Positions 1 to 64,000 of a DNA stretch of 64,000 bases are shown one piece after another. Under the pieces are notes generated by a model, which was not told where the DNA came from, made no database searches, and saw only the letters and a program-made list of their open reading frames with translations. The stretch spans positions 1 to 64,000 of the forward strand of contig NZ_JADKYP010000042.1 in NCBI RefSeq assembly GCF_015354405.1. The letters run 5' to 3'. The translations under genes were made by a program, and so were the position numbers. Source of the DNA: Nocardia sp. BSTN01. Lineage in GTDB: Bacteria > Actinomycetota > Actinomycetes > Mycobacteriales > Mycobacteriaceae. How positions within the stretch are numbered: position 1 is the first letter of the stretch; every line of letters begins with the position of its first letter.

Positions 1-102
1 CGGAATCCATCCAGGCACGGCAGAGCGTTGGGCACGGTTCGCCCAGAGCGGGTGGTCGGACTACCTAGCTGCACGTGGCCCGATCGAAGCCAGCGCCGTA
101 AC

Positions 103-756
103 TCAGACCTGATCGGCACTGTTGGCGTCAGGGTATCTTCCCTTACCCTCAGCGCCGCTGGCGCAAACTGGTTCGTCAGCGCTTGCTTCCAGAAGGCCCC
201 GCTTACGCCTGCGCTCGGGGACCGGAAGGTTCCAGATAGAGCGGTGTTGTAGCGGGAGGCCCAGGGGAGCGGACGTTGACTTCCCGCCTTGTCGACCGAG
301 GGCTGCCGGGCCGGCGTGGAAGTCGGCCTCGCTGGGGCAGTTCCGGCAGTTCCCGCAGATTCCGTAGATGTCGAAGCGGCATTCGATGTCGGTGTAACCG
401 AATTGTCGGCCGAGTCGGACGGCCTGTTGGTCGAGAGCTTCGAGCGTGAACCTCTCGGCATGACCGCATCGCCGGCAGACGAGATTGTGGTGGCGTTCTT
501 CGCGACCGCCTATGCGATAGAGCAATTCACCGTCTTCGGAGCGCATGGTTTCAACCTGCTGCAGCTCATCGAGCCTATGCAGAATGCGGTATACGGTAGA
601 AGGTGCTATCGGCACGGTGTAGGTGCGTAGTTCAGCGTAAATTTGTTGGGGCGTCCAGAAGCGGTCCTCGCGGCTCAGGAGTGCCAACACCGTTCGAGTT
701 CGCCTACTCTCCCGGCGGGACGACTCAAGTTCGGACTCTCCTGCTGTGGTCGTCAC
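103..756 (-). CDS. Fur/Zur-family metal-responsive repressor
   Basis: Metal-dependent DNA-binding repressor of the Fur superfamily, probably Zur-like. The N-terminal winged helix (residues about 15-85) reads TRTVLALLSREDRFWTPQQI and APSTVYRILHRL. It is followed by the metal/dimer motif RHHNLVCRRCGH and a second Cys pair in ICGNCRNC, so both CxxC structural-zinc pairs are present. The GTG at 756 puts about 20 residues before the first helix; an upstream GTG at 813 is possible and no strong ribosome site decides. After the last Cys pair the frame continues for about 75 residues without known homology, which is unusual because Fur proteins normally end near there. A Zur-box-like site lies about 500 bp upstream. 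The zinc assignment rests on the neighbours (His-rich protein, permease pair, repeated box), not on this sequence alone. Confidence 0.85.
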   Translation of the reverse strand: MTTTAGESELESSRRESRRTRTVLALLSREDRFWTPQQIYAELRTYTVPIAPSTVYRILHRLDELQQVETMRSEDGELLYRIGGREERHHNLVCRRCGHAERFTLEALDQQAVRLGRQFGYTDIECRFDIYGICGNCRNCPSEADFHAGPAALGRQGGKSTSAPLGLPLQHRSIWNLPVPERRRKRGLLEASADEPVCASGAEGKGRYPDANSADQV

Positions 757-1521
757 TTCAGTTCGCTCTCGCGTCGTCGGGGTGTCGGGCGAAGTGGCGA
801 TGATGAGATACACGAGGGTGGCCCGAGCTCCGTGAGGTCGGCGAGGAACGGGTGGATCGTCGGGCGATTTCGCCGACGGCACTGACCTTTTCGCTCTGCC
901 CCGGAGGAACACCGACTGTCGCGGCATGGCGCATGCCGCAGACCACGAAGGGCCACTGGGTAGCCGACGTACGAGATTGCGGCAACGGCAAGAGCCGGTC
1001 GGGCGTGAAGGCTCCTGAGTTGTATTGTGTGGCACGGTAATTCCGCGGAGCGTCTAGGGGTCACGGGCGAGTAGTTCACCTTCCTCTCCCGAATCGACGT
1101 CATGCCCGTCGGTGTCGACCTGGCGGACTGGCGGCCAACGTGCTCCCTCTGATGCCTGCGCCGAGGATCGCTACATCCTAGGTGGGGTCGGTCTGTTATC
1201 AAGTTTCCGCACTCCTGCTCGGCCCGGATCCCGGTCCTGCGGGCGTATCCATTATTGATAACGAAAATCACTGTCAATTGTGACAGGCCACGCTCGGGCG
1301 ACTTTCCAACGATGGGGAGAGTTGTCAATAGCGGCATCCGATGTAACCGCCTCGGTCGCACGGTTTCTCGGCGTCGCATGGGGGAGTGATGCCCTCGGCG
1401 GCTGCTGCTGGGAATTGTGATTACAGAACATGTCAACGCCCCGGCCGTCGGCTGCCGGCGGGGGCGTTGTACGCCAACGCTTGCCTGAGATTAGCCGCGT
1501 CGGCGCTGGTGGTGTGGTCTG
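757..1521. other. Intergenic region with one Zur-box-like site
   Basis: About 765 bases between the repressor start and the end of the histidine-rich gene. I find no convincing gene here: open frames on both strands are arginine-rich shadows. The one recognisable element is the AT-rich inverted repeat at 1255-1277. The region probably carries the promoter and leader of the repressor gene. Confidence 0.5.
1262..1276. promoter_or_regulatory. Zur-box-like operator upstream of the repressor
   Basis: CGAAAATCACTGTCA sits inside an imperfect palindrome (1255-1277) in AT-rich sequence. It matches 12 of 15 positions of the box before the NRPS operon (5701-5715) and has the 7-1-7 layout known for actinobacterial Zur sites. 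It probably gives autoregulation of the repressor at 103-756. Binding is inferred. Confidence 0.5.
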
Positions 1522-1824
1522 TCAGTGTTCGTCGTAGTGACCGTTGTGTGCGGCGTGCCGATGTCCGTCGTGGACGTAGTCGACATGGTCGCCGTGCGGA
1601 ACGGCGACGTGACCGCACCCCTCGCCGTGGACATGGTCGTGTTCACCGGCGTGTTCGGCGTGTCCTGAGGGTTCGCATTCGTCGACATGGTCGTCGTGGA
1701 CGCGGTGAAGATGTCCGTCGTGGACGTAGTCGACGTGGTCACCGTGCGGGACGGCGACGTGGCCGCATGCTTCGCCGTGGATGTGCTCGTGGCTCGGATG
1801 GGGATTATGGACGCTGTCCGTCAT
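1522..1824 (-). CDS. Histidine-rich metal-binding protein with two 31-residue repeats
   Basis: A 100-residue soluble protein with 27 histidines and three cysteines and no signal peptide. Two near-identical units lie at residues 16-46 and 66-96. All nine His positions recur exactly 50 residues later, and each unit contains GHVAVPHGDHVDYVHDGH. Cys20 and Cys70 are equivalent; Cys50 lies between the units. The start is fixed by a strong purine-rich site (AGGAAGGAA) 7-8 bases before the ATG. It is divergent from the permease operon and shares a gap holding a Zur-box-like site. A cytoplasmic zinc buffer or chaperone made under zinc limitation, or a handler for imported zinc, is inferred. His-rich proteins can also bind Ni, Co or Cu. 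Confidence 0.8.
   Translation of the reverse strand: MTDSVHNPHPSHEHIHGEACGHVAVPHGDHVDYVHDGHLHRVHDDHVDECEPSGHAEHAGEHDHVHGEGCGHVAVPHGDHVDYVHDGHRHAAHNGHYDEH
1537..1779 (-). repeat. Two direct repeat units in the His-rich gene (150-bp offset)
   Basis: Units at 1537-1629 and 1687-1779 encode the two His-rich repeats. ATGTCCGTCGTGGACGTAGT (plus strand) occurs at 1561 and again at 1711. The close identity at DNA level points to a recent internal duplication or ongoing homogenisation. Confidence 0.85.
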
Positions 1825-1953
1825 CGGATTCGTTCCTTCCTGAAGACCTCTGTTCCATCCAATAATTCGTATCCTCGCTTATGATCGGGGCGTTGCCTAG
1901 AGATTGCTGACCTCGGCCGACCTACCGGCGTCCGCGCAGCACCTGGCAGGAAA

Positions 1954-1968
1954 TGGCAATCGTTATCG
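1954..1968. promoter_or_regulatory. Zur-box-like operator between His-rich gene and permease operon
   Basis: TGGCAATCGTTATCG matches the NRPS box at 11 of 15 positions, including the central AATCGTT. It lies 44-58 bases before the permease ATG and in the divergent gap with the His-rich gene, so one bound repressor could silence both. It also argues for the 2012 start rather than an upstream one. Confidence 0.5.
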
Positions 1969-2011
1969 CTTAAGGTTTGTGCGGCAGCGAATCAGCAGGG
2001 GAGGGGTGGTG

Positions 2012-3016
2012 ATGGTCGACCATCGCGTTCGGCGGTCGGTGCGGTCCAGGGTGTCTTCGACGTATGTTCTCGTCGCGGTGGTGTGTGCCGGATTGATCGT
2101 TCAGGGGTGGCTTGCCGGGTTTGTCGATCGCCACGTGCGATGGCAGACCGCGACCACGGTGTTCGTCGGCGTCTTTGTTCAGGCTGTGCCGTTTCTGGTG
2201 TTCGGTGTGCTGGTCAGCGGCGGTATCGCCGCTTTCGTTTCCCCGGCGTTGTTGCGAAAGATTCTGCCGCGCAACGAATCCGCCGCGATCGGCGTGGCCG
2301 GGGTGGCGGGTATGGCCCTGCCGGGATGCGAGTGCGGGGTCGTTCCCGTGGCCCGGCGTTTGATCGATCAGGGGGCGCCCAGTTCGGTGGCGTTGGCGTT
2401 CTTGCTGTCGGCGCCGGCCACGAATCCGGTGGTGCTGGTGGCGACGGCGGTAGCGTTCCCCGGTGAGCCCGGCATGGTCGGCGCACGGTTCAGCGGTTCT
2501 CTTGCCACCGCTGTCGTGATGGGCTTGCTGTGGTCGCGGATCGGACGCCCGGCGTGGATGCTGCCTACGGTCGATCGCCACGATCACTGCGCCGGCGGGC
2601 GAACCAAGTGGGAGGTGTTCACCGAAGCCGCACGACATGATCTGTTGCAGGCCAGTTCGTTTCTGGTCCTCGGTGCGGCGGCCGCGGCGGCGCTGCACGT
2701 GCTCGTTCCCCCTGGCTGGTACGAGCAGTTGGCCGGGCGCATGGTGGTGGCGATCGTGGTGATGGCTCTGCTGGCCATCGTCCTTGCGCTCTGCTCGGAG
2801 GCCGACGCATTCGTCGCGTCGAGTATGTCGGCTCTGCCGCTGCTGCCGCGGTTGGTGTTCCTGGTCGTGGGTCCTGCGGTCGACGTCAAGCTCTTCGCCA
2901 TGCAGGCGGGCAGTTTCGGGCGGCGGTTCGCGGTTCGCTTCTCGCCGTTGACTTTTGTGGTGGCGATCGGCTGCGGCACCGTCGCGGGATATCTGTTTCT
3001 CGGGGGTGCGCGATGA
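2012..3016 (+). CDS. PF03773-type (DUF318/ArsP-like) permease
   Basis: Integral membrane permease of 334 residues with about eight hydrophobic segments. The family signature GCECGVVPVARRL, with its paired cysteines, is present, followed by GAPSSVALAFLLSAPATNP. The second half repeats the fold, ending near LVVGPAVDVKLF. The ATG at 2012 is preceded by GGGGAGGGG; longer starts would run through the operator-like site. The next gene overlaps its stop by four bases. In many bacteria this family is paired with the TIGR03943 protein that follows, and the pair is often linked to metal homeostasis. The substrate is not known; zinc or a zinc-metallophore complex is inferred from the operator and neighbours. 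Confidence 0.85.
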   Translation: MVDHRVRRSVRSRVSSTYVLVAVVCAGLIVQGWLAGFVDRHVRWQTATTVFVGVFVQAVPFLVFGVLVSGGIAAFVSPALLRKILPRNESAAIGVAGVAGMALPGCECGVVPVARRLIDQGAPSSVALAFLLSAPATNPVVLVATAVAFPGEPGMVGARFSGSLATAVVMGLLWSRIGRPAWMLPTVDRHDHCAGGRTKWEVFTEAARHDLLQASSFLVLGAAAAAALHVLVPPGWYEQLAGRMVVAIVVMALLAIVLALCSEADAFVASSMSALPLLPRLVFLVVGPAVDVKLFAMQAGSFGRRFAVRFSPLTFVVAIGCGTVAGYLFLGGAR

Positions 3017-3750
3017 AGCGGGAAACCCAGAATCTGTTGTTGGCGCTGGTCGGTGCCGCGATCCTGCGCACCGCGATGGATGGCAGCTACCTCCGTTACG
3101 TCAAACCCGGTCTGCATCCGTTTCTGCTTGTCAGTGGAACCGGATTCGTTGTGTTCGCCGTGATCTCGATCGTGCGTGACATCCGGCGCTCCGGACTCTC
3201 CCCTGATCACGAACACGGACGCGAGCAGTGGCTGTTGCTCGCACCCGCCGCGGCGCTGTTGTTGATCACTCCGCCCGCGCTGGGGGCGGATGCGGTGGCG
3301 ACCTCCTCGCGCGTGCAGGTGTCCGCCCCGGTCGCCGATGAACCCGAGTTACGACCGTTTCCGCCGCTACCGGACGAACCCGCTCCGACCCTCACGATTT
3401 ACGATCTCGCCAACAGAGCGGTGTACGACTCCACCCATTCGCTCGATGGACGCGAGATCACCATCAGCGGTTTCGTCCTCGCCCCGGAAGGCGAGGGCTC
3501 ACCGCGCCAGGACGCTTCGACGATCGACCTCGCGCGTGTGCTGATCACCTGCTGTGTGGCCGACGCGCGATACATTTCGGTTCACCTGTCCGGAATCGCC
3601 GAACCGATCGCCGCCGACACCTGGCTTCAGGTTCAGGGCACCGTCGAACCCGGCAGTGCCGGCCGCGACCCCGACAAGATCCCCACCCTCCGCGTCACCG
3701 ATGTCCAGCGCATCCCGGCACCCGACCATGGATACGAACATCCCTACTGA
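3013..3750 (+). CDS. TIGR03943-family permease partner protein
   Basis: A 245-residue membrane protein translated from an ATG overlapping the permease stop. The first 100 residues contain three hydrophobic segments. The C-terminal half is an extracytoplasmic OB-like domain (DUF1980 type) with the hallmark ISGFVLAPEGEG and LARVLITCCVADARYISVHL. The CC pair and downstream Asp are the usual conserved positions. The family almost always sits behind a PF03773 permease, as here, and is taken to be its partner subunit. Regulation is presumably shared with the permease through the upstream Zur-box-like site. Confidence 0.85.
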   Translation: MKRETQNLLLALVGAAILRTAMDGSYLRYVKPGLHPFLLVSGTGFVVFAVISIVRDIRRSGLSPDHEHGREQWLLLAPAAALLLITPPALGADAVATSSRVQVSAPVADEPELRPFPPLPDEPAPTLTIYDLANRAVYDSTHSLDGREITISGFVLAPEGEGSPRQDASTIDLARVLITCCVADARYISVHLSGIAEPIAADTWLQVQGTVEPGSAGRDPDKIPTLRVTDVQRIPAPDHGYEHPY

Positions 3751-3811
3751 GAGCTGCTGATCGTGTCGCGTATGAAGTCCGATGGCCTGGTCGTCGGTGG
3801 TGCCCCGGGCG

Positions 3812-4483
3812 TCAGTGGGAGTCCTGGTCTGGACGTTGTTTCGCTTCCTTGTCGGTGACGGTGGGGGACTTCGCGGCGTGGACTGCGGTGGCGAGTTGGA
3901 AGACGCCGTCGATGCGGCTGACTCGGACGTCCTGGAATCCCGCGGAGTCGAGCAGCGCGCGTAGCTCGTCGTCGGTGTGGAATCGCACACGGCGCGCGAC
4001 GGGGGCGGGCATGGTCGTGCGCGGAGGTTGCGGTGCGACGGTGTGGATGACGAGCCGTCCGCCTGGTTCCAGGACTCGCCGCAGCTCGGCGAGAACAGTC
4101 GCGGCGTCGGTGAAAAAGAAAGTGTTCATCGTTGTGGCGCAGCTGAAATGCGCGTCGGGCAGCGGCAGTGTCTCGGCATCGGCTTCGAGGACCTGCAGCC
4201 GGCCCTCACGCAGGGCGTCAGGATTGGCAGCGGCGGTGAGCGCCACCATGTCGGCACTGTGGTCCACGGCGGTGACGCGGCATCCGGTGGCGAGGGCTCG
4301 GGTGGCGAATCTCCCTCCGCCGCAGCCGATTTCGAGCAGCCGGTCGTGGGGGGAGAGGTTCAGGGTGGCGAGGGTATCGGCGAAGATGCTGTGATGGGCC
4401 TTCATGTCCTTCCACATGAGGCGTGCGAGGCGGCCGCGGGGGCGGCGCAGCATGCGGTCGGTGAAAGTGTCGGCGAGGGACAT
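3812..4483 (-). CDS. Class I SAM-dependent methyltransferase
   Basis: About 223 residues with a methyltransferase-11 type fold. Motif I is LLEIGCGGGRFATRAL, then TAVDHSADMVALT (acidic residue binding the ribose), DAETLPLPDAHF and LRRVLEPGGRLVIHT. The start chosen (MSLADTF) has an AGAAAG site upstream; an in-frame ATG at 4561 overlaps the upstream gene and is less likely. It lies downstream of the aldo/keto reductase on the same strand (43-base gap) and is probably co-transcribed from the divergent NRPS promoter. It could methylate the metallophore or an intermediate; the substrate cannot be read from sequence. Confidence 0.8.
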   Translation of the reverse strand: MSLADTFTDRMLRRPRGRLARLMWKDMKAHHSIFADTLATLNLSPHDRLLEIGCGGGRFATRALATGCRVTAVDHSADMVALTAAANPDALREGRLQVLEADAETLPLPDAHFSCATTMNTFFFTDAATVLAELRRVLEPGGRLVIHTVAPQPPRTTMPAPVARRVRFHTDDELRALLDSAGFQDVRVSRIDGVFQLATAVHAAKSPTVTDKEAKQRPDQDSH

Positions 4484-4526
4484 CGGAATGCGCTTTCTGT
4501 CGGAGGTGGGGGTGGAGCGGGTGCGG

Positions 4527-5648
4527 TCAGGCGCTGGTGTGGTGCTGTATCCGCATGTCACCGAACATGCTCTGGCGGGCCATGGGCCGGGTCAGGACGT
4601 TGTGGGGGTAGCCCGGTGCGGCGGCGGAGACCGTGTCGAGGCGGTGCAGGTGGTCCTCGTCGAGGGTGAGGTTCAGGGCCGCGAGGTTGTCGATGAGCTG
4701 CGCGTGGGTGCGGGCGCCGAGAGTGGGAGTGATGACGCCGGGCTGATGGAGGATCCATGCCAGGGCGACCTGGGCAGGGGTGCCGCCGAGTTGCGCTGCG
4801 ATGTCTCGCACGGTGTCGGCGATCGTCAAGGATCGATCGGTCAGTGAGCCGTTCGCGTGGATCAGATGCGCACGGGAACTGCCGGTAGCCGGTGTGCGAC
4901 CGGTGCCGGGCAGGTCGGCGCGAGTGTACTTGCCGGTGAGCACGCCGCCCGCGAGCGGCGACCAGCCGACGACGCCGAGTCCCAGTGTGTCGGCCATGGG
5001 AAGCAGGTCGGGTTCGGCGCTGCGTTCGGCCAGATGGTATTCCAGCTGCAGGGCGATGAGCGGGGACCAGCCGCGCAGGTCGGCGATGGTCTGCAGGCGG
5101 GCGATCTGCCAGACCGGGGTGTTGGAGATTCCCAGGTAGAGCACCTTGCCGGCACGCACGAGATCGTCCATGGCACGCAGGATTTCGTCCACCGGCGTCA
5201 GGCCGTCCCACATGTGCAGATACAGCAGGTCCAGGTAGTCGGTGCGCAACCGCCGCAGGCTCGACTCGACGGAGGCCACCATGCTTTTGCGGTGATTGCC
5301 ACCGGAGTTCGGGTCGCCGGGGCGTCGCAGCATGGTGTATTTCGTTGCCAGCACAAGTGATTCGCGGTCCGTGGCGGCGAACTCGCCGAGCCATTCCTCG
5401 GCGGTGCCGCCTGCGTACTGGTTGGCGGTGTCGATGAAGTTCCCGCCGCGCGATACGTAGGCGTCGAAGACGCGCCGGGCTTCCGGCTTGTCGGTGCCCC
5501 AGCCCCAGTCGTTGCCGAAGGTCATGGTGCCCAATGCCATGGGGGACACGCGCAGCCCCGACCGCCCCAGCAGCCGGTAGTCGTCGAGGTCGAGCGGGCG
5601 GTGGTGCGGGACCGCGGATCGCGAGGTGGTCCGCGCCTGGTCGCTCAT
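4527..5648 (-). CDS. Aldo/keto reductase
   Basis: A 373-residue NADPH-dependent oxidoreductase of the AKR superfamily (YajO/Gpr-like). It shows [15 protein letters not shown], the catalytic Asp in NFIDTANQY with Tyr four residues later, Lys in LATKYT and His in YLHMWD, plus the C-terminal cofactor-binding stretch. It is divergent from the NRPS operon, and both would be controlled by the box at 5701-5715. A role in reducing a ketone or thiazoline intermediate is possible, since the megasynthase lacks a ketoreductase, but this is inference. There is no thiazolinyl-imine reductase homologue in the window. Confidence 0.85.
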
Positions 5649-5700
5649 CGGGCAATGCTCCTCTCGCGCTCGATCGCGGAGGCCGCCACCGAGCGCTTAT

Positions 5701-5715
5701 TGAAAATCGTTGTCA
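5701..5715. promoter_or_regulatory. Zur-box-like operator of the NRPS operon
   Basis: TGAAAATCGTTGTCA is a 7-1-7 inverted repeat with TAT/ATA flanks that extend the palindrome. It is close to the actinobacterial Zur consensus (TGAAAATGATTTTCA type). It sits 48 bases before the NRPS ATG and 53 before the reductase start, so it can serve both divergent operons. It is the best of three related sites in this locus. It is not an IdeR/DtxR iron box. Confidence 0.65.
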
Positions 5716-5762
5716 ATATCGTTTACTCTAGGCGCGTTGATACTGCCGAGCAAGGGCTGGAG

Positions 5763-8700
5763 ATGGCGACAACAGCAGAAGAGGTCCGGCGTTGTGTCGG
5801 AACGGTTCTCGGCATCACGCCGGGCGAACTGGTAGCAGACCGCCGATTGCAGGAACTGGGCCTGGATTCGTTCCTCGCCGTGCGCCTGCATCTGCGACTG
5901 GCCGAGCGCACCGGCATTCGCGTGCCCATGGAGTCCTTCGTCGGCGCGACCCTCGCGACGCTGCTCGCCGAGGTCGAGAAGCGCAGCGGTACAACGGAAT
6001 CCGAATCAGAAGCGCGCACGCACGCCGCAGCGCCGTCCGAGCCGCCGGTGCTGGAGGAGGAGTTGACGCCGATCCAGGCGTCGTATTGGGTCGGGCGGGA
6101 GCCCGGCATGCCGCTGGGCGGCGTGTCGACCTTCTACTACTTCGAATTCGACCGTGCCGCAGCGCTGTTCACCCACTCCGATCCGTTGGCCGAAGTGCGG
6201 GCGCTGGAGGCGGCGTGGAACCGGGTGGTCGATCGGCACGACATGTTGCGCGCGACGATCACCGACGAGGGCCGCCAGCGGGTGCATCCGCCCGGACAGC
6301 GGTATTCGATCGGCATCACCGACCTGCGTGAGCGCCCCGACGCCGAGGCCGTGCTGGCAGAGTTGCGGGAACGGAAATCGCATCAGGTCCTCGACGCCGC
6401 GACCTGGCCATTGTTCGATATCCACGCCGCACTGCTGCCCGAGGGCGGGCTGCGGCTGTTCGCGGGCTTCGACATCATCGTGCTGGATATGGCCGGCTGG
6501 ATCCAGCTCATGCGGGAATGGGGCCGGTTCGTCGCTGATCCCGCCGCCGACCTGCCGGCGCCGAGGTCGTCGTTCCTGCGCATCCTCCGCGATCGGCGCG
6601 CTGCCGAGAGCGAACGCCGCGAGACCGACCGGGCCTACTGGCAAACCCGCGCGACGACCTTGCCACCGGGCCCCCGGTTGCCGTATGCCGTTGTCCTGGA
6701 AAAGATTCCGGCGTCCCGATTTCACCGCCATCAAGACCGGCTCACCCCGGCCGAGTGGTCGGCGCTGGCCCGCCGGGCTGCGGCGCGCGGCCTCAGCCCG
6801 ACGGCCGTCCTGCTGGCGGGCTTCGCGGTGACGCTGTCGCGCTGGGGTGCGACCGACCCGTTCTGCCTCAACACGACGCTGTTCGACCGCCCCGATGCCG
6901 AAGCCGACGGTGTTATCGGTGATTTCAGCACCACGGCACTGGTCGAAGTGCCCGCCCTGGACCCGCTGACATGGCGCGGATTCACCGATTTCGCGACCCG
7001 GGTCAACACCCGCTTCTGGGCTGACCTCGAACACCGCTCCTACAGCGGGGTGGAAGTCCAGCGCGACCGAGTCGGCGACCTGACTCCACGCTATCCGGTC
7101 GTCTTCACCAGCGGTATCGGCCTCGGTCAGGCCGAGACAGGCGCGGCGGCATGGCTGGGCGTGGAGGCCTTCGGCGTCTCGCAGACACCGCAGGTGGCGC
7201 TGGACCATATCGTCTGGGACGAAGACGGCGGCTTGCGCCTGGCCTGGGATGCCGTCGAGCAGGCGTTCCCGGCCGGCTTCGTGGCGCACATGCTCGGCGC
7301 GCACATGCGGCTGCTGCGCACCCTCGCCGACGACGACACCGCATGGGACAGCCCGGAATTGGGCTGGAACCCGCATTTCGAGGCGATAGCCGAACTGCCC
7401 GCCGGTCGTCGAGGCCACGGCGAACTGCTCATCGGCCCACAGCGCCGGGCGGCGCGATCACATCCCGACGCGCCTGCCGTCTTTGCCTCCTCGGGCATGC
7501 TGACCCACGACGAGCTGCGGCGGCGCGCGCGGGCGCTGGCGGCCAGGCTCACCGCGGCGGGCATCGGCCCGAAGGATCGCGTGGCCGTCGTGCTGCCCAA
7601 ATCGGCTGATCAGGTCATCGCGGCGTACGGAATCCTTTGGGCCGGAGCGGCTTTCGTGCCGATCGAGCCGGACTGGCCGGAACCGCGGATCGCATCGGTG
7701 TGCCGACGCGCCGAGATCGCCCACGCGGTGACCTCCACGGCCGCGGCCGCGCGCCTGCCCGGCACCGTCACCACGCATCACCTCGGCTCCGGATCGGAAG
7801 CCGACCGCGCCCCCGACGCGGGCGAGGTGCCCGACAATGCCGTCGACGATCTCGCCTACGTGATCTTCACCTCGGGGTCGACCGGTGAGCCGAAGGGCGT
7901 GGCCATCGAGCATCGAGCCGCGCGGACCACCCTCGACGACATCAACGACCGTTTCGCCATCGGGCCGCGGGATCGCGTTCTGGCATTGTCGGCGTTGAGT
8001 TTCGACCTGTCGATCTACGACCTGTTCGGTGTGCTCGGTGTCGGCGGCGGTGTGGTTGTGCCCGACGCCGACCGGCTGCGCGATCCCGGGCACTGGTGCG
8101 ATCTGGTTGCGGCGCATGGGGTCACGGTGTGGAACACCGCACCGGCGCTGGCGGAGATGCTCGTCGAATACGCCGAATCCGACCCGGTGGCGGCCGCGAA
8201 ACTGCGCTCGCTGCGGCTGATGCTTCTGTCGGGCGACTGGATTCCGCTGTCGCTGCCCGACCGGCTGCGCGCGGTGATCGGCGATGTCCGTGTGATCGGT
8301 CTCGGCGGCGCGACCGAGGCCGCGATCTGGTCCATTGCCCATCCCATCGACGGCGTCGACCCGCGGTGGACCAGCATTCCCTACGGTCGGGCGCTGCGGG
8401 AGCAGCAGTTCCTCGTGCTCGACGACGACGGCCGGCCCTGTCCGGTCGGCGAGCCCGGGGAGCTGTACATCGGCGGGGCCGGGCTGGCGCGTGGCTACGT
8501 CGGCGACGAGGAGCAGACCGCGCAACGCTTCGCCTGGAACGCCCGCCTGGGCCGCAGGCTCTACCGCACGGGGGATCTGGGGCGTTGGCGTCCCGACGGT
8601 GAGATCGAGTTCCTGGGTCGCGCCGACCGACAGGTCAAGATTCGCGGTCACCGTATCGAATTGGGTGAGATCGAGTCCGTGATCGCGCGTTTCCCGGGCG

Positions 8701-9557
8701 TGCGGCGCGGTGTCGCCGCAGCGGTGCCGGGCGCGGATGAGCGACCACGTCTGGTGGCCTATCTCGTCACCGGTGAGGCCGCCCTCGACACCACCGAACT
8801 CGCCGCCCATGCGGCGCGGCATCTGCCGCCCTACATGGTGCCGACGAGATGGCTGACCGTCGATTCGATCCCGCTGACGCCGAACGGCAAGGTCGACCAC
8901 GCTCGCCTGCCGAATCCGTTTCACCGCAGCGGCATCGACGCTGCCGTGCCGGAAGCGGATGACGGGGAAGCGGTGAACCCCGAGGATGTGTCCGCGGGCT
9001 GGCTGGTCGAGGCGGCACGCCATGCCGCCGAGCGCGGGCTCGCACTCACGGTGCGACTCGAACCGGCCGACTCGCAGGCGGCGGATCCCGCCACCGGAGC
9101 GGAGTGGCTGGCCCTGCTGCGCGACAACGCGCGAGCACACGGGTTGACGGTGGCCGCGTCCGAGGGCGCGCCGGAACTGACCATTGCCCCACCGGCCCCG
9201 GCTGCGGGGCAGCAGCACATCGAATCCCTTGTGGCGCAGGTATTCACCGAACTGCTCGGTCCGTCCGTCACCCCGATCACCCCCTTCTACGACCTCGGCG
9301 CGACCTCTCTCACTCTGGTGCGCGCCCACCGCAGGCTGCGGCACCTGACCCCGGCGCTGACGGTTCCCGACCTCTTTCGGCACGGCACCGTCCGCCGCCT
9401 GGCGGCCTGGATCGCCGCGCACACCGACTCCGCCGATGCCGCGCCCGCGCACCGAACGCCCGGCGTGCGCATCGACCTCACAGCGGCCGTCGCCCGCGGA
9501 CAACGCCGGCGCGGCCACCGATCGAAAGCGAGGCTCACAGCGCATGGCGCTCACTGA
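5763..9557 (+). CDS. NRPS: carrier-Cy-A(Cys)-PCP, initiates metallophore assembly
   Basis: A 1264-residue synthetase. Domains: an N-terminal carrier (Ser36 in LGLDSF); a heterocyclisation domain (about 95-530) with the DxxxxD motif Asp237/Asp242 ([11 protein letters not shown]); an adenylation domain (about 555-1050, core [11 protein letters not shown]); a 90-residue linker; and a PCP (Ser1182 in LGATSL). The A-domain pocket read from [22 protein letters not shown] and [11 protein letters not shown] gives DLYNLSLIW, the cysteine code. This layout resembles HMWP2 of yersiniabactin. The leading carrier has no cognate A domain, so its acyl starter must be loaded by a separate ligase or, less likely, by this A domain. 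The start follows AAGG. The next gene overlaps by 14 bases. The operon is probably Zur-controlled. Confidence 0.92.
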
Positions 9558-10041
9558 CACCGTGCACCGGCTGCGCGCCGCCCTGCTGCGCGGCACCGAA
9601 CGCCGCCGGCGGTTCGCCGCTCACACCCGGCATCGGCCCGGAACGGCCACCGAAATGAGCGTGCGCGTCGGCGGCCACCGGTTCACCGTCGACGAACCGG
9701 TCGCCGCCGGAGGCGGGGACGCCGGTCCCGATCCGATCGGGCTCGCACTCGCCGCGCTGGGCACCTGCCAGGCGGTCACCTACCGATTCCACGCCGCCCG
9801 CCTGGGGATCGATATCGACACGCTCACCGTGGACGTGACCGCGGATCTGGACCTGGGGCCGATCTTCGGCGTCAGCGACCCCATCCAGCCCGGCCGGATC
9901 CTGGTGCGCGCGAACCTGAACGGCCCTGCCACGCCCGCCCGCTACGAGGAACTGCGGCGCCTGGTCGAGCAGTCATGTCCCGTACTGGCCATGCTGCGCG
10001 GACAGGTGGCCATCGAGTCGGAAATGGAGATCGCCGCGTGA
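9544..10041 (+). CDS. OsmC-family protein
   Basis: A 165-residue OsmC/Ohr-fold protein. The core runs from [11 protein letters not shown] through [26 protein letters not shown] to [19 protein letters not shown], keeping the two family cysteines (in GTC and EQSCPV). Classical OsmC/Ohr proteins reduce organic hydroperoxides with this pair. The gene overlaps the NRPS end by 14 bases and the megasynthase start by four, so it is produced in step with them. That suggests a job in the pathway: protecting Cys or thiol intermediates, or redox chemistry on the thiazoline product. I know no precedent for this placement in a thiazoline pathway. Confidence 0.85.
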
Positions 10042-13000
10042 CCGACGACAACGCCATCGCCATCATCGGCATGGCCTGCCGCTTCCCGGGCGCACCCGAC
10101 CTGGCGTCGTTCTGGGAACTACTCTCATCCGGCCGCGAGGGCCTGACCCGCTTCGACGACGCCGACCTGGCGACCCGCGGCGTCCCGGAAGACGTTCGCC
10201 GCCATCGCCATTATGTGCCCGTCGGCGCGATCATCGCCGGACAGGAGCAGTTCGACCCGGCCCACTTCGGTCTGACGGGCCACGATGCCGCCCTGCTGGA
10301 TCCGCAGTTGCGGCTCCTGCTGGAATGCGCCTGGGACGCCCTGGGCGACGCCGGCCACCGCGCCGGTGGTGGCCTCGGTGAGATCGGCGTGTTCACCGGT
10401 GCCTCGCACAGCGACTATCGGGAAGCCAACCTCGCCGCCTACCGCCGAGGCGCCCAACAAGATCCGCTGGGCCTGCTGCAGGCCGACATGGGAACACTCA
10501 CCGACTATTTCCCGCAACAGATCTCCTACCGACTGAACCTGACCGGTCCCGCGGTGGCGGTACAGGCCACCTGCGCGACCTCTTTGGTGGCGGTGCACAT
10601 GGCGGTACAGTCGCTGCTGCACGAGGAATGTGACGCCGCCCTCGCCGGCGGCGCATCTCTGATCGTGCCGCAGGGGCGCGGCTATCTGCATGTGCCCGAA
10701 GCCATCTTCTCCGCTGACGGGCACACCCGCTCCTTCGCCGCCGACGGCACCGGGATGGTGCACAGTCAGGGCGCGGGCATCGTGGTGCTGCGGCGGCTCG
10801 CCGACGCTCTGGCCGACGACGATCCGATCTACGCGGTGATCCGCGGGACGGCGGTCAACCACGACGGTGCCGGGAAGGCCGGATTCACCGCGCCCTCGGC
10901 GGCCGGGCAGGCGCGGGTGATCGCCGAAGCCCTTGCCGTCGCCGATATCGACGCGGACGCCGTCGACCTCATCGAGGCTCACGGCACCGCGACGGTACTC
11001 GGTGATCAGATCGAATTGGCCGCGCTGGCAGCCGTTTTCGGCGAGCGCACGGTGCCCGATCCGATTCGGGTGGGGTCGGTCAAGAGCAATATCGGCCACA
11101 CCAACAGCGCCGCCGGCATCGCCTCGCTCATCAAGACCGCCCTGGCATTGCACCATCGATGTGTCCCCGCCACTCTGCACGCCGACACCGTGCATCCGGA
11201 ACTGGGCAGACATCAGGGAGTGTTCGCGTTGCCCGGAACTACCCGAGACTGGCGGGAGCGCAATGGGACTCGCATCGCCGGGGTGAGCTCGTTCGGCATC
11301 GGCGGCACCAATTGCCATGCGGTGCTGGCGCAAGCGCCCGCAGCCATCCTCGGCGAGGCGACCGACGGCGCCGCGCAGCTGCTGCTGGTGTCGGCCGCCT
11401 CGGAATCCAGTTGTCGTGCCCAGCTGGATATTTGCGTCCCCGACGGTAGCCACGCCGACTACGCCTTCACCGCCAGCAGCGGCCCGCACGCCGAAAGCGG
11501 ATGGCGCGCTGCGGCTCTGCTACGCGCCGGCGACGCCGCTGCGCGTGTGATCACCCTGCGGGAAGTGCCTCGAGAACGCTCACGAATCGTCTTCGCCTTC
11601 CCGGGCGCGGGGGCGCAATACGCAGGAATGGGGGCCGGGCTCTACCGCGACGAACCGGTGTTCGCCGGTGTCGTCGACGAATGCGCGAAAATACTGGACC
11701 CCCTGCTCGGCTACGACATTCGCGACATCGTGTCCGGCCACGCAGCCCCCGGTGAGGTCGACGACATCCGACTCGGCCAACCCGCACTGTTCGCCGTCTC
11801 CCTCGCGACGGCGAGCACCCTGCGCGCACACGGCCTCGAACCCGACGCCGTCCTCGGCCACAGCCTCGGCGAATACGCCGCCGCCGTCGTCGCGGGCATG
11901 CTGACCCTGCCCGACGCCGCCCGACTGGTCGCGGTACGCTCGCGGGCCTTGGCCGCCACGGCGCCCGGCGGCATGCTCGCCGTCGAGCTCAGCGAAGCCG
12001 ATACCCTGCGGGAGCTCACCACCCACCCGGACTTCGCCCTCGCCGCGGTGAACGCTGCCGACTCCTGCGTGGTCTCCGGCCCGGAACCCGCGCTCGACGC
12101 CCTGGCCGCACGCCTGACCACCACGGGAATCCGGACCAGCCGACTACGCGTGGCAGCCGCCCTGCATTCACCGAGCGTCGCCGCCGCGGTGCCACCCCTA
12201 CGCGCGGCCGCGGCCGAAATCCCCACCATTGCAGGCACTCTGCCGCTCTTCAGCACGCTCACCGGCCGGGCCATGCGAACTCTGGACACCGACCACTGGG
12301 CGCGGCATCTGGTCGAGCCCGTCCGCTTCGGTGCAGCACTATCGGCGGCCACCGCCGAACCCACCACCATCGTCCAGGTCGGGCCCGGCAGCACCCTGGC
12401 CACGCTCGCGCGCCGTGTTCGGTCCGCGCCGCCGATCACAGCCCTTACCACCCTGCCGGACGCCGCCGAATCCGCCGTGGTCGGGGACCGCGAAGCTGGC
12501 GAAGACCGCTCCACTCTGCTCAACGCGCTCGGCGAACTCTGGTGCGGCGGTATAGATGTCGACGTCGAGGCCCTGTTTCGGCGGCGTCGCCGCGTCCGCC
12601 TGCCCGGCTATCCGTTCGACCGCCGCCGGACATGGATCGACCCGCCTTGCGCACCTGGCAGCGGACCCCTTACCCCACCGGTCGACTCGATTCCGGAGCC
12701 GAACGCTGCCGCGACGGCAGGCGTGCAGGCGCGGAAGGTGGCCGAGAACCGGCGGGAAACGGCGGTACCGGAGCGGGCAGTCGTCACGACCTCGGCTGCA
12801 GCGGCCGTCGAATCGGTGGCCGGTCCGACCGCGGCGCCACCGGAATCGGATCCGAGCGGGGCGCCGGAATCGGCACAGCTCGTGGCCGGACACACGGCGA
12901 CGGCGGAGCAGCTCTTTCCGGCCACGGACTCGGAGCGGATCGTCGTGACGCTGTGGGAAGAGTTGCTGGGCGAGACCGTGATCGGGTCGGAGGTCGACTT

Positions 13001-16000
13001 CTTCGCGCTCGGTGGCACTTCGATGACCGCGACGCGGATGCTCGAGCTGGTCAACGACAAGGCAGGCACCGATCTGCGGATGCGTGAATTGCTCTCGCAT
13101 TCCACGGTTTCGGCGTTCGCGGCCTTGCTGGACAATCGTCGCGGCGCGTCCGGCTTCGGCGCGGCCACGGAGGTGCCGGAGGCGGTGTCCCCGGCGGGTA
13201 CGACGCCGGCGGAGTCGACACCGGCGTCGCCTGAATCGGAATCCCTGGCACCTGCCACCTCGGCAGGTGTGGCGTCGCAGGCAGAGGCTGCGCGGTTTCC
13301 GCTGACCAGGGTGCAGCACGCGTACTGGGTCGGCCGGTCGGGAGCCTTCGGTCTCAGCGACGTCGCCTGCCACATCTATCTCGAGTATGACTGCACCGAC
13401 CTGGATCTCGACCGATACGAGCGCGCCTGGAACGCGGTGATCGGGCGGCACGACATGCTGCGGGCCGTGATCACCGAAGACGGGTACAACCAGGTGCTCG
13501 CGCAGGTGCCCGACTACCGGATACGGCGGCACGATCTCGCGACGATGCCGGCCGCTCAGCGGGAGGAGACGCTGGCCGATCTGCGACGCAGGCTTTCACA
13601 CCGGGTCCACCGCCCGGACCGATGGCCGCTGTTCGACGTACGGGCCGCGAAGCTCGACGAGCACACGACGCGGCTGTTCGTCGGCATCGACGCACTGATC
13701 TGCGACGCGGGCAGCTTCTTGATCCTCGACCACGATCTGCGCGACCACTACCTGAACCCAGCCGCCGAGAAGGCACCGGTGCGTGTCCGGTTCGCCGACT
13801 ACGTGGCACACGCCGGCAGCCGCGCCGACAGCATGGAATCTTCGCGGGCGCAGAACTATTGGCAGCAGCGATTGCCCGAACTACCCGCGCCGCCGAACCT
13901 GCCGACCCGGACTCGAACCCAGGCGCAGCCCTGGTTCGCCCGTCGCGCCGACCGGCTCGAGCCCGGAGACTGGCAGGCCCTGCGGCAGGCGGCAGCCGCC
14001 CACGGCGTCACCCCGTCGGCGGTGCTGCTCACCGCCTACGCCGATGTGCTGGCGGCCTGGTCCGGAGACGACCGGTTCACGCTGTCGCTGACCCTGGTGG
14101 ACCGCCCGGCGGCGCTACCCGGAATCGAAGACGTGGTAGGTGATTTCACCACCCTGCTGGCCCACGAGGTGGACCGCACGGGCGGGGGTTCGTTCGCCGA
14201 GCGGGTGGCGCGCACCCAGCGGCAACTTTTCGACGACATCGACCACCGTGCCTATTCCGCGCTCGACGTGCTCGCCGACCTGTCCAGCCGCACCGGGCAG
14301 CGGCAACTGCTGCCGGTGGTGTTCACCAGCGCTCTGGATGTGGCCGAGCTGGTCGGCGGCGACCCCGATCTGGAGTGGGCGGGCCGAATCACACACGGTG
14401 TCAGCCAGACTCCGCAAGTGTGGCTCGACCATCAGGCGTTCGTCCAGGCCGGGGGATTGCAGGTGCAGTGGGATGTGCTCGAGACCGTCCTCGACCCACA
14501 GGCCGCCGACGCCGCTTTCGCCGCTTATGTGGCCCGGCTACGTCGGCTGGCCGGCGAGCCCGACGCCTGGACCGCACAAGAAGGTCCGAGATCGGGTGCC
14601 GCCGAGGACATCTCGGAGGGTGTCACGCAGATTTGGGAACGGGTGCTGTCGCTCGAACCCGGAGTGCTACAGCCTGATTCGACCTTCATCGGTTTGGGAG
14701 GAGACTCGGTGCTGGCGGTGCGGATGGCGACGCTGGTGCGCGGCCGGTTCGGCGTGGCCGTGCCGGTGGTCGACCTGGTCGGCGATATCACCGTCGCCGA
14801 CCTGATCGCGGTCGTTACCGAGCGCCGCTCCGAATCCGCACTGCCCGCCGTCGAATTGGCGCGCCAGGCAGATCCGGACGCCCCGTTCCCACTGACCCCG
14901 CTGCAGCAGGCCTACTGGGTGGGTCAGCAGCACGGCTACGCGCTGAGCTACGACTCCGCCCACAACTACGTCGACTTCCGGCTGCGCGGGATGGATCCGG
15001 GCGCGGTCGAGCAGGCGGTGCGGCGGCAGGTGGAACGTCAGCCCATGCTGCGCGCGATCTTCCTGCCCGACGGCACCCAGCAGGTACTCGCCGTCACCGA
15101 TCCACGACTGACGGCCCTGCCCATCACCACCATCGACCTGCGCTCCGCGCCGGATGAGGTCCCGCGGGTGCTCGCCGGCATTCGCACCGAGATGCAACAC
15201 GCAGGACCGGGGATGGACCCTTGGCCGTTCCGCATCACGGCGGTGCAGCTGCCCGGCGACGAACTCGGCCTGCACATCGTGTGCAGCCTGCTGGTCGCCG
15301 ACGGCTGGTCGGTACAGCTGATGTTCACCGAGTTGTTCACCTACCTCGACGATCCCAACACCGTGCTGCCGCCACTGACCGCCCACTTCGGTGACTATGT
15401 GGAAACCATCAACCGCCAGCGCCTGGAACCCGAATGGCAGGCGCAGCGTGACTGGTGGCGGGACCGCCTCGACGAACTACCCACCGCACCTGCCCTGCCC
15501 ATGACGGTCTCGTTCGACAAGGTGCGCCCGGACACGCTCGAGCGCAGGGAGTTCCGGATCGCCGGGGACCAGATGGCGATGCTGCGCACGCACTGCGCGT
15601 CGCACCACATTACGCCCACGACCGCGTTCGCCACCTGCTACGCCCTGGCGCTGGCCGAGTTGGCCGGGCATCGGCGGTTCCTGCTGAACGTTCTCTACCT
15701 CAACCGCCTGCATCTGCCCCGCGATCTCGACTACGCCATCGGCCCGTACGCGGGCACCGTGCTGCTGGATGTGGCGCTGCCCCAGCAGGCCACCTTCGCC
15801 GCCACGGCTCAACACCTGCAGGCGGCCATGGCGACCATGCTCGACCACGGTCAGGTGACGGGCGTGGAGGTGGTGCGCGAGCTGAGCCGTCGGCGTCGCG
15901 ACACCGCACCCCAGGCGCCGGTCGTCTTCCATAGCACGCTGGGCCTGCACCCACCGGGCGGCACCCCGGAGACGGTGGATGTGCGCGACTTCTACCAGCG

Positions 16001-17357
16001 CGTGCGCACACCACAGGTGGCGCTGGATATGCAAGTGTTCCAGTGGGATTGGGACGACTCGGTGGCGGTCAACCTCGACGCGGTCGCCGAACTGTTCCCG
16101 CCGGGCGTCCTCGATGAGCTGTTCACCTCGGTCTGCGACCGCGTCACCGACCTGGTCCACCGCCCCGAGGCATGGACCCGGACCCTCATGTTGCCGACCG
16201 CAGAACAACCGGCCGGTCGCATCGACGCACCGGTGCGCGTCACAGCCGGCGGCCCGCCGGTGACCCCCACCGAGAAGGCGATCGCCCAGCTGTGGGCTCG
16301 GCTGCTGGAACCGGTCAGCGAGATCGATCGCGGCACCGACTTCTTCAGCGCCGGCGGCGATTCGATGATGGCGATCCGGATGCTCGGCCGGCTGCGCACG
16401 GAATTCGGGCTGACGCTCACCCCGCGGGAATTCCTCGCCGATCCCACTCTCGCCGCCGTCGCGGCGGCCGCCGAGCACGTTGTCGCCGCCGAGAGCCCGC
16501 GTGACTGCCTGGTGCCGCTGCGCGACGGTACGGGGCGGCCGTTGTTCCTAGTGCACCCGACCGGCGGTGATGTGCTGTGCTACCTCGATCTGGCCCGCGC
16601 CCTCGCCACCGGCGGACCCGTGATCGGCATCCAGGACCCCGAATTGGCCGGGGCCGCCGGGCCGCAGACCATCGCCGGGCTGGCCGAGGTCTACGAGCGG
16701 GTCGTGCGCGAGCGGCAGCCTTCGGGGCCGTATCGCCTCGGCGGCTGGTCCATGGGCGGCATCATCGCCCATGAACTGGCTCGACGGCTGCGCGCGGCCG
16801 GGGAAACGGTCGAGCTGCTCGTCCTGGTGGACGCCAATATCGCCGACCGCATCCACCATGTCGACGGCGGTGCGTTCTGGTCGCGGTATCTCGGGTCGCT
16901 GGAAGCCTTCCTCGACATCGACCTCGACGCCGATTCGCTCGGCATCGATGTCGACTCCCTCTCCGACACGGAGCAGCGCGCCGAAGCCGAGTCTCGCTTG
17001 GCGGCCGCCGGACTCGCCGAGCGTGGCACGCCGGAGGATGCGCGCCTGCGGGAGAACATCTTCCGTCGCCATTTGCGCGCGCTGGGCGAACACGCCACCG
17101 GCCCGCTCGACGGAGACGGGCTCGAGGTCCTCCTGATCCGCGCCGAACTGCCGTCACCGCGAAATTCCGGTGTCGGAATGGGTGTCGACGACTGCGCCGA
17201 CCTGCAGGATCTGGGGTGGGCGGCCTACACCGGCGCCGCCATCGACTCGCGGCCGATCGCGGCGCACCATTACGCGCTACTGCGGCCACCGGCGGTCGGG
17301 CTTGTCGCGCAGGCGATTTCGGAGCTGCTGGCACGGCTGAATGAGGCGGTGAGGTGA
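10038..17357 (+). CDS. Hybrid PKS-NRPS: KS-AT-ACP-Cy-PCP-Cy*-PCP-TE
   Basis: A 2439-residue megasynthase. KS (about 4-430) has Cys179 (QATCATSL), His315 (HGTAT) and His354 (GHTNSAAG). AT (about 510-805) has Ser609 (GHSLGEY), but AALHSP where HAFH (malonyl) or YASH (methylmalonyl) is usual. The ACP serine is Ser995 (LGGTSM). Cy2 (about 1085-1510) has Asp1218/Asp1223. Then come PCP Ser1557 (GGDSV), a third condensation domain (about 1615-2050) in which the first Asp of DxxxxD is Ser1750 (SLLVADGWS), PCP Ser2109 (GGDSM), and TE Ser2238 (GWSMGG). There is no KR, DH, MT or A domain. The PCPs must be charged with Cys in trans by the A domain of the preceding NRPS, as HMWP2 does in yersiniabactin synthesis. 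GTG start overlaps the OsmC stop. Confidence 0.92.
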
Positions 17358-18082
17358 GCGAGGAGTACGCGGCCGCCGCCGAGTTCTACGACCTGATGGC
17401 CACCCCGTACGTCGCGAGCGTGGAGCCCGCGCTCGCCGCGCTGCTGGCCGAGGTGGATACCATCGCCGGGCCCGTGCTCGACATCGGTGCGGGCACCGGT
17501 CTGTCCACCATGCTGGTGGCCGACGCCGTGCCCGACGCGCGGATCATCGCGGTGGAACCGGCCCCGGCCATGCGCGCGGTGCTGCTGTCCCGGCTGGCCG
17601 CCCGCAAGGATTTGCGCGAGCGAATCACGGTGTGGCCCAGTGGATTCCTCGACACCGAGCTGCCGGCACAGTGCGCTGCGGTGGTCGGGCTGGGCGTGAT
17701 CGGCCACTTCGACGCCGCCACCCGGCCACGGGTCTGGCATGCCCTGGCCACCGCGCTGGTACCCGACGGCACGGCCGTCGTGGAAATACAACGGCCCGGT
17801 CGAGTCGAGGTCTCACCCGATCGCCGCTACACCACCGCGCGCGCCGGACTGCTGCGCTACGAGGGCTGGAGCCGGGCCGAGCCGGTGGACGCCGAATCCC
17901 TGGTCTGGCACATGACCTACCGCACCTATCGCGACGACCGCCTGCTGCAGGAAGTCACCGCCCGACACCGCGTCTGGCCCGCCGACGCCGACCGGCTCGC
18001 CCGCGAAGCCCGCGCCGCGGGCCTGACCCTGGCGTCCGCCGACTCCGCGACCGGGCTGCTGCGGTTCACCAAACACCCCTGA
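17354..18082 (+). CDS. SAM-dependent methyltransferase (cluster)
   Basis: A 242-residue class I methyltransferase. Motif I is VLDIGAGTGLSTMLVADA, followed by IIAVEPAPAMRAVL, then VVGLGVIGHFD and ALVPDGTAVVEIQ. The GTG start overlaps the megasynthase stop by four bases, so it is co-translated. The megasynthase has no built-in methyltransferase, so this and the other two cluster methyltransferases are the likely sources of any C-, N- or O-methyl groups. Which position it modifies cannot be told from sequence. Confidence 0.8.
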   Translation: MSEEYAAAAEFYDLMATPYVASVEPALAALLAEVDTIAGPVLDIGAGTGLSTMLVADAVPDARIIAVEPAPAMRAVLLSRLAARKDLRERITVWPSGFLDTELPAQCAAVVGLGVIGHFDAATRPRVWHALATALVPDGTAVVEIQRPGRVEVSPDRRYTTARAGLLRYEGWSRAEPVDAESLVWHMTYRTYRDDRLLQEVTARHRVWPADADRLAREARAAGLTLASADSATGLLRFTKHP

Positions 18083-18099
18083 CACGAAGGAATTTCGCC

Positions 18100-19410
18100 A
18101 TGTCCGATACACATGCCGGTGTCACCGATCATCCGGCAACCGTGCCCGGCGTAGCTGCCGCGTCGGCCGCCGACAGCGCCACTGTGCTCACCGCCCTGCG
18201 CGCGGTGCTGCCCACGCTGCGCGAACGCGCGGCCGGAACCGAGCAGGCGCGCCGGATTCCGGTGGAGTCCATCGACGAACTGACCGACACCGGCATACTG
18301 CGGCTGCTGCAACCCCGCCGTCACGGCGGATACGAGACGCACCCGGCCGAGTTCTACACCGCCGTCGCGGAAGTGGCCGAGGCGTGTGGTTCCACCGGCT
18401 GGGTGGCCGCCGTGCTCGGCATCTCACCGTGGAATCTCGCGCTGTTCGACGCCGCAGCCCAGGACGAGGTGTGGGGCAGCGATCGGGACGCTCGCCTCTG
18501 CTCGTCCTACGCCCTGACCGGCACCGCCACACCGGTCGAGGGCGGGTACCGGCTCAGCGGCCGTTGGGGTTTCGCCTCCGGCTGCGACCACGCACAGTGG
18601 GCCCTGCTGGGCGCACGCGTCATGGACGGCGACACCGCCGCCGACTCCTGCACCTTCCTGGTCCCGGCCGCGGACTACACCGTAGTCGACGTGTGGCAGG
18701 CCGTCGGTCTGCGCGGCACCGGCAGCAACGACATCGTGGTCGACGACGTGTTCGTCCCCGCCTACCGGGTGCTGGACTCCGGCTCGGTCGGCACATGTGA
18801 GACTCCGGGGAACGCGGTCAACGACGGCCCGCTGTATCGAATCCCGTTCGGCTGCGTCCACACCAGCGCCATCACCGCCGCCATCATCGGCATGGCCCGC
18901 GGCGGCTACCACGCCCACCTCGACCAACAGCGCGATCGGATCCGGGTCGCGCTGCCGGGCGACGCCACCAAGGACAGCGGCTTCACCGGCAGCGCCTTCC
19001 GTGAGGACCCGGCCACCCTTACCCGCATCGCCGAGGCCGCCGGTGAGCTCGATGCCGCATGGGTGCTGCTCACCCATAACATCGACCGCCTCTACCACCT
19101 CGCCACGACGGGCGCGCCGATCCCGCCACCGGAACGACTGCGGCTGCGCCGCGACCAGGTGCGCGGCACCGAACGCGCCGTCTACGCGATGGACCGGCTG
19201 TTCGAGAACTCCGGCGGCCGCGCCTTGCGCCCGGACAGCGTGATCCAGCGCTGCTGGCGCGACGCCCACGCCGGACGGGCACACGCCGCCAACGACCCGG
19301 AGCGGGTGTACCGCATGTTCGGCTCCGCGGAACTGGGCGCCGCGCGACCGGCTCCGACAGCTGTTTCGTCGGCAGATGCGGCCTCCGGGGCGAAGGCGCG
19401 GCGCTCGTGA
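18100..19410 (+). CDS. HsaA-like flavin-dependent monooxygenase (acyl-CoA dehydrogenase fold)
   Basis: A 436-residue protein of the acyl-CoA dehydrogenase superfamily, closest in pattern to two-component monooxygenases such as HsaA/HpaH. It shows ESIDELTDTGILRLLQPRRHGGYE near the N terminus, AEACGSTGWVAAVLG, SGRWGFASGCDHAQWALLGA (flavin/substrate region) and a C-terminal helical domain with SGGRALRPDS. The ATG follows GAAGG; the 17-base gap before it is the only non-overlapping junction in the operon. Relatives use reduced flavin from a separate reductase to hydroxylate phenols or oxidise amines and thiols; no such reductase is in the window. Oxidation of a starter or of a thiazoline to thiazole would fit. 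Confidence 0.8.
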   Translation: MSDTHAGVTDHPATVPGVAAASAADSATVLTALRAVLPTLRERAAGTEQARRIPVESIDELTDTGILRLLQPRRHGGYETHPAEFYTAVAEVAEACGSTGWVAAVLGISPWNLALFDAAAQDEVWGSDRDARLCSSYALTGTATPVEGGYRLSGRWGFASGCDHAQWALLGARVMDGDTAADSCTFLVPAADYTVVDVWQAVGLRGTGSNDIVVDDVFVPAYRVLDSGSVGTCETPGNAVNDGPLYRIPFGCVHTSAITAAIIGMARGGYHAHLDQQRDRIRVALPGDATKDSGFTGSAFREDPATLTRIAEAAGELDAAWVLLTHNIDRLYHLATTGAPIPPPERLRLRRDQVRGTERAVYAMDRLFENSGGRALRPDSVIQRCWRDAHAGRAHAANDPERVYRMFGSAELGAARPAPTAVSSADAASGAKARRS

Positions 19411-20750
19411 CCGCCCGCCTGGCGTCTCTTGCCGCTGCGCATCCGTGGGTGCGGTCCGCCCACTGGGACCCGAATCGGGAGGCGATCATCGTTCATCCGG
19501 CCGACAGTGCGCTCGCGGTGCGGCCCGCGCCCGGGCCGCTGCTGAGCGAGCATCTCGAGCATTGGCGCCACGTCTACTCCTACGTGTACGCCGCCGCCGA
19601 GCAGCGCTACGGCGACGACCTGGACCTGTCCGGGTGGCGTGCCTCCGACACCGGTGCGCCGTTCGATCGCGCGCACATGCTCGAATGGATCGATCACGCC
19701 GTGCGGCTCGTGCTGCGGGGTGACCCCGCGACGGTGCTCGAAGTCGGTTGTGGCAGTGGGTTGCTCGCGCATCGCATTCATCCGCGCACCCGAGGCTATG
19801 TGGGACTCGATCCGGCCGAGCCCGCGGTGGAGCGGCTGCGTGCACAGGCGCTGCCCGGGGTGCGGGTGGTGCACGCCGCCGCCCATGAGCTCACCACCGC
19901 ACCCGTCGTGGAGGCGCTGCGCTCCGTGGGGGCGACCGCGCCGGACCGCATCGTGTTCAACAGTGTCACCCAGTGCTTTCCCGACTCCGCGTATCTCACG
20001 GCGGTGCTCGAGGACGCACTCGATGTGGTGGCTCCCGGCGGAGCGGTCGTCGTCGGGGACGTCCGCAATCTGGCGAGCGCTGCCGCGTTCGCGCACTGGA
20101 TCGAAGCCGCCCGGAATCCGGAGTCCACCGCGGCAGACCTGGCACGGCAGGCCGCGGCGCGACTCGCGGCGGAAGAGGAATTGCTCTGCGATCCACGGTT
20201 CTTCGCGCGCCTGGCCGACAAACACGGACGGGCGGTTCGCGTCGCCTGCCATGCGAAACCCATCGGCGCCGACACCGAGCTCACCCGATATCGCTATGAC
20301 GTCGTCATGACCGTGGACGGGCCCGCCCCGGCAACGACCCGCACCGTGATGTGGGACCACCTGCCCGGCAGCGCGAGCGGGACGTGGCCGACCGCGCTGG
20401 CTACCGCCCTGCGCGACCCCGCTGTCCTGGTCACGGGCATCCCGAATGCCCTGCTGGACACACAGAATCCGGCGGCGGTGACGCCCGCGCAACTCGTCAC
20501 GGTGATACCGCCCGACGCGGCCGTGCTCCTCGACTCCGCGGATGCGCGGGTCCTCGCCGCCGGCCGGCCGGAACAGCACGCCGGTGTCGAAGCCGTGGAC
20601 GACAGCGGAGCCGTCGAACTGTGCACCGACCCGCTCGCCCGATTCGTACGTCTGCGCCTGCCCGAAGTCCTGGCCGACCATCTGGAGCAGCAGTCGCCGA
20701 ACGCGTCGGTGCCCGCCATCGTCGTCGCCGAGGAGTCCGTCACCCGATGA
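19407..20750 (+). CDS. Stand-alone NRPS-type methyltransferase
   Basis: A 447-residue protein. Residues about 90-300 match the methyltransferase insert of NRPS adenylation domains: VLEVGCGSGLLAHRIHPRT, YVGLDPAEPAVERLRA, then RIVFNSVTQCFPDSAYL, VVAPGGAVVVGDVRNL and a helical part with RLAAEEELLCDPRFF. The C-terminal ~140 residues continue in the style of those inserts. It looks like a methyltransferase domain freed from an NRPS and expressed as its own subunit, coupled by four-base overlaps on both sides. A likely task is C- or N-methylation of a carrier-bound intermediate, compensating for the absence of methyltransferase domains in the megasynthases. The target is not known. Confidence 0.82.
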   Translation: MTARLASLAAAHPWVRSAHWDPNREAIIVHPADSALAVRPAPGPLLSEHLEHWRHVYSYVYAAAEQRYGDDLDLSGWRASDTGAPFDRAHMLEWIDHAVRLVLRGDPATVLEVGCGSGLLAHRIHPRTRGYVGLDPAEPAVERLRAQALPGVRVVHAAAHELTTAPVVEALRSVGATAPDRIVFNSVTQCFPDSAYLTAVLEDALDVVAPGGAVVVGDVRNLASAAAFAHWIEAARNPESTAADLARQAAARLAAEEELLCDPRFFARLADKHGRAVRVACHAKPIGADTELTRYRYDVVMTVDGPAPATTRTVMWDHLPGSASGTWPTALATALRDPAVLVTGIPNALLDTQNPAAVTPAQLVTVIPPDAAVLLDSADARVLAAGRPEQHAGVEAVDDSGAVELCTDPLARFVRLRLPEVLADHLEQQSPNASVPAIVVAEESVTR

Positions 20751-23230
20751 CCACCACATCCGATGTCGACATGCTGTCCGAGTTGCGCGCCGCCTGCCGA
20801 GGCCCGGTCCACGTACCGGGCGTTCCAGGTTACGACAGCGCGCGCCAACGCTGGAACACGGCCGTGGACCAGCATCCCGCAGCCGTCGTCGGCTGTACCG
20901 GGGTGCCCGATATCCGGGCGGCCGTGGCGCTCGCGCACAGGCACGGCGTGGCGGTCTCGGTGCGCGGCGGCGGTCACGAAGTCGCCAACCATGCCAACGC
21001 CGACGGCTCTCTGCTGCTGGACTTGTCGGCGTTGCGCACGGTGACCGTCGACCCAGCCGCCCGCCGGGCTGTCGTCTCGGCCGGAGTGACCTGGGCGGAG
21101 TTCGACGAGGTATGTCACCGGCACGGGCTCGCGGTGACCGGGGCCGACGTATCCACCGTCGGGGTGATCGGCACCGCGGTCTGCGGCGGCACCGGCTGGC
21201 TGCAACGATCGTTCGGATTCACCTGCGACAACGTGTGTTCGGCACAGGTGGTGCTGGCTGACGGACGCCTGGTACACGCCACTACCGACCACCACGCCGA
21301 GCTGTTGTGGGCGCTGCGCGGCGGCACCGGCAACTTCGGAATCGTGGTCGCCCTCGAACTCCAGCTGCACCCGATCACCACCCTGCACGCCGGAACGTTG
21401 CTGTTCCGGCTCGACCAAGCGCGCGATGTCTTTCGGCGCTTCCGGGAACTGTGCGCGGAGGCTCCCGACGAGCTGGCGCTGCGCGCCACTTTGCTGCACT
21501 GGCCGCCCACCGCGCCCGAGGGCCCGCCCATGGCCGCGATCACCGCCGCCTACCTCGGCCCCGAACGGCAGGCACGCGACGTGCTGGGACGCCTGCGCCG
21601 GATCGGCGAGCCGGAACTGGATCTCATCCGGCCGCTAAAATATCCCGAGCTGCAACGCAATACCGAACAGGCATTCCACGACGGCCACGGCACCGCGACC
21701 GGCTCGGAGTGGCTGCGCGCCTTCGACGACACCGCCATCGACGCGCTGGTCGATCTGGCCGCACGCATGCCCACCCAGTACTCGCTGATCTCGGTACACC
21801 AACTCGGCGGCGCGATTCGGCGAATGCCCGCGCACGCCACGGCATTCGGATTCCACGACGCGTCCTACCACATGGTGCTGTTCTCCGGCGGACCGCCAGG
21901 CACCGACCTGCGCGCCTCACGGCAGTGGATCACCGAGGTCACCGCGGCCGTGCAACAGTGCTCGGCGGGCGGCCCCTACATCGGAATCCTCGACGACGCC
22001 GCCTCGCCGCAACGAGTCCGCAGCGCCTATCCGCCCGCCACCTACGAGCGGCTGCGCCGGATCAAAGCCGAATACGACCCGGACAACGCCTTCCGCTGCA
22101 ATCACAACATCCCGCCCGCCGACCCGGACAACACTGCGAGTCCGTCGACCCCGACGGGGACCGATCAGCCAGGGCGGCAGTTGCTCGCCGCACGCGACGA
22201 TCTCGATCTGTTCGGCCTGCGCGCCATGACCGCGGTATTGAGCCCGGCACTGCCGGAGGGCACGGCCCGCACGGACGAACAGATCGTGACCGCGTTGGGC
22301 GTCCACCCGCGCCACTGCTGGCTGGTGCGCCGCTGGCTGGCTGAGCTCACCGACCGCCGATGGATCCGTCACGATCCCGAGCGCGGCTACACCGCCCTGC
22401 GCGAAGCCGACACCCCCGAACGCGCAACCCTCGCTCAGGTATGCGCGGACTTCGGCTTCCCCGCGCGACTGGCACGGTTCTTCGACGAGTCGAACCAGCG
22501 GCTGCCCGAACTGCTGCAGGACCGAATCCTGGCTCAGGAATTGCTGTTCCCCGATGCCGATCTGCTCACCGCCGACGCGGCTTACCGGGACAATCCGATC
22601 AACCGCCACTTGAACAACATTGCAGCCGAGCTGATTTCGCGTGCCGTCGAACGGCTGGCGTACCACCGGCAGCCGATCCGGATCCTGGAACTCGGTGCAG
22701 GCGTGGGCGGTACGACCGCCGACCTGCTCCCGGTTCTGGACGGCCGGGGCGTCGACTACCACTTCACCGACGTCTCGTCCTTCTTTCTCACCGCGGCCCG
22801 CGATCGCTTCGGTGCCTTCCCGTGGGTGCGCTACGGCGAAGTCGACCTCAACAGCGAGCTGTCCGCCCACCCGCCGTACGACGTCATCGTCGCCGCGAAC
22901 GTCCTACACAACGCCCACGACTGCGCCCGGACGCTGCGGCAGCTGCACGACCTCCTGAACCCCGGCGGCGAGCTGGTCTTCATCGAGTCCTGTCGCGAAC
23001 ATGCCCAACTCCTGACCTCGATGCACTTCCTCATGTCCGCGCGCCCCGGCCGGACCCGCGCGGGCGAGAATGACTTCCGCGCGGGGACGAACCGGATCTT
23101 CCTCACCGAATCGGAATGGCGACAGCAGCTCGCCGCCGCGGGACTGCCGCCCCACGCGGTCTTCCCCGAGCCGAACGAGGCGCTGGCCGTACACGGCCAG
23201 CGCGTGTTCGCGGCCGGGAAACCGTCATGA
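20747..23230 (+). CDS. BBE-like FAD oxidase fused to an NRPS/PKS-type methyltransferase
   Basis: An 827-residue fusion. Residues about 1-460 are a berberine-bridge-type FAD oxidoreductase: VAVSVRGGGHEVANHANADG holds the histidine expected to link covalently to FAD, followed by TVGVIGTAVCGGTGWLQR, GFTCDNV and a C-terminal KAEYDPDNAFRCNHNI. The position of the second covalent cysteine (before TVG) is Ser, so the flavin would be singly attached. After a linker, residues about 480-827 form a methyltransferase with a winged-helix-like start and motif I ILELGAGVGGTTADLL, then FTDVSSFFL and DVIVAANVLHNAHD, as in PKS/NRPS methyltransferases. No internal stop or frameshift is seen. It may oxidise and methylate the same bound intermediate. 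Confidence 0.85.
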   Translation: MTTTSDVDMLSELRAACRGPVHVPGVPGYDSARQRWNTAVDQHPAAVVGCTGVPDIRAAVALAHRHGVAVSVRGGGHEVANHANADGSLLLDLSALRTVTVDPAARRAVVSAGVTWAEFDEVCHRHGLAVTGADVSTVGVIGTAVCGGTGWLQRSFGFTCDNVCSAQVVLADGRLVHATTDHHAELLWALRGGTGNFGIVVALELQLHPITTLHAGTLLFRLDQARDVFRRFRELCAEAPDELALRATLLHWPPTAPEGPPMAAITAAYLGPERQARDVLGRLRRIGEPELDLIRPLKYPELQRNTEQAFHDGHGTATGSEWLRAFDDTAIDALVDLAARMPTQYSLISVHQLGGAIRRMPAHATAFGFHDASYHMVLFSGGPPGTDLRASRQWITEVTAAVQQCSAGGPYIGILDDAASPQRVRSAYPPATYERLRRIKAEYDPDNAFRCNHNIPPADPDNTASPSTPTGTDQPGRQLLAARDDLDLFGLRAMTAVLSPALPEGTARTDEQIVTALGVHPRHCWLVRRWLAELTDRRWIRHDPERGYTALREADTPERATLAQVCADFGFPARLARFFDESNQRLPELLQDRILAQELLFPDADLLTADAAYRDNPINRHLNNIAAELISRAVERLAYHRQPIRILELGAGVGGTTADLLPVLDGRGVDYHFTDVSSFFLTAARDRFGAFPWVRYGEVDLNSELSAHPPYDVIVAANVLHNAHDCARTLRQLHDLLNPGGELVFIESCREHAQLLTSMHFLMSARPGRTRAGENDFRAGTNRIFLTESEWRQQLAAAGLPPHAVFPEPNEALAVHGQRVFAAGKPS

Positions 23231-24240
23231 CGCATGAGGAAACGATGCCCCCGCCCCCGATGATCGGACACAGCTTCCGCAGCCGCGATCACTATGAGGT
23301 CGGGCGCGAGAAGATCCGCGAATTCGCCCGCGCGGTACAGGATTTCCACCCGGCGCACTGGGACGATGCGACAGCGGACACGCTCGGCTATCCCGGGCTG
23401 ATCGCGCCGGTCACCTTCGCCTCCGCGACCATATCGGCAGGACAGCGGGATCTGCTGCGCACGGCATTGGGTGGCTATGATCCGGCCCGGCTCGTTCAGG
23501 TGGAGCAGGAGATCCACTGCCACCGCCCGGTCGTCGCCGGCGACCGGCTCACCCACGAGGTCACCGTGGACTCGTGGCGAACCCTCAGCGGCGGCGACAT
23601 CATCGCGCTCACCACCGTGATCGGCGCTCTCGGCGCCGGTCCGGTGCAGACCGTGCACACCACCCTTACCGGACATGGCGGAACCGAAGGACAACGAGTC
23701 AGTGATATCGCGAAAAATATTGCCTTGCAGGAGCTTCCGATACCGCAGCGGGAACCATTCCACACCTCGAGGGGCAATCGGCCCTTTCCAGCGCGCCCGG
23801 CGAGTAAATTGTCAGGCAAGACCCCTGCGGGATATCGCTTCCCGTCGCGGACCTTTCGACTGACGCGCGGCGAGCTCGTCAACTACGCGGGCGTGTGCGG
23901 CGACCTCAACCCGATCCACTGGAGCGACGACATCGCCCGCGCCACAGGCTCTCCCGGCGTCGTGACCCATGGCATGCTCACCATGGGCCTGGGCGCCGCC
24001 GCCCTGACCTCCTGGGTAGGCCACCCCGCGGCGATACTCGACTACTCCACAGTTTTCACCCACCCCGTCCACGTCGTCACCGGCCGAGCCGCAGAGATCG
24101 AATTCACCGGAACGGTCACGGCCGTCGAACTCGGCGCGTCCCGTGCGACGATCGCGCTGGCCGCGCATTGTGACGGGAGGTCGATAGTCGGCCGGGCCGC
24201 AGCCACAGTGGCCCTGGGGGATCAGCCCATTGTATTCTGA
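23227..24240 (+). CDS. Double hot-dog (MaoC/HadA-B-like) dehydratase
   Basis: A 337-residue protein with two hot-dog domains. Residues about 1-150 (DHYEVGREKIREFARAVQDF, HPAHWDD) resemble the HadA/FAS1-DH subunit. Residues about 195-337 carry the catalytic MaoC/HadB pattern YAGVCGDLNPIHWSDDIARA with Asp and His, and GVVTHGMLTMG. The family dehydrates (R)-3-hydroxyacyl thioesters. In mycolate synthesis the two subunits are usually separate; here they are fused. It is the last gene of the operon, overlapping the previous stop. Because the PKS module has no DH (or KR), it could act in trans or on a lipid starter. Confidence 0.82.
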   Translation: MTHEETMPPPPMIGHSFRSRDHYEVGREKIREFARAVQDFHPAHWDDATADTLGYPGLIAPVTFASATISAGQRDLLRTALGGYDPARLVQVEQEIHCHRPVVAGDRLTHEVTVDSWRTLSGGDIIALTTVIGALGAGPVQTVHTTLTGHGGTEGQRVSDIAKNIALQELPIPQREPFHTSRGNRPFPARPASKLSGKTPAGYRFPSRTFRLTRGELVNYAGVCGDLNPIHWSDDIARATGSPGVVTHGMLTMGLGAAALTSWVGHPAAILDYSTVFTHPVHVVTGRAAEIEFTGTVTAVELGASRATIALAAHCDGRSIVGRAAATVALGDQPIVF

Positions 24241-24297
24241 ATACGGACATTCGGAACTGTATGTCGACGTTTGCCCTCGGGGCAGCGGTGGGAGGCG

Positions 24298-24708
24298 TCA
24301 TAGCGCGCACTCGCCACGTCCGTTCGCGTATCCACATACAAACAGTCGAATGTGGCGACGCGAAAGGCAGAGTCCGAGCCAGCTACCGTCGGTGGCTCGT
24401 GCCCAGCCTCGTAGCAGGCCCGGCACGGTCGCGGTGAGATCGAGCCCACCGGCCTTCACCCCCATGGCCACCTTATTGCGCCCGAATCCGTTGGGCGCGC
24501 TGGTGGGGATAACTCGCGGAAGAGTGACGAGTATGCGCTGTGGCGGGTCGACGACACGGCGCAATGGAGGGTTGAACTGCTCCGGCCAATGATCGAACAT
24601 AAGTTCGAATGTTAGCGCGTCTAGTGCGTCGCAGGCGTCGGGCCGCGGACCGGTGTGGCTGGACGGGCGAGCTATCAAGAGGACAGTGACATAGCTGCGG
24701 CGAGCCAC
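24298..24708 (-). CDS. Hypothetical protein, possibly truncated
   Basis: A 136-residue frame with GTG start. The stretch LDALTFELMFDHWPEQF to VKAGGLDLTATVPGLLRGWARATDGSWLGL has coding-like composition. The last ~25 residues (RRHIRLFVCGYANGRGE) look unlike the rest, and a neighbouring minus frame (24222-24449) continues more naturally, so a frameshift may have cut the original end. No function is recognised. It marks the start of the island-like region after the metallophore operon. Confidence 0.4.
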   Translation of the reverse strand: MARRSYVTVLLIARPSSHTGPRPDACDALDALTFELMFDHWPEQFNPPLRRVVDPPQRILVTLPRVIPTSAPNGFGRNKVAMGVKAGGLDLTATVPGLLRGWARATDGSWLGLCLSRRHIRLFVCGYANGRGECAL

Positions 24709-24956
24709 CCGCGGAGGCAGTGTGGCGATCCAGCCGTCGTTGATGCCGCCGTCGGGCCGCAGTCACAGGCCGCGCACGTCGCAGCAGCACGCGACCGTGC
24801 GGGTCGGTCAGCACCGCGCTTGTCGTCTGGGCGGCGGGCCGGTGGTTGTGCTGGGCGGCGGTGGGGTTCTCGGCTTGGATGGGGGGAGGCGTCGGTTGCT
24901 GGTGCAGGTTGCGGCTCGTGTGGGGATTGTTCAAGGCGTGAGGACGGGAGGGCGGA

Positions 24957-26759
24957 GTGACCGATCGTGGGGACCATCGCAACTGTGTCGGAGGGTGCAT
25001 TCCTGCGTTGTCTCCGGCGGAGTTGGCGAGAAAGGGCGCGAGGTACCGCCTCGGTGCCGGCCGGCTCGAGCAGTTACTCGCCTTGTTGGAGGGGCGGTGC
25101 ATGGTGTGCCTGCGTTGCCACGCGATGGGGTTCGACTTGACCACACGGGCAGCGCGACGTAGGCCCCGCGGTCTGCTGTGCCGATTCTGTAAGCAGCGAG
25201 TGGCAGTCGCTGAGGGCTCCTACCCGTCCGGGACCGCGTTCTTCACCGCGTGCCGCTGCGGTTCCTTCCAGGATCCGGATGGCGCCGCGCGAATGAGAGC
25301 AGCGACAGCGCAGTACCTGGAGCGCACACAATCGCTGGATATCTGCACGACGAACCGAGAACGTTTCGAAACCCTGATCCGTGACATCACCACCCGGGGC
25401 CCGGACCCACACCGGGTGGGGTCCGGCGCGCCGTTGTCCGATCTTCCGCAACTGCCGCCGCGAGGTACAGCTCCCGCGCTCGATGAAGCGGTCACCGCCA
25501 GTGCGCCGCTGGCGCGGTCCCGTTGCACCGCGGAGTGCAGCGACCACGAAGAGCACGTCTACATCGCGTGTTTCGAGGAGCCGACGACACTGCGCGACGC
25601 CGACACTGTTCTCGCGGTCACGCACTACGTGGGATGGACCCGGCAGATCCCTCCGGTGCGGCGCGTCAGCCAGCACGGCGCGGCCTGCCGAAAAGCACTG
25701 ATAGCTGTCATTTCCGGGGACGCTTGGCGACGAACAGGAATTGAAGAACTCGGGAATATGTCCGAAATGCGATCGGCCCCTTCGCTAGCCCGCGAGCCGG
25801 ATGGCTTCGGCGGGTCGGCCTGCTCCTTGGTGAAGCCGTCGGGCACCTTCTCTCGATTGCCGGCGGCGGGCGCGGTGGAGTTGTTCGCGGCCGTCAGTGT
25901 CAGCGGCGGCGATGACGGTGGTGGGGGATCGGCCGGCCCAGCGGTCGATGGCAGCGGCGCGGCGATGCGGGCGATCGCCGCGGCGGCTCCAGCGACCCTT
26001 CGTGGCGTTCGACTTGCTGCATCCGGTGACCGGTCGCTGATCGAGCTGCCTTACCTGAGGAGTCGTGAACTGCTCGTACAGTTGGCCTTGCCGGAACCGC
26101 GGCGGCAGATGCCGCCTAGCTTGAGCGGCCGGGGCCCGGACCTGCCGGCGCGCTCGCAAGAGCTCGGTTTGGAGGGCTTGATCGCCAAGCGCCTGGATGG
26201 GCCGCCACCTGCCCGGCCGCCGCAGTCCATCCTGAACCAAGATCAAAAACTGCGCGTATCGGAGGTGATCGTGGTCGGGTGGCGGCCCGGGGCCGGAAGC
26301 CGCTTCGGCCGGATTGGTTCGCTACTGGTGGCCGTACCCGACCCGGAGGGGAATCTCATCTGGGCGGGCAACGTCGGAACCGGCTTCACCCGGACCGCTC
26401 TGGCTGATCTACATGCCAAACTGACTGCGCTGCAAGGTGTTACGCCACCAGTCGTCAACAGCACCGTCGCACCGGAGTCGAAGTGGGTGCACCCTCGATT
26501 GGACGGCGTAGTGGCCTTCACCGAGTGGACTCACGCGCGCATATTGCGGCATCTGTCATGGCGTGGATTACGAGACATCGATCCCGCCCAGATCGAACCC
26601 TGGGACTTGGGGGTAGGTCACCCGGCACCAGACCTGAACGGAGGCGACCGACCACGTATGCCACCGGCGGTGTCGGCGATGGCACACGGTGCCTGCGGTC
26701 GTTGGGGCGTCACCGGATCCGGAGTGGAGCCAGTGCCCAGGTGCCGAAGGCGTGGCTGA
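24957..26759 (+). CDS. Zinc-ribbon/GIY-YIG-like protein running into a ligase remnant
   Basis: A single open frame of 600 residues with two unlike halves. Residues 1-260 look like an intact actinobacterial hypothetical protein: a Cys-rich segment (CMVCLRCHAMGFD, LLCRFCKQR, ACRCGSF) resembling endonuclease-VII-type zinc sites, then a GIY-YIG-like segment (HVYIACFEE, THYVGWTRQIPPVRRVSQHG). It breaks off near residue 260, short of the usual end. The rest is the decayed ligase described separately, fused by chance reading-through. The GTG start has GGGAGGGCG upstream. The nuclease reading is tentative; catalytic residues were not confirmed. Confidence 0.5.
   Translation: MTDRGDHRNCVGGCIPALSPAELARKGARYRLGAGRLEQLLALLEGRCMVCLRCHAMGFDLTTRAARRRPRGLLCRFCKQRVAVAEGSYPSGTAFFTACRCGSFQDPDGAARMRAATAQYLERTQSLDICTTNRERFETLIRDITTRGPDPHRVGSGAPLSDLPQLPPRGTAPALDEAVTASAPLARSRCTAECSDHEEHVYIACFEEPTTLRDADTVLAVTHYVGWTRQIPPVRRVSQHGAACRKALIAVISGDAWRRTGIEELGNMSEMRSAPSLAREPDGFGGSACSLVKPSGTFSRLPAAGAVELFAAVSVSGGDDGGGGSAGPAVDGSGAAMRAIAAAAPATLRGVRLAASGDRSLIELPYLRSRELLVQLALPEPRRQMPPSLSGRGPDLPARSQELGLEGLIAKRLDGPPPARPPQSILNQDQKLRVSEVIVVGWRPGAGSRFGRIGSLLVAVPDPEGNLIWAGNVGTGFTRTALADLHAKLTALQGVTPPVVNSTVAPESKWVHPRLDGVVAFTEWTHARILRHLSWRGLRDIDPAQIEPWDLGVGHPAPDLNGGDRPRMPPAVSAMAHGACGRWGVTGSGVEPVPRCRRRG
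25760..26620 (+). pseudogene. Remnant of an ATP-dependent DNA ligase (LigD-type)
   Basis: The segment GLEGLIAKRLDGPPPARPP, VSEVIVVGWRPGAGSRFGRIGSLLVAVPD, GNVGTGFTRTALADL, FTEWTHARILRHLSWRGLR matches the C-terminal half of LigD-like ligases. Upstream it is broken: RPFVAFDLLHPVTGR is in a different frame and ends at a TGA (26038-26040), while the continuing SLIELPYLRSRELL is in the frame used downstream. The catalytic lysine motif region is degraded and the WLKVK motif is replaced by NQDQKLRV. This is a frameshifted, deleted relic, probably marking an old insertion boundary. Confidence 0.75.
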
Positions 26760-27615
26760 TGGTGAGGACGATCTGGTCGGGAGCAGCGCCGTCTTCGAGG
26801 TAACTTCGCAGGTTGATCAGGTTGTCGGCGGAGTGGACGTGCGCGAAGTCGGCGACGTTATCGCAATAGCATAGGTTGTGGTCGAGGCCTGCCGACAGGG
26901 TCATGAACCGCAGTGCTTCGGTGTTGATGTTGTTGGTGATGACCTGCCGGATCTGCGCGCGGTCGACACTCGCGCGCGATAACACGTCGTCGACGAGGTC
27001 GATGAGGGTGTGGCGGGTGAGTGCGGCGATGGTGTCGGGGTTGGTGGCGGCGCGGATGAGCTGGTTGGTGGCGGTGGCGGTGGTGAGGATTTCGATGCGG
27101 GCTGGTTCGGTGGTGATGAGGCAGGATGCGGCGCCGTCGCTGACGACGGAGTTGACTTGACGGAGTAGGCGTTGCTCGGGCGCGGTGCACGCGTCGGTGG
27201 TGACCAGCAGGACGGTGTCGGCTTCTCCCGTGGTGATCAGTGTGCGGGCGAGGTGCAGGGCGGTGCCGAAGTTGGCGCATTCGGCGGCCGTGACCCCGAT
27301 CGGTGTGGCGTGGGTGAGGCCGAAACGCTCACTCAGCTGCAGGAGTTCGGTGTTTTCGATCTGTCCGAACCCGATGGTGGAGGAGGCGAGCATGAGGATG
27401 TCGATCCCAGACGCTGGGACCCGCGAGTGGTCAAGCGTTTCCGCGATGCAGGTTGCTGCCATGTCGATGGGCGAGTCGCGGGTGTGCCGGTAGGTGGCGA
27501 GTCCGACCTCGTGTAGGGCATCGACCAGTCCTGGCTCGGCGGAAATGGGTCCTATATCTGTGATGGGCCGCGGGTCGCCGGTGGTGTGAGCTATTCCGGT
27601 CATGAAAACGCGCAT
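26710..27615 (-). CDS. KAS III-like (FabH-fold) enzyme with altered active site
   Basis: A 301-residue thiolase-fold protein. Cys113 in TAAECANFGTAL falls at the FabH nucleophile position (Cys112 in E. coli), and DGAASCLIT is the usual glycine-rich segment. Where FabH has PHQAN, this protein reads TNNIN, so the catalytic His is Asn228. Where FabH has the GNTS asparagine, it reads HVHSAD, with a His at 261. The C terminus (SHAFGTWALAPL) replaces GGGLSWG. The start MRVFMTG has AAGGCAG upstream. It is probably co-transcribed behind the MmyB-type regulator (36-base gap). It may make or transfer an acyl group rather than prime fatty acid synthesis; the substrate is unknown. Confidence 0.75.
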   Translation of the reverse strand: MRVFMTGIAHTTGDPRPITDIGPISAEPGLVDALHEVGLATYRHTRDSPIDMAATCIAETLDHSRVPASGIDILMLASSTIGFGQIENTELLQLSERFGLTHATPIGVTAAECANFGTALHLARTLITTGEADTVLLVTTDACTAPEQRLLRQVNSVVSDGAASCLITTEPARIEILTTATATNQLIRAATNPDTIAALTRHTLIDLVDDVLSRASVDRAQIRQVITNNINTEALRFMTLSAGLDHNLCYCDNVADFAHVHSADNLINLRSYLEDGAAPDQIVLTISHAFGTWALAPLRIR

Positions 27616-27651
27616 GGTGTTCTGCCTTGGGAAGGGTTGTGACACTGATGG

Positions 27652-28554
27652 TTATCGCCATTCCGCGCCGGCGTTGCTGATGGCGTAGGCGACGAGGATG
27701 GCGTGCGGGCTGTGGAATTCGCTGATCTGCAATGAGATAGCGGCCGGGCCGGGAGAACCGCTGTGCTGCAACAGGACCGGTTTGCCGGGCGGGCGGCCAT
27801 AGCTGACTGTGGTGGGGTGTGTCGTCCAGAGTTCGGCGAAGCGCGCGTTGGCGGCCAGGGTGTGCAGCAGGGCGCGAGCATGGTGGCTGCGGCGGTAGGG
27901 GCCGATGGCTGCGCGAAGCGCGGCGACGACGTGAGGTGCTTCGTCATCCCAGTCGACGACCAGCTCACGCGCGGCCGGCTGGAAGAACCACAGGGCGATG
28001 TTGTTGCCGGCCTGACGAAGTCCGGGAATCGCGTCATATAGCCGGTCGCTGGCGGTGAGCACGGTCGACAGGGGAGTGGTGTAGGCGCAGATGATGCGCG
28101 CGGCATCCAGATATGCGAGGTGGGCGTTGACTTCGGGTGTCGCGATCTCGTGCCGGAGGTCGTCGTCGGCCGGAAGCCGCTGGGGCGGGTTCCACAAGTC
28201 GTAGGTGTGGCGACGCTGGGCGGGATCGAGGTCGTAGCCGCGCACGATCCTGGCCAGGGTGTCGATGGTGGGAACGGACCGGCCGTGCTCGATCTTGAAC
28301 AGATAGGCCGTGCTGATCCGGGCACGAGCGGCGGCGATCTCGCGTGACCAGCCCCGCTCCTGGCGTAACTGATCCAACCACAGGCGCAGGTCCGGCATCT
28401 GCACCCGCGCAGCGATGCGGGCGCGTCGGGTACGTCTGGGTGGGTGCCTACCGTCTGTGTGGCCGCGTACTCGGTTCACCCGCCTGTCTCCGTCTCTCCC
28501 CGACGCCGTCTCGACCGGATCTGAAATATGAATAGTCATAGAGTTCGCGCGCAT
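27652..28554 (-). CDS. MmyB-type XRE transcription regulator
   Basis: An XRE helix-turn-helix (LRLWLDQLRQERGWSREIAA, ISTAYLFKIEHGRSVPTIDTLARIV) is followed by an MmyB-like ligand-binding domain (PF17765 pattern) with DAARIICAYTTPLSTVLTASDRL and NNIALWFF. Members of this family have been crystallised with fatty acid bound. The downstream gene encodes a KAS III-like enzyme, which makes an acyl ligand attractive. The start is uncertain: 28554 gives a 52-residue Arg-rich leader with no clear ribosome site; ATG 28398 (MPDLRLW) begins right at the helix-turn-helix. Confidence 0.8.
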   Translation of the reverse strand: MRANSMTIHISDPVETASGRDGDRRVNRVRGHTDGRHPPRRTRRARIAARVQMPDLRLWLDQLRQERGWSREIAAARARISTAYLFKIEHGRSVPTIDTLARIVRGYDLDPAQRRHTYDLWNPPQRLPADDDLRHEIATPEVNAHLAYLDAARIICAYTTPLSTVLTASDRLYDAIPGLRQAGNNIALWFFQPAARELVVDWDDEAPHVVAALRAAIGPYRRSHHARALLHTLAANARFAELWTTHPTTVSYGRPPGKPVLLQHSGSPGPAAISLQISEFHSPHAILVAYAISNAGAEWR

Positions 28555-28579
28555 TCGACAGTGACCGATCGCTGGTGTT

Positions 28580-28855
28580 TCAACGCCGCTCGTTGGTGTC
28601 GGTGCGGTGGCGAGCGCTGAATTCTGCCCATGACATGGGCGGTTTCTTGGCGGCGAGTAATTCGGCGCGGTCGCGGAGCATGCATTCGGTGCGCAGCTGC
28701 ACGGCGAATTGCCGAACGAATGCCGCCAATTCGAGGTCGTCGGCGGTGTCGGCGTAGGTTTGGATGAGGTTCGCGGCGTCGCTGACCTGTGACGCGACCC
28801 GGTAGCCGCGGTCGAGGTGGGATGACAACAACTCCCGGCGCTCTGGACCCATCAT
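28580..28855 (-). CDS. Small conserved-looking hypothetical protein
   Basis: A 91-residue, charged, helical protein (LLSSHLDRGYRVASQVSDAANLIQTY, FVRQFAVQLRTECMLRDRAEL) with no membrane segment. The start ATG-ATG pair has a strong GGGAGGGAA site nearby, which supports it as a gene. It is the first gene of a leftward set with the MmyB-type regulator (25-base gap) and the KAS III-like enzyme. No function is recognised. Confidence 0.65.
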   Translation of the reverse strand: MMGPERRELLSSHLDRGYRVASQVSDAANLIQTYADTADDLELAAFVRQFAVQLRTECMLRDRAELLAAKKPPMSWAEFSARHRTDTNERR

Positions 28856-29060
28856 TCAATTCCCTCCCGCATTGCGCCGTGGGCGCGTTCGAACCAAATG
28901 TGTTGCACGCCGGCAATGCCTCGACGATGCGGCAGCCGAAACGCATATAGCCCTGTGTATTCATGACCGGAGTCACACCGGATTGTGTGGTTGCGGCCTT
29001 TATGCGCTTGCGTTCTAGCTCTAGCATTGTGTGCACAGTGCAGGGGGTCAACGGTTGCAG

Positions 29061-29079
29061 CGGCCACAACTTGTGGCCG
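29061..29079. promoter_or_regulatory. Perfect 9-bp palindrome before the XRE gene
   Basis: CGGCCACAA-C-TTGTGGCCG is a perfect 9-bp inverted repeat with a one-base centre, ending 33 bases before the GTG of the rightward regulator. CGGTTGC occurs on both sides as a direct repeat. It lies in the 257-base divergent gap between 28855 and 29113. It is most simply an operator, perhaps for the adjacent XRE protein. A hairpin role is possible, but no T-run follows. Confidence 0.6.
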
Positions 29080-29112
29080 GTTGCTCCATACGATCGACGG
29101 GGAGGTTAGGCC

Positions 29113-29856
29113 GTGACGGTACCGGCGAGGTTCGGAAACCTGGGAGCGTTCGTCGAAAAGCGTAGGAGGCAGCTGGATTTGGAACGAGGCGAGCTGGGCC
29201 GGCGGGTCGGGCTGGCAGCGGGAACGATCAAGGCGATAGAGCGCGATGAGCGTCGGCTCGTCGACGACAATCTCCGAAAAGTGCTGGGAGCGCTCGAAAT
29301 TCAGGAGAACAACGTCCGGCTTCTGGTTTCGGCGAGGGAGGGGCGGCTTCGGTCCGATGACAGTGCGCCCTGTGATGTGGAGCTTCGCGCTATCGAGGCG
29401 ATCACGGAGCCGGTGTTCATCCTCAACACCGTGATGGGCCGGATCGTGGCGGCCAACCGGTCGTGTGAGTCGCTGATGCATCTGCGTGCCGGGGTGAGTA
29501 TCTACGAGTGGCTGGTGGCCGAGCCGTGGACGAGGCAGCTGCTCGGGCAGGACTGGCGCACGATTGTCCACGGCCTGATCTGGGGTGCCGCGCCGCTGAT
29601 CGAGTGTGTGATGCCCGACGGTGAGCGGGAGCGTCTGCTCGACGTGTGTAGTCGGGTGCCGGAATGGGAGGTGTTGTGGACTACGCGCCCGGCCACCGCC
29701 GATTTCATCTACGGCGCGCGCATGACCGACCCAGGAACGGAAGACACCCTCGACTACTCGTTCACCGCGGCCGAGTTGCGGTTCCCACCGCGGGTCGGGT
29801 GGTGGCAGGGCCAGCTCACCCCCGCGGGGCCAGAGTTGGCGCGGGTGAGTGCCTGA
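29113..29856 (+). CDS. XRE-family regulator with PAS-like/MmyB-like sensor
   Basis: A 247-residue protein. The N-terminal helix-turn-helix (FGNLGAFVEKRRRQLDLERG, VGLAAGTIKAIERDERRLVDD) is followed by a domain starting EAITEPVFILNTVMGRIVAANRSCESLM, which resembles a PAS-like or MmyB sensor start, then ARMTDPGTEDTLDYSF and QLTPAGPEL. The GTG start has a GGGGAGG site 8 bases upstream. It is divergent from the small gene/MmyB/KAS III set and has a palindrome in its promoter. The ligand is unknown; autoregulation is inferred. Confidence 0.75.
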   Translation: MTVPARFGNLGAFVEKRRRQLDLERGELGRRVGLAAGTIKAIERDERRLVDDNLRKVLGALEIQENNVRLLVSAREGRLRSDDSAPCDVELRAIEAITEPVFILNTVMGRIVAANRSCESLMHLRAGVSIYEWLVAEPWTRQLLGQDWRTIVHGLIWGAAPLIECVMPDGERERLLDVCSRVPEWEVLWTTRPATADFIYGARMTDPGTEDTLDYSFTAAELRFPPRVGWWQGQLTPAGPELARVSA

Positions 29857-29930
29857 ACGTGGCCCGGGAGGGAACAGGCGGATGCCTGGCGGTCTTCCCT
29901 CCGGGCCACGCCCGCCCGTGACGCACACCG

Positions 29931-30245
29931 TCACGGGGGTCCGGGGGGTCGCCGCCGGCGGCGCCGGTGCTGCGGCGCCGACGGCGAGGTAGGCCGCTGC
30001 GGTGGCGTGGCTGCGGTGGCGGTGTGTTCGATGGCGGCGGCGATGTCGGCGGCGGTGAGAAACCATGTTCGCCCGGCCCGATATCCCGGCAGCGCGCCCG
30101 CTTTCAGCTGCCGCAAGTACCACGCTTCGGACTTGTGCAGAGCGCGAGCGCCGACAGAGACCGGGTAGGTCGGCTCATGCGGAACCGCTACTGCACCTGC
30201 GGCATCCTCGAACCCCTTGGTCTCTGGGTGCTCATCGGTCGACAC
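29931..30245 (-). CDS. Excisionase-like helix-turn-helix protein
   Basis: A 104-residue protein with a MerR/HTH_17-type motif: VSVGARALHKSEAWYLRQLKAGALPGYRAGRTWFLTAADIAAAI. This is the pattern of excisionase-family DNA-binding proteins of actinobacterial mobile elements. The C-terminal 25 residues are basic and proline-rich (QHRRRRRRPPGPP). The ATG follows a strong GAAGGAGGTG. It sits 18 bases after the second MmyB-type regulator and is probably co-transcribed with it. It could be a recombination directionality factor or a regulator of the secretion genes; no integrase is nearby. Confidence 0.75.
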   Translation of the reverse strand: MSTDEHPETKGFEDAAGAVAVPHEPTYPVSVGARALHKSEAWYLRQLKAGALPGYRAGRTWFLTAADIAAAIEHTATAATPPQRPTSPSAPQHRRRRRRPPGPP

Positions 30246-30263
30246 ACCAGCACCTCCTTCACA

Positions 30264-31109
30264 CTATGAAACATGCTGTGCCCCAGCGCCGTTCGCGCCC
30301 TTATGCTCAGCGGTGGGCGATCGATACGCCAGGAACAGCCGAACTCCCGGTTCTTCGACGAGTTCGGTGACCTGCACGGTGACCAGCTCATCCCGGTCGC
30401 CCCAGCGGCGCGGAGACGGACCAACGTCGTAGGCGACCTCGACACCGCTACGCCACAGCCCAGCGAATAGGTCACTGCCGGCGAGTCGTCGAAGAAGCCG
30501 GGCTCCTTCCGGCGCATCGCGGAAGCGGCCCAGCGCCGCGCGCAGCGTCGCGACAAAGAACCGCGCATCCTCCTCGCCGGCACTTGGGCTGGACGGTCCG
30601 CCGGGCGAGGAGAATCGCCAGATGGCGAGGTTGTCCTCCGCGTGGTCCAGACCGGGAAACAGGCTCTGGAACTGATGGTTGGCCGCCACGACGTTCCACA
30701 GGGGATCGCAGAAGCCGCAGGCAATCGCCCGGGCGTCCCACGTCGCCAACTCGGCCTGGCGGCCACGCGTCGCTATGCGCGCGCGCAGCTCGTCCACCGG
30801 AGCCAGGACGGCTGCGGGTTCCCACAAGTCGATGGTGTGTCGGCTTTGGATCGGTGTCAGTTCGTAGCCGGTGATGATCTTGTCGAGGGTGTGGCGGCGC
30901 GGAGTCGCGGCACCGGTCTCGACCGACTTGAGATAGGCGGCACTGACGTGTGTGTACTGGCCGGCCAGCTCGCGGGTCAGGTCGCGGTGTTCGCGCATCA
31001 CCCGTAGCCAGGGCCCGAGTGCTGGAATTCCAACCGGCACCTCACCAGTCAAACGGGGGACGTCCGGTGGCTGTCGAGCATCAGGTGAATCGGGTGTGGT
31101 GGTGGTCAT
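30264..31109 (-). CDS. MmyB-type XRE transcription regulator (second)
   Basis: A 281-residue regulator. The helix-turn-helix lies at about 30-90 (LGPWLRVMREHRDLTRELAGQY, VSAAYLKSVETGAATPRRHTLD). The MmyB-like ligand domain follows (DARAIACGFCDPLWNVVAANHQF, HAEDNLAIWRF). It has the same organisation as 27652-28554. The ATG at 31109 has GAGGGGG upstream; the longer frame to 31217 starts in unlikely sequence. It is divergent from the secreted-protein and secretion operon, so it is a good candidate for its direct regulator. Confidence 0.82.
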   Translation of the reverse strand: MTTTTPDSPDARQPPDVPRLTGEVPVGIPALGPWLRVMREHRDLTRELAGQYTHVSAAYLKSVETGAATPRRHTLDKIITGYELTPIQSRHTIDLWEPAAVLAPVDELRARIATRGRQAELATWDARAIACGFCDPLWNVVAANHQFQSLFPGLDHAEDNLAIWRFSSPGGPSSPSAGEEDARFFVATLRAALGRFRDAPEGARLLRRLAGSDLFAGLWRSGVEVAYDVGPSPRRWGDRDELVTVQVTELVEEPGVRLFLAYRSPTAEHKGANGAGAQHVS

Positions 31110-31489
31110 GAAACCCCCTCGAACGCAGACACTTCCGTGCCGATGAATACAGGAATTAGTGAAAAGCTTTCTCCCCCGAGCGCTTTCGTTTCTATCAGAA
31201 TCCCGCGATGGCGGCAACGAATAACCAGCGGTCTCACTGGCGAAGAGGCGCGCTCGACCTCGACCCCACGGCGGTGTTCACCACGTGGTGTCCACCAATC
31301 GGCGACGGGCGGGAAAAATTTCGAGGGATACTGGGAGTATCAATTTTCGCCGCTGTCGCACGTAAACCCATCTCTTTGTGGGCTAGCGCGGGTATATATA
31401 AAAACTCCATCCCTTCAACGCCTGGTGGACGAACGTTTTCCGCGTTTTGATGGTAGGGCAACTGCTCCTGCTCCGAAGGGAAATTGATT
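31110..31489. other. AT-richer divergent promoter region
   Basis: About 380 bases with clearly lower GC than the surroundings and no credible long frame. It includes GGTATATATAAAAAC near 31390-31405, the most -10-like run in the island. It probably carries the promoter of the rightward small ORF and secretion genes and that of the leftward MmyB-type regulator. No convincing -35 partner was identified. Confidence 0.4.
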
Positions 31490-31597
31490 GTGGATCCGAT
31501 GGTCGTTCTTTCCTTGATCGATACCGGCTCTGCGGCAGTCTCGAACGGACTGACGATCGCCGCCCAAGTGCTCTCGCTCGTCCTTCCGTTCCTCTGA
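31490..31597 (+). CDS. Small hydrophobic peptide (35 residues)
   Basis: A GTG-initiated frame with GAAGGGAAA about 10 bases upstream (alternative ATG at 31499). It encodes MDPMVVLSLIDTGSAAVSNG followed by a hydrophobic run ending LSLVLPFL, i.e. one short membrane-type segment and no charged tail. It lies in the leader between the candidate promoter and the first secreted-protein gene. It could be a membrane microprotein of the secretion operon or a leader peptide. Evidence is composition plus ribosome site only. Confidence 0.4.
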   Translation: MDPMVVLSLIDTGSAAVSNGLTIAAQVLSLVLPFL

Positions 31598-31726
31598 GCT
31601 GCTGAAACATCGGATCAGCGCCCCGGGTCAGTTGGCGTTGACGACGCCGGGGCGCTGGCTCCCCGAAACGCCACACCATTCATTCTTTTCCTCTTTCTCT
31701 CCCTCCGTTCGAAGGGTTCATTCGGC

Positions 31727-32644
31727 ATGCCGAAAACAGGATTCAGAAACGCCAGAAGACCCGTGACACCCAACAAAAGGGGGGAGCGGTTACAGGCAGG
31801 GAAGTTCCGACCTGCGTCGCTCGTGGTTGCCGGTGCTGTCCCGCTGTTGATCGCGCTCGCGTGCGCCGGCCCGGCGGGTGCATCGACGGCTTCGATCGCT
31901 GACCAGCCTGGCGTTACCAGCCCTTCCCAACCCGGCACCGTGACACCGCCGCCCCCACCTGCAGCGTCGCCGCCTGCGCCGGAACCTCAACCGGAACCGG
32001 CACCCGAGCCTCAGCCGACCTACGTCGAGCAGCCACCCGAGGTCCGCAACGGGTCCACCCCGCGCCCCGAACCCGCCGACGACCTGGCGCCGCCGGTGCA
32101 GGTGCAAGACCTGCATCTGCCCGAGACGGTGGCGCCGGTCGCGCCGATTCAGCCGCCGGACAACACGATTCGTATCGGTCAATGGCAGGCCCCGGCACCG
32201 GATTGGCTTCCACCCCAAGTACGTGACTGCATCAACAACACCGCAGCCGGTGCGGAAGCGCAGGTCGCCACCGCTCTGGATTCGATCGGAATCCCGGCAG
32301 GGCGCTCGGACCGGGTCAGTGGCGCAACGCTGGCCGGTGCCGGTATCGGCGGCGCGGCCGGAGCGGTCGCGGCCGGCGCACCGGTGGCCGCCGCGGGCGC
32401 GGTCGTGGGCGGGCTGATCGGCGGCACCATCGGCGGAATCGCCGGTGCCGCAGTAGGAACCGTGGTGCCGGTCCCGGTCGTCGGCACCGTTACCTCCGGC
32501 GTCGCGGGAACGGCAGTCGGTGCCGCGGCCGGTGCGGCAGCGGGCGCTGCCATCGCGGGTATCCCCGCGGCGGTGGCCGGTGCGTTGGCCGGCGGAACCG
32601 TCGGTGCCGGATTCGGCGCCGGAGTCGGGGTGGGCCAGCCATGA
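31727..32644 (+). CDS. Secreted proline-rich protein with glycine-zipper tail
   Basis: A 305-residue protein. A basic N terminus and hydrophobic run (residues about 30-50, ending AGPAGAS) form a signal peptide. Residues 55-130 are a Pro/Glu-rich spacer (repeated PEPQPEPAPEPQP), then a compact part with QWQAPAPDWLPPQVRDCINN. The last ~110 residues are almost only Gly, Ala, Val and Ile in glycine-zipper repeats (GAGIGGAAGAVAAGAPVAAA, GGLIGGTIGGIAGAAVGT). It overlaps the cutinase start. A wall-spanning anchor whose zipper inserts in the outer (myco)membrane is a plausible reading; no function is established. Confidence 0.75.
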   Translation: MPKTGFRNARRPVTPNKRGERLQAGKFRPASLVVAGAVPLLIALACAGPAGASTASIADQPGVTSPSQPGTVTPPPPPAASPPAPEPQPEPAPEPQPTYVEQPPEVRNGSTPRPEPADDLAPPVQVQDLHLPETVAPVAPIQPPDNTIRIGQWQAPAPDWLPPQVRDCINNTAAGAEAQVATALDSIGIPAGRSDRVSGATLAGAGIGGAAGAVAAGAPVAAAGAVVGGLIGGTIGGIAGAAVGTVVPVPVVGTVTSGVAGTAVGAAAGAAAGAAIAGIPAAVAGALAGGTVGAGFGAGVGVGQP

Positions 32645-33882
32645 CCGCCGCAACGCTCACTCTGAAATCGCTGGCAACGGCCGCTGTGAGCGCGGCGTGT
32701 GCTGCGGCGGTGACTGGTCTGGGTAGCGGCGCAGCCGATGCTGTGCCGATCCGTCCCGGTTGCCCAGCGTTGTACGTGATCGGAATCCAGGGCACGGGCC
32801 AATCGAACCCCGACCCGACCGCCGACACCGGAGTGATCGGCGCACTTCTGGGCCAGGTCCAGGCCGCGGCCCCGGATCTAGTGCAACACAGCACCATTCC
32901 GTACCAGGCGGGCTTCGGCGGGATCGTTCCCGGCGGCGGACCGGCACCCTACGCCGAATCGGCCACCGAGGCGCTGGCCGGCCTCGATGCCGCTGCCACC
33001 GACATCACCAACACATGCCCCAGCACGCTGCTGGCGGGTGTGGCGTATTCGCAAGGCGCCCAGGCGATGGCGCAATTCGCCCAGCAGGTCGGCGCCGGCA
33101 ATGGACCGGTCGCGCCGGACAAGATCGCCGGGATCGCGCTCTACGCCAACCCCGACCGGCTCCCGAACTCCCCGGTCATTCCCGGCCGGCCCGGACAAAC
33201 GGTGCCAGACCCCGCACCGGGCACACCGGGCGCTGCGGTCGCAGCAGTGCAGATCCTCAACCCGCCCGCGGCCGGTAGCGGTATCGCCACCGACGGCAGC
33301 GGCTACGGCGCTCTGACCGGTCGTGTCGCTGATATTTGCACCGACGGTGACCTGGCGTGCTCGGCACCCGACCACGCTGCCCTGCTACGCGTCGGCGCGG
33401 AAATCGCCGCCCAGGCCGACCTGCGCGACCCCATCGCTGCTCTGTCGTCGATCAACGGGTTGTTCTCGACGGCGATGGGGCGAGCGTGGACCACGGTGCT
33501 CGCCGAGGACTTCCACACCGACTCCGGCAACGCCGACTACCTACCGGGAAAACCGTTGGCGCAGCGACTCATCGACGCCGCCGACCCCCGAACCCCCGCA
33601 CCCGGACCGGATCAGGCGCAGGAAGCCGCCCAGCGATGGGATCAGATCACCGCCGCGGCGACGGCGAACCCACTCGGCATCGTGCCGAAACTGACCGGCC
33701 AACTCGCCGCCGCATGGGGCCAGCTGGTGGCCGACAACGCCGACCTGATCAACCCGACGGTGTGGCTGCACTACGGCGACACCGTCGCCCGCCACAACGG
33801 CTACCTCACCAGCGGCCAACTCGCCTCCGGCGTCGCCTGGATGACCGCCCTCGCCCACGACGCCGCAGGACACCAGTCATGA
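32641..33882 (+). CDS. Secreted cutinase-family serine esterase
   Basis: A 413-residue exported protein with signal peptide (residues 1-34, ending SGAADA) and a cutinase domain. The nucleophile serine lies in VAYSQGA. The family cysteines are in RPGCPAL, NTCPSTL and DICTDGDLACSAPDH; the last contains the catalytic Asp. The His is probably in LHYGDTVARHNGY. Actinobacterial cutinase-like proteins hydrolyse lipid esters and envelope glycolipids. This one appears catalytically complete. It overlaps both neighbours by four bases and so belongs to the secretion-associated operon. Confidence 0.85.
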   Translation: MTAATLTLKSLATAAVSAACAAAVTGLGSGAADAVPIRPGCPALYVIGIQGTGQSNPDPTADTGVIGALLGQVQAAAPDLVQHSTIPYQAGFGGIVPGGGPAPYAESATEALAGLDAAATDITNTCPSTLLAGVAYSQGAQAMAQFAQQVGAGNGPVAPDKIAGIALYANPDRLPNSPVIPGRPGQTVPDPAPGTPGAAVAAVQILNPPAAGSGIATDGSGYGALTGRVADICTDGDLACSAPDHAALLRVGAEIAAQADLRDPIAALSSINGLFSTAMGRAWTTVLAEDFHTDSGNADYLPGKPLAQRLIDAADPRTPAPGPDQAQEAAQRWDQITAAATANPLGIVPKLTGQLAAAWGQLVADNADLINPTVWLHYGDTVARHNGYLTSGQLASGVAWMTALAHDAAGHQS

Positions 33883-34976
33883 ACGACACCGGCACCGACT
33901 TCTACACCCCGCCCACCCTCCACGACTCCATCGAGCCCGGCCGCATCCTGCGCATCCGCAGGGCCGACACACCCAGGCTGGTCGGGGCAGGCGCGGCGTG
34001 GCAGCTGCTCTACACCTCCACCGACACCCACGGCGAACTGACCGCGGCCTCCAGCATCGTGATCGCCCCCGACACCGATCCCGAACTCGGGCCAGGCCCG
34101 ATCCTTGTCTACCACCCGAGCTTCCACGGGCTCGGCGGACCCTGCGCACCGTCGCGGTTGCTGGCCATCGGTGCAGAACCCGACACCGCACCGATCACCG
34201 CGGCGCTGGAACGCGGCTGGATCGTCGCTGTTCCGGATGGCGAAAACCTCGGCATCACCGGCCAGGGCCCGCACACCTTTCTCGCCGCCCGCGCCGCGGC
34301 ACACCACACCCTCGACCTCGCGCGCGCCACCTTCTCGATCCAGGAACTGAACACGCAGAGATCACCGGTGGTGGCGTGGGGGTATGCCGACGGCGCTCGC
34401 GCGGTCACGGTCGCGGCGCAGCTGCACCGCGCCTACGCACCGGAGGTGGACCTGCGCGGGATCGCTGCCGGCGCCACCATCACCGTTCCCGGCGCGCTGG
34501 CGGCATCGCTGAACACCGGTCCGTTTTCGGCGCTCGTGCTGGCTGGGCTCATCGGCTTGTCGCGCGCCTACCACCATCTGCCCCTGCGGCACGTGCTCTC
34601 GGCCGACGGCCGACAGGTTATCGCCGAAGCCGAAACCCGCAGTGCCCCGATGTTGCTGGCGCAGTATCGGTGCCCGATCGAGCACTGGTGCGATCGCAGG
34701 CAGCCGTGGACCGATCCCATGTGGCATTACGTCCTGGCTCGCGAAACCATCCCCGTCGACCAGTTACCGGGCGTGCCGGTGCACCTCTACCACGGCGCCC
34801 GCGACGCGCTGGTCCCGATCGGACAGAGCACCCGGCTGCTGTCGGCCTACCGCGAGGCCGGGGTCGAGGTGAGTTGGCGCAACTACGACCGCGGCCACCT
34901 CGACACCGCCCGCGACGCCATCACCGAGACCGTCGCACACCTGGCCGACTACCTCAGCATACCTAGCGAGGGGTGA
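33879..34976 (+). CDS. LIP-type secretory lipase-fold protein lacking the catalytic serine
   Basis: A 365-residue alpha/beta-hydrolase of the LIP family (PF03583 pattern): FYTPP start, GPGPILVYHPSFHGLGG, YRCPIEHWCDRRQPW and C-terminal GVPVHLYHGARDALVP with GHLDTARD. At the nucleophile elbow the codons read G-Y-A-D-G (GWGYADGARA region), so the GxSxG serine is Ala. The Asp and His regions remain. No signal peptide is visible, although relatives are usually exported. It is probably a binding or structural pseudoenzyme. It is coupled to the active cutinase gene by a four-base overlap. Confidence 0.75.
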   Translation: MNDTGTDFYTPPTLHDSIEPGRILRIRRADTPRLVGAGAAWQLLYTSTDTHGELTAASSIVIAPDTDPELGPGPILVYHPSFHGLGGPCAPSRLLAIGAEPDTAPITAALERGWIVAVPDGENLGITGQGPHTFLAARAAAHHTLDLARATFSIQELNTQRSPVVAWGYADGARAVTVAAQLHRAYAPEVDLRGIAAGATITVPGALAASLNTGPFSALVLAGLIGLSRAYHHLPLRHVLSADGRQVIAEAETRSAPMLLAQYRCPIEHWCDRRQPWTDPMWHYVLARETIPVDQLPGVPVHLYHGARDALVPIGQSTRLLSAYREAGVEVSWRNYDRGHLDTARDAITETVAHLADYLSIPSEG

Positions 34977-34982
34977 AAAGCA

Positions 34983-36521
34983 ATGCGATGCAGCACAACT
35001 CGGCACTTCCGGATAGTCGACCGCAAGAACCTGGTTCGCCGGGTTTGCGTGACAGCGGTGGGGGTCTCGCTGATCGCTGTGAGCGGCGTCCAGGTAGCGA
35101 CGGCTGATCCGGCGGTGCCGATCGGGGAGCGGTGTCCGGCATTGTTTGTCTTCGGTGTCCAGGGGCCGGGCGAGTCGGCGACCGACACTGCACCGACGGT
35201 GGATACCGGTGCCCTCGGCCAACTGTTCATCCCACTGGAGGCGCGCGCCGGGGGCCTGATTCAGCGTCTCTACGTCCCCTACGGAACCAGCGAGACCGGC
35301 GACCCCGAGCCCTACGGTCAGGCCACCACCAGCGCCGCGCAGCGGCTCGAATCCGAGGCAGGCGAAGTCGTACATCGTTGCCCGACAACGAAGATCGCGG
35401 CGGTCGGCTACGGGCAGGGCGCGGCTGCCGTCGCCGATGTCGCCCACCGCGTCGGCGACAACACCGCCACCGTGGAAGCGGATTCCATCGCCGGGATCGC
35501 GCTGCTGGCCAATCCAGCGCGAGCGGGCAGCGACGTTCTTCCCGGCCGCCCGGAACAGACCACCCCCGCACCAGCACCCGGCACCACAGGAGCAGCGGTC
35601 GCGGCTATCCACTTCGCCAACACATCGCGCAACGGCACCGGCATCAGCGCCAACGATCGCGAGGACGTGGGAGTGGGATTCGGGGCATTGGCCGGTCGAG
35701 TCGCCGACCTCTGCGTACCAGGTGATCTGGCGTGCGATGCCCCCGCCGGTTCGCCACTGACGCAGACAGTGAAAAACGTAGCTGCTCAATCCAACCTCGG
35801 TGATCCGGTTGCCGCCATCTCGACCATCGCTCAGGCGCTGGCGGCCACGACCTGGAAAACGGCAATCGGCGTCGTCACCGACGACATCGCCGGCAACAGC
35901 CTGGACGAACTGAGCTACCAACCAACCAAACCCCTGGGGCAACGCCTGGCGGAGGCGTCGGACCCGAACACCCCGATGCCCGGCCCCGACGACACGCTGG
36001 CCGCGCTGTTCCGGATCGGCACGATCGGACTCAACACCGTCGTATCGGTCGCGCAGAAGGTGTTCACCCCGGCCACCATCGCTGAGCTGGCGACTGTCGG
36101 GATGGCCAACCCCGCCGCCGCGCTCGGGATCCTCGGCACGAAACTCGCCGGCGCGGTCGCCGACCTGATCCCGCCGCACACCGCACTGGGCTGGGTGAAC
36201 CAGGCATTCGACGCCATCGCCTCCACCGTCACCGACGACAACCAGCTCTATCAGCTGGCCACCTACACCCAATACAGCGACACCGCAGGCCACCACGCCG
36301 CTTACACCAGCACCCCCGCCACCCCGTCGGGAACACCGGCCGTGGACGCGGTCGCCGACTGGTTCACCGCCCTGGCCCACGACCTCGCCGCCACCGACCC
36401 CAGCACGGCAACGCCACTACCCCCGACAACCACCACGGAGCCGGCCGCATCGACGACGCCCAGTTCCGTCCCTGAACGGACCGGCACGGCAACCCCTCCC
36501 CCTGCCGTGCCGAGTCCTTGA
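34983..36521 (+). CDS. Secreted cutinase-fold protein lacking the catalytic serine
   Basis: A 512-residue exported protein: Arg-containing signal peptide (LVRRVCVTAVGVSLIAVSGV, cleavage near ATADP), then a cutinase domain resembling 32641-33882 (RCPALFVFGVQGPGES, DLCVPGDLACDAP). The nucleophile elbow is VGYGQGAA, with Gly for Ser, so normal esterase activity is not expected. A Thr/Pro/Ser-rich tail from about 465 suggests a flexible wall-spanning or glycosylated end. The start has GAGGGGTGAAAAG upstream. The pairing with a live cutinase suggests a binding or scaffolding partner. Confidence 0.8.
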   Translation: MRCSTTRHFRIVDRKNLVRRVCVTAVGVSLIAVSGVQVATADPAVPIGERCPALFVFGVQGPGESATDTAPTVDTGALGQLFIPLEARAGGLIQRLYVPYGTSETGDPEPYGQATTSAAQRLESEAGEVVHRCPTTKIAAVGYGQGAAAVADVAHRVGDNTATVEADSIAGIALLANPARAGSDVLPGRPEQTTPAPAPGTTGAAVAAIHFANTSRNGTGISANDREDVGVGFGALAGRVADLCVPGDLACDAPAGSPLTQTVKNVAAQSNLGDPVAAISTIAQALAATTWKTAIGVVTDDIAGNSLDELSYQPTKPLGQRLAEASDPNTPMPGPDDTLAALFRIGTIGLNTVVSVAQKVFTPATIAELATVGMANPAAALGILGTKLAGAVADLIPPHTALGWVNQAFDAIASTVTDDNQLYQLATYTQYSDTAGHHAAYTSTPATPSGTPAVDAVADWFTALAHDLAATDPSTATPLPPTTTTEPAASTTPSSVPERTGTATPPPAVPSP

Positions 36522-36523
36522 AC

Positions 36524-36593
36524 CCCTTCGGCGGAGACGGTTTCTCTGCGCCAGAGATCAGTTCCGTCCTCGCGGGCCGACTCCGCCGAAGGG
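36524..36593. terminator. Nested inverted repeat (possible terminator or RNA element)
   Basis: CCCTTCGGCGGAG (36524-36536) pairs perfectly with CTCCGCCGAAGGG (36581-36593). The 44-base loop holds a second perfect hairpin, TCTCTG-CGC-CAGAGA (36543-36557). It starts three bases after the pseudo-cutinase stop and is followed by a CCAT repeat, without a T-run. It may terminate or attenuate transcription between the secreted-enzyme genes and the secretion genes. Confidence 0.6.
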
Positions 36594-36637
36594 CCCACCC
36601 ACCCATCCATCCATCCACGCCGAGGAGGTGAACCACC

Positions 36638-37333
36638 ATGCCACACACCACATCCGCGGACACCACTCCGGCTCCCGGGGACGAATGGGGTTGGCTCGAG
36701 CCCGACTGTTCACAAGAACTGCAGTACGAGCCGACGCAACTGCATCCCGGGCGCACCGACACCCATCTCGCACCGCAGGCGCTGGGTCAGCAGCATCCGC
36801 GGCTCGGTATGCCGTCCGCGCGGGTGTGGATAGTCGTGGGTGCGACAGTGACTGTGGCCGCCGTCCTGGTGCTCATCGGTGCCCTGGTCGTTGCCGATCC
36901 CGGCGGACACGGCCTGGCTCCGACCCGGACCGCGGCCCCGCCCACGAGCAACGCCGCAACCGCTGGCGGGGCGTGCGCAGGACTCACCGGCACCACGGTC
37001 ACCGATCGAGACGGTGACACACGGACCGTCGCCGGGGTCGTGGCGTCGTTCGAAAACGCCTATTACCGGCTCAGAAACGCAGACGCGGCACTGCGGGTCG
37101 TGGCGCCGGAGGCAGGCCTGGCGGCCGATGCGCTCGCCGCCGGGATCGCCTCCATCCCGGCCGGCAGCACCTATTGCGTGGCGATCACCCCGATCGCCGG
37201 TGGTAGCGCGAACGTGCACGTGGTCGAGCAGCATCCTGACCGCACCCGCACCGACTACCTGCAAGTGATCAACACCCGCCCCGACGGGCCCGGCTTGGTG
37301 ATCACCAATATCCAGAAGCAGGCCGGACCATGA
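36638..37333 (+). CDS. Membrane-anchored protein of the secretion operon
   Basis: A 231-residue single-pass protein. A 60-residue cytoplasmic part rich in Glu/Asp/Gln is followed by a membrane helix (VWIVVGATVTVAAVLVLIGA), a Pro/Thr linker and a C-terminal domain (about 115-231) containing VASFENAYYRLRNADAALRV and YCVAITPI. Such bitopic proteins with a small periplasmic domain are typical of actinobacterial conjugation loci and resemble VirB8/NTF2-like partners in layout only. Strong GAGGAGGTG before the ATG. It overlaps the next gene. Confidence 0.65.
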   Translation: MPHTTSADTTPAPGDEWGWLEPDCSQELQYEPTQLHPGRTDTHLAPQALGQQHPRLGMPSARVWIVVGATVTVAAVLVLIGALVVADPGGHGLAPTRTAAPPTSNAATAGGACAGLTGTTVTDRDGDTRTVAGVVASFENAYYRLRNADAALRVVAPEAGLAADALAAGIASIPAGSTYCVAITPIAGGSANVHVVEQHPDRTRTDYLQVINTRPDGPGLVITNIQKQAGP

Positions 37334-37986
37334 CCGCTCTCGCCGTACACACTTACGATGAGCCCGCCGGCGGACGTCTCGACCCGACCACCGTCACAGG
37401 ACCCGACCCGGAAAACCGTGCGCAGGTACGGAATTCACCGCTACCCGTCACGGGGGCGTATCCGCCGCTGTTCGCGGTGCTGGGCGCGCACGGCGGCGCG
37501 GGCACCTCGACGCTGGCCCGGTGGTGGGCACACGCCGCCGATATCGGGCTGGCGTGGCCCGCCTCGACAGTGACCACCCAGCGGGTAGTGGTCGCGGCTC
37601 GTGACTGCCTGCCCGGGTTGACCGCTGCCGCGGACCGGCTACGGGAATGGCATGCCGGGCTCACACCCCCGGGGGTCACCGTGGTCGGGCTGGTGCTCGT
37701 CCCGCCGCGGCCCGGCCGGGTCCCGATGGCGGTGCGTCGCTACCGCAGCACGGTCGCCGCCCTGGTCGAGGGCGCTGTGTGGTCGGTCCGGTGGCACGAC
37801 GAACTGCTCACCCATGAACTCGACGACCTCGCCGCCTACACGCCCAGCGACCTGCCGCCGCCACGGCGAGCCCATCTGAGCGAGGCGGTCCCGGTCGACA
37901 TCCACCGCGTCGGCGCAGCGATTACCGCACGCATCGCCACCACCCGGCCTGTCCAATCCGACCCCACACGCAGGAGATCGTTATGA
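37330..37986 (+). CDS. ParA/MinD-like protein with degenerate P-loop (DUF6668-like)
   Basis: A 218-residue protein. The segment LFAVLGAHGGAGTSTLARWW is in the position of a MinD/ParA Walker A, but the KGGxGKT lysines are absent (HGGAGTST). GVTVVGLVLVPPRPGRVP follows, and the end RAHLSEAVPVDIHRVGAAI resembles the C terminus of those ATPases. Similar proteins occur in actinobacterial conjugative elements. ATP hydrolysis is doubtful; a scaffold or positioning role is possible. It overlaps neighbours on both sides by four bases. Confidence 0.6.
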   Translation: MTALAVHTYDEPAGGRLDPTTVTGPDPENRAQVRNSPLPVTGAYPPLFAVLGAHGGAGTSTLARWWAHAADIGLAWPASTVTTQRVVVAARDCLPGLTAAADRLREWHAGLTPPGVTVVGLVLVPPRPGRVPMAVRRYRSTVAALVEGAVWSVRWHDELLTHELDDLAAYTPSDLPPPRRAHLSEAVPVDIHRVGAAITARIATTRPVQSDPTRRRSL

Positions 37987-38267
37987 CCTCTACCGTCGTT
38001 GACAGTATTGCAGTTCTGGCACAACAGATTCCGATCACACCGCAGGCGCCACCGGGGTCGGCGGGGCTGACCAAGGTCGTGAACTGGCTGGCCTGGGCGG
38101 TGATGCTCGCCGGTATCGCCGCACTCATCTACGCCGGCGGCAAATTCGGGTGGGAACGCTGGCACGGCGGCGCCGTGGAGAGCCCCAAGATCGTGTTGGG
38201 CGCCCTCGTCGGCGGAATCATCGCCACCAGCGCCGGATCCATCATGACTCAAATCGTCGCCAAATAA
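37983..38267 (+). CDS. Two-helix membrane protein (VirB2/TrbC-like candidate)
   Basis: A 94-residue protein with an N-terminal stretch that may be cleaved and two hydrophobic helices (VVNWLAWAVMLAGIAALIYA and IVLGALVGGIIATSAGSIM) separated by a charged loop (GGKFGWERWHGG). Size and two-helix hairpin match pilin-like VirB2/TrbC subunits of type IV secretion. Sequence identity with pilins cannot be claimed. A 113-base gap follows before the next gene. Confidence 0.6.
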   Translation: MTSTVVDSIAVLAQQIPITPQAPPGSAGLTKVVNWLAWAVMLAGIAALIYAGGKFGWERWHGGAVESPKIVLGALVGGIIATSAGSIMTQIVAK

Positions 38268-38380
38268 GCAGCGCACCAACGGATCCGGCTTGCCACACAC
38301 AGGGGTGACGGGGCACTTCGAAACGCCGGACCCAACCGTCTCAACAAGTACTCGATTCTGAAACAAAGGAATTCACACCT

Positions 38381-39316
38381 ATGCCAGTCACCGACACCTC
38401 CCCATTGGAAATGACCACCAGCGACGGGCTCATGCTGGCCGCAGATCGTTGCGGGCCAGCGTTCGCCGCAGCGACCGTTGTCTATGTTCATGGGTTGCTG
38501 TGCGACGGCAGCTGGTGGCAACCGCTGACCAAGCAAGTCCACGATCGCCTCGATGGCCAGATCGCGCAAATCGTCTGGGACCAACGCGGACACGGCCGCT
38601 CCGGTCGCCCCCACCGCAGCGTCGAGACCACCCTCGAGCACTTGGCCGACGATCTCGACGCCGTGCTCACCCAGGCAACCGGGGCAGTCGTGCTGGTCAC
38701 GCACTCGGCCGGATCCTTGGTCGCTGCCGCCTACGCGCAGCGCTACCCGGCGCGCGCCGCCGCCCTGTCGGGACTGGTGCTGTTCAACGCCACCGGAGAA
38801 TTCCCCGAATTCCCCGCCCTACCCGAACATTTCACGACTGCGGCGACGCGGATCAAGATGCTTCGCCACGGCCCGCTCGACCACATCGCGGCCGCGGCTG
38901 CGTCGATGGCCGAACGACGCTTCCGCCGGACGGCACGCCGGCTGGGGTCTAGGGCTCCGCTGGCCACCGGGGCCCGTCCGGGTGATCCGCGCGTGTTGAC
39001 CGACCTCATGCACGCCTACCGCCACTTCTACCTCGACCCCGAGACCGCGGCCGGGTTGCGGTCGGTGCCGTCGTTCGTGGTCACCGGCGACCGCGACCGG
39101 GTCGTGCCCGCCGCCCAATCGACACGGTTCGCGGAGAAGATCTGGGCTGACCAGCAGGTGGTGCCCGGTGCCGGGCACTCTCTACCGAGAAGTGACCCCG
39201 AGACGGCCGCCGAGGTGATCGTCGCGGCCCTCGATGTCGCCTACCGCGCCGACGTCGACGAGCTCCTGCTCGGCCAGGACGGCGAGCTGGCCGCCGACCC
39301 CGACGGTGCGCCATGA
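38381..39316 (+). CDS. Alpha/beta hydrolase with complete catalytic triad
   Basis: A 311-residue hydrolase. An oxyanion-type VVYVHGLLCDGSWW opens the fold. The nucleophile Ser is in VLVTHSAGSL, the acid in VVTGDRDRVVP and the His in GAGHSLPRSDP. No signal peptide is visible, so it is probably cytoplasmic. It sits inside the secretion operon between two small membrane proteins, and the next gene overlaps its stop. It is the fourth alpha/beta-hydrolase fold within 8 kb. The substrate is unknown; a lipid or ester is inferred from neighbours. Confidence 0.82.
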   Translation: MPVTDTSPLEMTTSDGLMLAADRCGPAFAAATVVYVHGLLCDGSWWQPLTKQVHDRLDGQIAQIVWDQRGHGRSGRPHRSVETTLEHLADDLDAVLTQATGAVVLVTHSAGSLVAAAYAQRYPARAAALSGLVLFNATGEFPEFPALPEHFTTAATRIKMLRHGPLDHIAAAAASMAERRFRRTARRLGSRAPLATGARPGDPRVLTDLMHAYRHFYLDPETAAGLRSVPSFVVTGDRDRVVPAAQSTRFAEKIWADQQVVPGAGHSLPRSDPETAAEVIVAALDVAYRADVDELLLGQDGELAADPDGAP

Positions 39317-39549
39317 GCGCCACGACCCGGCTGGACCCGAAAGTCCTCGGCCCGCTGACCCAGCTGCTGGGGTGGCTGGCCTGGCTGGTGCTGCTGCTCG
39401 CGATCGCCCGCACCATCTGGATCGGCTGGCAGCTGGCGTGGCGACTCCACCGCGAGGAAGCGATCGAAGGACTCGCCGGCGCCCTGCTCGCCGCCGTCCT
39501 CGTCGGCTCCGCCAGCGGCATCGCCGCCGCCCTGTTCCCCACCCACTGA
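39313..39549 (+). CDS. Small two-helix membrane protein
   Basis: A 78-residue protein with helices LLGWLAWLVLLLAIARTIWI and GALLAAVLVGSASGIAAALF around a charged WRLHREEAIEG loop. The topology matches the 37983-38267 product, suggesting a second pilin-like or structural subunit derived by duplication. ATG overlaps the hydrolase stop by four bases. Confidence 0.6.
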   Translation: MSATTRLDPKVLGPLTQLLGWLAWLVLLLAIARTIWIGWQLAWRLHREEAIEGLAGALLAAVLVGSASGIAAALFPTH

Positions 39550-39574
39550 ACTCCGAACCCCTTGGGAGACACCA

Positions 39575-40213
39575 GTGAACTCACACACCCCCCACCACGT
39601 CGGACTCACCGCACTGATCGGCCTACTCGGCATCGCCACCCTCACCGGCTGCACCGGCCCCGGCGACCACACCGCCCCGCCCGCGACCCCATCGCTGCCC
39701 GCGGACATCCACGCCGCACCCACCAACGTGACATCCTCTGTCTACCAGGGCATCTCGCTCCCGGTGGCCGACGAAGGCCCTCACATGGTGACCGGTGCGG
39801 TCGCGGCAGGGTTCACGCACACCCCGGCCGGGGCGGCGCTGGCCGCCATCCAAGCCATCGTGCGGATGTCCCTGGCGCCCGACGATCAGTGGGACCTCGT
39901 CGGCCAACAGATGCTCGCCCCCGGCGCCGGACGCGATGACTGGGCCGTCGCACGAGCCCAAATGTCGATCACCACCCCGGCCACCGGCACGCCACCGAAG
40001 ATCCTCGGCTACCGCATCACCGGCTACACCCCAGACCGGGCCGACACCGCGATCTACACCCAGCAACCCGACACATCGCTGACCTGCAACACCGCCACCG
40101 TCATCTGGCAGGCCGGCGACTGGAAACTGCTGCTGCCCGACGGACACCACCCCGCACTCGTGACGTCACCCAACACGCTGCCCACCGACACAATCCTGCT
40201 CCCGATCCGATGA
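39575..40213 (+). CDS. Lipoprotein of the secretion operon (DUF8175-like)
   Basis: A 212-residue protein with lipobox LTGC (Cys about 26) after a short hydrophobic signal. The mature part includes YQGISLPVADEGPHMVTGAVAAGFTHTPAGAALAAIQAI, an arrangement shared with the next gene (IDHGIASGFADTPQGAALAACDAIA), so the two are paralogues. Such lipoproteins accompany actinobacterial SCO6880-type systems; the exact role is not known, probably part of the envelope channel. GTG start with GGGAG. Confidence 0.7.
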   Translation: MNSHTPHHVGLTALIGLLGIATLTGCTGPGDHTAPPATPSLPADIHAAPTNVTSSVYQGISLPVADEGPHMVTGAVAAGFTHTPAGAALAAIQAIVRMSLAPDDQWDLVGQQMLAPGAGRDDWAVARAQMSITTPATGTPPKILGYRITGYTPDRADTAIYTQQPDTSLTCNTATVIWQAGDWKLLLPDGHHPALVTSPNTLPTDTILLPIR

Positions 40214-41013
40214 AGACCACCACAACGACCCCACCACCGAACCGCCACCGCTGGCTCGGACTCGCCGTCGCCCTGGCCGTCCCGCTCAGCGGATGCGGCA
40301 CTGACGCGGCTCAACCCCCGTCCGCCGGTTTATCCACAACGACCCCCACGGCTGCGGCGCGGCCCCCGCTCAGCGCGACACCGGCCCAGCCTCCGACCAC
40401 CGACCTGTTCGGCAACCGCCTTGACGTCGTCGGCGACGAAGGGCGCGCGCAGACCCAAAATCCGGCCACGCGAACCAGCTCATCGGCGGGCGACTACCTC
40501 ACCGCGGCACCAGCGCAAATGTCTTGGCAACGCGGATGGGGTGGCGCCGCGCTACCAGTTTCGGGCAGTGACGGTCCGGCTTACATCGACCACGGGATCG
40601 CCTCCGGGTTCGCCGACACCCCGCAAGGCGCGGCGCTTGCTGCCTGCGACGCGATCGCCCGCGCCCTCGCCGCGCCAGAAGAAGTGTGGCAGAACGTGGT
40701 TCGGTCCCGATTCGTCGGGGACACCGACGCATTCATCGCCAGGATGACGCGCGGCCGCACCCGCACACCGGATGCCGCCCGCTATGTCACCGTCCCCGAC
40801 GGCATCCGCATCCGCCCCGGCTACCGCCCCGACTTCGCCGTCGTCGACATCGCCACCCGAACCCGCGACGGCTACACCTACGCCTCCTGGCCCATGACCT
40901 ACGACCACGACGACTGGCGAATGCGACTACCTGACGACATCGAAACACTCTGGCAGCCAGGCGTTCCCATCGAAGCGCTTGCCGGCTTCGGGCAATGGAG
41001 GACCACCACATGA
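40210..41013 (+). CDS. Lipoprotein paralogue of the secretion operon
   Basis: A 267-residue lipoprotein with lipobox LSGC (Cys about 29), a Thr/Pro-rich spacer and a domain related to the preceding lipoprotein (GIASGFADTPQGAALAACDAIARAL, RYVTVPDGIRIRPGYRPDFAVVD, WPMTYDHDDWRMRLPDD). It overlaps the previous gene by four bases and the VirB6-like gene likewise. Two related lipoproteins side by side suggest a hetero-oligomeric envelope component. No enzymatic motif is visible. Confidence 0.7.
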   Translation: MKTTTTTPPPNRHRWLGLAVALAVPLSGCGTDAAQPPSAGLSTTTPTAAARPPLSATPAQPPTTDLFGNRLDVVGDEGRAQTQNPATRTSSSAGDYLTAAPAQMSWQRGWGGAALPVSGSDGPAYIDHGIASGFADTPQGAALAACDAIARALAAPEEVWQNVVRSRFVGDTDAFIARMTRGRTRTPDAARYVTVPDGIRIRPGYRPDFAVVDIATRTRDGYTYASWPMTYDHDDWRMRLPDDIETLWQPGVPIEALAGFGQWRTTT

Positions 41014-42416
41014 CGACATCCATCGCCGCCGTCACCCATGCTCAACTGCCGGACATCGTGTGCGACCTGCCCACCGGACCTGGCGCGGTGTGCGCGTTGA
41101 AACAACTCGGCGGCAAAGCCGCCAACTCCGTAGCGAACTCCGCATTCGACAGCATGGTCGACTCTTTGGTCAACGGCATGACATCCGGAATCCGATTCGT
41201 GATGACGTGGTGGGTCAACCTACCCTCTCCGCAGCTAGCGGCGTCCACTGGGGAGCCGGGCCCTGCCTTGGCGGCCATCCGCGGGTACACCGGCGGTTTG
41301 CAGGTTCTGCTGATGATCGCGGGGATTTTGTTCGCCGCCGCTCGGCTGGCGATGGCCAAACGTGGTGGTGTTGCGGGGGAGGCGCAGGAGAGCTTCCTGA
41401 TGTTCGCGCGGGCGGTGTTCGCCTCGATGATGTTCTCCGCGTTGATCACTACCGGCACGAAAGCTGGAGATGCGTTCAGTGACTGGGTGATCAACGACGC
41501 GACCGGCGGCGATCTGCACGGAGCGGTCGAGCGGTTGGTCGACAACAACCTGCGCGGTCACAGCAACCTCGGCTCCGGTGTCCTGCTCGTGCTGGCAATC
41601 CTCGGCTTGATCAGCATGCTCGTCCAACTCGCAATGCTGGTCATCCGCCAAGCCGTCCTCATCCTGGTGGTCGCGGCGATCCCGCTGGCCGCAGCTGCCG
41701 CGGGCACCGGCCCCGGTTCCCAGGCGTACAAGCGGATGCTGTCGTGGTCGCTGGCGTTCGTGTTGTGGAAACCGGTCGGCGCCCTCATCTACGCGATCGC
41801 TTTCACCGCCGCGGGCACGAAAACCACTGGTCAGCAGCAAGATCCGCAATTGGTGTTGCTCGGCATGATTCTGTTGTTGTCGGTGACGATCGTGCTGCCG
41901 GCGTTGATGCGGCTGGTCGTGCCAGCGGTGGCGACTCTCGGCGGCGGGGGAGGGGCAGGCGCTGCACTCGCCGGTGGCGCTCTCGGTGTCGCGATGGGCG
42001 CAGCCGGAGGTGACCGTTCCGCAGCCCGCAAGATGACCGAAGGCGAAAACGCCACCAGCGGTGGAGGTGGCGGTGGTCCCAATTCGCCGCCGAGTGGCCC
42101 ATCGGGCGCGGCAGGAGGCGGCCGTCCTCTCTCGGGTGGCACCGGTGGTGGTGGAGCTTCGCCCGGCGGCGGGGCCTCATCCGGAGGGGCCGCACCGGCG
42201 GGAGCCGGGGGGCGGTCGGCGGGCTCAGCGGGATCAGCCGGTGGTAGCTCCCGTGCGGGTGGCGGGGCGGCTGCTGGGGCGGGCATCGCTGGAGCGGCCG
42301 TCATGGGCGCGCAGTTGGCTGGTCAGGGTGTGCAGTCGGCGAGTTCGGCGGTCGAGTCCCGAGCCGGTGACAGCTGGGATATCGATGCGCCCGGCCCGTT
42401 GGAGGTGCGGCGATGA
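41010..42416 (+). CDS. VirB6/TrbL-like polytopic channel protein
   Basis: A 468-residue protein. After a 90-residue N-terminal segment come about six hydrophobic helices (for example VLLMIAGILFAAARLAMA, LLVLAILGLISMLVQLAML, AVLILVVAAIPLAAAAAG, LVLLGMILLLSVTIVLPAL), then a long low-complexity Gly/Ser/Ala/Pro tail (about 345-440). This layout fits the VirB6/TrbL proteins of SCO6880-type systems. The start 41010 has GGAGG and overlaps the lipoprotein stop; 40995 is an alternative. The disordered tail presumably lies in the cytoplasm or wall. Confidence 0.8.
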   Translation: MTTSIAAVTHAQLPDIVCDLPTGPGAVCALKQLGGKAANSVANSAFDSMVDSLVNGMTSGIRFVMTWWVNLPSPQLAASTGEPGPALAAIRGYTGGLQVLLMIAGILFAAARLAMAKRGGVAGEAQESFLMFARAVFASMMFSALITTGTKAGDAFSDWVINDATGGDLHGAVERLVDNNLRGHSNLGSGVLLVLAILGLISMLVQLAMLVIRQAVLILVVAAIPLAAAAAGTGPGSQAYKRMLSWSLAFVLWKPVGALIYAIAFTAAGTKTTGQQQDPQLVLLGMILLLSVTIVLPALMRLVVPAVATLGGGGGAGAALAGGALGVAMGAAGGDRSAARKMTEGENATSGGGGGGPNSPPSGPSGAAGGGRPLSGGTGGGGASPGGGASSGGAAPAGAGGRSAGSAGSAGGSSRAGGGAAAGAGIAGAAVMGAQLAGQGVQSASSAVESRAGDSWDIDAPGPLEVRR

Positions 42417-43891
42417 CCAGTCCTCGCATGTACGGCAGATGGGAGAAACCGCGCTCGGCCGGGTTCTTCGGGATGACGTGGGGTGTGAGCATGCTCGCGC
42501 TGGCCCTGCTGATCACCGTGATGGCCACATTCATGATCACCCGATCCATCCCTACCACACTGATCGTGCTCGCCTGCGCTGCAATAGTTTTCACGCCCCT
42601 CGTCATCACGATCGATGGCCGGACCGGGTGGGAGACGGCGGTCTTGCGGGTTCAGTTCGCGGCGGCGAAAGCGCGGGGTGAGCTGCTGTATCGGTCTGGC
42701 CGGTTCTCCCGTATCCCGGGCGTGGCGAGATTGCCTGGGCTGCTGGCTGATTCACGCCTCGCTGAGTGGGAGACCCCTGGCGGGAAGCGGTTCGCGATCA
42801 TCCATATTCGCCGTACCGATCACTGCACGGTGGTGCTGCGGGTGCTACCGCGCGGCAAGGAACTGGTCGACCAAGCACAAATAGACGCCTGGGTTGGCGA
42901 GTACGGGCATTTCCTGGCCTCGCAGTCACGCGGCGGTGAGGTCGTCGCGGTCACCTCGGTGCTCGAGAACATCGCCGAAACACATCTCAAGCAACGCCGC
43001 GAAGTCGCACGCCTGGTCCGGCCGCAGGCACCGGAATTCGCGGCTGCGGTGATGCGTGAGGCCGCCGCCGATATCGGCGGAGTCGGTGTGCGGACAGAAG
43101 GCCGCATCGCCATCACCTACCGTGCCATTGGCACCTCCCGCACAACGCGGCGGGATCTACCTGAGCAGGCCCGCGAGATCGGGCAACGCCTGCAAGGGGT
43201 GCTGTCCCAGCTGGCCCGTGCGGGGCTGCCGGCCACGCCGTTGCAGGCGTGGGAGGTGCTGGGGCTGGTGCGGTCGCGCTACGACCTGGCCGCCCAGCGC
43301 GATATCGAAGCCGCCGGCCCGGCGATCACCGATACACAGTCGTGGGATTCGGTGGGCCCGATCGCGCACGAGGACCGCTGGGACCATCTGGTGCACGACG
43401 GGGCCCGCTCCATCACCTGGGAAATGGACGCCCCGCCGCGGGGCGCGGTGCTGGAAACCGGTCTGGAGGAGTTGCTGCGCCCGCGCGCGGATGTGCCGCG
43501 CAAACGGGTCGCGATCGTGTACCGCCTGCATTCGGCGGCCGAGGCCACCGACATCGTGGACTCCGACTTCCGCGACGCGCTGGCCGCCGAACAGACCGAA
43601 CGCGGTATCGCCTCGGCTGCGGCGTCCATCCGCGTCGACAACACTCGCGCCGCCCGGCAGGAACAGGCCCGCGGTGCCGGTCTCACCCGATTCGGGGTCC
43701 TGGTCACCGTCACCGACGTCCTCGACGCCGACCTGCCCGGCATCGAAGCCTCCGTACGCACCATGACCGCGGCGTCGCGGCTGCGGGTGCGCCGCTGCTA
43801 CGGCTCCCAAGCCGCCGCCTTCGCCGCCTCCCTCGGCATCGGCCTGATCCTGCCCGAACACACCTCGATCTCGAAGCGGTTCAGCGCATGA
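42413..43891 (+). CDS. SCO6880-family membrane protein of the secretion apparatus
   Basis: A 492-residue protein with two N-terminal membrane helices (about 25-65) and a large cytoplasmic domain resembling the N-terminal part of VirB4 ATPases. The typical SCO6880 pattern includes MYGRWEKPRSAGFFGM, GRTGWETAVLRVQF and FAIIHIRRTDHCTVVLRV. It is translated from an ATG overlapping the VirB6-like stop and itself overlaps the ATPase gene. In this family the VirB4 function is split: this subunit gives the membrane link, the next gene the motor. Confidence 0.85.
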   Translation: MTSPRMYGRWEKPRSAGFFGMTWGVSMLALALLITVMATFMITRSIPTTLIVLACAAIVFTPLVITIDGRTGWETAVLRVQFAAAKARGELLYRSGRFSRIPGVARLPGLLADSRLAEWETPGGKRFAIIHIRRTDHCTVVLRVLPRGKELVDQAQIDAWVGEYGHFLASQSRGGEVVAVTSVLENIAETHLKQRREVARLVRPQAPEFAAAVMREAAADIGGVGVRTEGRIAITYRAIGTSRTTRRDLPEQAREIGQRLQGVLSQLARAGLPATPLQAWEVLGLVRSRYDLAAQRDIEAAGPAITDTQSWDSVGPIAHEDRWDHLVHDGARSITWEMDAPPRGAVLETGLEELLRPRADVPRKRVAIVYRLHSAAEATDIVDSDFRDALAAEQTERGIASAAASIRVDNTRAARQEQARGAGLTRFGVLVTVTDVLDADLPGIEASVRTMTAASRLRVRRCYGSQAAAFAASLGIGLILPEHTSISKRFSA

Positions 43892-45654
43892 ACATCCATA
43901 ACGAGACCCGGAAGGCCCGCCCTCCGCGAACGACGACCGTCGCGGGGATCCGCGTATTGACATCCCAGGCCCGCGCAGAGGCCGAAAGGGCCGCCGCCGG
44001 GCGCGGCGTGGCCGCCGTGCGCGCTCGCTGGGCGCTGTCGAGTGACGATCATCGCCGCGCCACTGCCGCGCGGCGGGTGGAGGATTCGGTACGCGACGGA
44101 TTCTCGCTGCCCGCAGCGGGTTTGACCGACCGCGGGTACCGCGGCGTCGGCGGTGGCCGGGCGACAGTGGTGGCGGCGACACCGGAATGGCGGGCGACCA
44201 CGGTGCAGGTGGCCGGATTGTGGCCCTTCGCGGTCGGCGCGACCGCCCCGGTGGTCGGTTGCCCGGTGGGCTCGCATTTCGTGACGGGCGCGCCGGTGCA
44301 TTTCGATCCGATGTCGTGGTTCGCCCGCGGGTTCATCACCGCACCGATCGCGTTCGTGTTGGCGCTCAACGGTTTCGGCAAATCCTCGCTGATCCGACGC
44401 CTCGCAACAGGGGCGGTCGCGGCCGGGGAAACCGTGCTGTGCATGGGCGATACGAAACCCGACTACCGCGATTTGGTCGAAGCGCTGGGTGGGCAGGTCG
44501 TCGACCTCGGCTATGGGCACGGCAGCATCAATCCGCTCGCTGTCGGCGCGCTCGGCACGATCATCGATCGACTCCCGGATCCGGATCAGCGCCGCCAGGT
44601 CGCCGCGCGGGTGGAAGCCGGACAGGTCAACATCGTGGCGGGGCTGATCGAGTTGGTCCGCGGCTCTCGCGTCGCCGACTACGAAGAAACCCTCATCGCC
44701 GCCGGGCTGCGCGAACTCTACAGTCCCGCAGGAGGATTCAGTCCGGAGCTGCCGCCGCGGCTGTCGGATCTGCTGGCCACGATCTCCGGCGGCGCGAACC
44801 GGTTGCGGCAGTTCGCCGAGGAAGACGACGACGTCGCATTCCGGGCGGCGACCAAAGTGCTGCGCCGCTCGCTACGCGCGGTGATCGAGGGACCGTGGGG
44901 CCAGATCTTCGACCGTCAGACCAGCACACCACTGGATCTGAACAGCCCGGCCGTGTGCATCGATGTGTCCCGCATTCCCGAAGGCGATACGAAACTGCTG
45001 GCGGCGGTGCTGATGGTGTGCTGGAGCGAAGGGTTCGGCGCGGTCGCCGCCGCTCACGCCCTGGCCGACGCAGGTCTCGCGCCGCCGCGCACGTTCGAGG
45101 TCGTCATGGACGAGATCTGGCGGGTGCTCGGTGCGGGGGAGTTCATGGTCGACCGCGTCGACGCCTTGACCCGGTTGAACAGGCCGCTGGGCACCGGGTT
45201 GATCATGTGCAGCCACACCATCAAAGACCTCGCCGCCTTCGACTCACCGGCTGCGCAAGCCAAAGCCCTCGGCTTCTTCGAACGTGCCCGCGCCAAAATC
45301 ATCGGCCCCGTCGGACCGGAAGAGATCGAACGCCTCCGCGCCGCGGTATCGATCACCGACACCGAAAAGTTGCTGGTCACCTCCTGGGCGGCGCCCCGGC
45401 CACCGACAGACGATCACCTCGACAATACCGGCGAACGCGAAACCCCGCCCGGCACAGGATGTTTCCTGCTCAAAACCGGTGAAGCCGACGCGCCGGGTGT
45501 GCCGTTCCGCATGACCTTCACCCCGACCGAGCGTGCCCGCGACATCCACAACACCAACCGCCGCTTCTCTCACCTTACCGGAGAACACCACGACGGCCCG
45601 CAGCCATCGTTCGATGCTGAGGCTTTCGAGGTGGGGGAGGACGGCGATGAGTGA
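43888..45654 (+). CDS. VirB4-like ATPase
   Basis: A 588-residue motor protein. Walker A is ALNGFGKSSLIRR and Walker B TFEVVMDEIWRVLG. The intervening GDTKPDYRDLVEALGGQVVDLGYGHGSINPL and TGLIMCSHTIKDLAAF are typical of VirB4/TraC C-terminal motors. It energises assembly and transport in type IV secretion. The ATG at 43888 overlaps the previous stop; longer in-frame extensions run through that gene and are rejected. It is co-translated with the NlpC/P60 gene. Confidence 0.9.
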   Translation: MNIHNETRKARPPRTTTVAGIRVLTSQARAEAERAAAGRGVAAVRARWALSSDDHRRATAARRVEDSVRDGFSLPAAGLTDRGYRGVGGGRATVVAATPEWRATTVQVAGLWPFAVGATAPVVGCPVGSHFVTGAPVHFDPMSWFARGFITAPIAFVLALNGFGKSSLIRRLATGAVAAGETVLCMGDTKPDYRDLVEALGGQVVDLGYGHGSINPLAVGALGTIIDRLPDPDQRRQVAARVEAGQVNIVAGLIELVRGSRVADYEETLIAAGLRELYSPAGGFSPELPPRLSDLLATISGGANRLRQFAEEDDDVAFRAATKVLRRSLRAVIEGPWGQIFDRQTSTPLDLNSPAVCIDVSRIPEGDTKLLAAVLMVCWSEGFGAVAAAHALADAGLAPPRTFEVVMDEIWRVLGAGEFMVDRVDALTRLNRPLGTGLIMCSHTIKDLAAFDSPAAQAKALGFFERARAKIIGPVGPEEIERLRAAVSITDTEKLLVTSWAAPRPPTDDHLDNTGERETPPGTGCFLLKTGEADAPGVPFRMTFTPTERARDIHNTNRRFSHLTGEHHDGPQPSFDAEAFEVGEDGDE

Positions 45655-46784
45655 TGTCGTCCACCAGAACCATCCTCACAGGCATCGTGGCACTGCCCGT
45701 CGCGTTGATCGTGTTGCTGGCAGTGCTCGTCGGCATCCAGCCCGCGGACTCATGTACGGCCCAGGTGCTCGCTGGGGGAGTGGCGGGCCCGACGGGGCAG
45801 TCGCTGGCGGGGTTGAACGAGCGGCAGTTGCAGTTGGCGCGCAATGGTGTCGTGATCGGCAAACAACGCCGGGCGCCGGAGTCGGTGATCATCGCCGAGC
45901 TGGCGGCGATGATCACCGAATCGACGTTGCGCAACCTCGCGAACTCCAACGTTCCGGAATCGCTGAGCTTCCCCAACGACGGAGTCGGCGCCGATCACGA
46001 TTCGGTGGGCCCGCACCAGATGCGGGTCAGCGTCTGGGGACGCGTCGGTATCGCCGCCCTCATGAACGTGGCCTATCAGGTCAACTGGTTCTACGACCAA
46101 GCCGCCACCATCACCGGCGCCGCCTCGATGTCCTCAGCCGAACTCGCCCAAGCAGTCGAAGTGTCCGCACCGAACGCCTATGCCGGACAACTGGACCTGG
46201 CCCAACGCCTCTACGCGATGTTCGCCGACATCGACCCAGCGTCCATGCCCGCCCCCGCGCCAGGACAACCGGCTCCTGGATGTGGACCCGGCTCGGGACC
46301 ACCCGGCGCGCCAGTGCCGGCCAGTGGGTACGGACAGGCGGTCGTGGCCGCGGCGCAGCGGTGGATCGGTACCCCGTACGTGTGGGGTGGTGGAGACGCG
46401 AACGGTCCGACGGGCGGCGGGTTCGACTGCTCAGGGTTGACGTTGTACGCGATCTACCAGGCTTCGGGTGGGCGAATCCGGTTGCCGCACTACACACAAG
46501 CCCAGCAAGACTCACCAGCTGGGCAGGTGGTTCCGTTCGATCAACGCCAACCCGGGGATCTGATCTTCCTCACCTCTGCCGGCGAGAGCGATTCTCACCA
46601 TGTCGCCGTGTACGCGGGCCGCGACGCCGACGGTACGGACCTGGTCATACACGCCCCGCAAACCGGCGAAACCGTCACCACCGCACCTCTTTCCCGCGTC
46701 GCTGGATCCGACCACCTCGACGTCCGCCGCTACACCACCCCGCAACCTCGAAGCCCGACAGTGGAAGAGGGAAAACAGTTGTGA
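45651..46784 (+). CDS. Cell-wall hydrolase: lysozyme-like domain plus NlpC/P60 peptidase
   Basis: A 377-residue exported or anchored protein. One N-terminal membrane helix (TGIVALPVALIVLLAVLVGI) is followed by a lysozyme-like region (AAMITESTLRNL with candidate Glu, DSVGPHQMRVSVWG). The C-terminal NlpC/P60 domain has Cys260 in GGGFDCSGLT, His in HHVAVYAG and His in LVIHAPQTG. It opens peptidoglycan for the transport channel, the role of VirB1-like enzymes. The start is GTG 45651 or ATG 45654, both touching the VirB4 stop. Confidence 0.88.
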   Translation: MMSSTRTILTGIVALPVALIVLLAVLVGIQPADSCTAQVLAGGVAGPTGQSLAGLNERQLQLARNGVVIGKQRRAPESVIIAELAAMITESTLRNLANSNVPESLSFPNDGVGADHDSVGPHQMRVSVWGRVGIAALMNVAYQVNWFYDQAATITGAASMSSAELAQAVEVSAPNAYAGQLDLAQRLYAMFADIDPASMPAPAPGQPAPGCGPGSGPPGAPVPASGYGQAVVAAAQRWIGTPYVWGGGDANGPTGGGFDCSGLTLYAIYQASGGRIRLPHYTQAQQDSPAGQVVPFDQRQPGDLIFLTSAGESDSHHVAVYAGRDADGTDLVIHAPQTGETVTTAPLSRVAGSDHLDVRRYTTPQPRSPTVEEGKQL

Positions 46785-47332
46785 CACCGAATAATTCGCA
46801 TCGACGACGTGAGGCGGGATCCGGCCGTGGACGTTCTGTACCTCCGTCGTCGAAGGGTCGCAATACCGCTATGACCAGTGTAGCCGCTAACGACCGCGTC
46901 ACTGCCGAGCAACGGCTCGCCGGACGGGCATCGGCGGGGCCGCACCTTCTGGCGTGGGTTGCCGCGACGCGGCAGACCTTCACCATCTGCCGGCCCGACG
47001 GGTACACCGTGGCCCACGACCGGTTCCACCGCGACCTGATCATCGACAGCTACGACACCGCCATCGAAGCCGCAGCGCTGCAAGCGATCTGGCTCGCCGC
47101 GCACGGGAAAGACCTGTGGGGCGCCGATGTGGCGACCCTGCGCATCGTCACATCCAGCTTTGTCGTGGACCCGGGTGCCCTGCGCCGGGCGGCGTTCGTC
47201 AGCGGCCTGGTGCTCGACCTGCTCGTCGACTCCGCTACCAATCCCGCTACCGGCCATCAGCTCGGGGTGTGGGTCGACTGGCGCCGCGCCGACCTCACCT
47301 ACCTGATCCAACATCCGAGGAACCAGCAATGA
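46781..47332 (+). CDS. Hypothetical protein of the secretion operon
   Basis: A 183-residue protein from GTG 46781 (or 153 residues from ATG 46871). The first 35 residues are Arg/Ser-rich and unordered. The rest (WVAATRQTFTICRPDGYTVA, IIDSYDTAIEAAALQAIWLA, LRIVTSSFVVDPGALRRAAF) looks like a small soluble alpha/beta fold. It has no signal or membrane segment. It overlaps both neighbours by four bases. No function is recognised. Confidence 0.65.
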   Translation: MTPNNSHRRREAGSGRGRSVPPSSKGRNTAMTSVAANDRVTAEQRLAGRASAGPHLLAWVAATRQTFTICRPDGYTVAHDRFHRDLIIDSYDTAIEAAALQAIWLAAHGKDLWGADVATLRIVTSSFVVDPGALRRAAFVSGLVLDLLVDSATNPATGHQLGVWVDWRRADLTYLIQHPRNQQ

Positions 47333-47883
47333 AGTCACGCCCCTTCGCGACCTTGCTCACTGTCATGGCCGGAGTGTGCCTGCTGACCGCGTGCGCCGAG
47401 CACCCGTCACGTGGCCGCCAGCCGGACGAAAATGCCTGCGCACACGCACGATTCGACTCACCGTTTACCGCGATCGACCCGTGCTCGGCCGAATCGGTCA
47501 TGTCGGTGGCCTTGCAGACGATGTTCACCTACCGACCTGGCGAGGGGCTCGACCCACGGCACGCGTTCGACGCTGCGACGCCGCTGCTGGAACCCGAATT
47601 GGCACGCAGCGGCGCACCGGCGGCAATCGCCCTGGCGCCGGTCACACCCGACATGTGGGAACACTGGCGCGACCAGCACGTCACGGTCACCGCGACCGCT
47701 CGCGCCACGGCCGATGATCACCCCGCCGACACCGCGGCGCGGGCGGCGCGGGTGGTGACCGTGAGCATGCAACCCAGCGACAGCACACCCTCGCTGAGGC
47801 TGGTGGTGTTCGCGGTCGCGCGTTACACGCAGACCGATGAAGGCGTGCGATGGCTGCTGTCGAACGTGCAGGTGGCGTCATGA
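47329..47883 (+). CDS. Lipoprotein of the secretion operon
   Basis: A 184-residue protein with signal FATLLTVMAGVCLLTAC and lipobox LTAC (Cys about 22). The mature part is SPFTAIDPCSAESVMSVALQTMFTY and SLRLVVFAVARYTQ, reminiscent of small NTF2-like or VirB7/VirB8-like envelope subunits. Overlaps by four bases on both sides. Its composition matches the neighbouring lipoproteins, but it is not an obvious paralogue of them. Confidence 0.7.
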   Translation: MKSRPFATLLTVMAGVCLLTACAEHPSRGRQPDENACAHARFDSPFTAIDPCSAESVMSVALQTMFTYRPGEGLDPRHAFDAATPLLEPELARSGAPAAIALAPVTPDMWEHWRDQHVTVTATARATADDHPADTAARAARVVTVSMQPSDSTPSLRLVVFAVARYTQTDEGVRWLLSNVQVAS

Positions 47884-48947
47884 CCAGCGGCAACGGCGAC
47901 CCTGTCGACGAGGGCGGGCAAGCGGTCAAAGCCGGGTTCGTGCAAGCGATGCAAACCGCGGCGATGACGATGAACCTGCTCCAGCGCCGCGGCAGCGAAT
48001 CGCGCTCACGGCAGGAGTTCACGCAACGCCAAGACGACCGGATCGCCGAACAGCAACGCAAGAACCACATCCACGGCTTGCAGCTGCAGGGCTACATCGA
48101 TCGCTCGCAGCACGGCCGCCTCGAGCATTGGGCCGACATGGCGATCAAGGCCGGCCGCTACCGCGAGCACCTGCTCGAAATGCAGGTCAAAAACGCGCGC
48201 CTGCAACACGATCAAGACAAAGCCGACCGCGCCAACGATAGCGACAAGGCCACCGAGGAACGTCGCGACAAGACTCACGGGTTGCAGGTGCGCGCCCTGC
48301 GTGGTGAGTACAACCGCAAAGACGCGATCCACACCCAGCAGTTGCGCCGCTACGACAAACAGATCGCACAAGACCAGCGGCTACACGATCTGAAGGTCGA
48401 ATACCAGCAGCTGCTGATCGAGGCCCGCAAACGCGCGCTCGGGCTCACCGAAACACTCACCGACACCGACCCCGGCACCGCCCGCGCTCACGCTGCCAGC
48501 GCGGGCTGGGCGGCGGCCGAGGCCACCGCGGATCTGTCCGACCAGCAGCGCTTCGCCGCCGACGCGTGGGCCGAACGCTACGGCGAGGACACCGGCAAGG
48601 ACCCCCGTACCACATTGGCCGATGCGCGTGCCGAGGCTGCATCCCTCGACGACGCGGTCGATGAACTCCACACCCAGACGAGCGCGCTCAGCGCCGAGTA
48701 CACCCTTGCCAGCTATGGCGAATCCCAGCTGCGGGATATGAACTCCCACAGCGCCACCGAACCCGCCCGCGGGCCCGATGCCGATTCAGGCGAAGAGCTC
48801 GAAGTGCTCGACGGAGAGGTCATCGACGTCGCAGTCGAGGTCACCGGCGTCACCGGTGACCTCGATGTGGGCGTCGATTTCGCGCCATCGGTTTTCCCAC
48901 CCGTCAAAGCTCTCGGGCCCGCGCCGTCGACGGAGATCGAACCATGA
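47880..48947 (+). CDS. Coiled-coil hypothetical protein
   Basis: A 355-residue soluble protein. Residues about 45-220 are extremely rich in Gln, Lys, Arg, Glu and His with heptad-like spacing (QDDRIAEQQRKNHIHGLQLQ, QLRRYDKQIAQDQRLHDLKV), i.e. a long coiled coil. The second half is Ala/Asp/Thr-rich and ends in an acidic, proline-tailed segment. It starts the run of cytoplasmic genes between the envelope genes and the coupling protein. A scaffold or substrate-adaptor role is possible. Confidence 0.65.
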   Translation: MTSGNGDPVDEGGQAVKAGFVQAMQTAAMTMNLLQRRGSESRSRQEFTQRQDDRIAEQQRKNHIHGLQLQGYIDRSQHGRLEHWADMAIKAGRYREHLLEMQVKNARLQHDQDKADRANDSDKATEERRDKTHGLQVRALRGEYNRKDAIHTQQLRRYDKQIAQDQRLHDLKVEYQQLLIEARKRALGLTETLTDTDPGTARAHAASAGWAAAEATADLSDQQRFAADAWAERYGEDTGKDPRTTLADARAEAASLDDAVDELHTQTSALSAEYTLASYGESQLRDMNSHSATEPARGPDADSGEELEVLDGEVIDVAVEVTGVTGDLDVGVDFAPSVFPPVKALGPAPSTEIEP

Positions 48948-49885
48948 TGGCGCGCAACACCTTTCTTGTCCGCGAATCGGGTCTGGCTGTGCCCGATCGG
49001 TGGCAGATGAAGCTGCTCGCGGGTGTGTATTCGCATGCGTCGGCGGCGCGGGAGATGGCCGCGGCGGCGCGAGCCGGGCGGGAGGCGACCGGGGAACTTC
49101 CGCCCCCGTCCTGGTCGCGGGCGTTTCGCACCGAGGTCCTGCTCGGCCAAGAGCTCGAGAAAGCGGGACTGGCCGCCGGGGTGCCGCGCGAGTGGCTGAA
49201 CCAGGCGCGCACGCGCGCCCATCTGGCTCAGCCGTGGCGACGTGACCTGCACTGGCGCATCCCGAAACCGGCGGACCGGACCAGGTTGCTGGTCGGGCTG
49301 GCCGGTGAGGCGCACCGGATTCAGGACCTCGCCGCGGTGGCGGTCGCCTACGAGCACCGCGGCGCGCACGCCGAACCCGGCACCGCGACCTGGGTCATGC
49401 GCAACCTGCGCAGATCCCGCACCCGCCTGGTCCAACTCGCACGCCTGCTCGCCGTGACCGACGACGAAGCCCAGCGAATGTGGAACTCGCCCCAGCACTG
49501 GGCCGCCGCCGCCGAGGGGGCCCGCGACGCGAGTGTCGACGAACTCGACTCCCGCTGGCGCACCCACGCCCGCAGCGACCAGACCAGCATCGTCCTGCAG
49601 GCCCGCGCCCTCACCAAATCCGGAATCACCGCACCAACCAGCGCCGCACTCCCACCACCCGATCAGATCCTCCAGATCCTTCGAAACGAGCTCGGACACA
49701 ACACAGTTCCTCTATCCGAGGCCTCAGACCGGCGTTCGGCAGCCGATCTGGTCGCACCGGCCGGGCAAGGCATCGATAGGGCGCTGGCCGCAGCGGGAAT
49801 CGGCAGTGGCGGCCATGACGGCCTGGTGGCGGATCTTCCGCCGCTGCCACGACAGCCCGGCACCGGAGTCGAGGTCGAACTATGA
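48944..49885 (+). CDS. Array protein 1 (paralogous cytoplasmic family)
   Basis: A 313-residue soluble helical protein. It has an N-terminal helical pair (LLAGVYSHASAAREMAAAAR, RTEVLLGQELEKAGLAAGVP) with the family step A-G-(V/I)-P-x-x-W-(L/I), a middle helical domain (LLVGLAGEAHRIQDLAAVAV, RTRLVQLARLLAVTDDEAQRMW) and a C-terminal tail with GQGIDRALAAAGI. The same order recurs in the following genes. No catalytic motif, signal peptide or membrane segment. Overlaps its neighbours by four bases. Confidence 0.65.
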   Translation: MMARNTFLVRESGLAVPDRWQMKLLAGVYSHASAAREMAAAARAGREATGELPPPSWSRAFRTEVLLGQELEKAGLAAGVPREWLNQARTRAHLAQPWRRDLHWRIPKPADRTRLLVGLAGEAHRIQDLAAVAVAYEHRGAHAEPGTATWVMRNLRRSRTRLVQLARLLAVTDDEAQRMWNSPQHWAAAAEGARDASVDELDSRWRTHARSDQTSIVLQARALTKSGITAPTSAALPPPDQILQILRNELGHNTVPLSEASDRRSAADLVAPAGQGIDRALAAAGIGSGGHDGLVADLPPLPRQPGTGVEVEL

Positions 49886-50823
49886 CCGGGCCGGAACGCG
49901 CCGTCGGTGCGGCCGGTCGGCGTCCGGTTGCGCCGAATGCGGCGCAGAAGGCACTGCTGCGGCGGTTGTGTGCGGTGGCGGCCCAGACGAGGGTGTTGCT
50001 CGATACCGCCCGAAACGACTATGAGACAGGGGTTTTAGCAGAACCTGCCTGGTTCGCGCGCCTGGATGCCCTGATGGCGCGCAGCGCCGCGCTGGTGGAG
50101 CTGGGCCACGCCGGTGGGATACCGCAGCGGTGGATCGATCTCGCTCGCCAGCAGGGCGAGCGCGGCACGGGGTGGCGGACCCCGCAACGATGGCCCGTCC
50201 CGCATCCCGTGCACCGGGCCCGCCTCATCGACGACCTCGCGGCCGAAGCCCGCGAACTCAGCGATGTCATGGCCGTCCATGCCGCCTACCGCACCCGTGC
50301 CCGCAGCGATGAACCCGAATCGCTGTGCACACGGATCGAAGCCACAACAGCGTTGCGCCACGAGCGTCTGACCTCGATCGCGGCGCTCTTGGATCTGATC
50401 GGACCCGAACGGGACCGGATCAGGCCCGCCTCGGATCCGATCTGGGCCCGCGCTCTGGCGGCCACGGTGCGAGACCGTGGTCCCGACCTGCTGGCACAAC
50501 AATGGCGCGCCTACGCCGAATACGAACCCACATCGGTGGCGGCCTACCGGCTGCTGACCGACCACGGCGACCTCGACTTCATTCCGGATTCCGCCATCGC
50601 GCCCGTCCCCGCGGTGATGGTCGAGCACATCGCCGCAGCTCTGCGGCTGCCACCCGGTCTGGCTGTTCACGGCCTGCCACTCGGCGCAGCCACAGACAGC
50701 GCCGTGAATGCCGCGTTAGGCGAGCCCCGGTGCGTCGAATTCCCCGCGCCAACTGCCGGCGACGAGCAGCACGCCGGCGCCGGCCCGGCACTCATACATC
50801 GCGACGGCGGCCCCAGCCCGTGA
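49882..50823 (+). CDS. Array protein 2
   Basis: A 313-residue helical protein. It shares with the next gene AAQKALLRRL (AAQVALLRRL downstream), ELGHAGGIPQRWIDLAR (ALGRAGGIPAQWLGYAR) and LAAEARELSDVMAVHAAY (VAEQAREFGQIAAVHAAY). The tail GAATDSAVNAALGE matches the array's C-terminal motif. These matches show that genes 49882 and 50900 are recent paralogues. Function unknown. A 76-base gap follows. Confidence 0.65.
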   Translation: MTGPERAVGAAGRRPVAPNAAQKALLRRLCAVAAQTRVLLDTARNDYETGVLAEPAWFARLDALMARSAALVELGHAGGIPQRWIDLARQQGERGTGWRTPQRWPVPHPVHRARLIDDLAAEARELSDVMAVHAAYRTRARSDEPESLCTRIEATTALRHERLTSIAALLDLIGPERDRIRPASDPIWARALAATVRDRGPDLLAQQWRAYAEYEPTSVAAYRLLTDHGDLDFIPDSAIAPVPAVMVEHIAAALRLPPGLAVHGLPLGAATDSAVNAALGEPRCVEFPAPTAGDEQHAGAGPALIHRDGGPSP

Positions 50824-50899
50824 CCGAGCACGGGCAGACCGTTGTGAGCCGCTGGCTATCCGGCGGCGGAGCACAGAGCTTGAGACCAGGAGCAAAAGG

Positions 50900-51838
50900 A
50901 TGACGACTCCCCACCCGACACCCGGTCCAGTCCGCATCGGAGCGCAGACGTCGACCGTCTCGTCGGGCAGTGACCGTGTCCGGGGTCCGAACGCCGCCCA
51001 AGTGGCATTGCTGCGGCGGCTGCGTGAGGTCTCCGACGGGCTGCACCGGATGCAGGAAACCGGCCGTCTCGGAGGCGAATTCGGACACTTTCCCACCGAA
51101 CTGTGGCACGACTACCTCGACGAAATGCACGACCGCGCCGACGCACTGACCGCGCTCGGACGTGCCGGCGGTATCCCCGCACAATGGCTCGGCTACGCCC
51201 GCGGCCACAGCACCGCGCAGGTACCGGGCCGTTGGCCGGAAACCGGTGCGCCGCCGCGTGCGGAACTGATCGGCGCCGTGGCCGAGCAGGCGCGGGAGTT
51301 CGGGCAGATCGCGGCCGTGCACGCTGCCTACCAACTCCACACCACCGGCGAATTCGATCGAGCGCAGGAAGCCTTCGCTGAAAAGCTGGGCCAACACTGG
51401 GACCGGATCGCTACCGTCGCAGCGCTCCTGCGACCCGTCGGCACGGAACGCGAACAGATATGGCCCGCCGCCGAAGACCCCGTGTGGATAGAGGCTTTCG
51501 CCGACCCCGTACGCGACACCGACCCCGGCGACCTGGCACAGCGATGGCATACCCACCTGTCCGCCCCGGACGCCGACGTGGCCGCACACGCGACGCTGGC
51601 CGACTACGGCGACCTCACCTGGGACCCCGACCGCGAACTCGTGCCCCCACCGCAATCGCTGATCACCCAAGTCAGCGCCGCACTACGCGCCCAGCACACG
51701 GTCGGTGGTGGCGCCACGATCGACGCCAATATCGGCGCCGCGCTACCGGAGATGGCCCGCGAATTCACACCCGAGATCCCCACATCGGACCCGCACCGTG
51801 GTGTTGTCCCGGCGCTCGACACCGGACCCCAACCGTGA
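50900..51838 (+). CDS. Array protein 3
   Basis: A 312-residue helical protein, closest to array protein 2 in the N-terminal (GRAGGIPAQWLGYARGH) and middle parts (FGQIAAVHAAYQLH, RIATVAALLRPVGTEREQIW). Its tail, SLITQVSAALRAQ then ATIDANIGAALPE, gives the array C-terminal motif. GGAGC lies upstream of the ATG. No signal or membrane segment. Function unknown. Confidence 0.65.
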   Translation: MTTPHPTPGPVRIGAQTSTVSSGSDRVRGPNAAQVALLRRLREVSDGLHRMQETGRLGGEFGHFPTELWHDYLDEMHDRADALTALGRAGGIPAQWLGYARGHSTAQVPGRWPETGAPPRAELIGAVAEQAREFGQIAAVHAAYQLHTTGEFDRAQEAFAEKLGQHWDRIATVAALLRPVGTEREQIWPAAEDPVWIEAFADPVRDTDPGDLAQRWHTHLSAPDADVAAHATLADYGDLTWDPDRELVPPPQSLITQVSAALRAQHTVGGGATIDANIGAALPEMAREFTPEIPTSDPHRGVVPALDTGPQP

Positions 51839-51899
51839 CCGCAACCCGGCAGACCAAAACACCAGCAGTGCAACAAAATTCGATTCAGGAGGCCCACCG

Positions 51900-52811
51900 A
51901 TGACCGACCCGCAATCACCGCGCGTGCAGCGAAGACCGATGTGGCAGCAAAGACTGCTCGACCGGATCCAGGACCTGTCCGACGACCGCGGCCGGCTCCT
52001 GCGCGAGGGCTACGACACTCCGCCCGGGGCGGGGGAGTTGTCCATGCTGGCATGGCGCACTCAGCTGCTGCAGCTGGCGGCTGACCGCAGCGAGATCGAA
52101 GCCCGCGCGCACGCGATCGGCATCCCGCCCGCCGAAATCGCCGCCGCCCGAGCGGGAGGAAGCCGCGGACGCCGAGCCGACCTCAACCCCGAGCCCGGCG
52201 CCGATGCGGTGCGCGAGCACGTGATGGGCTGGGTGGCCAGCGACGTATGGCAGATCCAGCACATGGCCGCGATCGATGTCGCCCACCGGATGCGTGCGGT
52301 CACCGACGCACCCCGGTTCGAGCCCGAACCGTGGATGGTCGCTCAGTTCGAGCGCAACCTGAGCGCGTTGTGGATACGGGCCGGCAACGTCGCCGACGCG
52401 ATCGGCCTCACCGTCGACGAATCCGCCGGAATGTGGGCGCGGACCAGCAGTGACTGGCAGCGAATCCTCGACGCCACGACACATAGCTACGACAACGAAG
52501 CAGTCGAGGAACGCTGGCGCATCTACGCCCGCCCGGGCATCGAAACCAGTGTGATACGCGATGCCACAGCCATCACCCTGCGCGTGGACGTCGCCCTGTC
52601 CGAGCAACCGGTGCGCATTCCCACGCCGCACGCGATGAAGACCGCCGCAGCAGCGTTCCTGTCTGACTCCTCGTCCGGCGCCGACGCCATCGCCGACGCG
52701 ATCGACCGCGCCCTGCCCGCCGAAGCAGACCACACCCGATGGGAGCCCGCCCCACCCGCCGACCCGCCCCAGCCTCCCGGCCGCGATCTCGACACCGGAG
52801 CCCAACCATGA
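51900..52811 (+). CDS. Array protein 4
   Basis: A 303-residue helical protein with WQQRLLDRIQDLSDDRGRLL at the N terminus (WQAKLLARIDRLAREYAMVQ in array protein 5), the step AIGIPPAEIAAAR, and a core WQIQHMAAIDVAHRMRAV (WHVHRMALLTAARDSRL in the next). It ends ADAIDRALPAEADHTRWEP, the fullest form of the C-terminal motif. AGGAGG precedes the ATG. Function unknown. Confidence 0.65.
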   Translation: MTDPQSPRVQRRPMWQQRLLDRIQDLSDDRGRLLREGYDTPPGAGELSMLAWRTQLLQLAADRSEIEARAHAIGIPPAEIAAARAGGSRGRRADLNPEPGADAVREHVMGWVASDVWQIQHMAAIDVAHRMRAVTDAPRFEPEPWMVAQFERNLSALWIRAGNVADAIGLTVDESAGMWARTSSDWQRILDATTHSYDNEAVEERWRIYARPGIETSVIRDATAITLRVDVALSEQPVRIPTPHAMKTAAAAFLSDSSSGADAIADAIDRALPAEADHTRWEPAPPADPPQPPGRDLDTGAQP

Positions 52812-52878
52812 CCAGCGCATTCCCCCAGCCGAACCGGCTGGCTCGCACAAACATTCACCTACCGAGGAGGTATCGATC

Positions 52879-53844
52879 ATGACCGACCCCGGCCCTGGCC
52901 CTGCACGCTCGATCGAGCAGTGGCAGGCGAAGTTGCTGGCCCGCATCGACCGGCTGGCGCGCGAGTACGCGATGGTGCAGGCGCGCGGCTTCACCGGCTA
53001 CGACGGCACCGACGGCTCGCCCGAGCAGGAGTGGCGTTCGCACCTGGACGCGTTGGAAGCCGAACGCGAAACCACCGAACAACTGGCCATCGAACTCGGC
53101 ATCCCACCCCAATGGGTCGAACACGCCCGCACCAACGGCACCGAAGCAGCCGAACTGCCGCCTCCCGCACCAGAAATCGCGAACACTGTCGTCGATCAGA
53201 CCAGCCAGGCCGATATATCCGGGGCTGCCTCGGCGTCGAAGCAGCTGTTCATCGATATGGCCGTGGTCGATGTGTGGCATGTGCACCGGATGGCGTTGTT
53301 GACTGCAGCGCGCGACTCCCGCCTCAATGCCGGGCGTCTTGGGTTGGGCGCCGATCCGATCGCCGACAGGCAGTTCCACCGCAACATGGCACTGCATCAT
53401 CAGCGCGCGGCGGGACTGTCCGACGCCGCGCAACTGTCCGCCCCCGAGGTCGCAGCACTATGGGACAGCCCCCAAGTCCGCACCGCGCGCCGCCAAGCCG
53501 CGCAGCAGATCAACCGGTGGGACGACCTGCACCTGGAATTCGAGTGGCGCCGCTACACCCAACCCGTCACCGACCCGGCTTTGCCGCCCTACATCCCCAC
53601 CGACCCAGCCACCGGAGCGCCCACCAGCCAGGCACAAGCACCGCCACCGGCGCCTGAGGAACTGATCGCGCGCGCCGCCGCCGCGCTCGGTATAGACCCC
53701 AACCGCACCGACCGGCTCCCGATCCACCACGCAACCGCCATCGATATCGCCTTGCCCGCGGCGACCATCCGCGACTGGCAACCCGGCCACGCCCCAGCAC
53801 CACCGCCGACCGCCACAGGCCCGGACCTCGGGCCCGAACCCTGA
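52879..53844 (+). CDS. Array protein 5
   Basis: A 321-residue helical protein and near relative of array protein 4 (see there for matched segments), with AIELGIPPQWVEHARTNG, FHRNMALHHQRAAGLSDAAQ and VAALWDSPQVRTARRQ (compare RMWNSPQHWAAAA in protein 1). Tail HATAIDIALPAATIRDWQP. GAGGAGG before the ATG. The 67-base gap upstream and the good ribosome site suggest some independent control. Confidence 0.65.
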   Translation: MTDPGPGPARSIEQWQAKLLARIDRLAREYAMVQARGFTGYDGTDGSPEQEWRSHLDALEAERETTEQLAIELGIPPQWVEHARTNGTEAAELPPPAPEIANTVVDQTSQADISGAASASKQLFIDMAVVDVWHVHRMALLTAARDSRLNAGRLGLGADPIADRQFHRNMALHHQRAAGLSDAAQLSAPEVAALWDSPQVRTARRQAAQQINRWDDLHLEFEWRRYTQPVTDPALPPYIPTDPATGAPTSQAQAPPPAPEELIARAAAALGIDPNRTDRLPIHHATAIDIALPAATIRDWQPGHAPAPPPTATGPDLGPEP

Positions 53845-53977
53845 GACCATCCCCGCCCGCTTCCCGGTGATGCCGCTGGCGCCGACCATCACCGCAGACC
53901 GATCCGAACCACCGCGAGGACATCCCCTCACGCCCGGCCCACCAGCCGCGGCCCGCTTCCCGACAAGGCGGAACCCG

Positions 53978-54862
53978 ATGTCCGACAACACATTCCCCAC
54001 CACAGGGTCGCCCGAAGCCAGCACCCCAGACCTGACAGCGAGCCCAACTCCCCCCGCCGCAGCGGCGCATCCTGCGGTGCCGCCGACAGCGTTTCGATCG
54101 CGCACCGTCGCTTCTGCGCTGGCGGTCCGGTTCGGCCCCGACGACCCCGACGCTGTGCATGCCCTCGCGCTCCGCGCGGTGCAGGACTCGATGAAGCGCT
54201 ACATCGACTGGCAACGCCATCAACCCCCCGACGGCGCTGCTGCCGGTCCTGGCGAGTGGCGAGTGACCGCGGTCAACGGCGTTGAAGACGATTTGCGCCG
54301 CGCCTACCTCGACGCAGTCCAGGCCGGCGTCCCGATCAGTCAGATCGACACCGCCCACGATCTCGGACGAGCCGGTGTCGGATGGGACCAGCAACCCGCC
54401 CACCCGCTGCTGGGCCGGCTCGAACGCCTCGCCCACGAACTCACCCTCGCCGAGGCCCGGGCCGGCAACGACCGCGCCCGCATCCGCGAACTCGAAAACG
54501 AGCGAGACCACGCCCACACCCGGATCGAAACCCTGTCCGAAGACCTCGCCCACGCCCGCAACACCATCACCGGCCAGACCGAAGAAATCATCGACGCCGA
54601 GTGGCTGACCGGACACCGCCACCACAACACCGAACCCAGCCCGCAGCCTGCCCGCGCGCTGGCTCAATCCAACGCCGAGTTGGCTTTGGCCAACGACATC
54701 GACGCCCTCGAACGCACCACATCGCTCGACACCAGCGGCGGGATCAGCACAGCAATCGACACCGCACTGCCAGGCCGGCCCGACTACTGGCCCGACACCA
54801 CCGACCCCGACACCGGGCCACCGTCCGGCACGTCCGATCACGGGCCGGAGGTGACGCCGTGA
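53978..54862 (+). CDS. Array protein 6 with coiled coil
   Basis: A 294-residue protein whose N-terminal 45 residues are Pro/Ala/Thr-rich. It then has a helical domain with DLRRAYLDAVQAGVPISQID (the array's A-G-V-P step) and a coiled coil (ERLAHELTLAEARAGNDRARI, IRELENERDHAHTRIETLSE). The C-terminal motif is GISTAIDTALPGRPDYWPD. The start ATG 53978 follows AAGGCGGA; in-frame ATGs at 53867/53870 would add an unlikely Pro/Arg leader. Function unknown. Confidence 0.65.
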   Translation: MSDNTFPTTGSPEASTPDLTASPTPPAAAAHPAVPPTAFRSRTVASALAVRFGPDDPDAVHALALRAVQDSMKRYIDWQRHQPPDGAAAGPGEWRVTAVNGVEDDLRRAYLDAVQAGVPISQIDTAHDLGRAGVGWDQQPAHPLLGRLERLAHELTLAEARAGNDRARIRELENERDHAHTRIETLSEDLAHARNTITGQTEEIIDAEWLTGHRHHNTEPSPQPARALAQSNAELALANDIDALERTTSLDTSGGISTAIDTALPGRPDYWPDTTDPDTGPPSGTSDHGPEVTP

Positions 54863-56136
54863 CCGCGCTGGACGAGCCACTGGGTTTCACCAACCCCGAC
54901 TACTACACCGACGCCGCCTCCCGTACCGAGCGGCAGCTGCGCGCCGACTTCGCCCGCTACTACCAGCTGCGCGAGATCGCGCCCTCCGCCATCACCGCCG
55001 AGGCGCGAGCCGAATTCAACTCCCGCGCTGACGAGCTGGCGATCCGGTGGGCACGCCACGAGTCCGAACATTGGCGCGGCACCTGGGCGGGGCTGCAGCG
55101 CGTGGTGGCCGGATGGCGAACCCAACCGGAGATCGCGCGCCGCAACTTCGACCAGATCGCGCGCGCCCGCGCCACCGGCGAGGTAGCGATCGACGACGAC
55201 ATCTGGCGCACCCTGCAACAAGCGCGCCTGATCACCGGGCACGGCCCCGCCGCTATCAGCGGCTCAGGCCAAGACGCCGCCCGCCGCTACCCCTACCTGC
55301 AACCCGACATGGGCGCCACCACCGCGCCGGCACAGCCGGTAGAGGAGGTCGATCGCCGCACTGCGGTCGAGCGCACCCTGGGCGCGCCCAGAAACCAGGC
55401 TGCTGCGGCGCTGCCGAGCCTCGCGCAGGTCGACGCGGTCATCGCCGACACAGATGCGTTGCTCGACGCCGAGGAATCGGCAGCTGATCTCGACGACGGT
55501 CGCGAAGCACGAAAACTGCTGCTGCCCCGAACGGTTCGTGAGGCACGAATCTCGGCCGACTACACCCAGACCGAGACCTGGGAACGCCTTCACGTCGAGG
55601 CTCTGCGTGAAGTCCAAGACCTCGCCGCCGAGCACAGCAACCTCGCCGATCACCTCGACGGCACCGACGACCAAGCCCGCATCGCCCGCCTGGACCGGCT
55701 GCGGGCCGCGCTGAGCGCCGCGCGACGCGACGCCCTCGCCATCGGACTCACCGACGACCAGATACAGACCGCGTACACCACCGGCCGCGACGGAATCTAC
55801 TGGGCCACACAACCATCCGATCCGAATTTGGGACGGATTGCCCAGCTGCTCGAACACCGCGACCTCGCCCGCGCCGCCGCAGAGTCCTACCGCAACCAAT
55901 TCAGCGGAGCTACCGCGAGGGCCGCCGGCCCAGGCCTAACGGCCGCTCACAGTAGCTCGATCGAGGGCGCCGCCGCTCGGGAGCTTTCCGAGACCGGCGG
56001 CGGTGCGGGTGCGGCGATTACCGCTGCGGTCGAGACCGCGCTTCCCGACACCGACCTCGGCGAATGGTCGCCACCTGTCGACAGCGCGGTATCGAAAGAT
56101 GCCGTCTCCCAGCTTGATCAGGAGATGGGCTTGTGA
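54859..56136 (+). CDS. Array protein 7 (largest)
   Basis: A 425-residue helical protein from a GTG overlapping the previous stop. Helical repeats include RADFARYYQLREIAPSAITA, FDQIARARATGEVAIDDDIW, ALREVQDLAAEHSNLADHLD and RDALAIGLTDDQIQTAYTTG. The last two echo the middle domain of the smaller array proteins. Tail: AAITAAVETALPDTDLGEW, i.e. the array motif, then a 22-residue extension. It is adjacent to the coupling-protein gene. Function unknown; an adaptor or a transported protein is possible. Confidence 0.65.
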   Translation: MTALDEPLGFTNPDYYTDAASRTERQLRADFARYYQLREIAPSAITAEARAEFNSRADELAIRWARHESEHWRGTWAGLQRVVAGWRTQPEIARRNFDQIARARATGEVAIDDDIWRTLQQARLITGHGPAAISGSGQDAARRYPYLQPDMGATTAPAQPVEEVDRRTAVERTLGAPRNQAAAALPSLAQVDAVIADTDALLDAEESAADLDDGREARKLLLPRTVREARISADYTQTETWERLHVEALREVQDLAAEHSNLADHLDGTDDQARIARLDRLRAALSAARRDALAIGLTDDQIQTAYTTGRDGIYWATQPSDPNLGRIAQLLEHRDLARAAAESYRNQFSGATARAAGPGLTAAHSSSIEGAAARELSETGGGAGAAITAAVETALPDTDLGEWSPPVDSAVSKDAVSQLDQEMGL

Positions 56137-56203
56137 TGGTCCGCGGCCAGAGTTATGCACAGGTGTTCACAGCGTTGTCCCCAGCCTGGGCGGGGGCAGT
56201 GTG

Positions 56204-58054
56204 ATGGCGCGGCAGACGCGGCGCCGGACGACCGGCGGGTTCGGCGAGGAAACCTGGCTTCTGCTCATCACCCTCGGTCTCATCGCGTTCGCGCTGCTCG
56301 CGTGGGCGGCGCTGTCGGTCGGAAGCTGGTGCGCCGGACTGCCCATCACCGCGCATCCGGTCGCGGCACTGCTGCAGGTGATGGCGGGCAGACATCGGTG
56401 GCCGTGGCAATCGAGCGTGGTCATGGCAATTGCGCTCGCGGCTGTCGGGGCGCTCGCGGTCATGTTTCGTAGACGGTGGGCATCGGTGCGGGGCAGCGAC
56501 ATCGACCGCGCGGCACGCACGATGGTGCCCCCACGCCAGATTTCGACGGCGCGCCAGCAAGACAACGCCAGCGCGGCCGAGCGGCTGCTCAAAGACGCAC
56601 CAGCCGACGTCCGGACACGGCCGGGGCCGCCGCTGGGCCTCACCGTCGTCGGGGGAGTCGAGTTGTTCGTGCCGGCCGAGATGGGAGTGTTCATCGCAGC
56701 CGGTCAGCGCACCGGCAAAACGATGGCGTGGGCGATCCCGGCCGTGCTGAGCGCGTGGGGGCCGGTGCTGGCGACCTCAAACAAACCAGACCTCTACCGG
56801 CACACCGCGTTCGGTCGTGAACAGCGTGGCCGCGTCTGGCTGTGTGACTTGCAAGCGGTGACCGGGCAGGCGGTGTGCGGGTTCTGGGTCGACCTACTCG
56901 ACCGGGTACACACCCTCGCTGCCGCACGAAAGCTGGCGTCCTTCTTCGTCTCCGGGGCCTCGGGGTCGGCATCGGAGCGGGCCAACGCCCGTGTCGACTC
57001 CTACTTCGACGGCGGCGCTCAAGAACTGTTGTCCTTATATCTTCTCGCGGCCGCCTGTGTCGACGGTGACCTGCTCCACGTCGCCGAATGGCTGTCCAGC
57101 GATCAAGACCAAACCCCGATACTGATCCTGCGCCACCACAACCATCGGCGCGCGGCGCAACGGATCCTCGACGCGCAAGGACTGTACGCGCGCCAGAGGG
57201 ACGGGTTGTACGACATGGCACGCAGGTTCTTGAACGTAATCTCCGACGAGGGCTACGCCACCATGATCACCCCACCCGCCCGCACCCACGTCAGCGTCTA
57301 CGAGACCAGCGACTCGATCATCATCGACACCGCGCTCGGACCGGCGACCCACAACCTGCCCGAATTCAATCCCGCCGACTTCGTCACCAGCAACGACGCC
57401 CTCTACGCGTTGTCGATGACCGGACCCGACTCCGCCAGTGCCCTCACCGCCGCCCTGGTCGGCCAAATCCTGGAATCGGCGCTGACGTTCGCCCGCGCAC
57501 GCCCCGACGGGCGCCTCGCCGTGCCACTGCTGGCGGTGCTCGATGAAGCCGCCAACTGCGCACTCATCGACGAGTTGCCCAGCTACTACACCTACGCCGC
57601 CGGATGCGGCGTCATCCTGCTGACCATCGTCCAGGTCCTCGAACAAGCCGAAGACCTCTGGGGCGCACACGGTCTCACCATCATCCGGGCCCAATCGATC
57701 GAAATCTACGGCGGCAACATCGCCACCCCCACCTACCTCGAGCAATGGGCCCGCCTGGTCGACGACCACGACGTCGCCGACCACTCCCGTTCCACCGGTC
57801 CCGGTGGCACCAACCGCTCCACCAGCTGGCGCGCCGAACCCATCCTCAACGTCGCCAAACTCGCCCGCCTACCCAAAGACCGCGCCCTGGTCCGCCTCCC
57901 CGGCCACGAACCGGTCCTGATCGAAAAGCAATTTTGGTGGGACAACCCTGCCCTCGAACCACTCGTCACACAATCTCTGGCCCGCTTCGCCAAACCACCC
58001 ACACCAACCGCGCGACCGGAAAACACCGGCGGCGCAGCAGGAGTCGAACTATGA
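56204..58054 (+). CDS. VirD4/TraG-type coupling protein
   Basis: A 616-residue membrane-anchored ATPase. Two N-terminal helices (WLLLITLGLIAFALLAWAAL and SVVMAIALAAVGALAVMF) precede the motor domain. Walker A is GVFIAAGQRTGKTMAW and Walker B VPLLAVLDEAANCALIDELP; TYLEQWARLVDDHDV and the SWRAEPILNVAKLARLP segment are usual for actinobacterial TraG/VirD4 proteins. It recruits substrates to the secretion channel. The start is ATG 56204 (GTG 56201 also fits). It overlaps the DUF4913 gene. Confidence 0.9.
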   Translation: MARQTRRRTTGGFGEETWLLLITLGLIAFALLAWAALSVGSWCAGLPITAHPVAALLQVMAGRHRWPWQSSVVMAIALAAVGALAVMFRRRWASVRGSDIDRAARTMVPPRQISTARQQDNASAAERLLKDAPADVRTRPGPPLGLTVVGGVELFVPAEMGVFIAAGQRTGKTMAWAIPAVLSAWGPVLATSNKPDLYRHTAFGREQRGRVWLCDLQAVTGQAVCGFWVDLLDRVHTLAAARKLASFFVSGASGSASERANARVDSYFDGGAQELLSLYLLAAACVDGDLLHVAEWLSSDQDQTPILILRHHNHRRAAQRILDAQGLYARQRDGLYDMARRFLNVISDEGYATMITPPARTHVSVYETSDSIIIDTALGPATHNLPEFNPADFVTSNDALYALSMTGPDSASALTAALVGQILESALTFARARPDGRLAVPLLAVLDEAANCALIDELPSYYTYAAGCGVILLTIVQVLEQAEDLWGAHGLTIIRAQSIEIYGGNIATPTYLEQWARLVDDHDVADHSRSTGPGGTNRSTSWRAEPILNVAKLARLPKDRALVRLPGHEPVLIEKQFWWDNPALEPLVTQSLARFAKPPTPTARPENTGGAAGVEL

Positions 58055-58902
58055 CAACCCCTACACCGGGAGGTTCACGGCAGACGCGGAAACCCGCGGC
58101 TCCGGCATATCCGGACTTCGTCACCTTCGCCGAGCAATGGCTGTTCCCGTTCATCACCGTGCGCCTCGCCGAAGCCAACCGCGAACACACCTGGACCTGG
58201 TGCAGCCAATGGTGGCGCCACCGCGCGGTGAGCGTGCGCATCGCTCACCTGCACCGAGCCTTCGAAGCCATGCGCACAGACAAGAACGCCGCCGGCCTGT
58301 CGGCTTTCATACTCCACCACCTCGACCCCCACTTCCGCGTCATCCTCGACGCCGCCAACGGGCCCCTGCACCGCTGCACCCGCACCAAACACCTCGCGCT
58401 GCCGTCACTGTCCTGCGAACCCGTTCCGGCCGGATGGTTCAAACCCTCAGCCGAGCCCGACACGAAATCGGGCGACACCAAGCCTTATCGGTTCGGCCAC
58501 TACGCCGATTTCGTGGAGCAATGGCTGCTGCCGGTCACAGCGGCCCGCATCACAGCCAACCATCGCGAAGACCAGAACACCTGGTGTCGGAGGTGGTGGG
58601 ATCACCGCAGTGTCGCCGTGCGCTTCGCCGCGTTGCACGTCGTATTCGAAGCCGCCCGCGTCGCCGAGGACCGCTCTGCCATGTCGACGCTGTTCGTCTC
58701 GCACATCGACCCGCACTTCCGATACATCCTCGACGCCGCCAACGGGCCCCTGCACCGCTGCACCCCCGACCACCACACACCCGAAACAGGTCTACCCACG
58801 GCAGATGTGCCCGCCAACTGGTTCACCGCACTCGCGCGCTCCACCCCGCCAGAACACCTCGGATTCGGACCAGACTTCCGCGACCATCCACAGACGCAGT
58901 AA
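58051..58902 (+). CDS. Protein with two DUF4913-like domains
   Basis: A 283-residue soluble protein made of an internal duplication. Residues about 20-115 and 150-245 align closely: FVTFAEQWLFPFITVRLAEA versus FVEQWLLPVTAARITANHRE, CSQWWRHRAVSVRIAHLHRA versus CRRWWDHRSVAVRFAALHVV, and DPHFRVILDAANGPLHRCT versus DPHFRYILDAANGPLHRCT. DUF4913 proteins usually have one such domain and sit beside coupling proteins in actinobacterial conjugative elements. Overlaps the VirD4 stop by four bases. Last gene of the operon. Confidence 0.8.
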   Translation: MTTPTPGGSRQTRKPAAPAYPDFVTFAEQWLFPFITVRLAEANREHTWTWCSQWWRHRAVSVRIAHLHRAFEAMRTDKNAAGLSAFILHHLDPHFRVILDAANGPLHRCTRTKHLALPSLSCEPVPAGWFKPSAEPDTKSGDTKPYRFGHYADFVEQWLLPVTAARITANHREDQNTWCRRWWDHRSVAVRFAALHVVFEAARVAEDRSAMSTLFVSHIDPHFRYILDAANGPLHRCTPDHHTPETGLPTADVPANWFTALARSTPPEHLGFGPDFRDHPQTQ

Positions 58903-59122
58903 AGCGCAGCGTCGTGTCAGCCGTACTCAGTTCCGCATGGCCGTCTACCTACGCTGCTGGGCCGAAGTGGGATGAGCGAAACATCTTGGCGCAGAGAGGC
59001 TTTGGTCGGGAACCTGGCCGAGGCCGCCAAGGAGTGGTTGTGGTCGACGGCATGCTCCGCTTTGAGTGTGTCTGGGTGTTTTGCTGTGAATACGTCGCGG
59101 GTGGCGGGGCGTGGGCAGCGTG

Positions 59123-59180
59123 TGTCAGCGGCCAGTTAAGACTCCCCACTGACGGCCACTTGGTGGGGAGATTACTGGCC
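59123..59180. repeat. IS21-like end remnant / bipartite inverted repeat
   Basis: It starts TGTCAGCGGCCAGT, like terminal repeats I recall for actinobacterial IS21-type elements, and contains nested inverted repeats: GGCCAGT (59130-59136) with ACTGGCC (59174-59180), and CTCCCCAC (59142-59149) with GTGGGGAG (59163-59170). No transposase is present. It lies in the gene-free stretch 58903-59245 directly after the island's last gene; nothing else is recognisable there. Confidence 0.4.
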
Positions 59181-59245
59181 ACCACAGCAATCCGGTAGCG
59201 ACACCTTCGCGCGAGGGGCTGCCCGCCGCGCGGCATGAGCGGATG

Positions 59246-59740
59246 TCACTCGGTTGGTTGCTGTCCCTGACGAAAGAAGGTTGTCGACACAACGGGCAGA
59301 TCAAGTTCACGACGCATCGCAGCGAGGAACTGCTCGAACGCCAGACGAGCGGGTCCTCGCATCTGCTTCCATTCCTGCTCGGATACGGTTCGCTCCTGAG
59401 CCTGTTCGAACAGTCTCGCCATAGTGTGCTCGACGGTAGTGGCAGCCTCGACGACTGCTGCCGAACCGTGAATCCACACGGCGATGAACGCGCTGTCCGA
59501 GGCTTTGAAGCCATCGGTCCGGGCCTGACGGACGAGTTCCGGGAAGGCGTCGTCCGCGTGATTTGCGAGTGCGATGGCGCGAACTAACTCGAAGCCGACT
59601 TGAAACTCTTCCGCGTAGCGCTGATAGCTGGCGGTCTTCTGGTCTCGGCGCCACTTCGACGACTCGGTCCGAACGTCCCAGAAACGACCGAGCACGATGC
59701 CGATTATCGCTGACACGGCGGCTACTAGTGCTGGAGTCAT
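59246..59740 (-). CDS. Membrane-anchored hypothetical protein
   Basis: A 164-residue protein with one N-terminal membrane helix (LVAAVSAIIGIVLGRFW) and a cytoplasmic helical domain (SSKWRRDQKTASYQRYAEEF, ATTVEHTMARLFEQAQERTV, GPARLAFEQFLAAMRREL). The start ATG 59740 is preceded by GGGAGGGG, better than the longer 59782 frame. It resembles many actinobacterial hypothetical proteins beginning with a helix and SxKWRxDR. No function known. Confidence 0.75.
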   Translation of the reverse strand: MTPALVAAVSAIIGIVLGRFWDVRTESSKWRRDQKTASYQRYAEEFQVGFELVRAIALANHADDAFPELVRQARTDGFKASDSAFIAVWIHGSAAVVEAATTVEHTMARLFEQAQERTVSEQEWKQMRGPARLAFEQFLAAMRRELDLPVVSTTFFRQGQQPTE

Positions 59741-60136
59741 GGAATTTTCGCCCCTCCCAACCGACATCACAGTCGGCACCATGACTCTATCTTGTGCTGT
59801 CTAGCGTTGTATCTGTGTGGAGATGCCGGCGTCATCGAACGGCATGGCTCCGGCAGCTGCAGCACACTCGACTTGCTCGCACGTGATAACGCGCCGAATA
59901 TTCTGCGCCGTATCCGTTCTCGCTGCGCAGACCGCCCGCACTGCGACATTTCCGTGCGGCCTGATCGGGATCAGTTCGGATCCGAGGGCTGCTCTGGCCG
60001 GAAACGCAGCGCACATCCGGCCCCGATGGCGCGGTGAAGATTCTCTCCACCGTGGCGATGAGTTTTCCGGACCGCCTCCGTCTGTACTGCTGACCGCGTC
60101 ACCAACCCGGCGCGACCGACCGAGAAGGAACAAGAG
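59741..60136. other. Intergenic region, divergent promoters
   Basis: About 396 bases between the leftward membrane-protein gene and doxX. It contains a short hairpin (CCGAC-ATCACA-GTCGG near 59760) and no credible gene; the 107-residue plus-strand frame from 59817 has no coding character. It presumably carries both promoters. Confidence 0.4.
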
Positions 60137-60568
60137 ATGACCGCCATCACCGCCACCGAGACCACCACTTCCGCCGTCCGCCCCGGCAAGATCCGCAACC
60201 GCGTCCTGTGGACCCTGCAGATCGTGCTCGGTCTGTTCTTCATCATCGCCTCCGGCGGCCCGAAGCTCGTCATGCCGCAGACGCTGATGGAAAACAACGC
60301 CACCGCTTTCTCGATCCCGTTGGCGCTGTTGGTCTTCATCGGTCTCGCCGAGGTCGCGGGCGGGATCGGACTCATGGTGCCGCGCCTGACCGCGGCCGCC
60401 GCGATCGGCCTGGCGATCGTCACCTTCCTCGCCGCCGGCTTCAACGCCTTCCTGGCCGACGCCCCGGAATTGGCGCCCTTCCCGCTGGTACTCACCGCGA
60501 TCTTCGCCTGGATCGCCTACGAACGCCGGGCCTCGCTCACCGCCTTGGGCGCGCTGATCAAGCGATGA
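60137..60568 (+). CDS. DoxX-family membrane protein
   Basis: A 143-residue protein with four membrane helices in the DoxX pattern: LWTLQIVLGLFFIIASGGPKL, FSIPLALLVFIGLAEVAGGIG, LTAAAAIGLAIVTFLAAGF and FPLVLTAIFAWIAYERR. Strong GAAGGAACAAG before the ATG, and a clean terminator 15 bases after the stop, so it is a single-gene unit. DoxX-like proteins are linked to redox and thiol-stress responses in mycobacteria, but this subfamily has no defined function. Confidence 0.85.
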   Translation: MTAITATETTTSAVRPGKIRNRVLWTLQIVLGLFFIIASGGPKLVMPQTLMENNATAFSIPLALLVFIGLAEVAGGIGLMVPRLTAAAAIGLAIVTFLAAGFNAFLADAPELAPFPLVLTAIFAWIAYERRASLTALGALIKR

Positions 60569-60583
60569 TCGGTGCATAACGCT

Positions 60584-60616
60584 CGGCTACCGGCGGCACT
60601 CAGCCGCCGGTAGCCG
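60584..60616 (+). terminator. Hairpin terminator of doxX-like gene
   Basis: CGGCTACCGGCGGC pairs perfectly with GCCGCCGGTAGCCG around an ACTCA loop (14-bp stem, 5-base loop). There is no T-run, which is common in high-GC actinobacteria. It begins 15 bases after the stop codon. Confidence 0.85.
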
Positions 60617-60982
60617 CGTTGTGTGTGACGGGGACGGTCCGGTCGGGTTGGTCGGGCTGTCCCATCGCCAGTCGCGAGGCGGACATCACCGGATCGGGCC
60701 GCATACCTTGTGGCCCTCCGAATCATGTGATGACAGTTGTTGTTTCGCGACCGTCACGGGAGACAACACGGGATGTTCAGCGCGGCAGTCGATCTCGCTG
60801 CCTGTTCGACGGGGCTGCTGGCGGTGATGAGCCAAACAGAAGGACATCCGCGACCGTATTACGCCCCTGGTGGGCAGCTCTGAACCCCGGCTCACCGATC
60901 TACGCGCCGGCCGGCAGTCGTGGTTCCTGTAGCGATCGCGCCCCAGGACCTGGCCTCACCCCCCGGGGGGATCGGCGACGGC
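60617..60982. other. Intergenic, nothing recognised
   Basis: About 366 bases between the terminator and the end of the leftward 617-residue gene. Frames on both strands lack coding character, and no repeat or RNA gene is seen. Confidence 0.4.
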
Positions 60983-62836
60983 TCACGTTGCGGTCGTGTC
61001 CTCCGATACGGGGCTTGCATCGTCGCGAACGTCATCGCGTGCGGTTGTCGGTTCTTCCGCGCCGGATCCGGTGACGCAGTCGGTGCCGTAGATGAACTTG
61101 TGGCAGTTGAAATGTGGGTCGTGGTCTCCCGCGACAAGTCGTTGTTCCCAGGCGAGTAGGTCTGCGTGCCCGGGACACTCTTCGACGGCGTTGGCCGCGA
61201 ATTCGATTGCTTGCTCGTGCAGGCCCGCCGCTTCGAGCCGGTCGGCGACCTCGAGCTGGAGTAACACATCCACCGCCGTCGGCAGTGGGGCCTCTTTGCC
61301 GGTGAGCCGGTCTGCCCGTCGCTGCTGTGCCAGCTCCGTCCACTGCTGGGTCGTCCAGTCCGGGAACGCGCGGTCGGAGAGTACCGCAACCGAAAAAACC
61401 ACCGGTGAAGGATCGTCCAGACAGTGACCGTACGCGTCGAGGAACGCCTTCGCATCTGGCCTTGTCAGCTCCGGGTCGGTCCAGGCGTGCCACAGTGCAT
61501 GCAGTGCAACCATTGTCGTCTTCGCTGTACCGTCGGCCAGGACAGGAACACGCCGTTCGATCTTGGCAACAACTCCTGTCGGGTCGATGCCCTCCTTACT
61601 CTGGCCGGAGTACCAGGAGATGAACGCCTCAGCCACCCCGTTGAACCACATTTCCGCGGTGTCGGCATCGAAACCCTCTGACTGCGATACCCAGAACTGG
61701 GACGCGAGCTGCATGCGTAAAATCCCGGGAAGCGCACTTCGGTAATCCCACGGCTCGGCCGCTACCTGCGGGGCCTGGGCGACGAACCCGCGCACGACAT
61801 GGCGAACCAGCCGCCACAGCCCGGCGATGGTCAGGATGCGTCGAAACCGAGGCTCGAAGGCCGTCTCCGCGCCGTCGGTGGATACCCAGGCTTCTTCCCC
61901 GAGGTCCTCAAGGATGTGACCACGTCGCGATCGGATGTCATAGGCAAGGCCCAACATTCGCTCGAGATCGGCTGACTGCGGCGCCCGCATGACGCCAATC
62001 GCCTCGCTGCGATAGTAGGCCGGTGATATCCGCGCCATCGTCGAGGACACGAACCGCCGCTTGAGACCGACCCGTTCGGCTTGCAGTACCGCGGCGTGGA
62101 CCTTGGCGATCAGTGCCGGCTGCTCACCGGCGAGCGCGGCGTCGATGATCTTGCGGGCCCTGCCGTCGTAGCGCTCCCAGGTCACCGGTGTCGTTAAATG
62201 GTCATCGGCGAGTGACTCGAGGGCAGCCACAAGGTCGGTGTAGGCACCGGTCGGATCATCGACGGCCCTCCGGGTCGCATCAACAGATCCTCGGATCACC
62301 CGCATCACGCGCACGAAGTCCTCACGCGACAAACCCAGCACGACGGTCATGAAGGTCTTCAGCTCATCGAGGTCGCCGGGCTGGATCATGACGCGTGGTT
62401 CGAACAACCCCGGCACCAATCCCGCTGCATTGCTACGCGGGCCGATTCGGCCGCCGCCAGACACCAGGCGGTGAACTTCATCGTGGTTGCGGCTGAAGGT
62501 CCGGTTGAGAACGAAGGTCATTACATAGGAGATGTCATCGAGCAACTCCTGTCCACTGGTGGCCAGCAGGAACTCGTGGCTGCCGTCGGGACGCGTGGCT
62601 TCGAGCCGATCGATCGCCTCCAGCATGATGGTGGAGACCTCGCGCAGCGGTGTCGCGCCGATGATGGTCCCGACGGGCAGTTGCACGGGCGTCGAGTCGA
62701 GAAAGCAGGCGTTGCTGTAAAATGTTGCCCGGTGGGTGCGCTCATAGAGCGCCACGCCGGGCCGGAAGAATCGACCCGCCGCGATCTGGAGCATCAGCTG
62801 GCCTTGCTCGGATCTCTGTTCTTTCTTTGCCACCAC
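60983..62836 (-). CDS. Large hypothetical protein with possible HEPN motif
   Basis: A 617-residue soluble protein of unknown function. The N-terminal part (LMLQIAAGRFFRPGVALYER, ATFYSNACF, REVSTIMLEAIDRLEA) is followed by TFVLNRTFSRNHDEVHRLV, where R116-N-x4-H122 matches the Rx4-6H signature of HEPN ribonucleases, with the usual polar residue after Arg. The C-terminal half is helical (SALPGILRMQLASQFWVSQ, FNGVAEAFISWYSGQSKEGI) and the tail is acidic with His/Cys (HDPHFNCHKFIYGTDC). The GTG start has GAGG upstream. It lies 77 bases downstream of 62914-63777 on the same strand and is probably co-transcribed. A defence role is speculative. Confidence 0.7.
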   Translation of the reverse strand: MVAKKEQRSEQGQLMLQIAAGRFFRPGVALYERTHRATFYSNACFLDSTPVQLPVGTIIGATPLREVSTIMLEAIDRLEATRPDGSHEFLLATSGQELLDDISYVMTFVLNRTFSRNHDEVHRLVSGGGRIGPRSNAAGLVPGLFEPRVMIQPGDLDELKTFMTVVLGLSREDFVRVMRVIRGSVDATRRAVDDPTGAYTDLVAALESLADDHLTTPVTWERYDGRARKIIDAALAGEQPALIAKVHAAVLQAERVGLKRRFVSSTMARISPAYYRSEAIGVMRAPQSADLERMLGLAYDIRSRRGHILEDLGEEAWVSTDGAETAFEPRFRRILTIAGLWRLVRHVVRGFVAQAPQVAAEPWDYRSALPGILRMQLASQFWVSQSEGFDADTAEMWFNGVAEAFISWYSGQSKEGIDPTGVVAKIERRVPVLADGTAKTTMVALHALWHAWTDPELTRPDAKAFLDAYGHCLDDPSPVVFSVAVLSDRAFPDWTTQQWTELAQQRRADRLTGKEAPLPTAVDVLLQLEVADRLEAAGLHEQAIEFAANAVEECPGHADLLAWEQRLVAGDHDPHFNCHKFIYGTDCVTGSGAEEPTTARDDVRDDASPVSEDTTAT

Positions 62837-62913
62837 GCACTACCTCTGAGGGACCTCGGTTTGAGTCATGAACCAGCCGTTCCCACCCGCAGTGCGAACA
62901 ATGGTCTGGCGGC

Positions 62914-63777
62914 TCATCCGGGGAAATGTTGGGCTGCACGTACCACCGAGGTCTCGACGTCCGCGAGCCGTGACCACCGCTGTGTCGGTGACCAGTGCCA
63001 GCCGCCGATGCCGCGCAGTCCGGAGTCCGCCGCCAACCACAGGTGAGTGATCTCGCCCGGCATCACAGGGTCACGGGCCGGAAGTTCAGGCTCGGCGAGT
63101 CCGCGTGAAGCTTGCACGTGGTAGTGATCAACCCACACGAACATGTGTCGTTCAGGCATAGCGGTCGCAGACAATTTCCGTCGTGCTCCCTGCTGATCGG
63201 AGCCAGTGCTCGACAACCATATCTCGACCTCGCCCACAGTCGTCTCCGCACCCAGTGCGCTGCGGTAGCCACTCAGCGATTCGATGAAGACTTCTGGGCC
63301 ATCACCGCGAGGGTCGACGCACGAAACACTCAACACTCCGAGAGCTTTCAACTTCCAGTCCACGCTCTGATCCAGGCCGCCAAAAGGGTGAGCTCGACCG
63401 GCATCGACGTAAGTTCTTGCGGTGGACTCCAGTTCAGCCAGCAGCGGCGCGAGTGCAGCGAGCAGACGGTTGAATCTCGTCTCATCCCGCTCACACAACA
63501 CGAGCCACGTCTTCGTCAGCCCGGCGACTCGGCGGCCACCAGCAACCTTGTTCCAATAGGCTTTTTCCGATCCCCGCGCCGCCTGCACAGTGTTGCGGCC
63601 GACCTCGAGCGCTCCGACCATGCGGCCATCACGATCGAGGAGCCGGTAGTCGACAAGGCCGTCGGCGCTGCCGTCGTCGATGACTTCGAGCTGATACTCC
63701 GTGTTGGCCTCCACGATGAGCCGTGCCGCGTACTCCTCGCGACGCTCATGCGGCCGAGGGTCCGCGAGGGTGGTCAT
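62914..63777 (-). CDS. Hypothetical protein with nuclease-like N terminus
   Basis: A 287-residue soluble protein. The N-terminal part (RREEYAARLIVEANTEYQLE, LVDYRLLDRDGRMVGALEVG) has the beta-hairpin pattern of PD-(D/E)xK folds, with Asp43 and Glu58 as candidate metal ligands, but the usual lysine two residues after Glu is Gly60, so activity is uncertain. Middle: TKTWLVLCERDETRFNRLLA. C-terminal: ERHMFVWVDHYHVQASRGLA and THLWLAADSGLRGIGGWHW. It is the upstream gene of a pair with 60983-62836. No ribosome site stands out before the ATG. Confidence 0.7.
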   Translation of the reverse strand: MTTLADPRPHERREEYAARLIVEANTEYQLEVIDDGSADGLVDYRLLDRDGRMVGALEVGRNTVQAARGSEKAYWNKVAGGRRVAGLTKTWLVLCERDETRFNRLLAALAPLLAELESTARTYVDAGRAHPFGGLDQSVDWKLKALGVLSVSCVDPRGDGPEVFIESLSGYRSALGAETTVGEVEIWLSSTGSDQQGARRKLSATAMPERHMFVWVDHYHVQASRGLAEPELPARDPVMPGEITHLWLAADSGLRGIGGWHWSPTQRWSRLADVETSVVRAAQHFPG

Positions 63778-64000
63778 GGCCCATATCGTGTCACCAACAT
63801 TGGCCGCCGTCGCTCAGATTTCACGCCGCAGATCAGGGCTGGCTCACCAGACATGTGCAGACTCTCCGGATCGCCCGTGGCCGGACCGCTACCGATGTTC
63901 CCATGAGGAAAAGGAGGACAACCCGAGAGCGCTTGTGCCGAAATTGATTTCGCAATGTAGAAGTACCCACATTGGCATGAGCGTGCATTGCCCCAGCCAG
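63778..64000. other. Upstream region of the two-gene module, no gene seen
   Basis: About 220 bases to the window edge. The plus-strand frames here (for example 63723-63947) overlap the real gene antisense and show no coding features. The promoter of the leftward pair should lie here. Confidence 0.4.

Follow-up and report, generated by a model that had tools for sequence, protein, structure and literature searches.

Conjugative type IV secretion systems (T4SSs) classically have relaxases as their protein substrates. The T4SS effectors of Xanthomonadales are described as having a common C-terminal module, XVIPCD, that is needed for interaction with VirD4 (PMC6536674), and BID in the Bartonella Bep effectors as a C-terminal delivery module for the VirB/VirD4 T4SS (PMC6509941, PMC8714903). 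The F-plasmid conjugation machine also delivers proteins to recipients by C-terminal or internal signals; no single motif is described for these substrates, and positively charged C-termini are discussed (PMC11288057). For Gram-positive coupling proteins, the evidence on how they recruit relaxosomes is described as limited.

We analysed a window of 64,000 nucleotides from Nocardia sp. BSTN01 (NZ_JADKYP010000042.1), in which seven consecutive plus-strand ORFs are followed by a VirD4/TraG-like gene (Table 1). A sequence-only reading had placed these ORFs before VirD4, and the gene directly downstream indeed matches PF12696 and PF02534 above their cut-offs; the locus encodes a VirD4-type coupling ATPase, as expected of a conjugative T4SS gene cluster. 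A T4SS core block upstream (40995-46784, plus strand) has the same order in related loci, and the DUF4913-like gene forms the end of the conserved block.

Table 1. Features of the T4SS locus and of the tail motif within it
Feature	Position	Strand	Details
VirB6-like gene	40995-42416	+	Name from position and length
SCO6880 family gene	42413-43891	+	463 bits (cut-off 60)
VirB4-like gene	43888-45654	+	VirB4-type models match weakly, below cut-offs
NlpC/P60-like gene	45651-46784	+	NlpC model match below cut-off
Coiled-coil type protein	47850-48947	+	365 aa; just upstream of array; coiled coil judged by eye
Coiled-coil protein, tail motif	48819-48854	+	Tail score 8.7; 30 residues from end
Array gene 1	48944-49885	+	313 aa; HMM E 1.5e-61
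Array gene 1, tail motif (weak form)	49769-49804	+	Tail score 10.2; 26 from end
Array gene 2	49882-50823	+	313 aa; HMM E 2.7e-65
Array gene 2, tail motif	50689-50724	+	Tail score 16.0; 32 from end
Array gene 3	50900-51838	+	312 aa; HMM E 1.6e-56
Array gene 3, tail motif	51716-51751	+	Tail score 19.9; 28 from end
Array gene 4	51900-52811	+	303 aa; HMM E 8.8e-83
Array gene 4, tail motif	52686-52721	+	Tail score 19.1; 29 from end
Array gene 5	52879-53844	+	321 aa; HMM E 2e-81; helical predicted model
Array gene 5, tail motif	53725-53760	+	Tail score 10.4; 27 from end
Array gene 6	53978-54862	+	294 aa; HMM E 4.7e-8, two partial stretches
Array gene 6, tail motif	54740-54775	+	Tail score 25.3; 28 from end
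Array gene 7	54859-56136	+	425 aa, GTG start; HMM E 1.4e-8; hhalign 95%
Array gene 7, tail motif	56014-56049	+	Tail score 23.3; 28 from end
VirD4/TraG-like coupling protein	56204-58054	+	616 aa; PF12696 57.1 bits (cut-off 22), PF02534 52.7 bits (cut-off 20.1)
DUF4913-like protein	58051-58902	+	3e-110 (L036) by phmmer against DUF4913 genes annotated on related plasmids

The seven ORFs had been described as one paralogous array. Using an HMM built from other loci only, with the last-position subfamily excluded, we aligned genes 1-5 almost from end to end (E 1.6e-56 to 8.8e-83), whereas the matches of genes 6 and 7 were confined to an N-terminal module of ~90 residues and a weak C-terminal stretch; the array therefore comprises five full paralogues and two partial ones. 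Gene 6 consists of the N-module and the tail, with the core mostly absent, and gene 7, a member of the last-position subfamily, adds an extra N-terminal domain to the N-module and tail. The A-G-(I/V)-P step reported for these proteins survives as G-[IV]-P in six of seven, but in the form first written it occurs only in genes 1 and 6, and gene 7 reads IGLT. No membrane segment was found in the array proteins, and the seven had no match above cut-off in Pfam or NCBIfam and none in PHROGs at E <= 0.1. PDB sequence and fold searches gave nothing usable and no fold match, and no plasmid record was retrieved with the gene 5 protein as query. The suggestion that these proteins are effectors found no support in these searches, with neither a toxin or enzyme domain above cut-off nor a matching fold.

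The array family is present in 58 of the 151 Nocardia-genus genomes searched. Among the loci and genomes sampled from other genera it was found in none, including 0 of 20 non-Nocardia VirD4 loci (the order-wide search scored 5 candidates per genome). Across 35 loci the number of array ORFs ranges from 3 to 13, and the gene order is conserved. In a tree, genes grouped by position, with 34/34, 18/18, 18/20 and 27/30 tips of four clades sharing a position (supports 0.90, 0.90, 0.50 and 0.0, respectively); all 34 tips in the clade of gene 7 are last-position genes. With its ordered, helical members, which are not equivalent to one another and are orthologous by position, the array looks more like a dedicated complex or an unchanging group of substrates than an arsenal of diversifying effectors. 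A paralogue set conserved in this way keeps the idea of a hetero-oligomeric adaptor viable.

In the array proteins, the final ~45 residues run from a predicted short helix, often with a W shortly after it, through a variable spacer to an end that is mostly acidic; they are mostly disordered and have a net negative charge. Within this tail lies a motif of ~12 residues, I-x-x-A-[IV]-[DE]-x-A-[LI]-P, usually followed by W, that ends at a near-constant distance of 28-31 residues from the stop. The common ending proposed earlier, A-I-x-x-A-L-P and then W, holds exactly as A-[IV]-x-x-A-L-P with W in genes 4-7, but genes 1-3 deviate (a weak form in gene 1, AVNAALG in gene 2, and IGAALP then F in gene 3). 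We collected 88 family ORFs, drawn from the window and from 12 stretches in nine other genomes, after removing three shadow or fragment ORFs of L052. The strict pattern occurred in the last 100 residues of 40 of them, compared with 0 of 188 windows of 100 residues taken elsewhere in these proteins and 4.6 +/- 2.2 of 88 shuffled tails (200 shuffles, maximum 11), so the motif is more than chance. We note that 36 of the 40 strict patterns end 28-31 residues from the protein end, a constancy that the sequence-only reading did not mention.

A larger set of 242 distinct array tails contained 79 strict motifs, 62 of which end 28-31 residues from the stop and none beyond 50. When whole proteins of held-out tail clusters were scanned, the best site lay 24-40 residues from the end in 140 of 172. 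The earlier proposal had been made to depend on the motif occurring in orthologues, and orthologous arrays do carry it; among close orthologues it is 81% identical versus 63% for the stretch that follows. We also considered the extreme chain end as the main signal, since 151 of the 242 tails have G at -4 and 144 have E or D at -2. It was not relied on because relaxases mostly end differently and the end may overlap the start of the next gene.

When the tail model is trained only on array proteins, it still marks an unrelated coiled-coil protein, other families of sister clusters and short MobF relaxases, which is new; a common C-terminal module sits on unrelated carriers. The coiled-coil protein encoded before the array has no array HMM match. 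Tail scores in its family were at least 8 in 21 of 34 members and at least 4 in 27, at the same distance from the end as in the array. Of 277 other operon ORFs, one scored at least 8; of 5020 other ORFs, 22 did so and 103 scored at least 4. These controls were picked mechanically, with overlapping frames included. The best six of the 5020 are plus-strand ORFs of T4SS loci; of 34 hits scoring at least 7, only 17 are on the plus strand. Sister-cluster proteins of other families also scored well, with sites equally far from the end, but for two of the three long proteins of Nocardia sp. NBC_01377 the best site lay elsewhere. A search for tail-bearing cargo between relaxase and array, covering ten 20-kb stretches of three genomes, passed 6 of 999 ORFs (score at least 7, best site), none credible by eye. 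Nine stretches with a second T4SS type had no array-HMM match and, by eye, no convincing tail.

Tails at the same distance from the end are also borne by a class of short MobF relaxases from integrase-linked elements. One is encoded in this genome (G000:C141; TrwC relaxase domain PF08751, 2.4e-83; helicase domain PF13604, 3.9e-50), whose two MobF relaxases lie on contigs C121 and C141, not C144, of an assembly of 206 contigs. Scores were at least 8 in 12 of 17 distinct short-class genes and at least 4 in 16, a sample that favours tail bearers because it was drawn from searches whose queries included the tail. The short relaxases are relatives of one another, with 41-80% identity to the first among eight compared. 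One of the 17 lies in a frame of 1595 aa (L201), and for several only a C-terminal fragment was read; L195 and L266 are one gene, L194 (score 2.8) is the counted miss, L196 (no stop) was excluded, and two further short-class matches, G154:C7 and G160:C61, stand outside the count. Eight short relaxases, when compared, have a variable C-terminal extension whose invariant columns hold the motif I and an A. In G103, a genome without an array, the relaxase tail was the top match of a tail HMM in the genome (E 0.0068); with at most 150 candidates scored per genome, this HMM recovered the relaxase in one of eight further genomes and, at E <= 0.5, in neither G000 nor G035. The relaxase C-terminal region was rejected as the origin of the array core, as the sole profile match was weak (probability 5.8, E 0.0065) and ends in the tail.

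A tail-blind survey of 10 array genomes with PF08751 gave 20 loci, with one tail bearer, the short relaxase of this genome. None of the 14 complete long relaxases in the survey had the tail, and three relaxases of 1452-1798 aa were likewise negative. Long relaxases lie on the same contigs as arrays, about 17-90 kb away, and look like the cognate ones. MobF relaxases occur in 56 of 58 array genomes versus 35 of 93 array-less genomes (hand tally; Fisher 1e-14). Of 14 genomes with short relaxases, four are array-less, and in three with short relaxases (G103, G008 and G101) the VirD4 is a more distant one, with no close VirD4 present. The earlier idea of a T4SS-linked C-terminal signal is strengthened by the unrelated cluster proteins and short relaxases that carry the module; the long relaxases near arrays, which do not, speak against it.

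A shared, conserved module in a fixed place, present on unrelated families and relaxases within a conserved gene order, suggests on balance that the tail is a portable C-terminal docking or targeting tag of this conjugative T4SS. The VirD4 encoded beside the array is its most likely reader. Through it the machine would recruit the ordered array proteins, the upstream coiled-coil protein and the relaxases of some separate mobilizable elements. The array proteins would then either enter the recipient along with the DNA, which we slightly favour, or be held at VirD4 as an adaptor. A strict version of the latter, in which the array is a hetero-oligomeric cytoplasmic platform at VirD4 that is never exported, the tail serves only to dock it and the dock is shared by relaxases of other elements, is less likely. 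It fits the four position-wise clades, the conserved order and the lack of membrane segments and toxin domains, but sits poorly with the variable copy number (3 to 13), with the tail on relaxases, which are exported, and with related T4SSs of other genera that do without the set. We give still less weight to a reader other than VirD4, such as the coiled-coil protein or a relaxosome protein that assembles the transfer complex: only position singles out VirD4 in the sequence and G103, G008 and G101 hold only distant ones, yet the coiled-coil protein is itself a tail bearer, and the C-terminal signals described for other T4SSs act on VirD4 (PMC6536674).

That the tail reflects shared ancestry only, spread by tandem duplication and 3'-end recombination with no common receptor or with another role such as protein turnover, seems unlikely. 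Paralogous members and an adjoining coiled-coil gene make sequence exchange easy, short disordered tails are easily misread, and the long relaxases lack the tail; against this, the motif is kept while the following stretch diverges, its distance to the end is fixed across different families, and it is found on relaxases elsewhere in the genome and in array-less genomes. An antibacterial toxin set delivered by the T4SS would recall the Xanthomonas effectors, as far as these are described, in its place beside VirD4 and its common C-terminus. We regard it as highly improbable, however, since the array proteins are full-length homologues rather than variable catalytic domains, match no enzyme or toxin family and no fold, and show ordered conservation. 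Returning to the docking tag, its widest form, in which Nocardia conjugative T4SSs own a transferable C-terminal tag, the array is injected with the DNA and relaxases of mobilizable elements are tagged to ride the same machine, is offered tentatively.

The tail on the array, its neighbours and some relaxases suggests a new kind of address label for a conjugative T4SS. If cluster proteins and relaxases do share a short, recognizable tag, questions of recruitment become directly testable, and the tag would aid in predicting cargo and in telling which mobilizable elements can use which conjugation machine.

Compared with known systems, the array resembles the Xanthomonadales effectors, in what is described of them, in that one C-terminal module is found on several proteins. 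XVIPCD, however, is described as spanning about 120 residues, with an end rich in glutamine, and as carried by variable toxins, whereas the array proteins are homologous and helical and have a ~12-residue motif, 28-31 residues from the end, in an acidic, mostly disordered tail of ~45 residues; no enzyme family corresponding to the toxic N-terminal domain of X-Tfes was matched. The tail is like BID, as portrayed for the Bep effectors, in being a C-terminal module; BID is a folded domain, and BID models gave no match to the array proteins. The positively charged C-termini discussed for F-plasmid substrates contrast with the net negative tail here. Closer to home, T4SS clusters on Rhodococcus, Williamsia and Nocardia plasmids have the same core order around VirD4 and DUF4913, and those outside Nocardia differ in missing the array family at 20 of 20 VirD4 loci. 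In a plasmid of Nocardia sp. NBC_01377, the slot of the array is taken by a different tandem family, whose tail is similar.

The seven array genes follow a gene for a 365-aa coiled-coil protein, with ATGA overlaps between the coiled-coil gene and gene 1 and between genes 1 and 2, and a GTGA overlap between genes 6 and 7. The genome measures 7.79 Mb (the window lies on its contig C144), and the nearest named relatives of the VirD4 are those of Nocardia kruczakiae (94%) and N. nova (92%). The sequence-only reading had described all seven genes as one paralogous array. An HMM of array proteins from other loci, with the last-position subfamily left out, bore this out for genes 1–5, which it matched across almost their whole length (E 1.6e-56 to 8.8e-83), and only in part for genes 6 and 7 (full E 4.7e-8 and 1.4e-8), where it covers an N-terminal module of ~90 residues of the GVPxxWIxxARxxGxxGxxW type and, weakly, a second stretch towards the C terminus. 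Profile comparison backs the module (probability 95.3, E 2e-8). None of the seven proteins exceeded the cut-off of a Pfam or NCBIfam model or matched PHROGs at E ≤ 0.1, and a membrane segment is unlikely in any (highest 19-residue Kyte–Doolittle mean 1.45). AlphaFold2, given a 100-sequence alignment, produced for gene 5 a model (pLDDT 84.8) with a helical core at residues 12–225, followed by a linker and a low-confidence tail in which a short helix (284–291) covers the motif; a fold search with the array protein model returned no match at E ≤ 0.001.

Features of the window and of related loci (L numbers, fetched loci; L036, Nocardia sp. NBC_01377 plasmid; G000:C141, contig C141 of the same genome)
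Feature	Position	Strand	Basis or content
Array, seven ORFs	48944-56136	+	inside conjugation-type T4SS cluster
SCO6880 family	42413-43891		463 bits, cut-off 60
VirB4-like	43888-45654		model match under cut-off
NlpC/P60-like	45651-46784		model match under cut-off
VirD4/TraG-like	56204-58054		Pfam models over cut-off
DUF4913-like	58051-58902		related-plasmid homology
Two cutinase-like genes	32641-36521		first matches Culp6 model below cut-off
Second tandem family	L036 12171-17798; L087 4873-6693; L091 2101-4167		~600 aa, start RQxLAYLFVVxAL
Small cluster proteins	L080 3011-3580; L090 15458-16018		tail scores 16.2; 12.0
Hypothetical protein 5' of M23 peptidase	L036 2321-3313		DLIGAALP, then ~30 residues; tail score 6.5
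Own-genome short-relaxase element (L245)	G000:C141:183000-202999		tyrosine integrase, resolvase, short MobF relaxase

By eye, the DUF4913-like protein apparently consists of two tandem copies of one domain. The cutinase-like genes lie 5' in the T4SS region, and annotations of the Rhodococcus and Prescottella T4SS regions likewise list members of the cutinase family.

The array is an old, ordered set. With the seven proteins as query, 10 of 60 genomes matched, namely its own and 9 of 35 other members of the genus, and none of 24 from other genera. A deeper profile matched 58 of 151 Nocardia genomes, 55 of them with at least three stretches; in an order-wide draw of 397 genomes, made at reduced sensitivity and including at least nine other genus members, the own genome alone matched. 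We surveyed 64 named VirD4 loci. Among the 44 from Nocardia, 35 had at least three array ORFs, six had one or two and three had none (contig ends truncate some of these loci); the 20 from other genera had none. Complete loci run from NlpC (then an array gene in some) through a lipoprotein-like gene and the coiled coil to the array genes, VirD4, DUF4913 and often two further array genes. Grouping in a tree of array members largely follows locus position: clades unite the last position before VirD4 (34/34 tips, support 0.90) and the first (18/18, 0.90) and second (18/20, 0.50) after DUF4913, and, weakly, the first after the coiled coil (27/30, support 0.0). Broken or fragmentary members occur in the G012 array (L052) and at single places in G009, G112 and G162, so an array does not always require all of its members.

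The shared C-terminal motif is a conserved islet inside a diverging tail. A search of 242 distinct array tails for its strict form, A-[IV]-x-x-A-[LI]-P, gave 79 occurrences; 62 lie 28–31 residues before the stop, and all lie within 50 residues of it. Comparing the window with close orthologues at six loci gives 84% identity for the core and 78% for the linker; the motif keeps 81%, the stretch between it and the end falls to 63%, and the last seven residues stand at 75%. An ungapped model of 12 columns, trained solely on array tails, was applied to 172 held-out tail clusters; in 140 of them its best site in the whole protein lay 24–40 residues before the C terminus.

Scored with this model, the coiled-coil family carries the tail as well: 27 of 34 proteins reached at least 4 and 21 at least 8, against 4 and 1 of 277 other T4SS-operon ORFs and 103 and 22 of 5020 remaining ORFs. 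The best site fell in the expected interval in 28/34 coiled-coil proteins and 9/277 controls. In some Nocardia clusters a second tandem family with a similar tail takes the array slot before VirD4. The three ~595-aa proteins of NBC_01377 carry DVLP, AAIP and AALP at 31 residues before the C terminus, where they score 8.0, 3.6 and 9.1, although the model's best site lies elsewhere in the first two; the L087 and L091 relatives scored 16.9 and 10.7, and the L087 member has no Pfam match. By eye, the body of the small L080 protein looks like the domain at the N terminus of gene 7.

The tail also ends short-class MobF relaxases (mostly ~1390 aa). In 17 distinct genes, picked through searches with the tail inside the query, 16 scored at least 4 and 12 at least 8 (for example G103, 22.0; G112, 19.6; G160, 18.8). 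The best site lay in the expected interval in 13 of 17 rows, several of them C-terminal fragments and two (L195, L266) the same gene; since the rows include relatives of one another, the Fisher values of 7e-13 (12/16) and 2e-26 are approximate. Across eight aligned short relaxases the C-terminal extension varies, and the invariant columns are the motif I and the A three residues on. The own-genome copy (TrwC 2.4e-83) scored 10.9 at 29 residues from its end, higher than anywhere else in its 1386 residues. Within 20 kb there are an integrase and a resolvase, a VirD4 search of C141 found none (E ≤ 1e-20) and T4SS genes are apparently absent nearby; the element is probably mobilizable. A tail HMM run on 10 array genomes gave matches below E 0.02 only within T4SS clusters and missed the G000 and G035 short relaxases at E ≤ 0.5; among eight further genomes it recovered the relaxase once, in G103, where it is the top match of the genome (E 0.0068), and missed it in seven. 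Arrays are present in 10 of 14 short-relaxase genomes versus 48 of 137 others (p 0.009). G103 lacks an array match with the deeper profile, and of the four short-relaxase genomes without an array, the three that were checked have a more distant VirD4. This second T4SS type, present in several Nocardia genomes and fetched from G103, G008 and others (L236, L238, L240–L244), has SCO6880, VirB4, VirD4 and DUF4913 relatives and no array genes.

Relaxases chosen by TrwC domain alone (20 loci, 10 array genomes) tell against a tag reading. None of 14 complete long relaxases had the tail at the expected place, the own-genome short relaxase was the sole carrier, two loci were cut off and the rest, other relaxases or unclear ORFs, were negative, as were three further relaxases of 1452–1798 aa. 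Long relaxases share array contigs in G034, G104, G062 and G112, ~17–90 kb from the arrays. They look cognate yet lack the tail, and under a tag reading would have to be recruited some other way. By eye, they (for example L139, L140, L141, L143 and L144) share a different pattern, AE-x-x-RR-x-x-L ... E-x-x-x-R ~30–55 residues from the end and then an acidic D-x-G-L end, possibly a transfer signal of their own.

The ordered set points to a complex or a fixed substrate set, and the tail held in common with relaxases points to a substrate-type signal; the array proteins might be exported or act as adaptors. Array and tail are real and conserved, and their function is putative. What the sequences show is the module, its placement, its conservation, its occurrence on several kinds of protein and the gene order; the receptor, the recruitment and any export or adaptor role are inferred. 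The simplest reading of these sequences is that the tail would be a portable C-terminal docking or targeting tag through which the T4SS, most likely its VirD4, recruits proteins. We favour this reading by a small measure, given that selection enters part of the relaxase evidence and that the tail HMM succeeded in just one of the eight further relaxase genomes.

Titles and abstract openings of open-access literature on Nocardia, Rhodococcus or SCO6880 and T4SSs, and part of PMC3218068, describe no such array or tag. The feature is a good test case for how Gram-positive T4SSs recruit proteins. F-plasmid substrates, in the portion of PMC11288057 consulted, have C-terminal or internal signals and no single motif. 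The XVIPCD effectors of Xanthomonas, as described in part of PMC6536674, follow the same principle as the array tail, but the XVIPCD is a ~120-residue domain on variable toxins.
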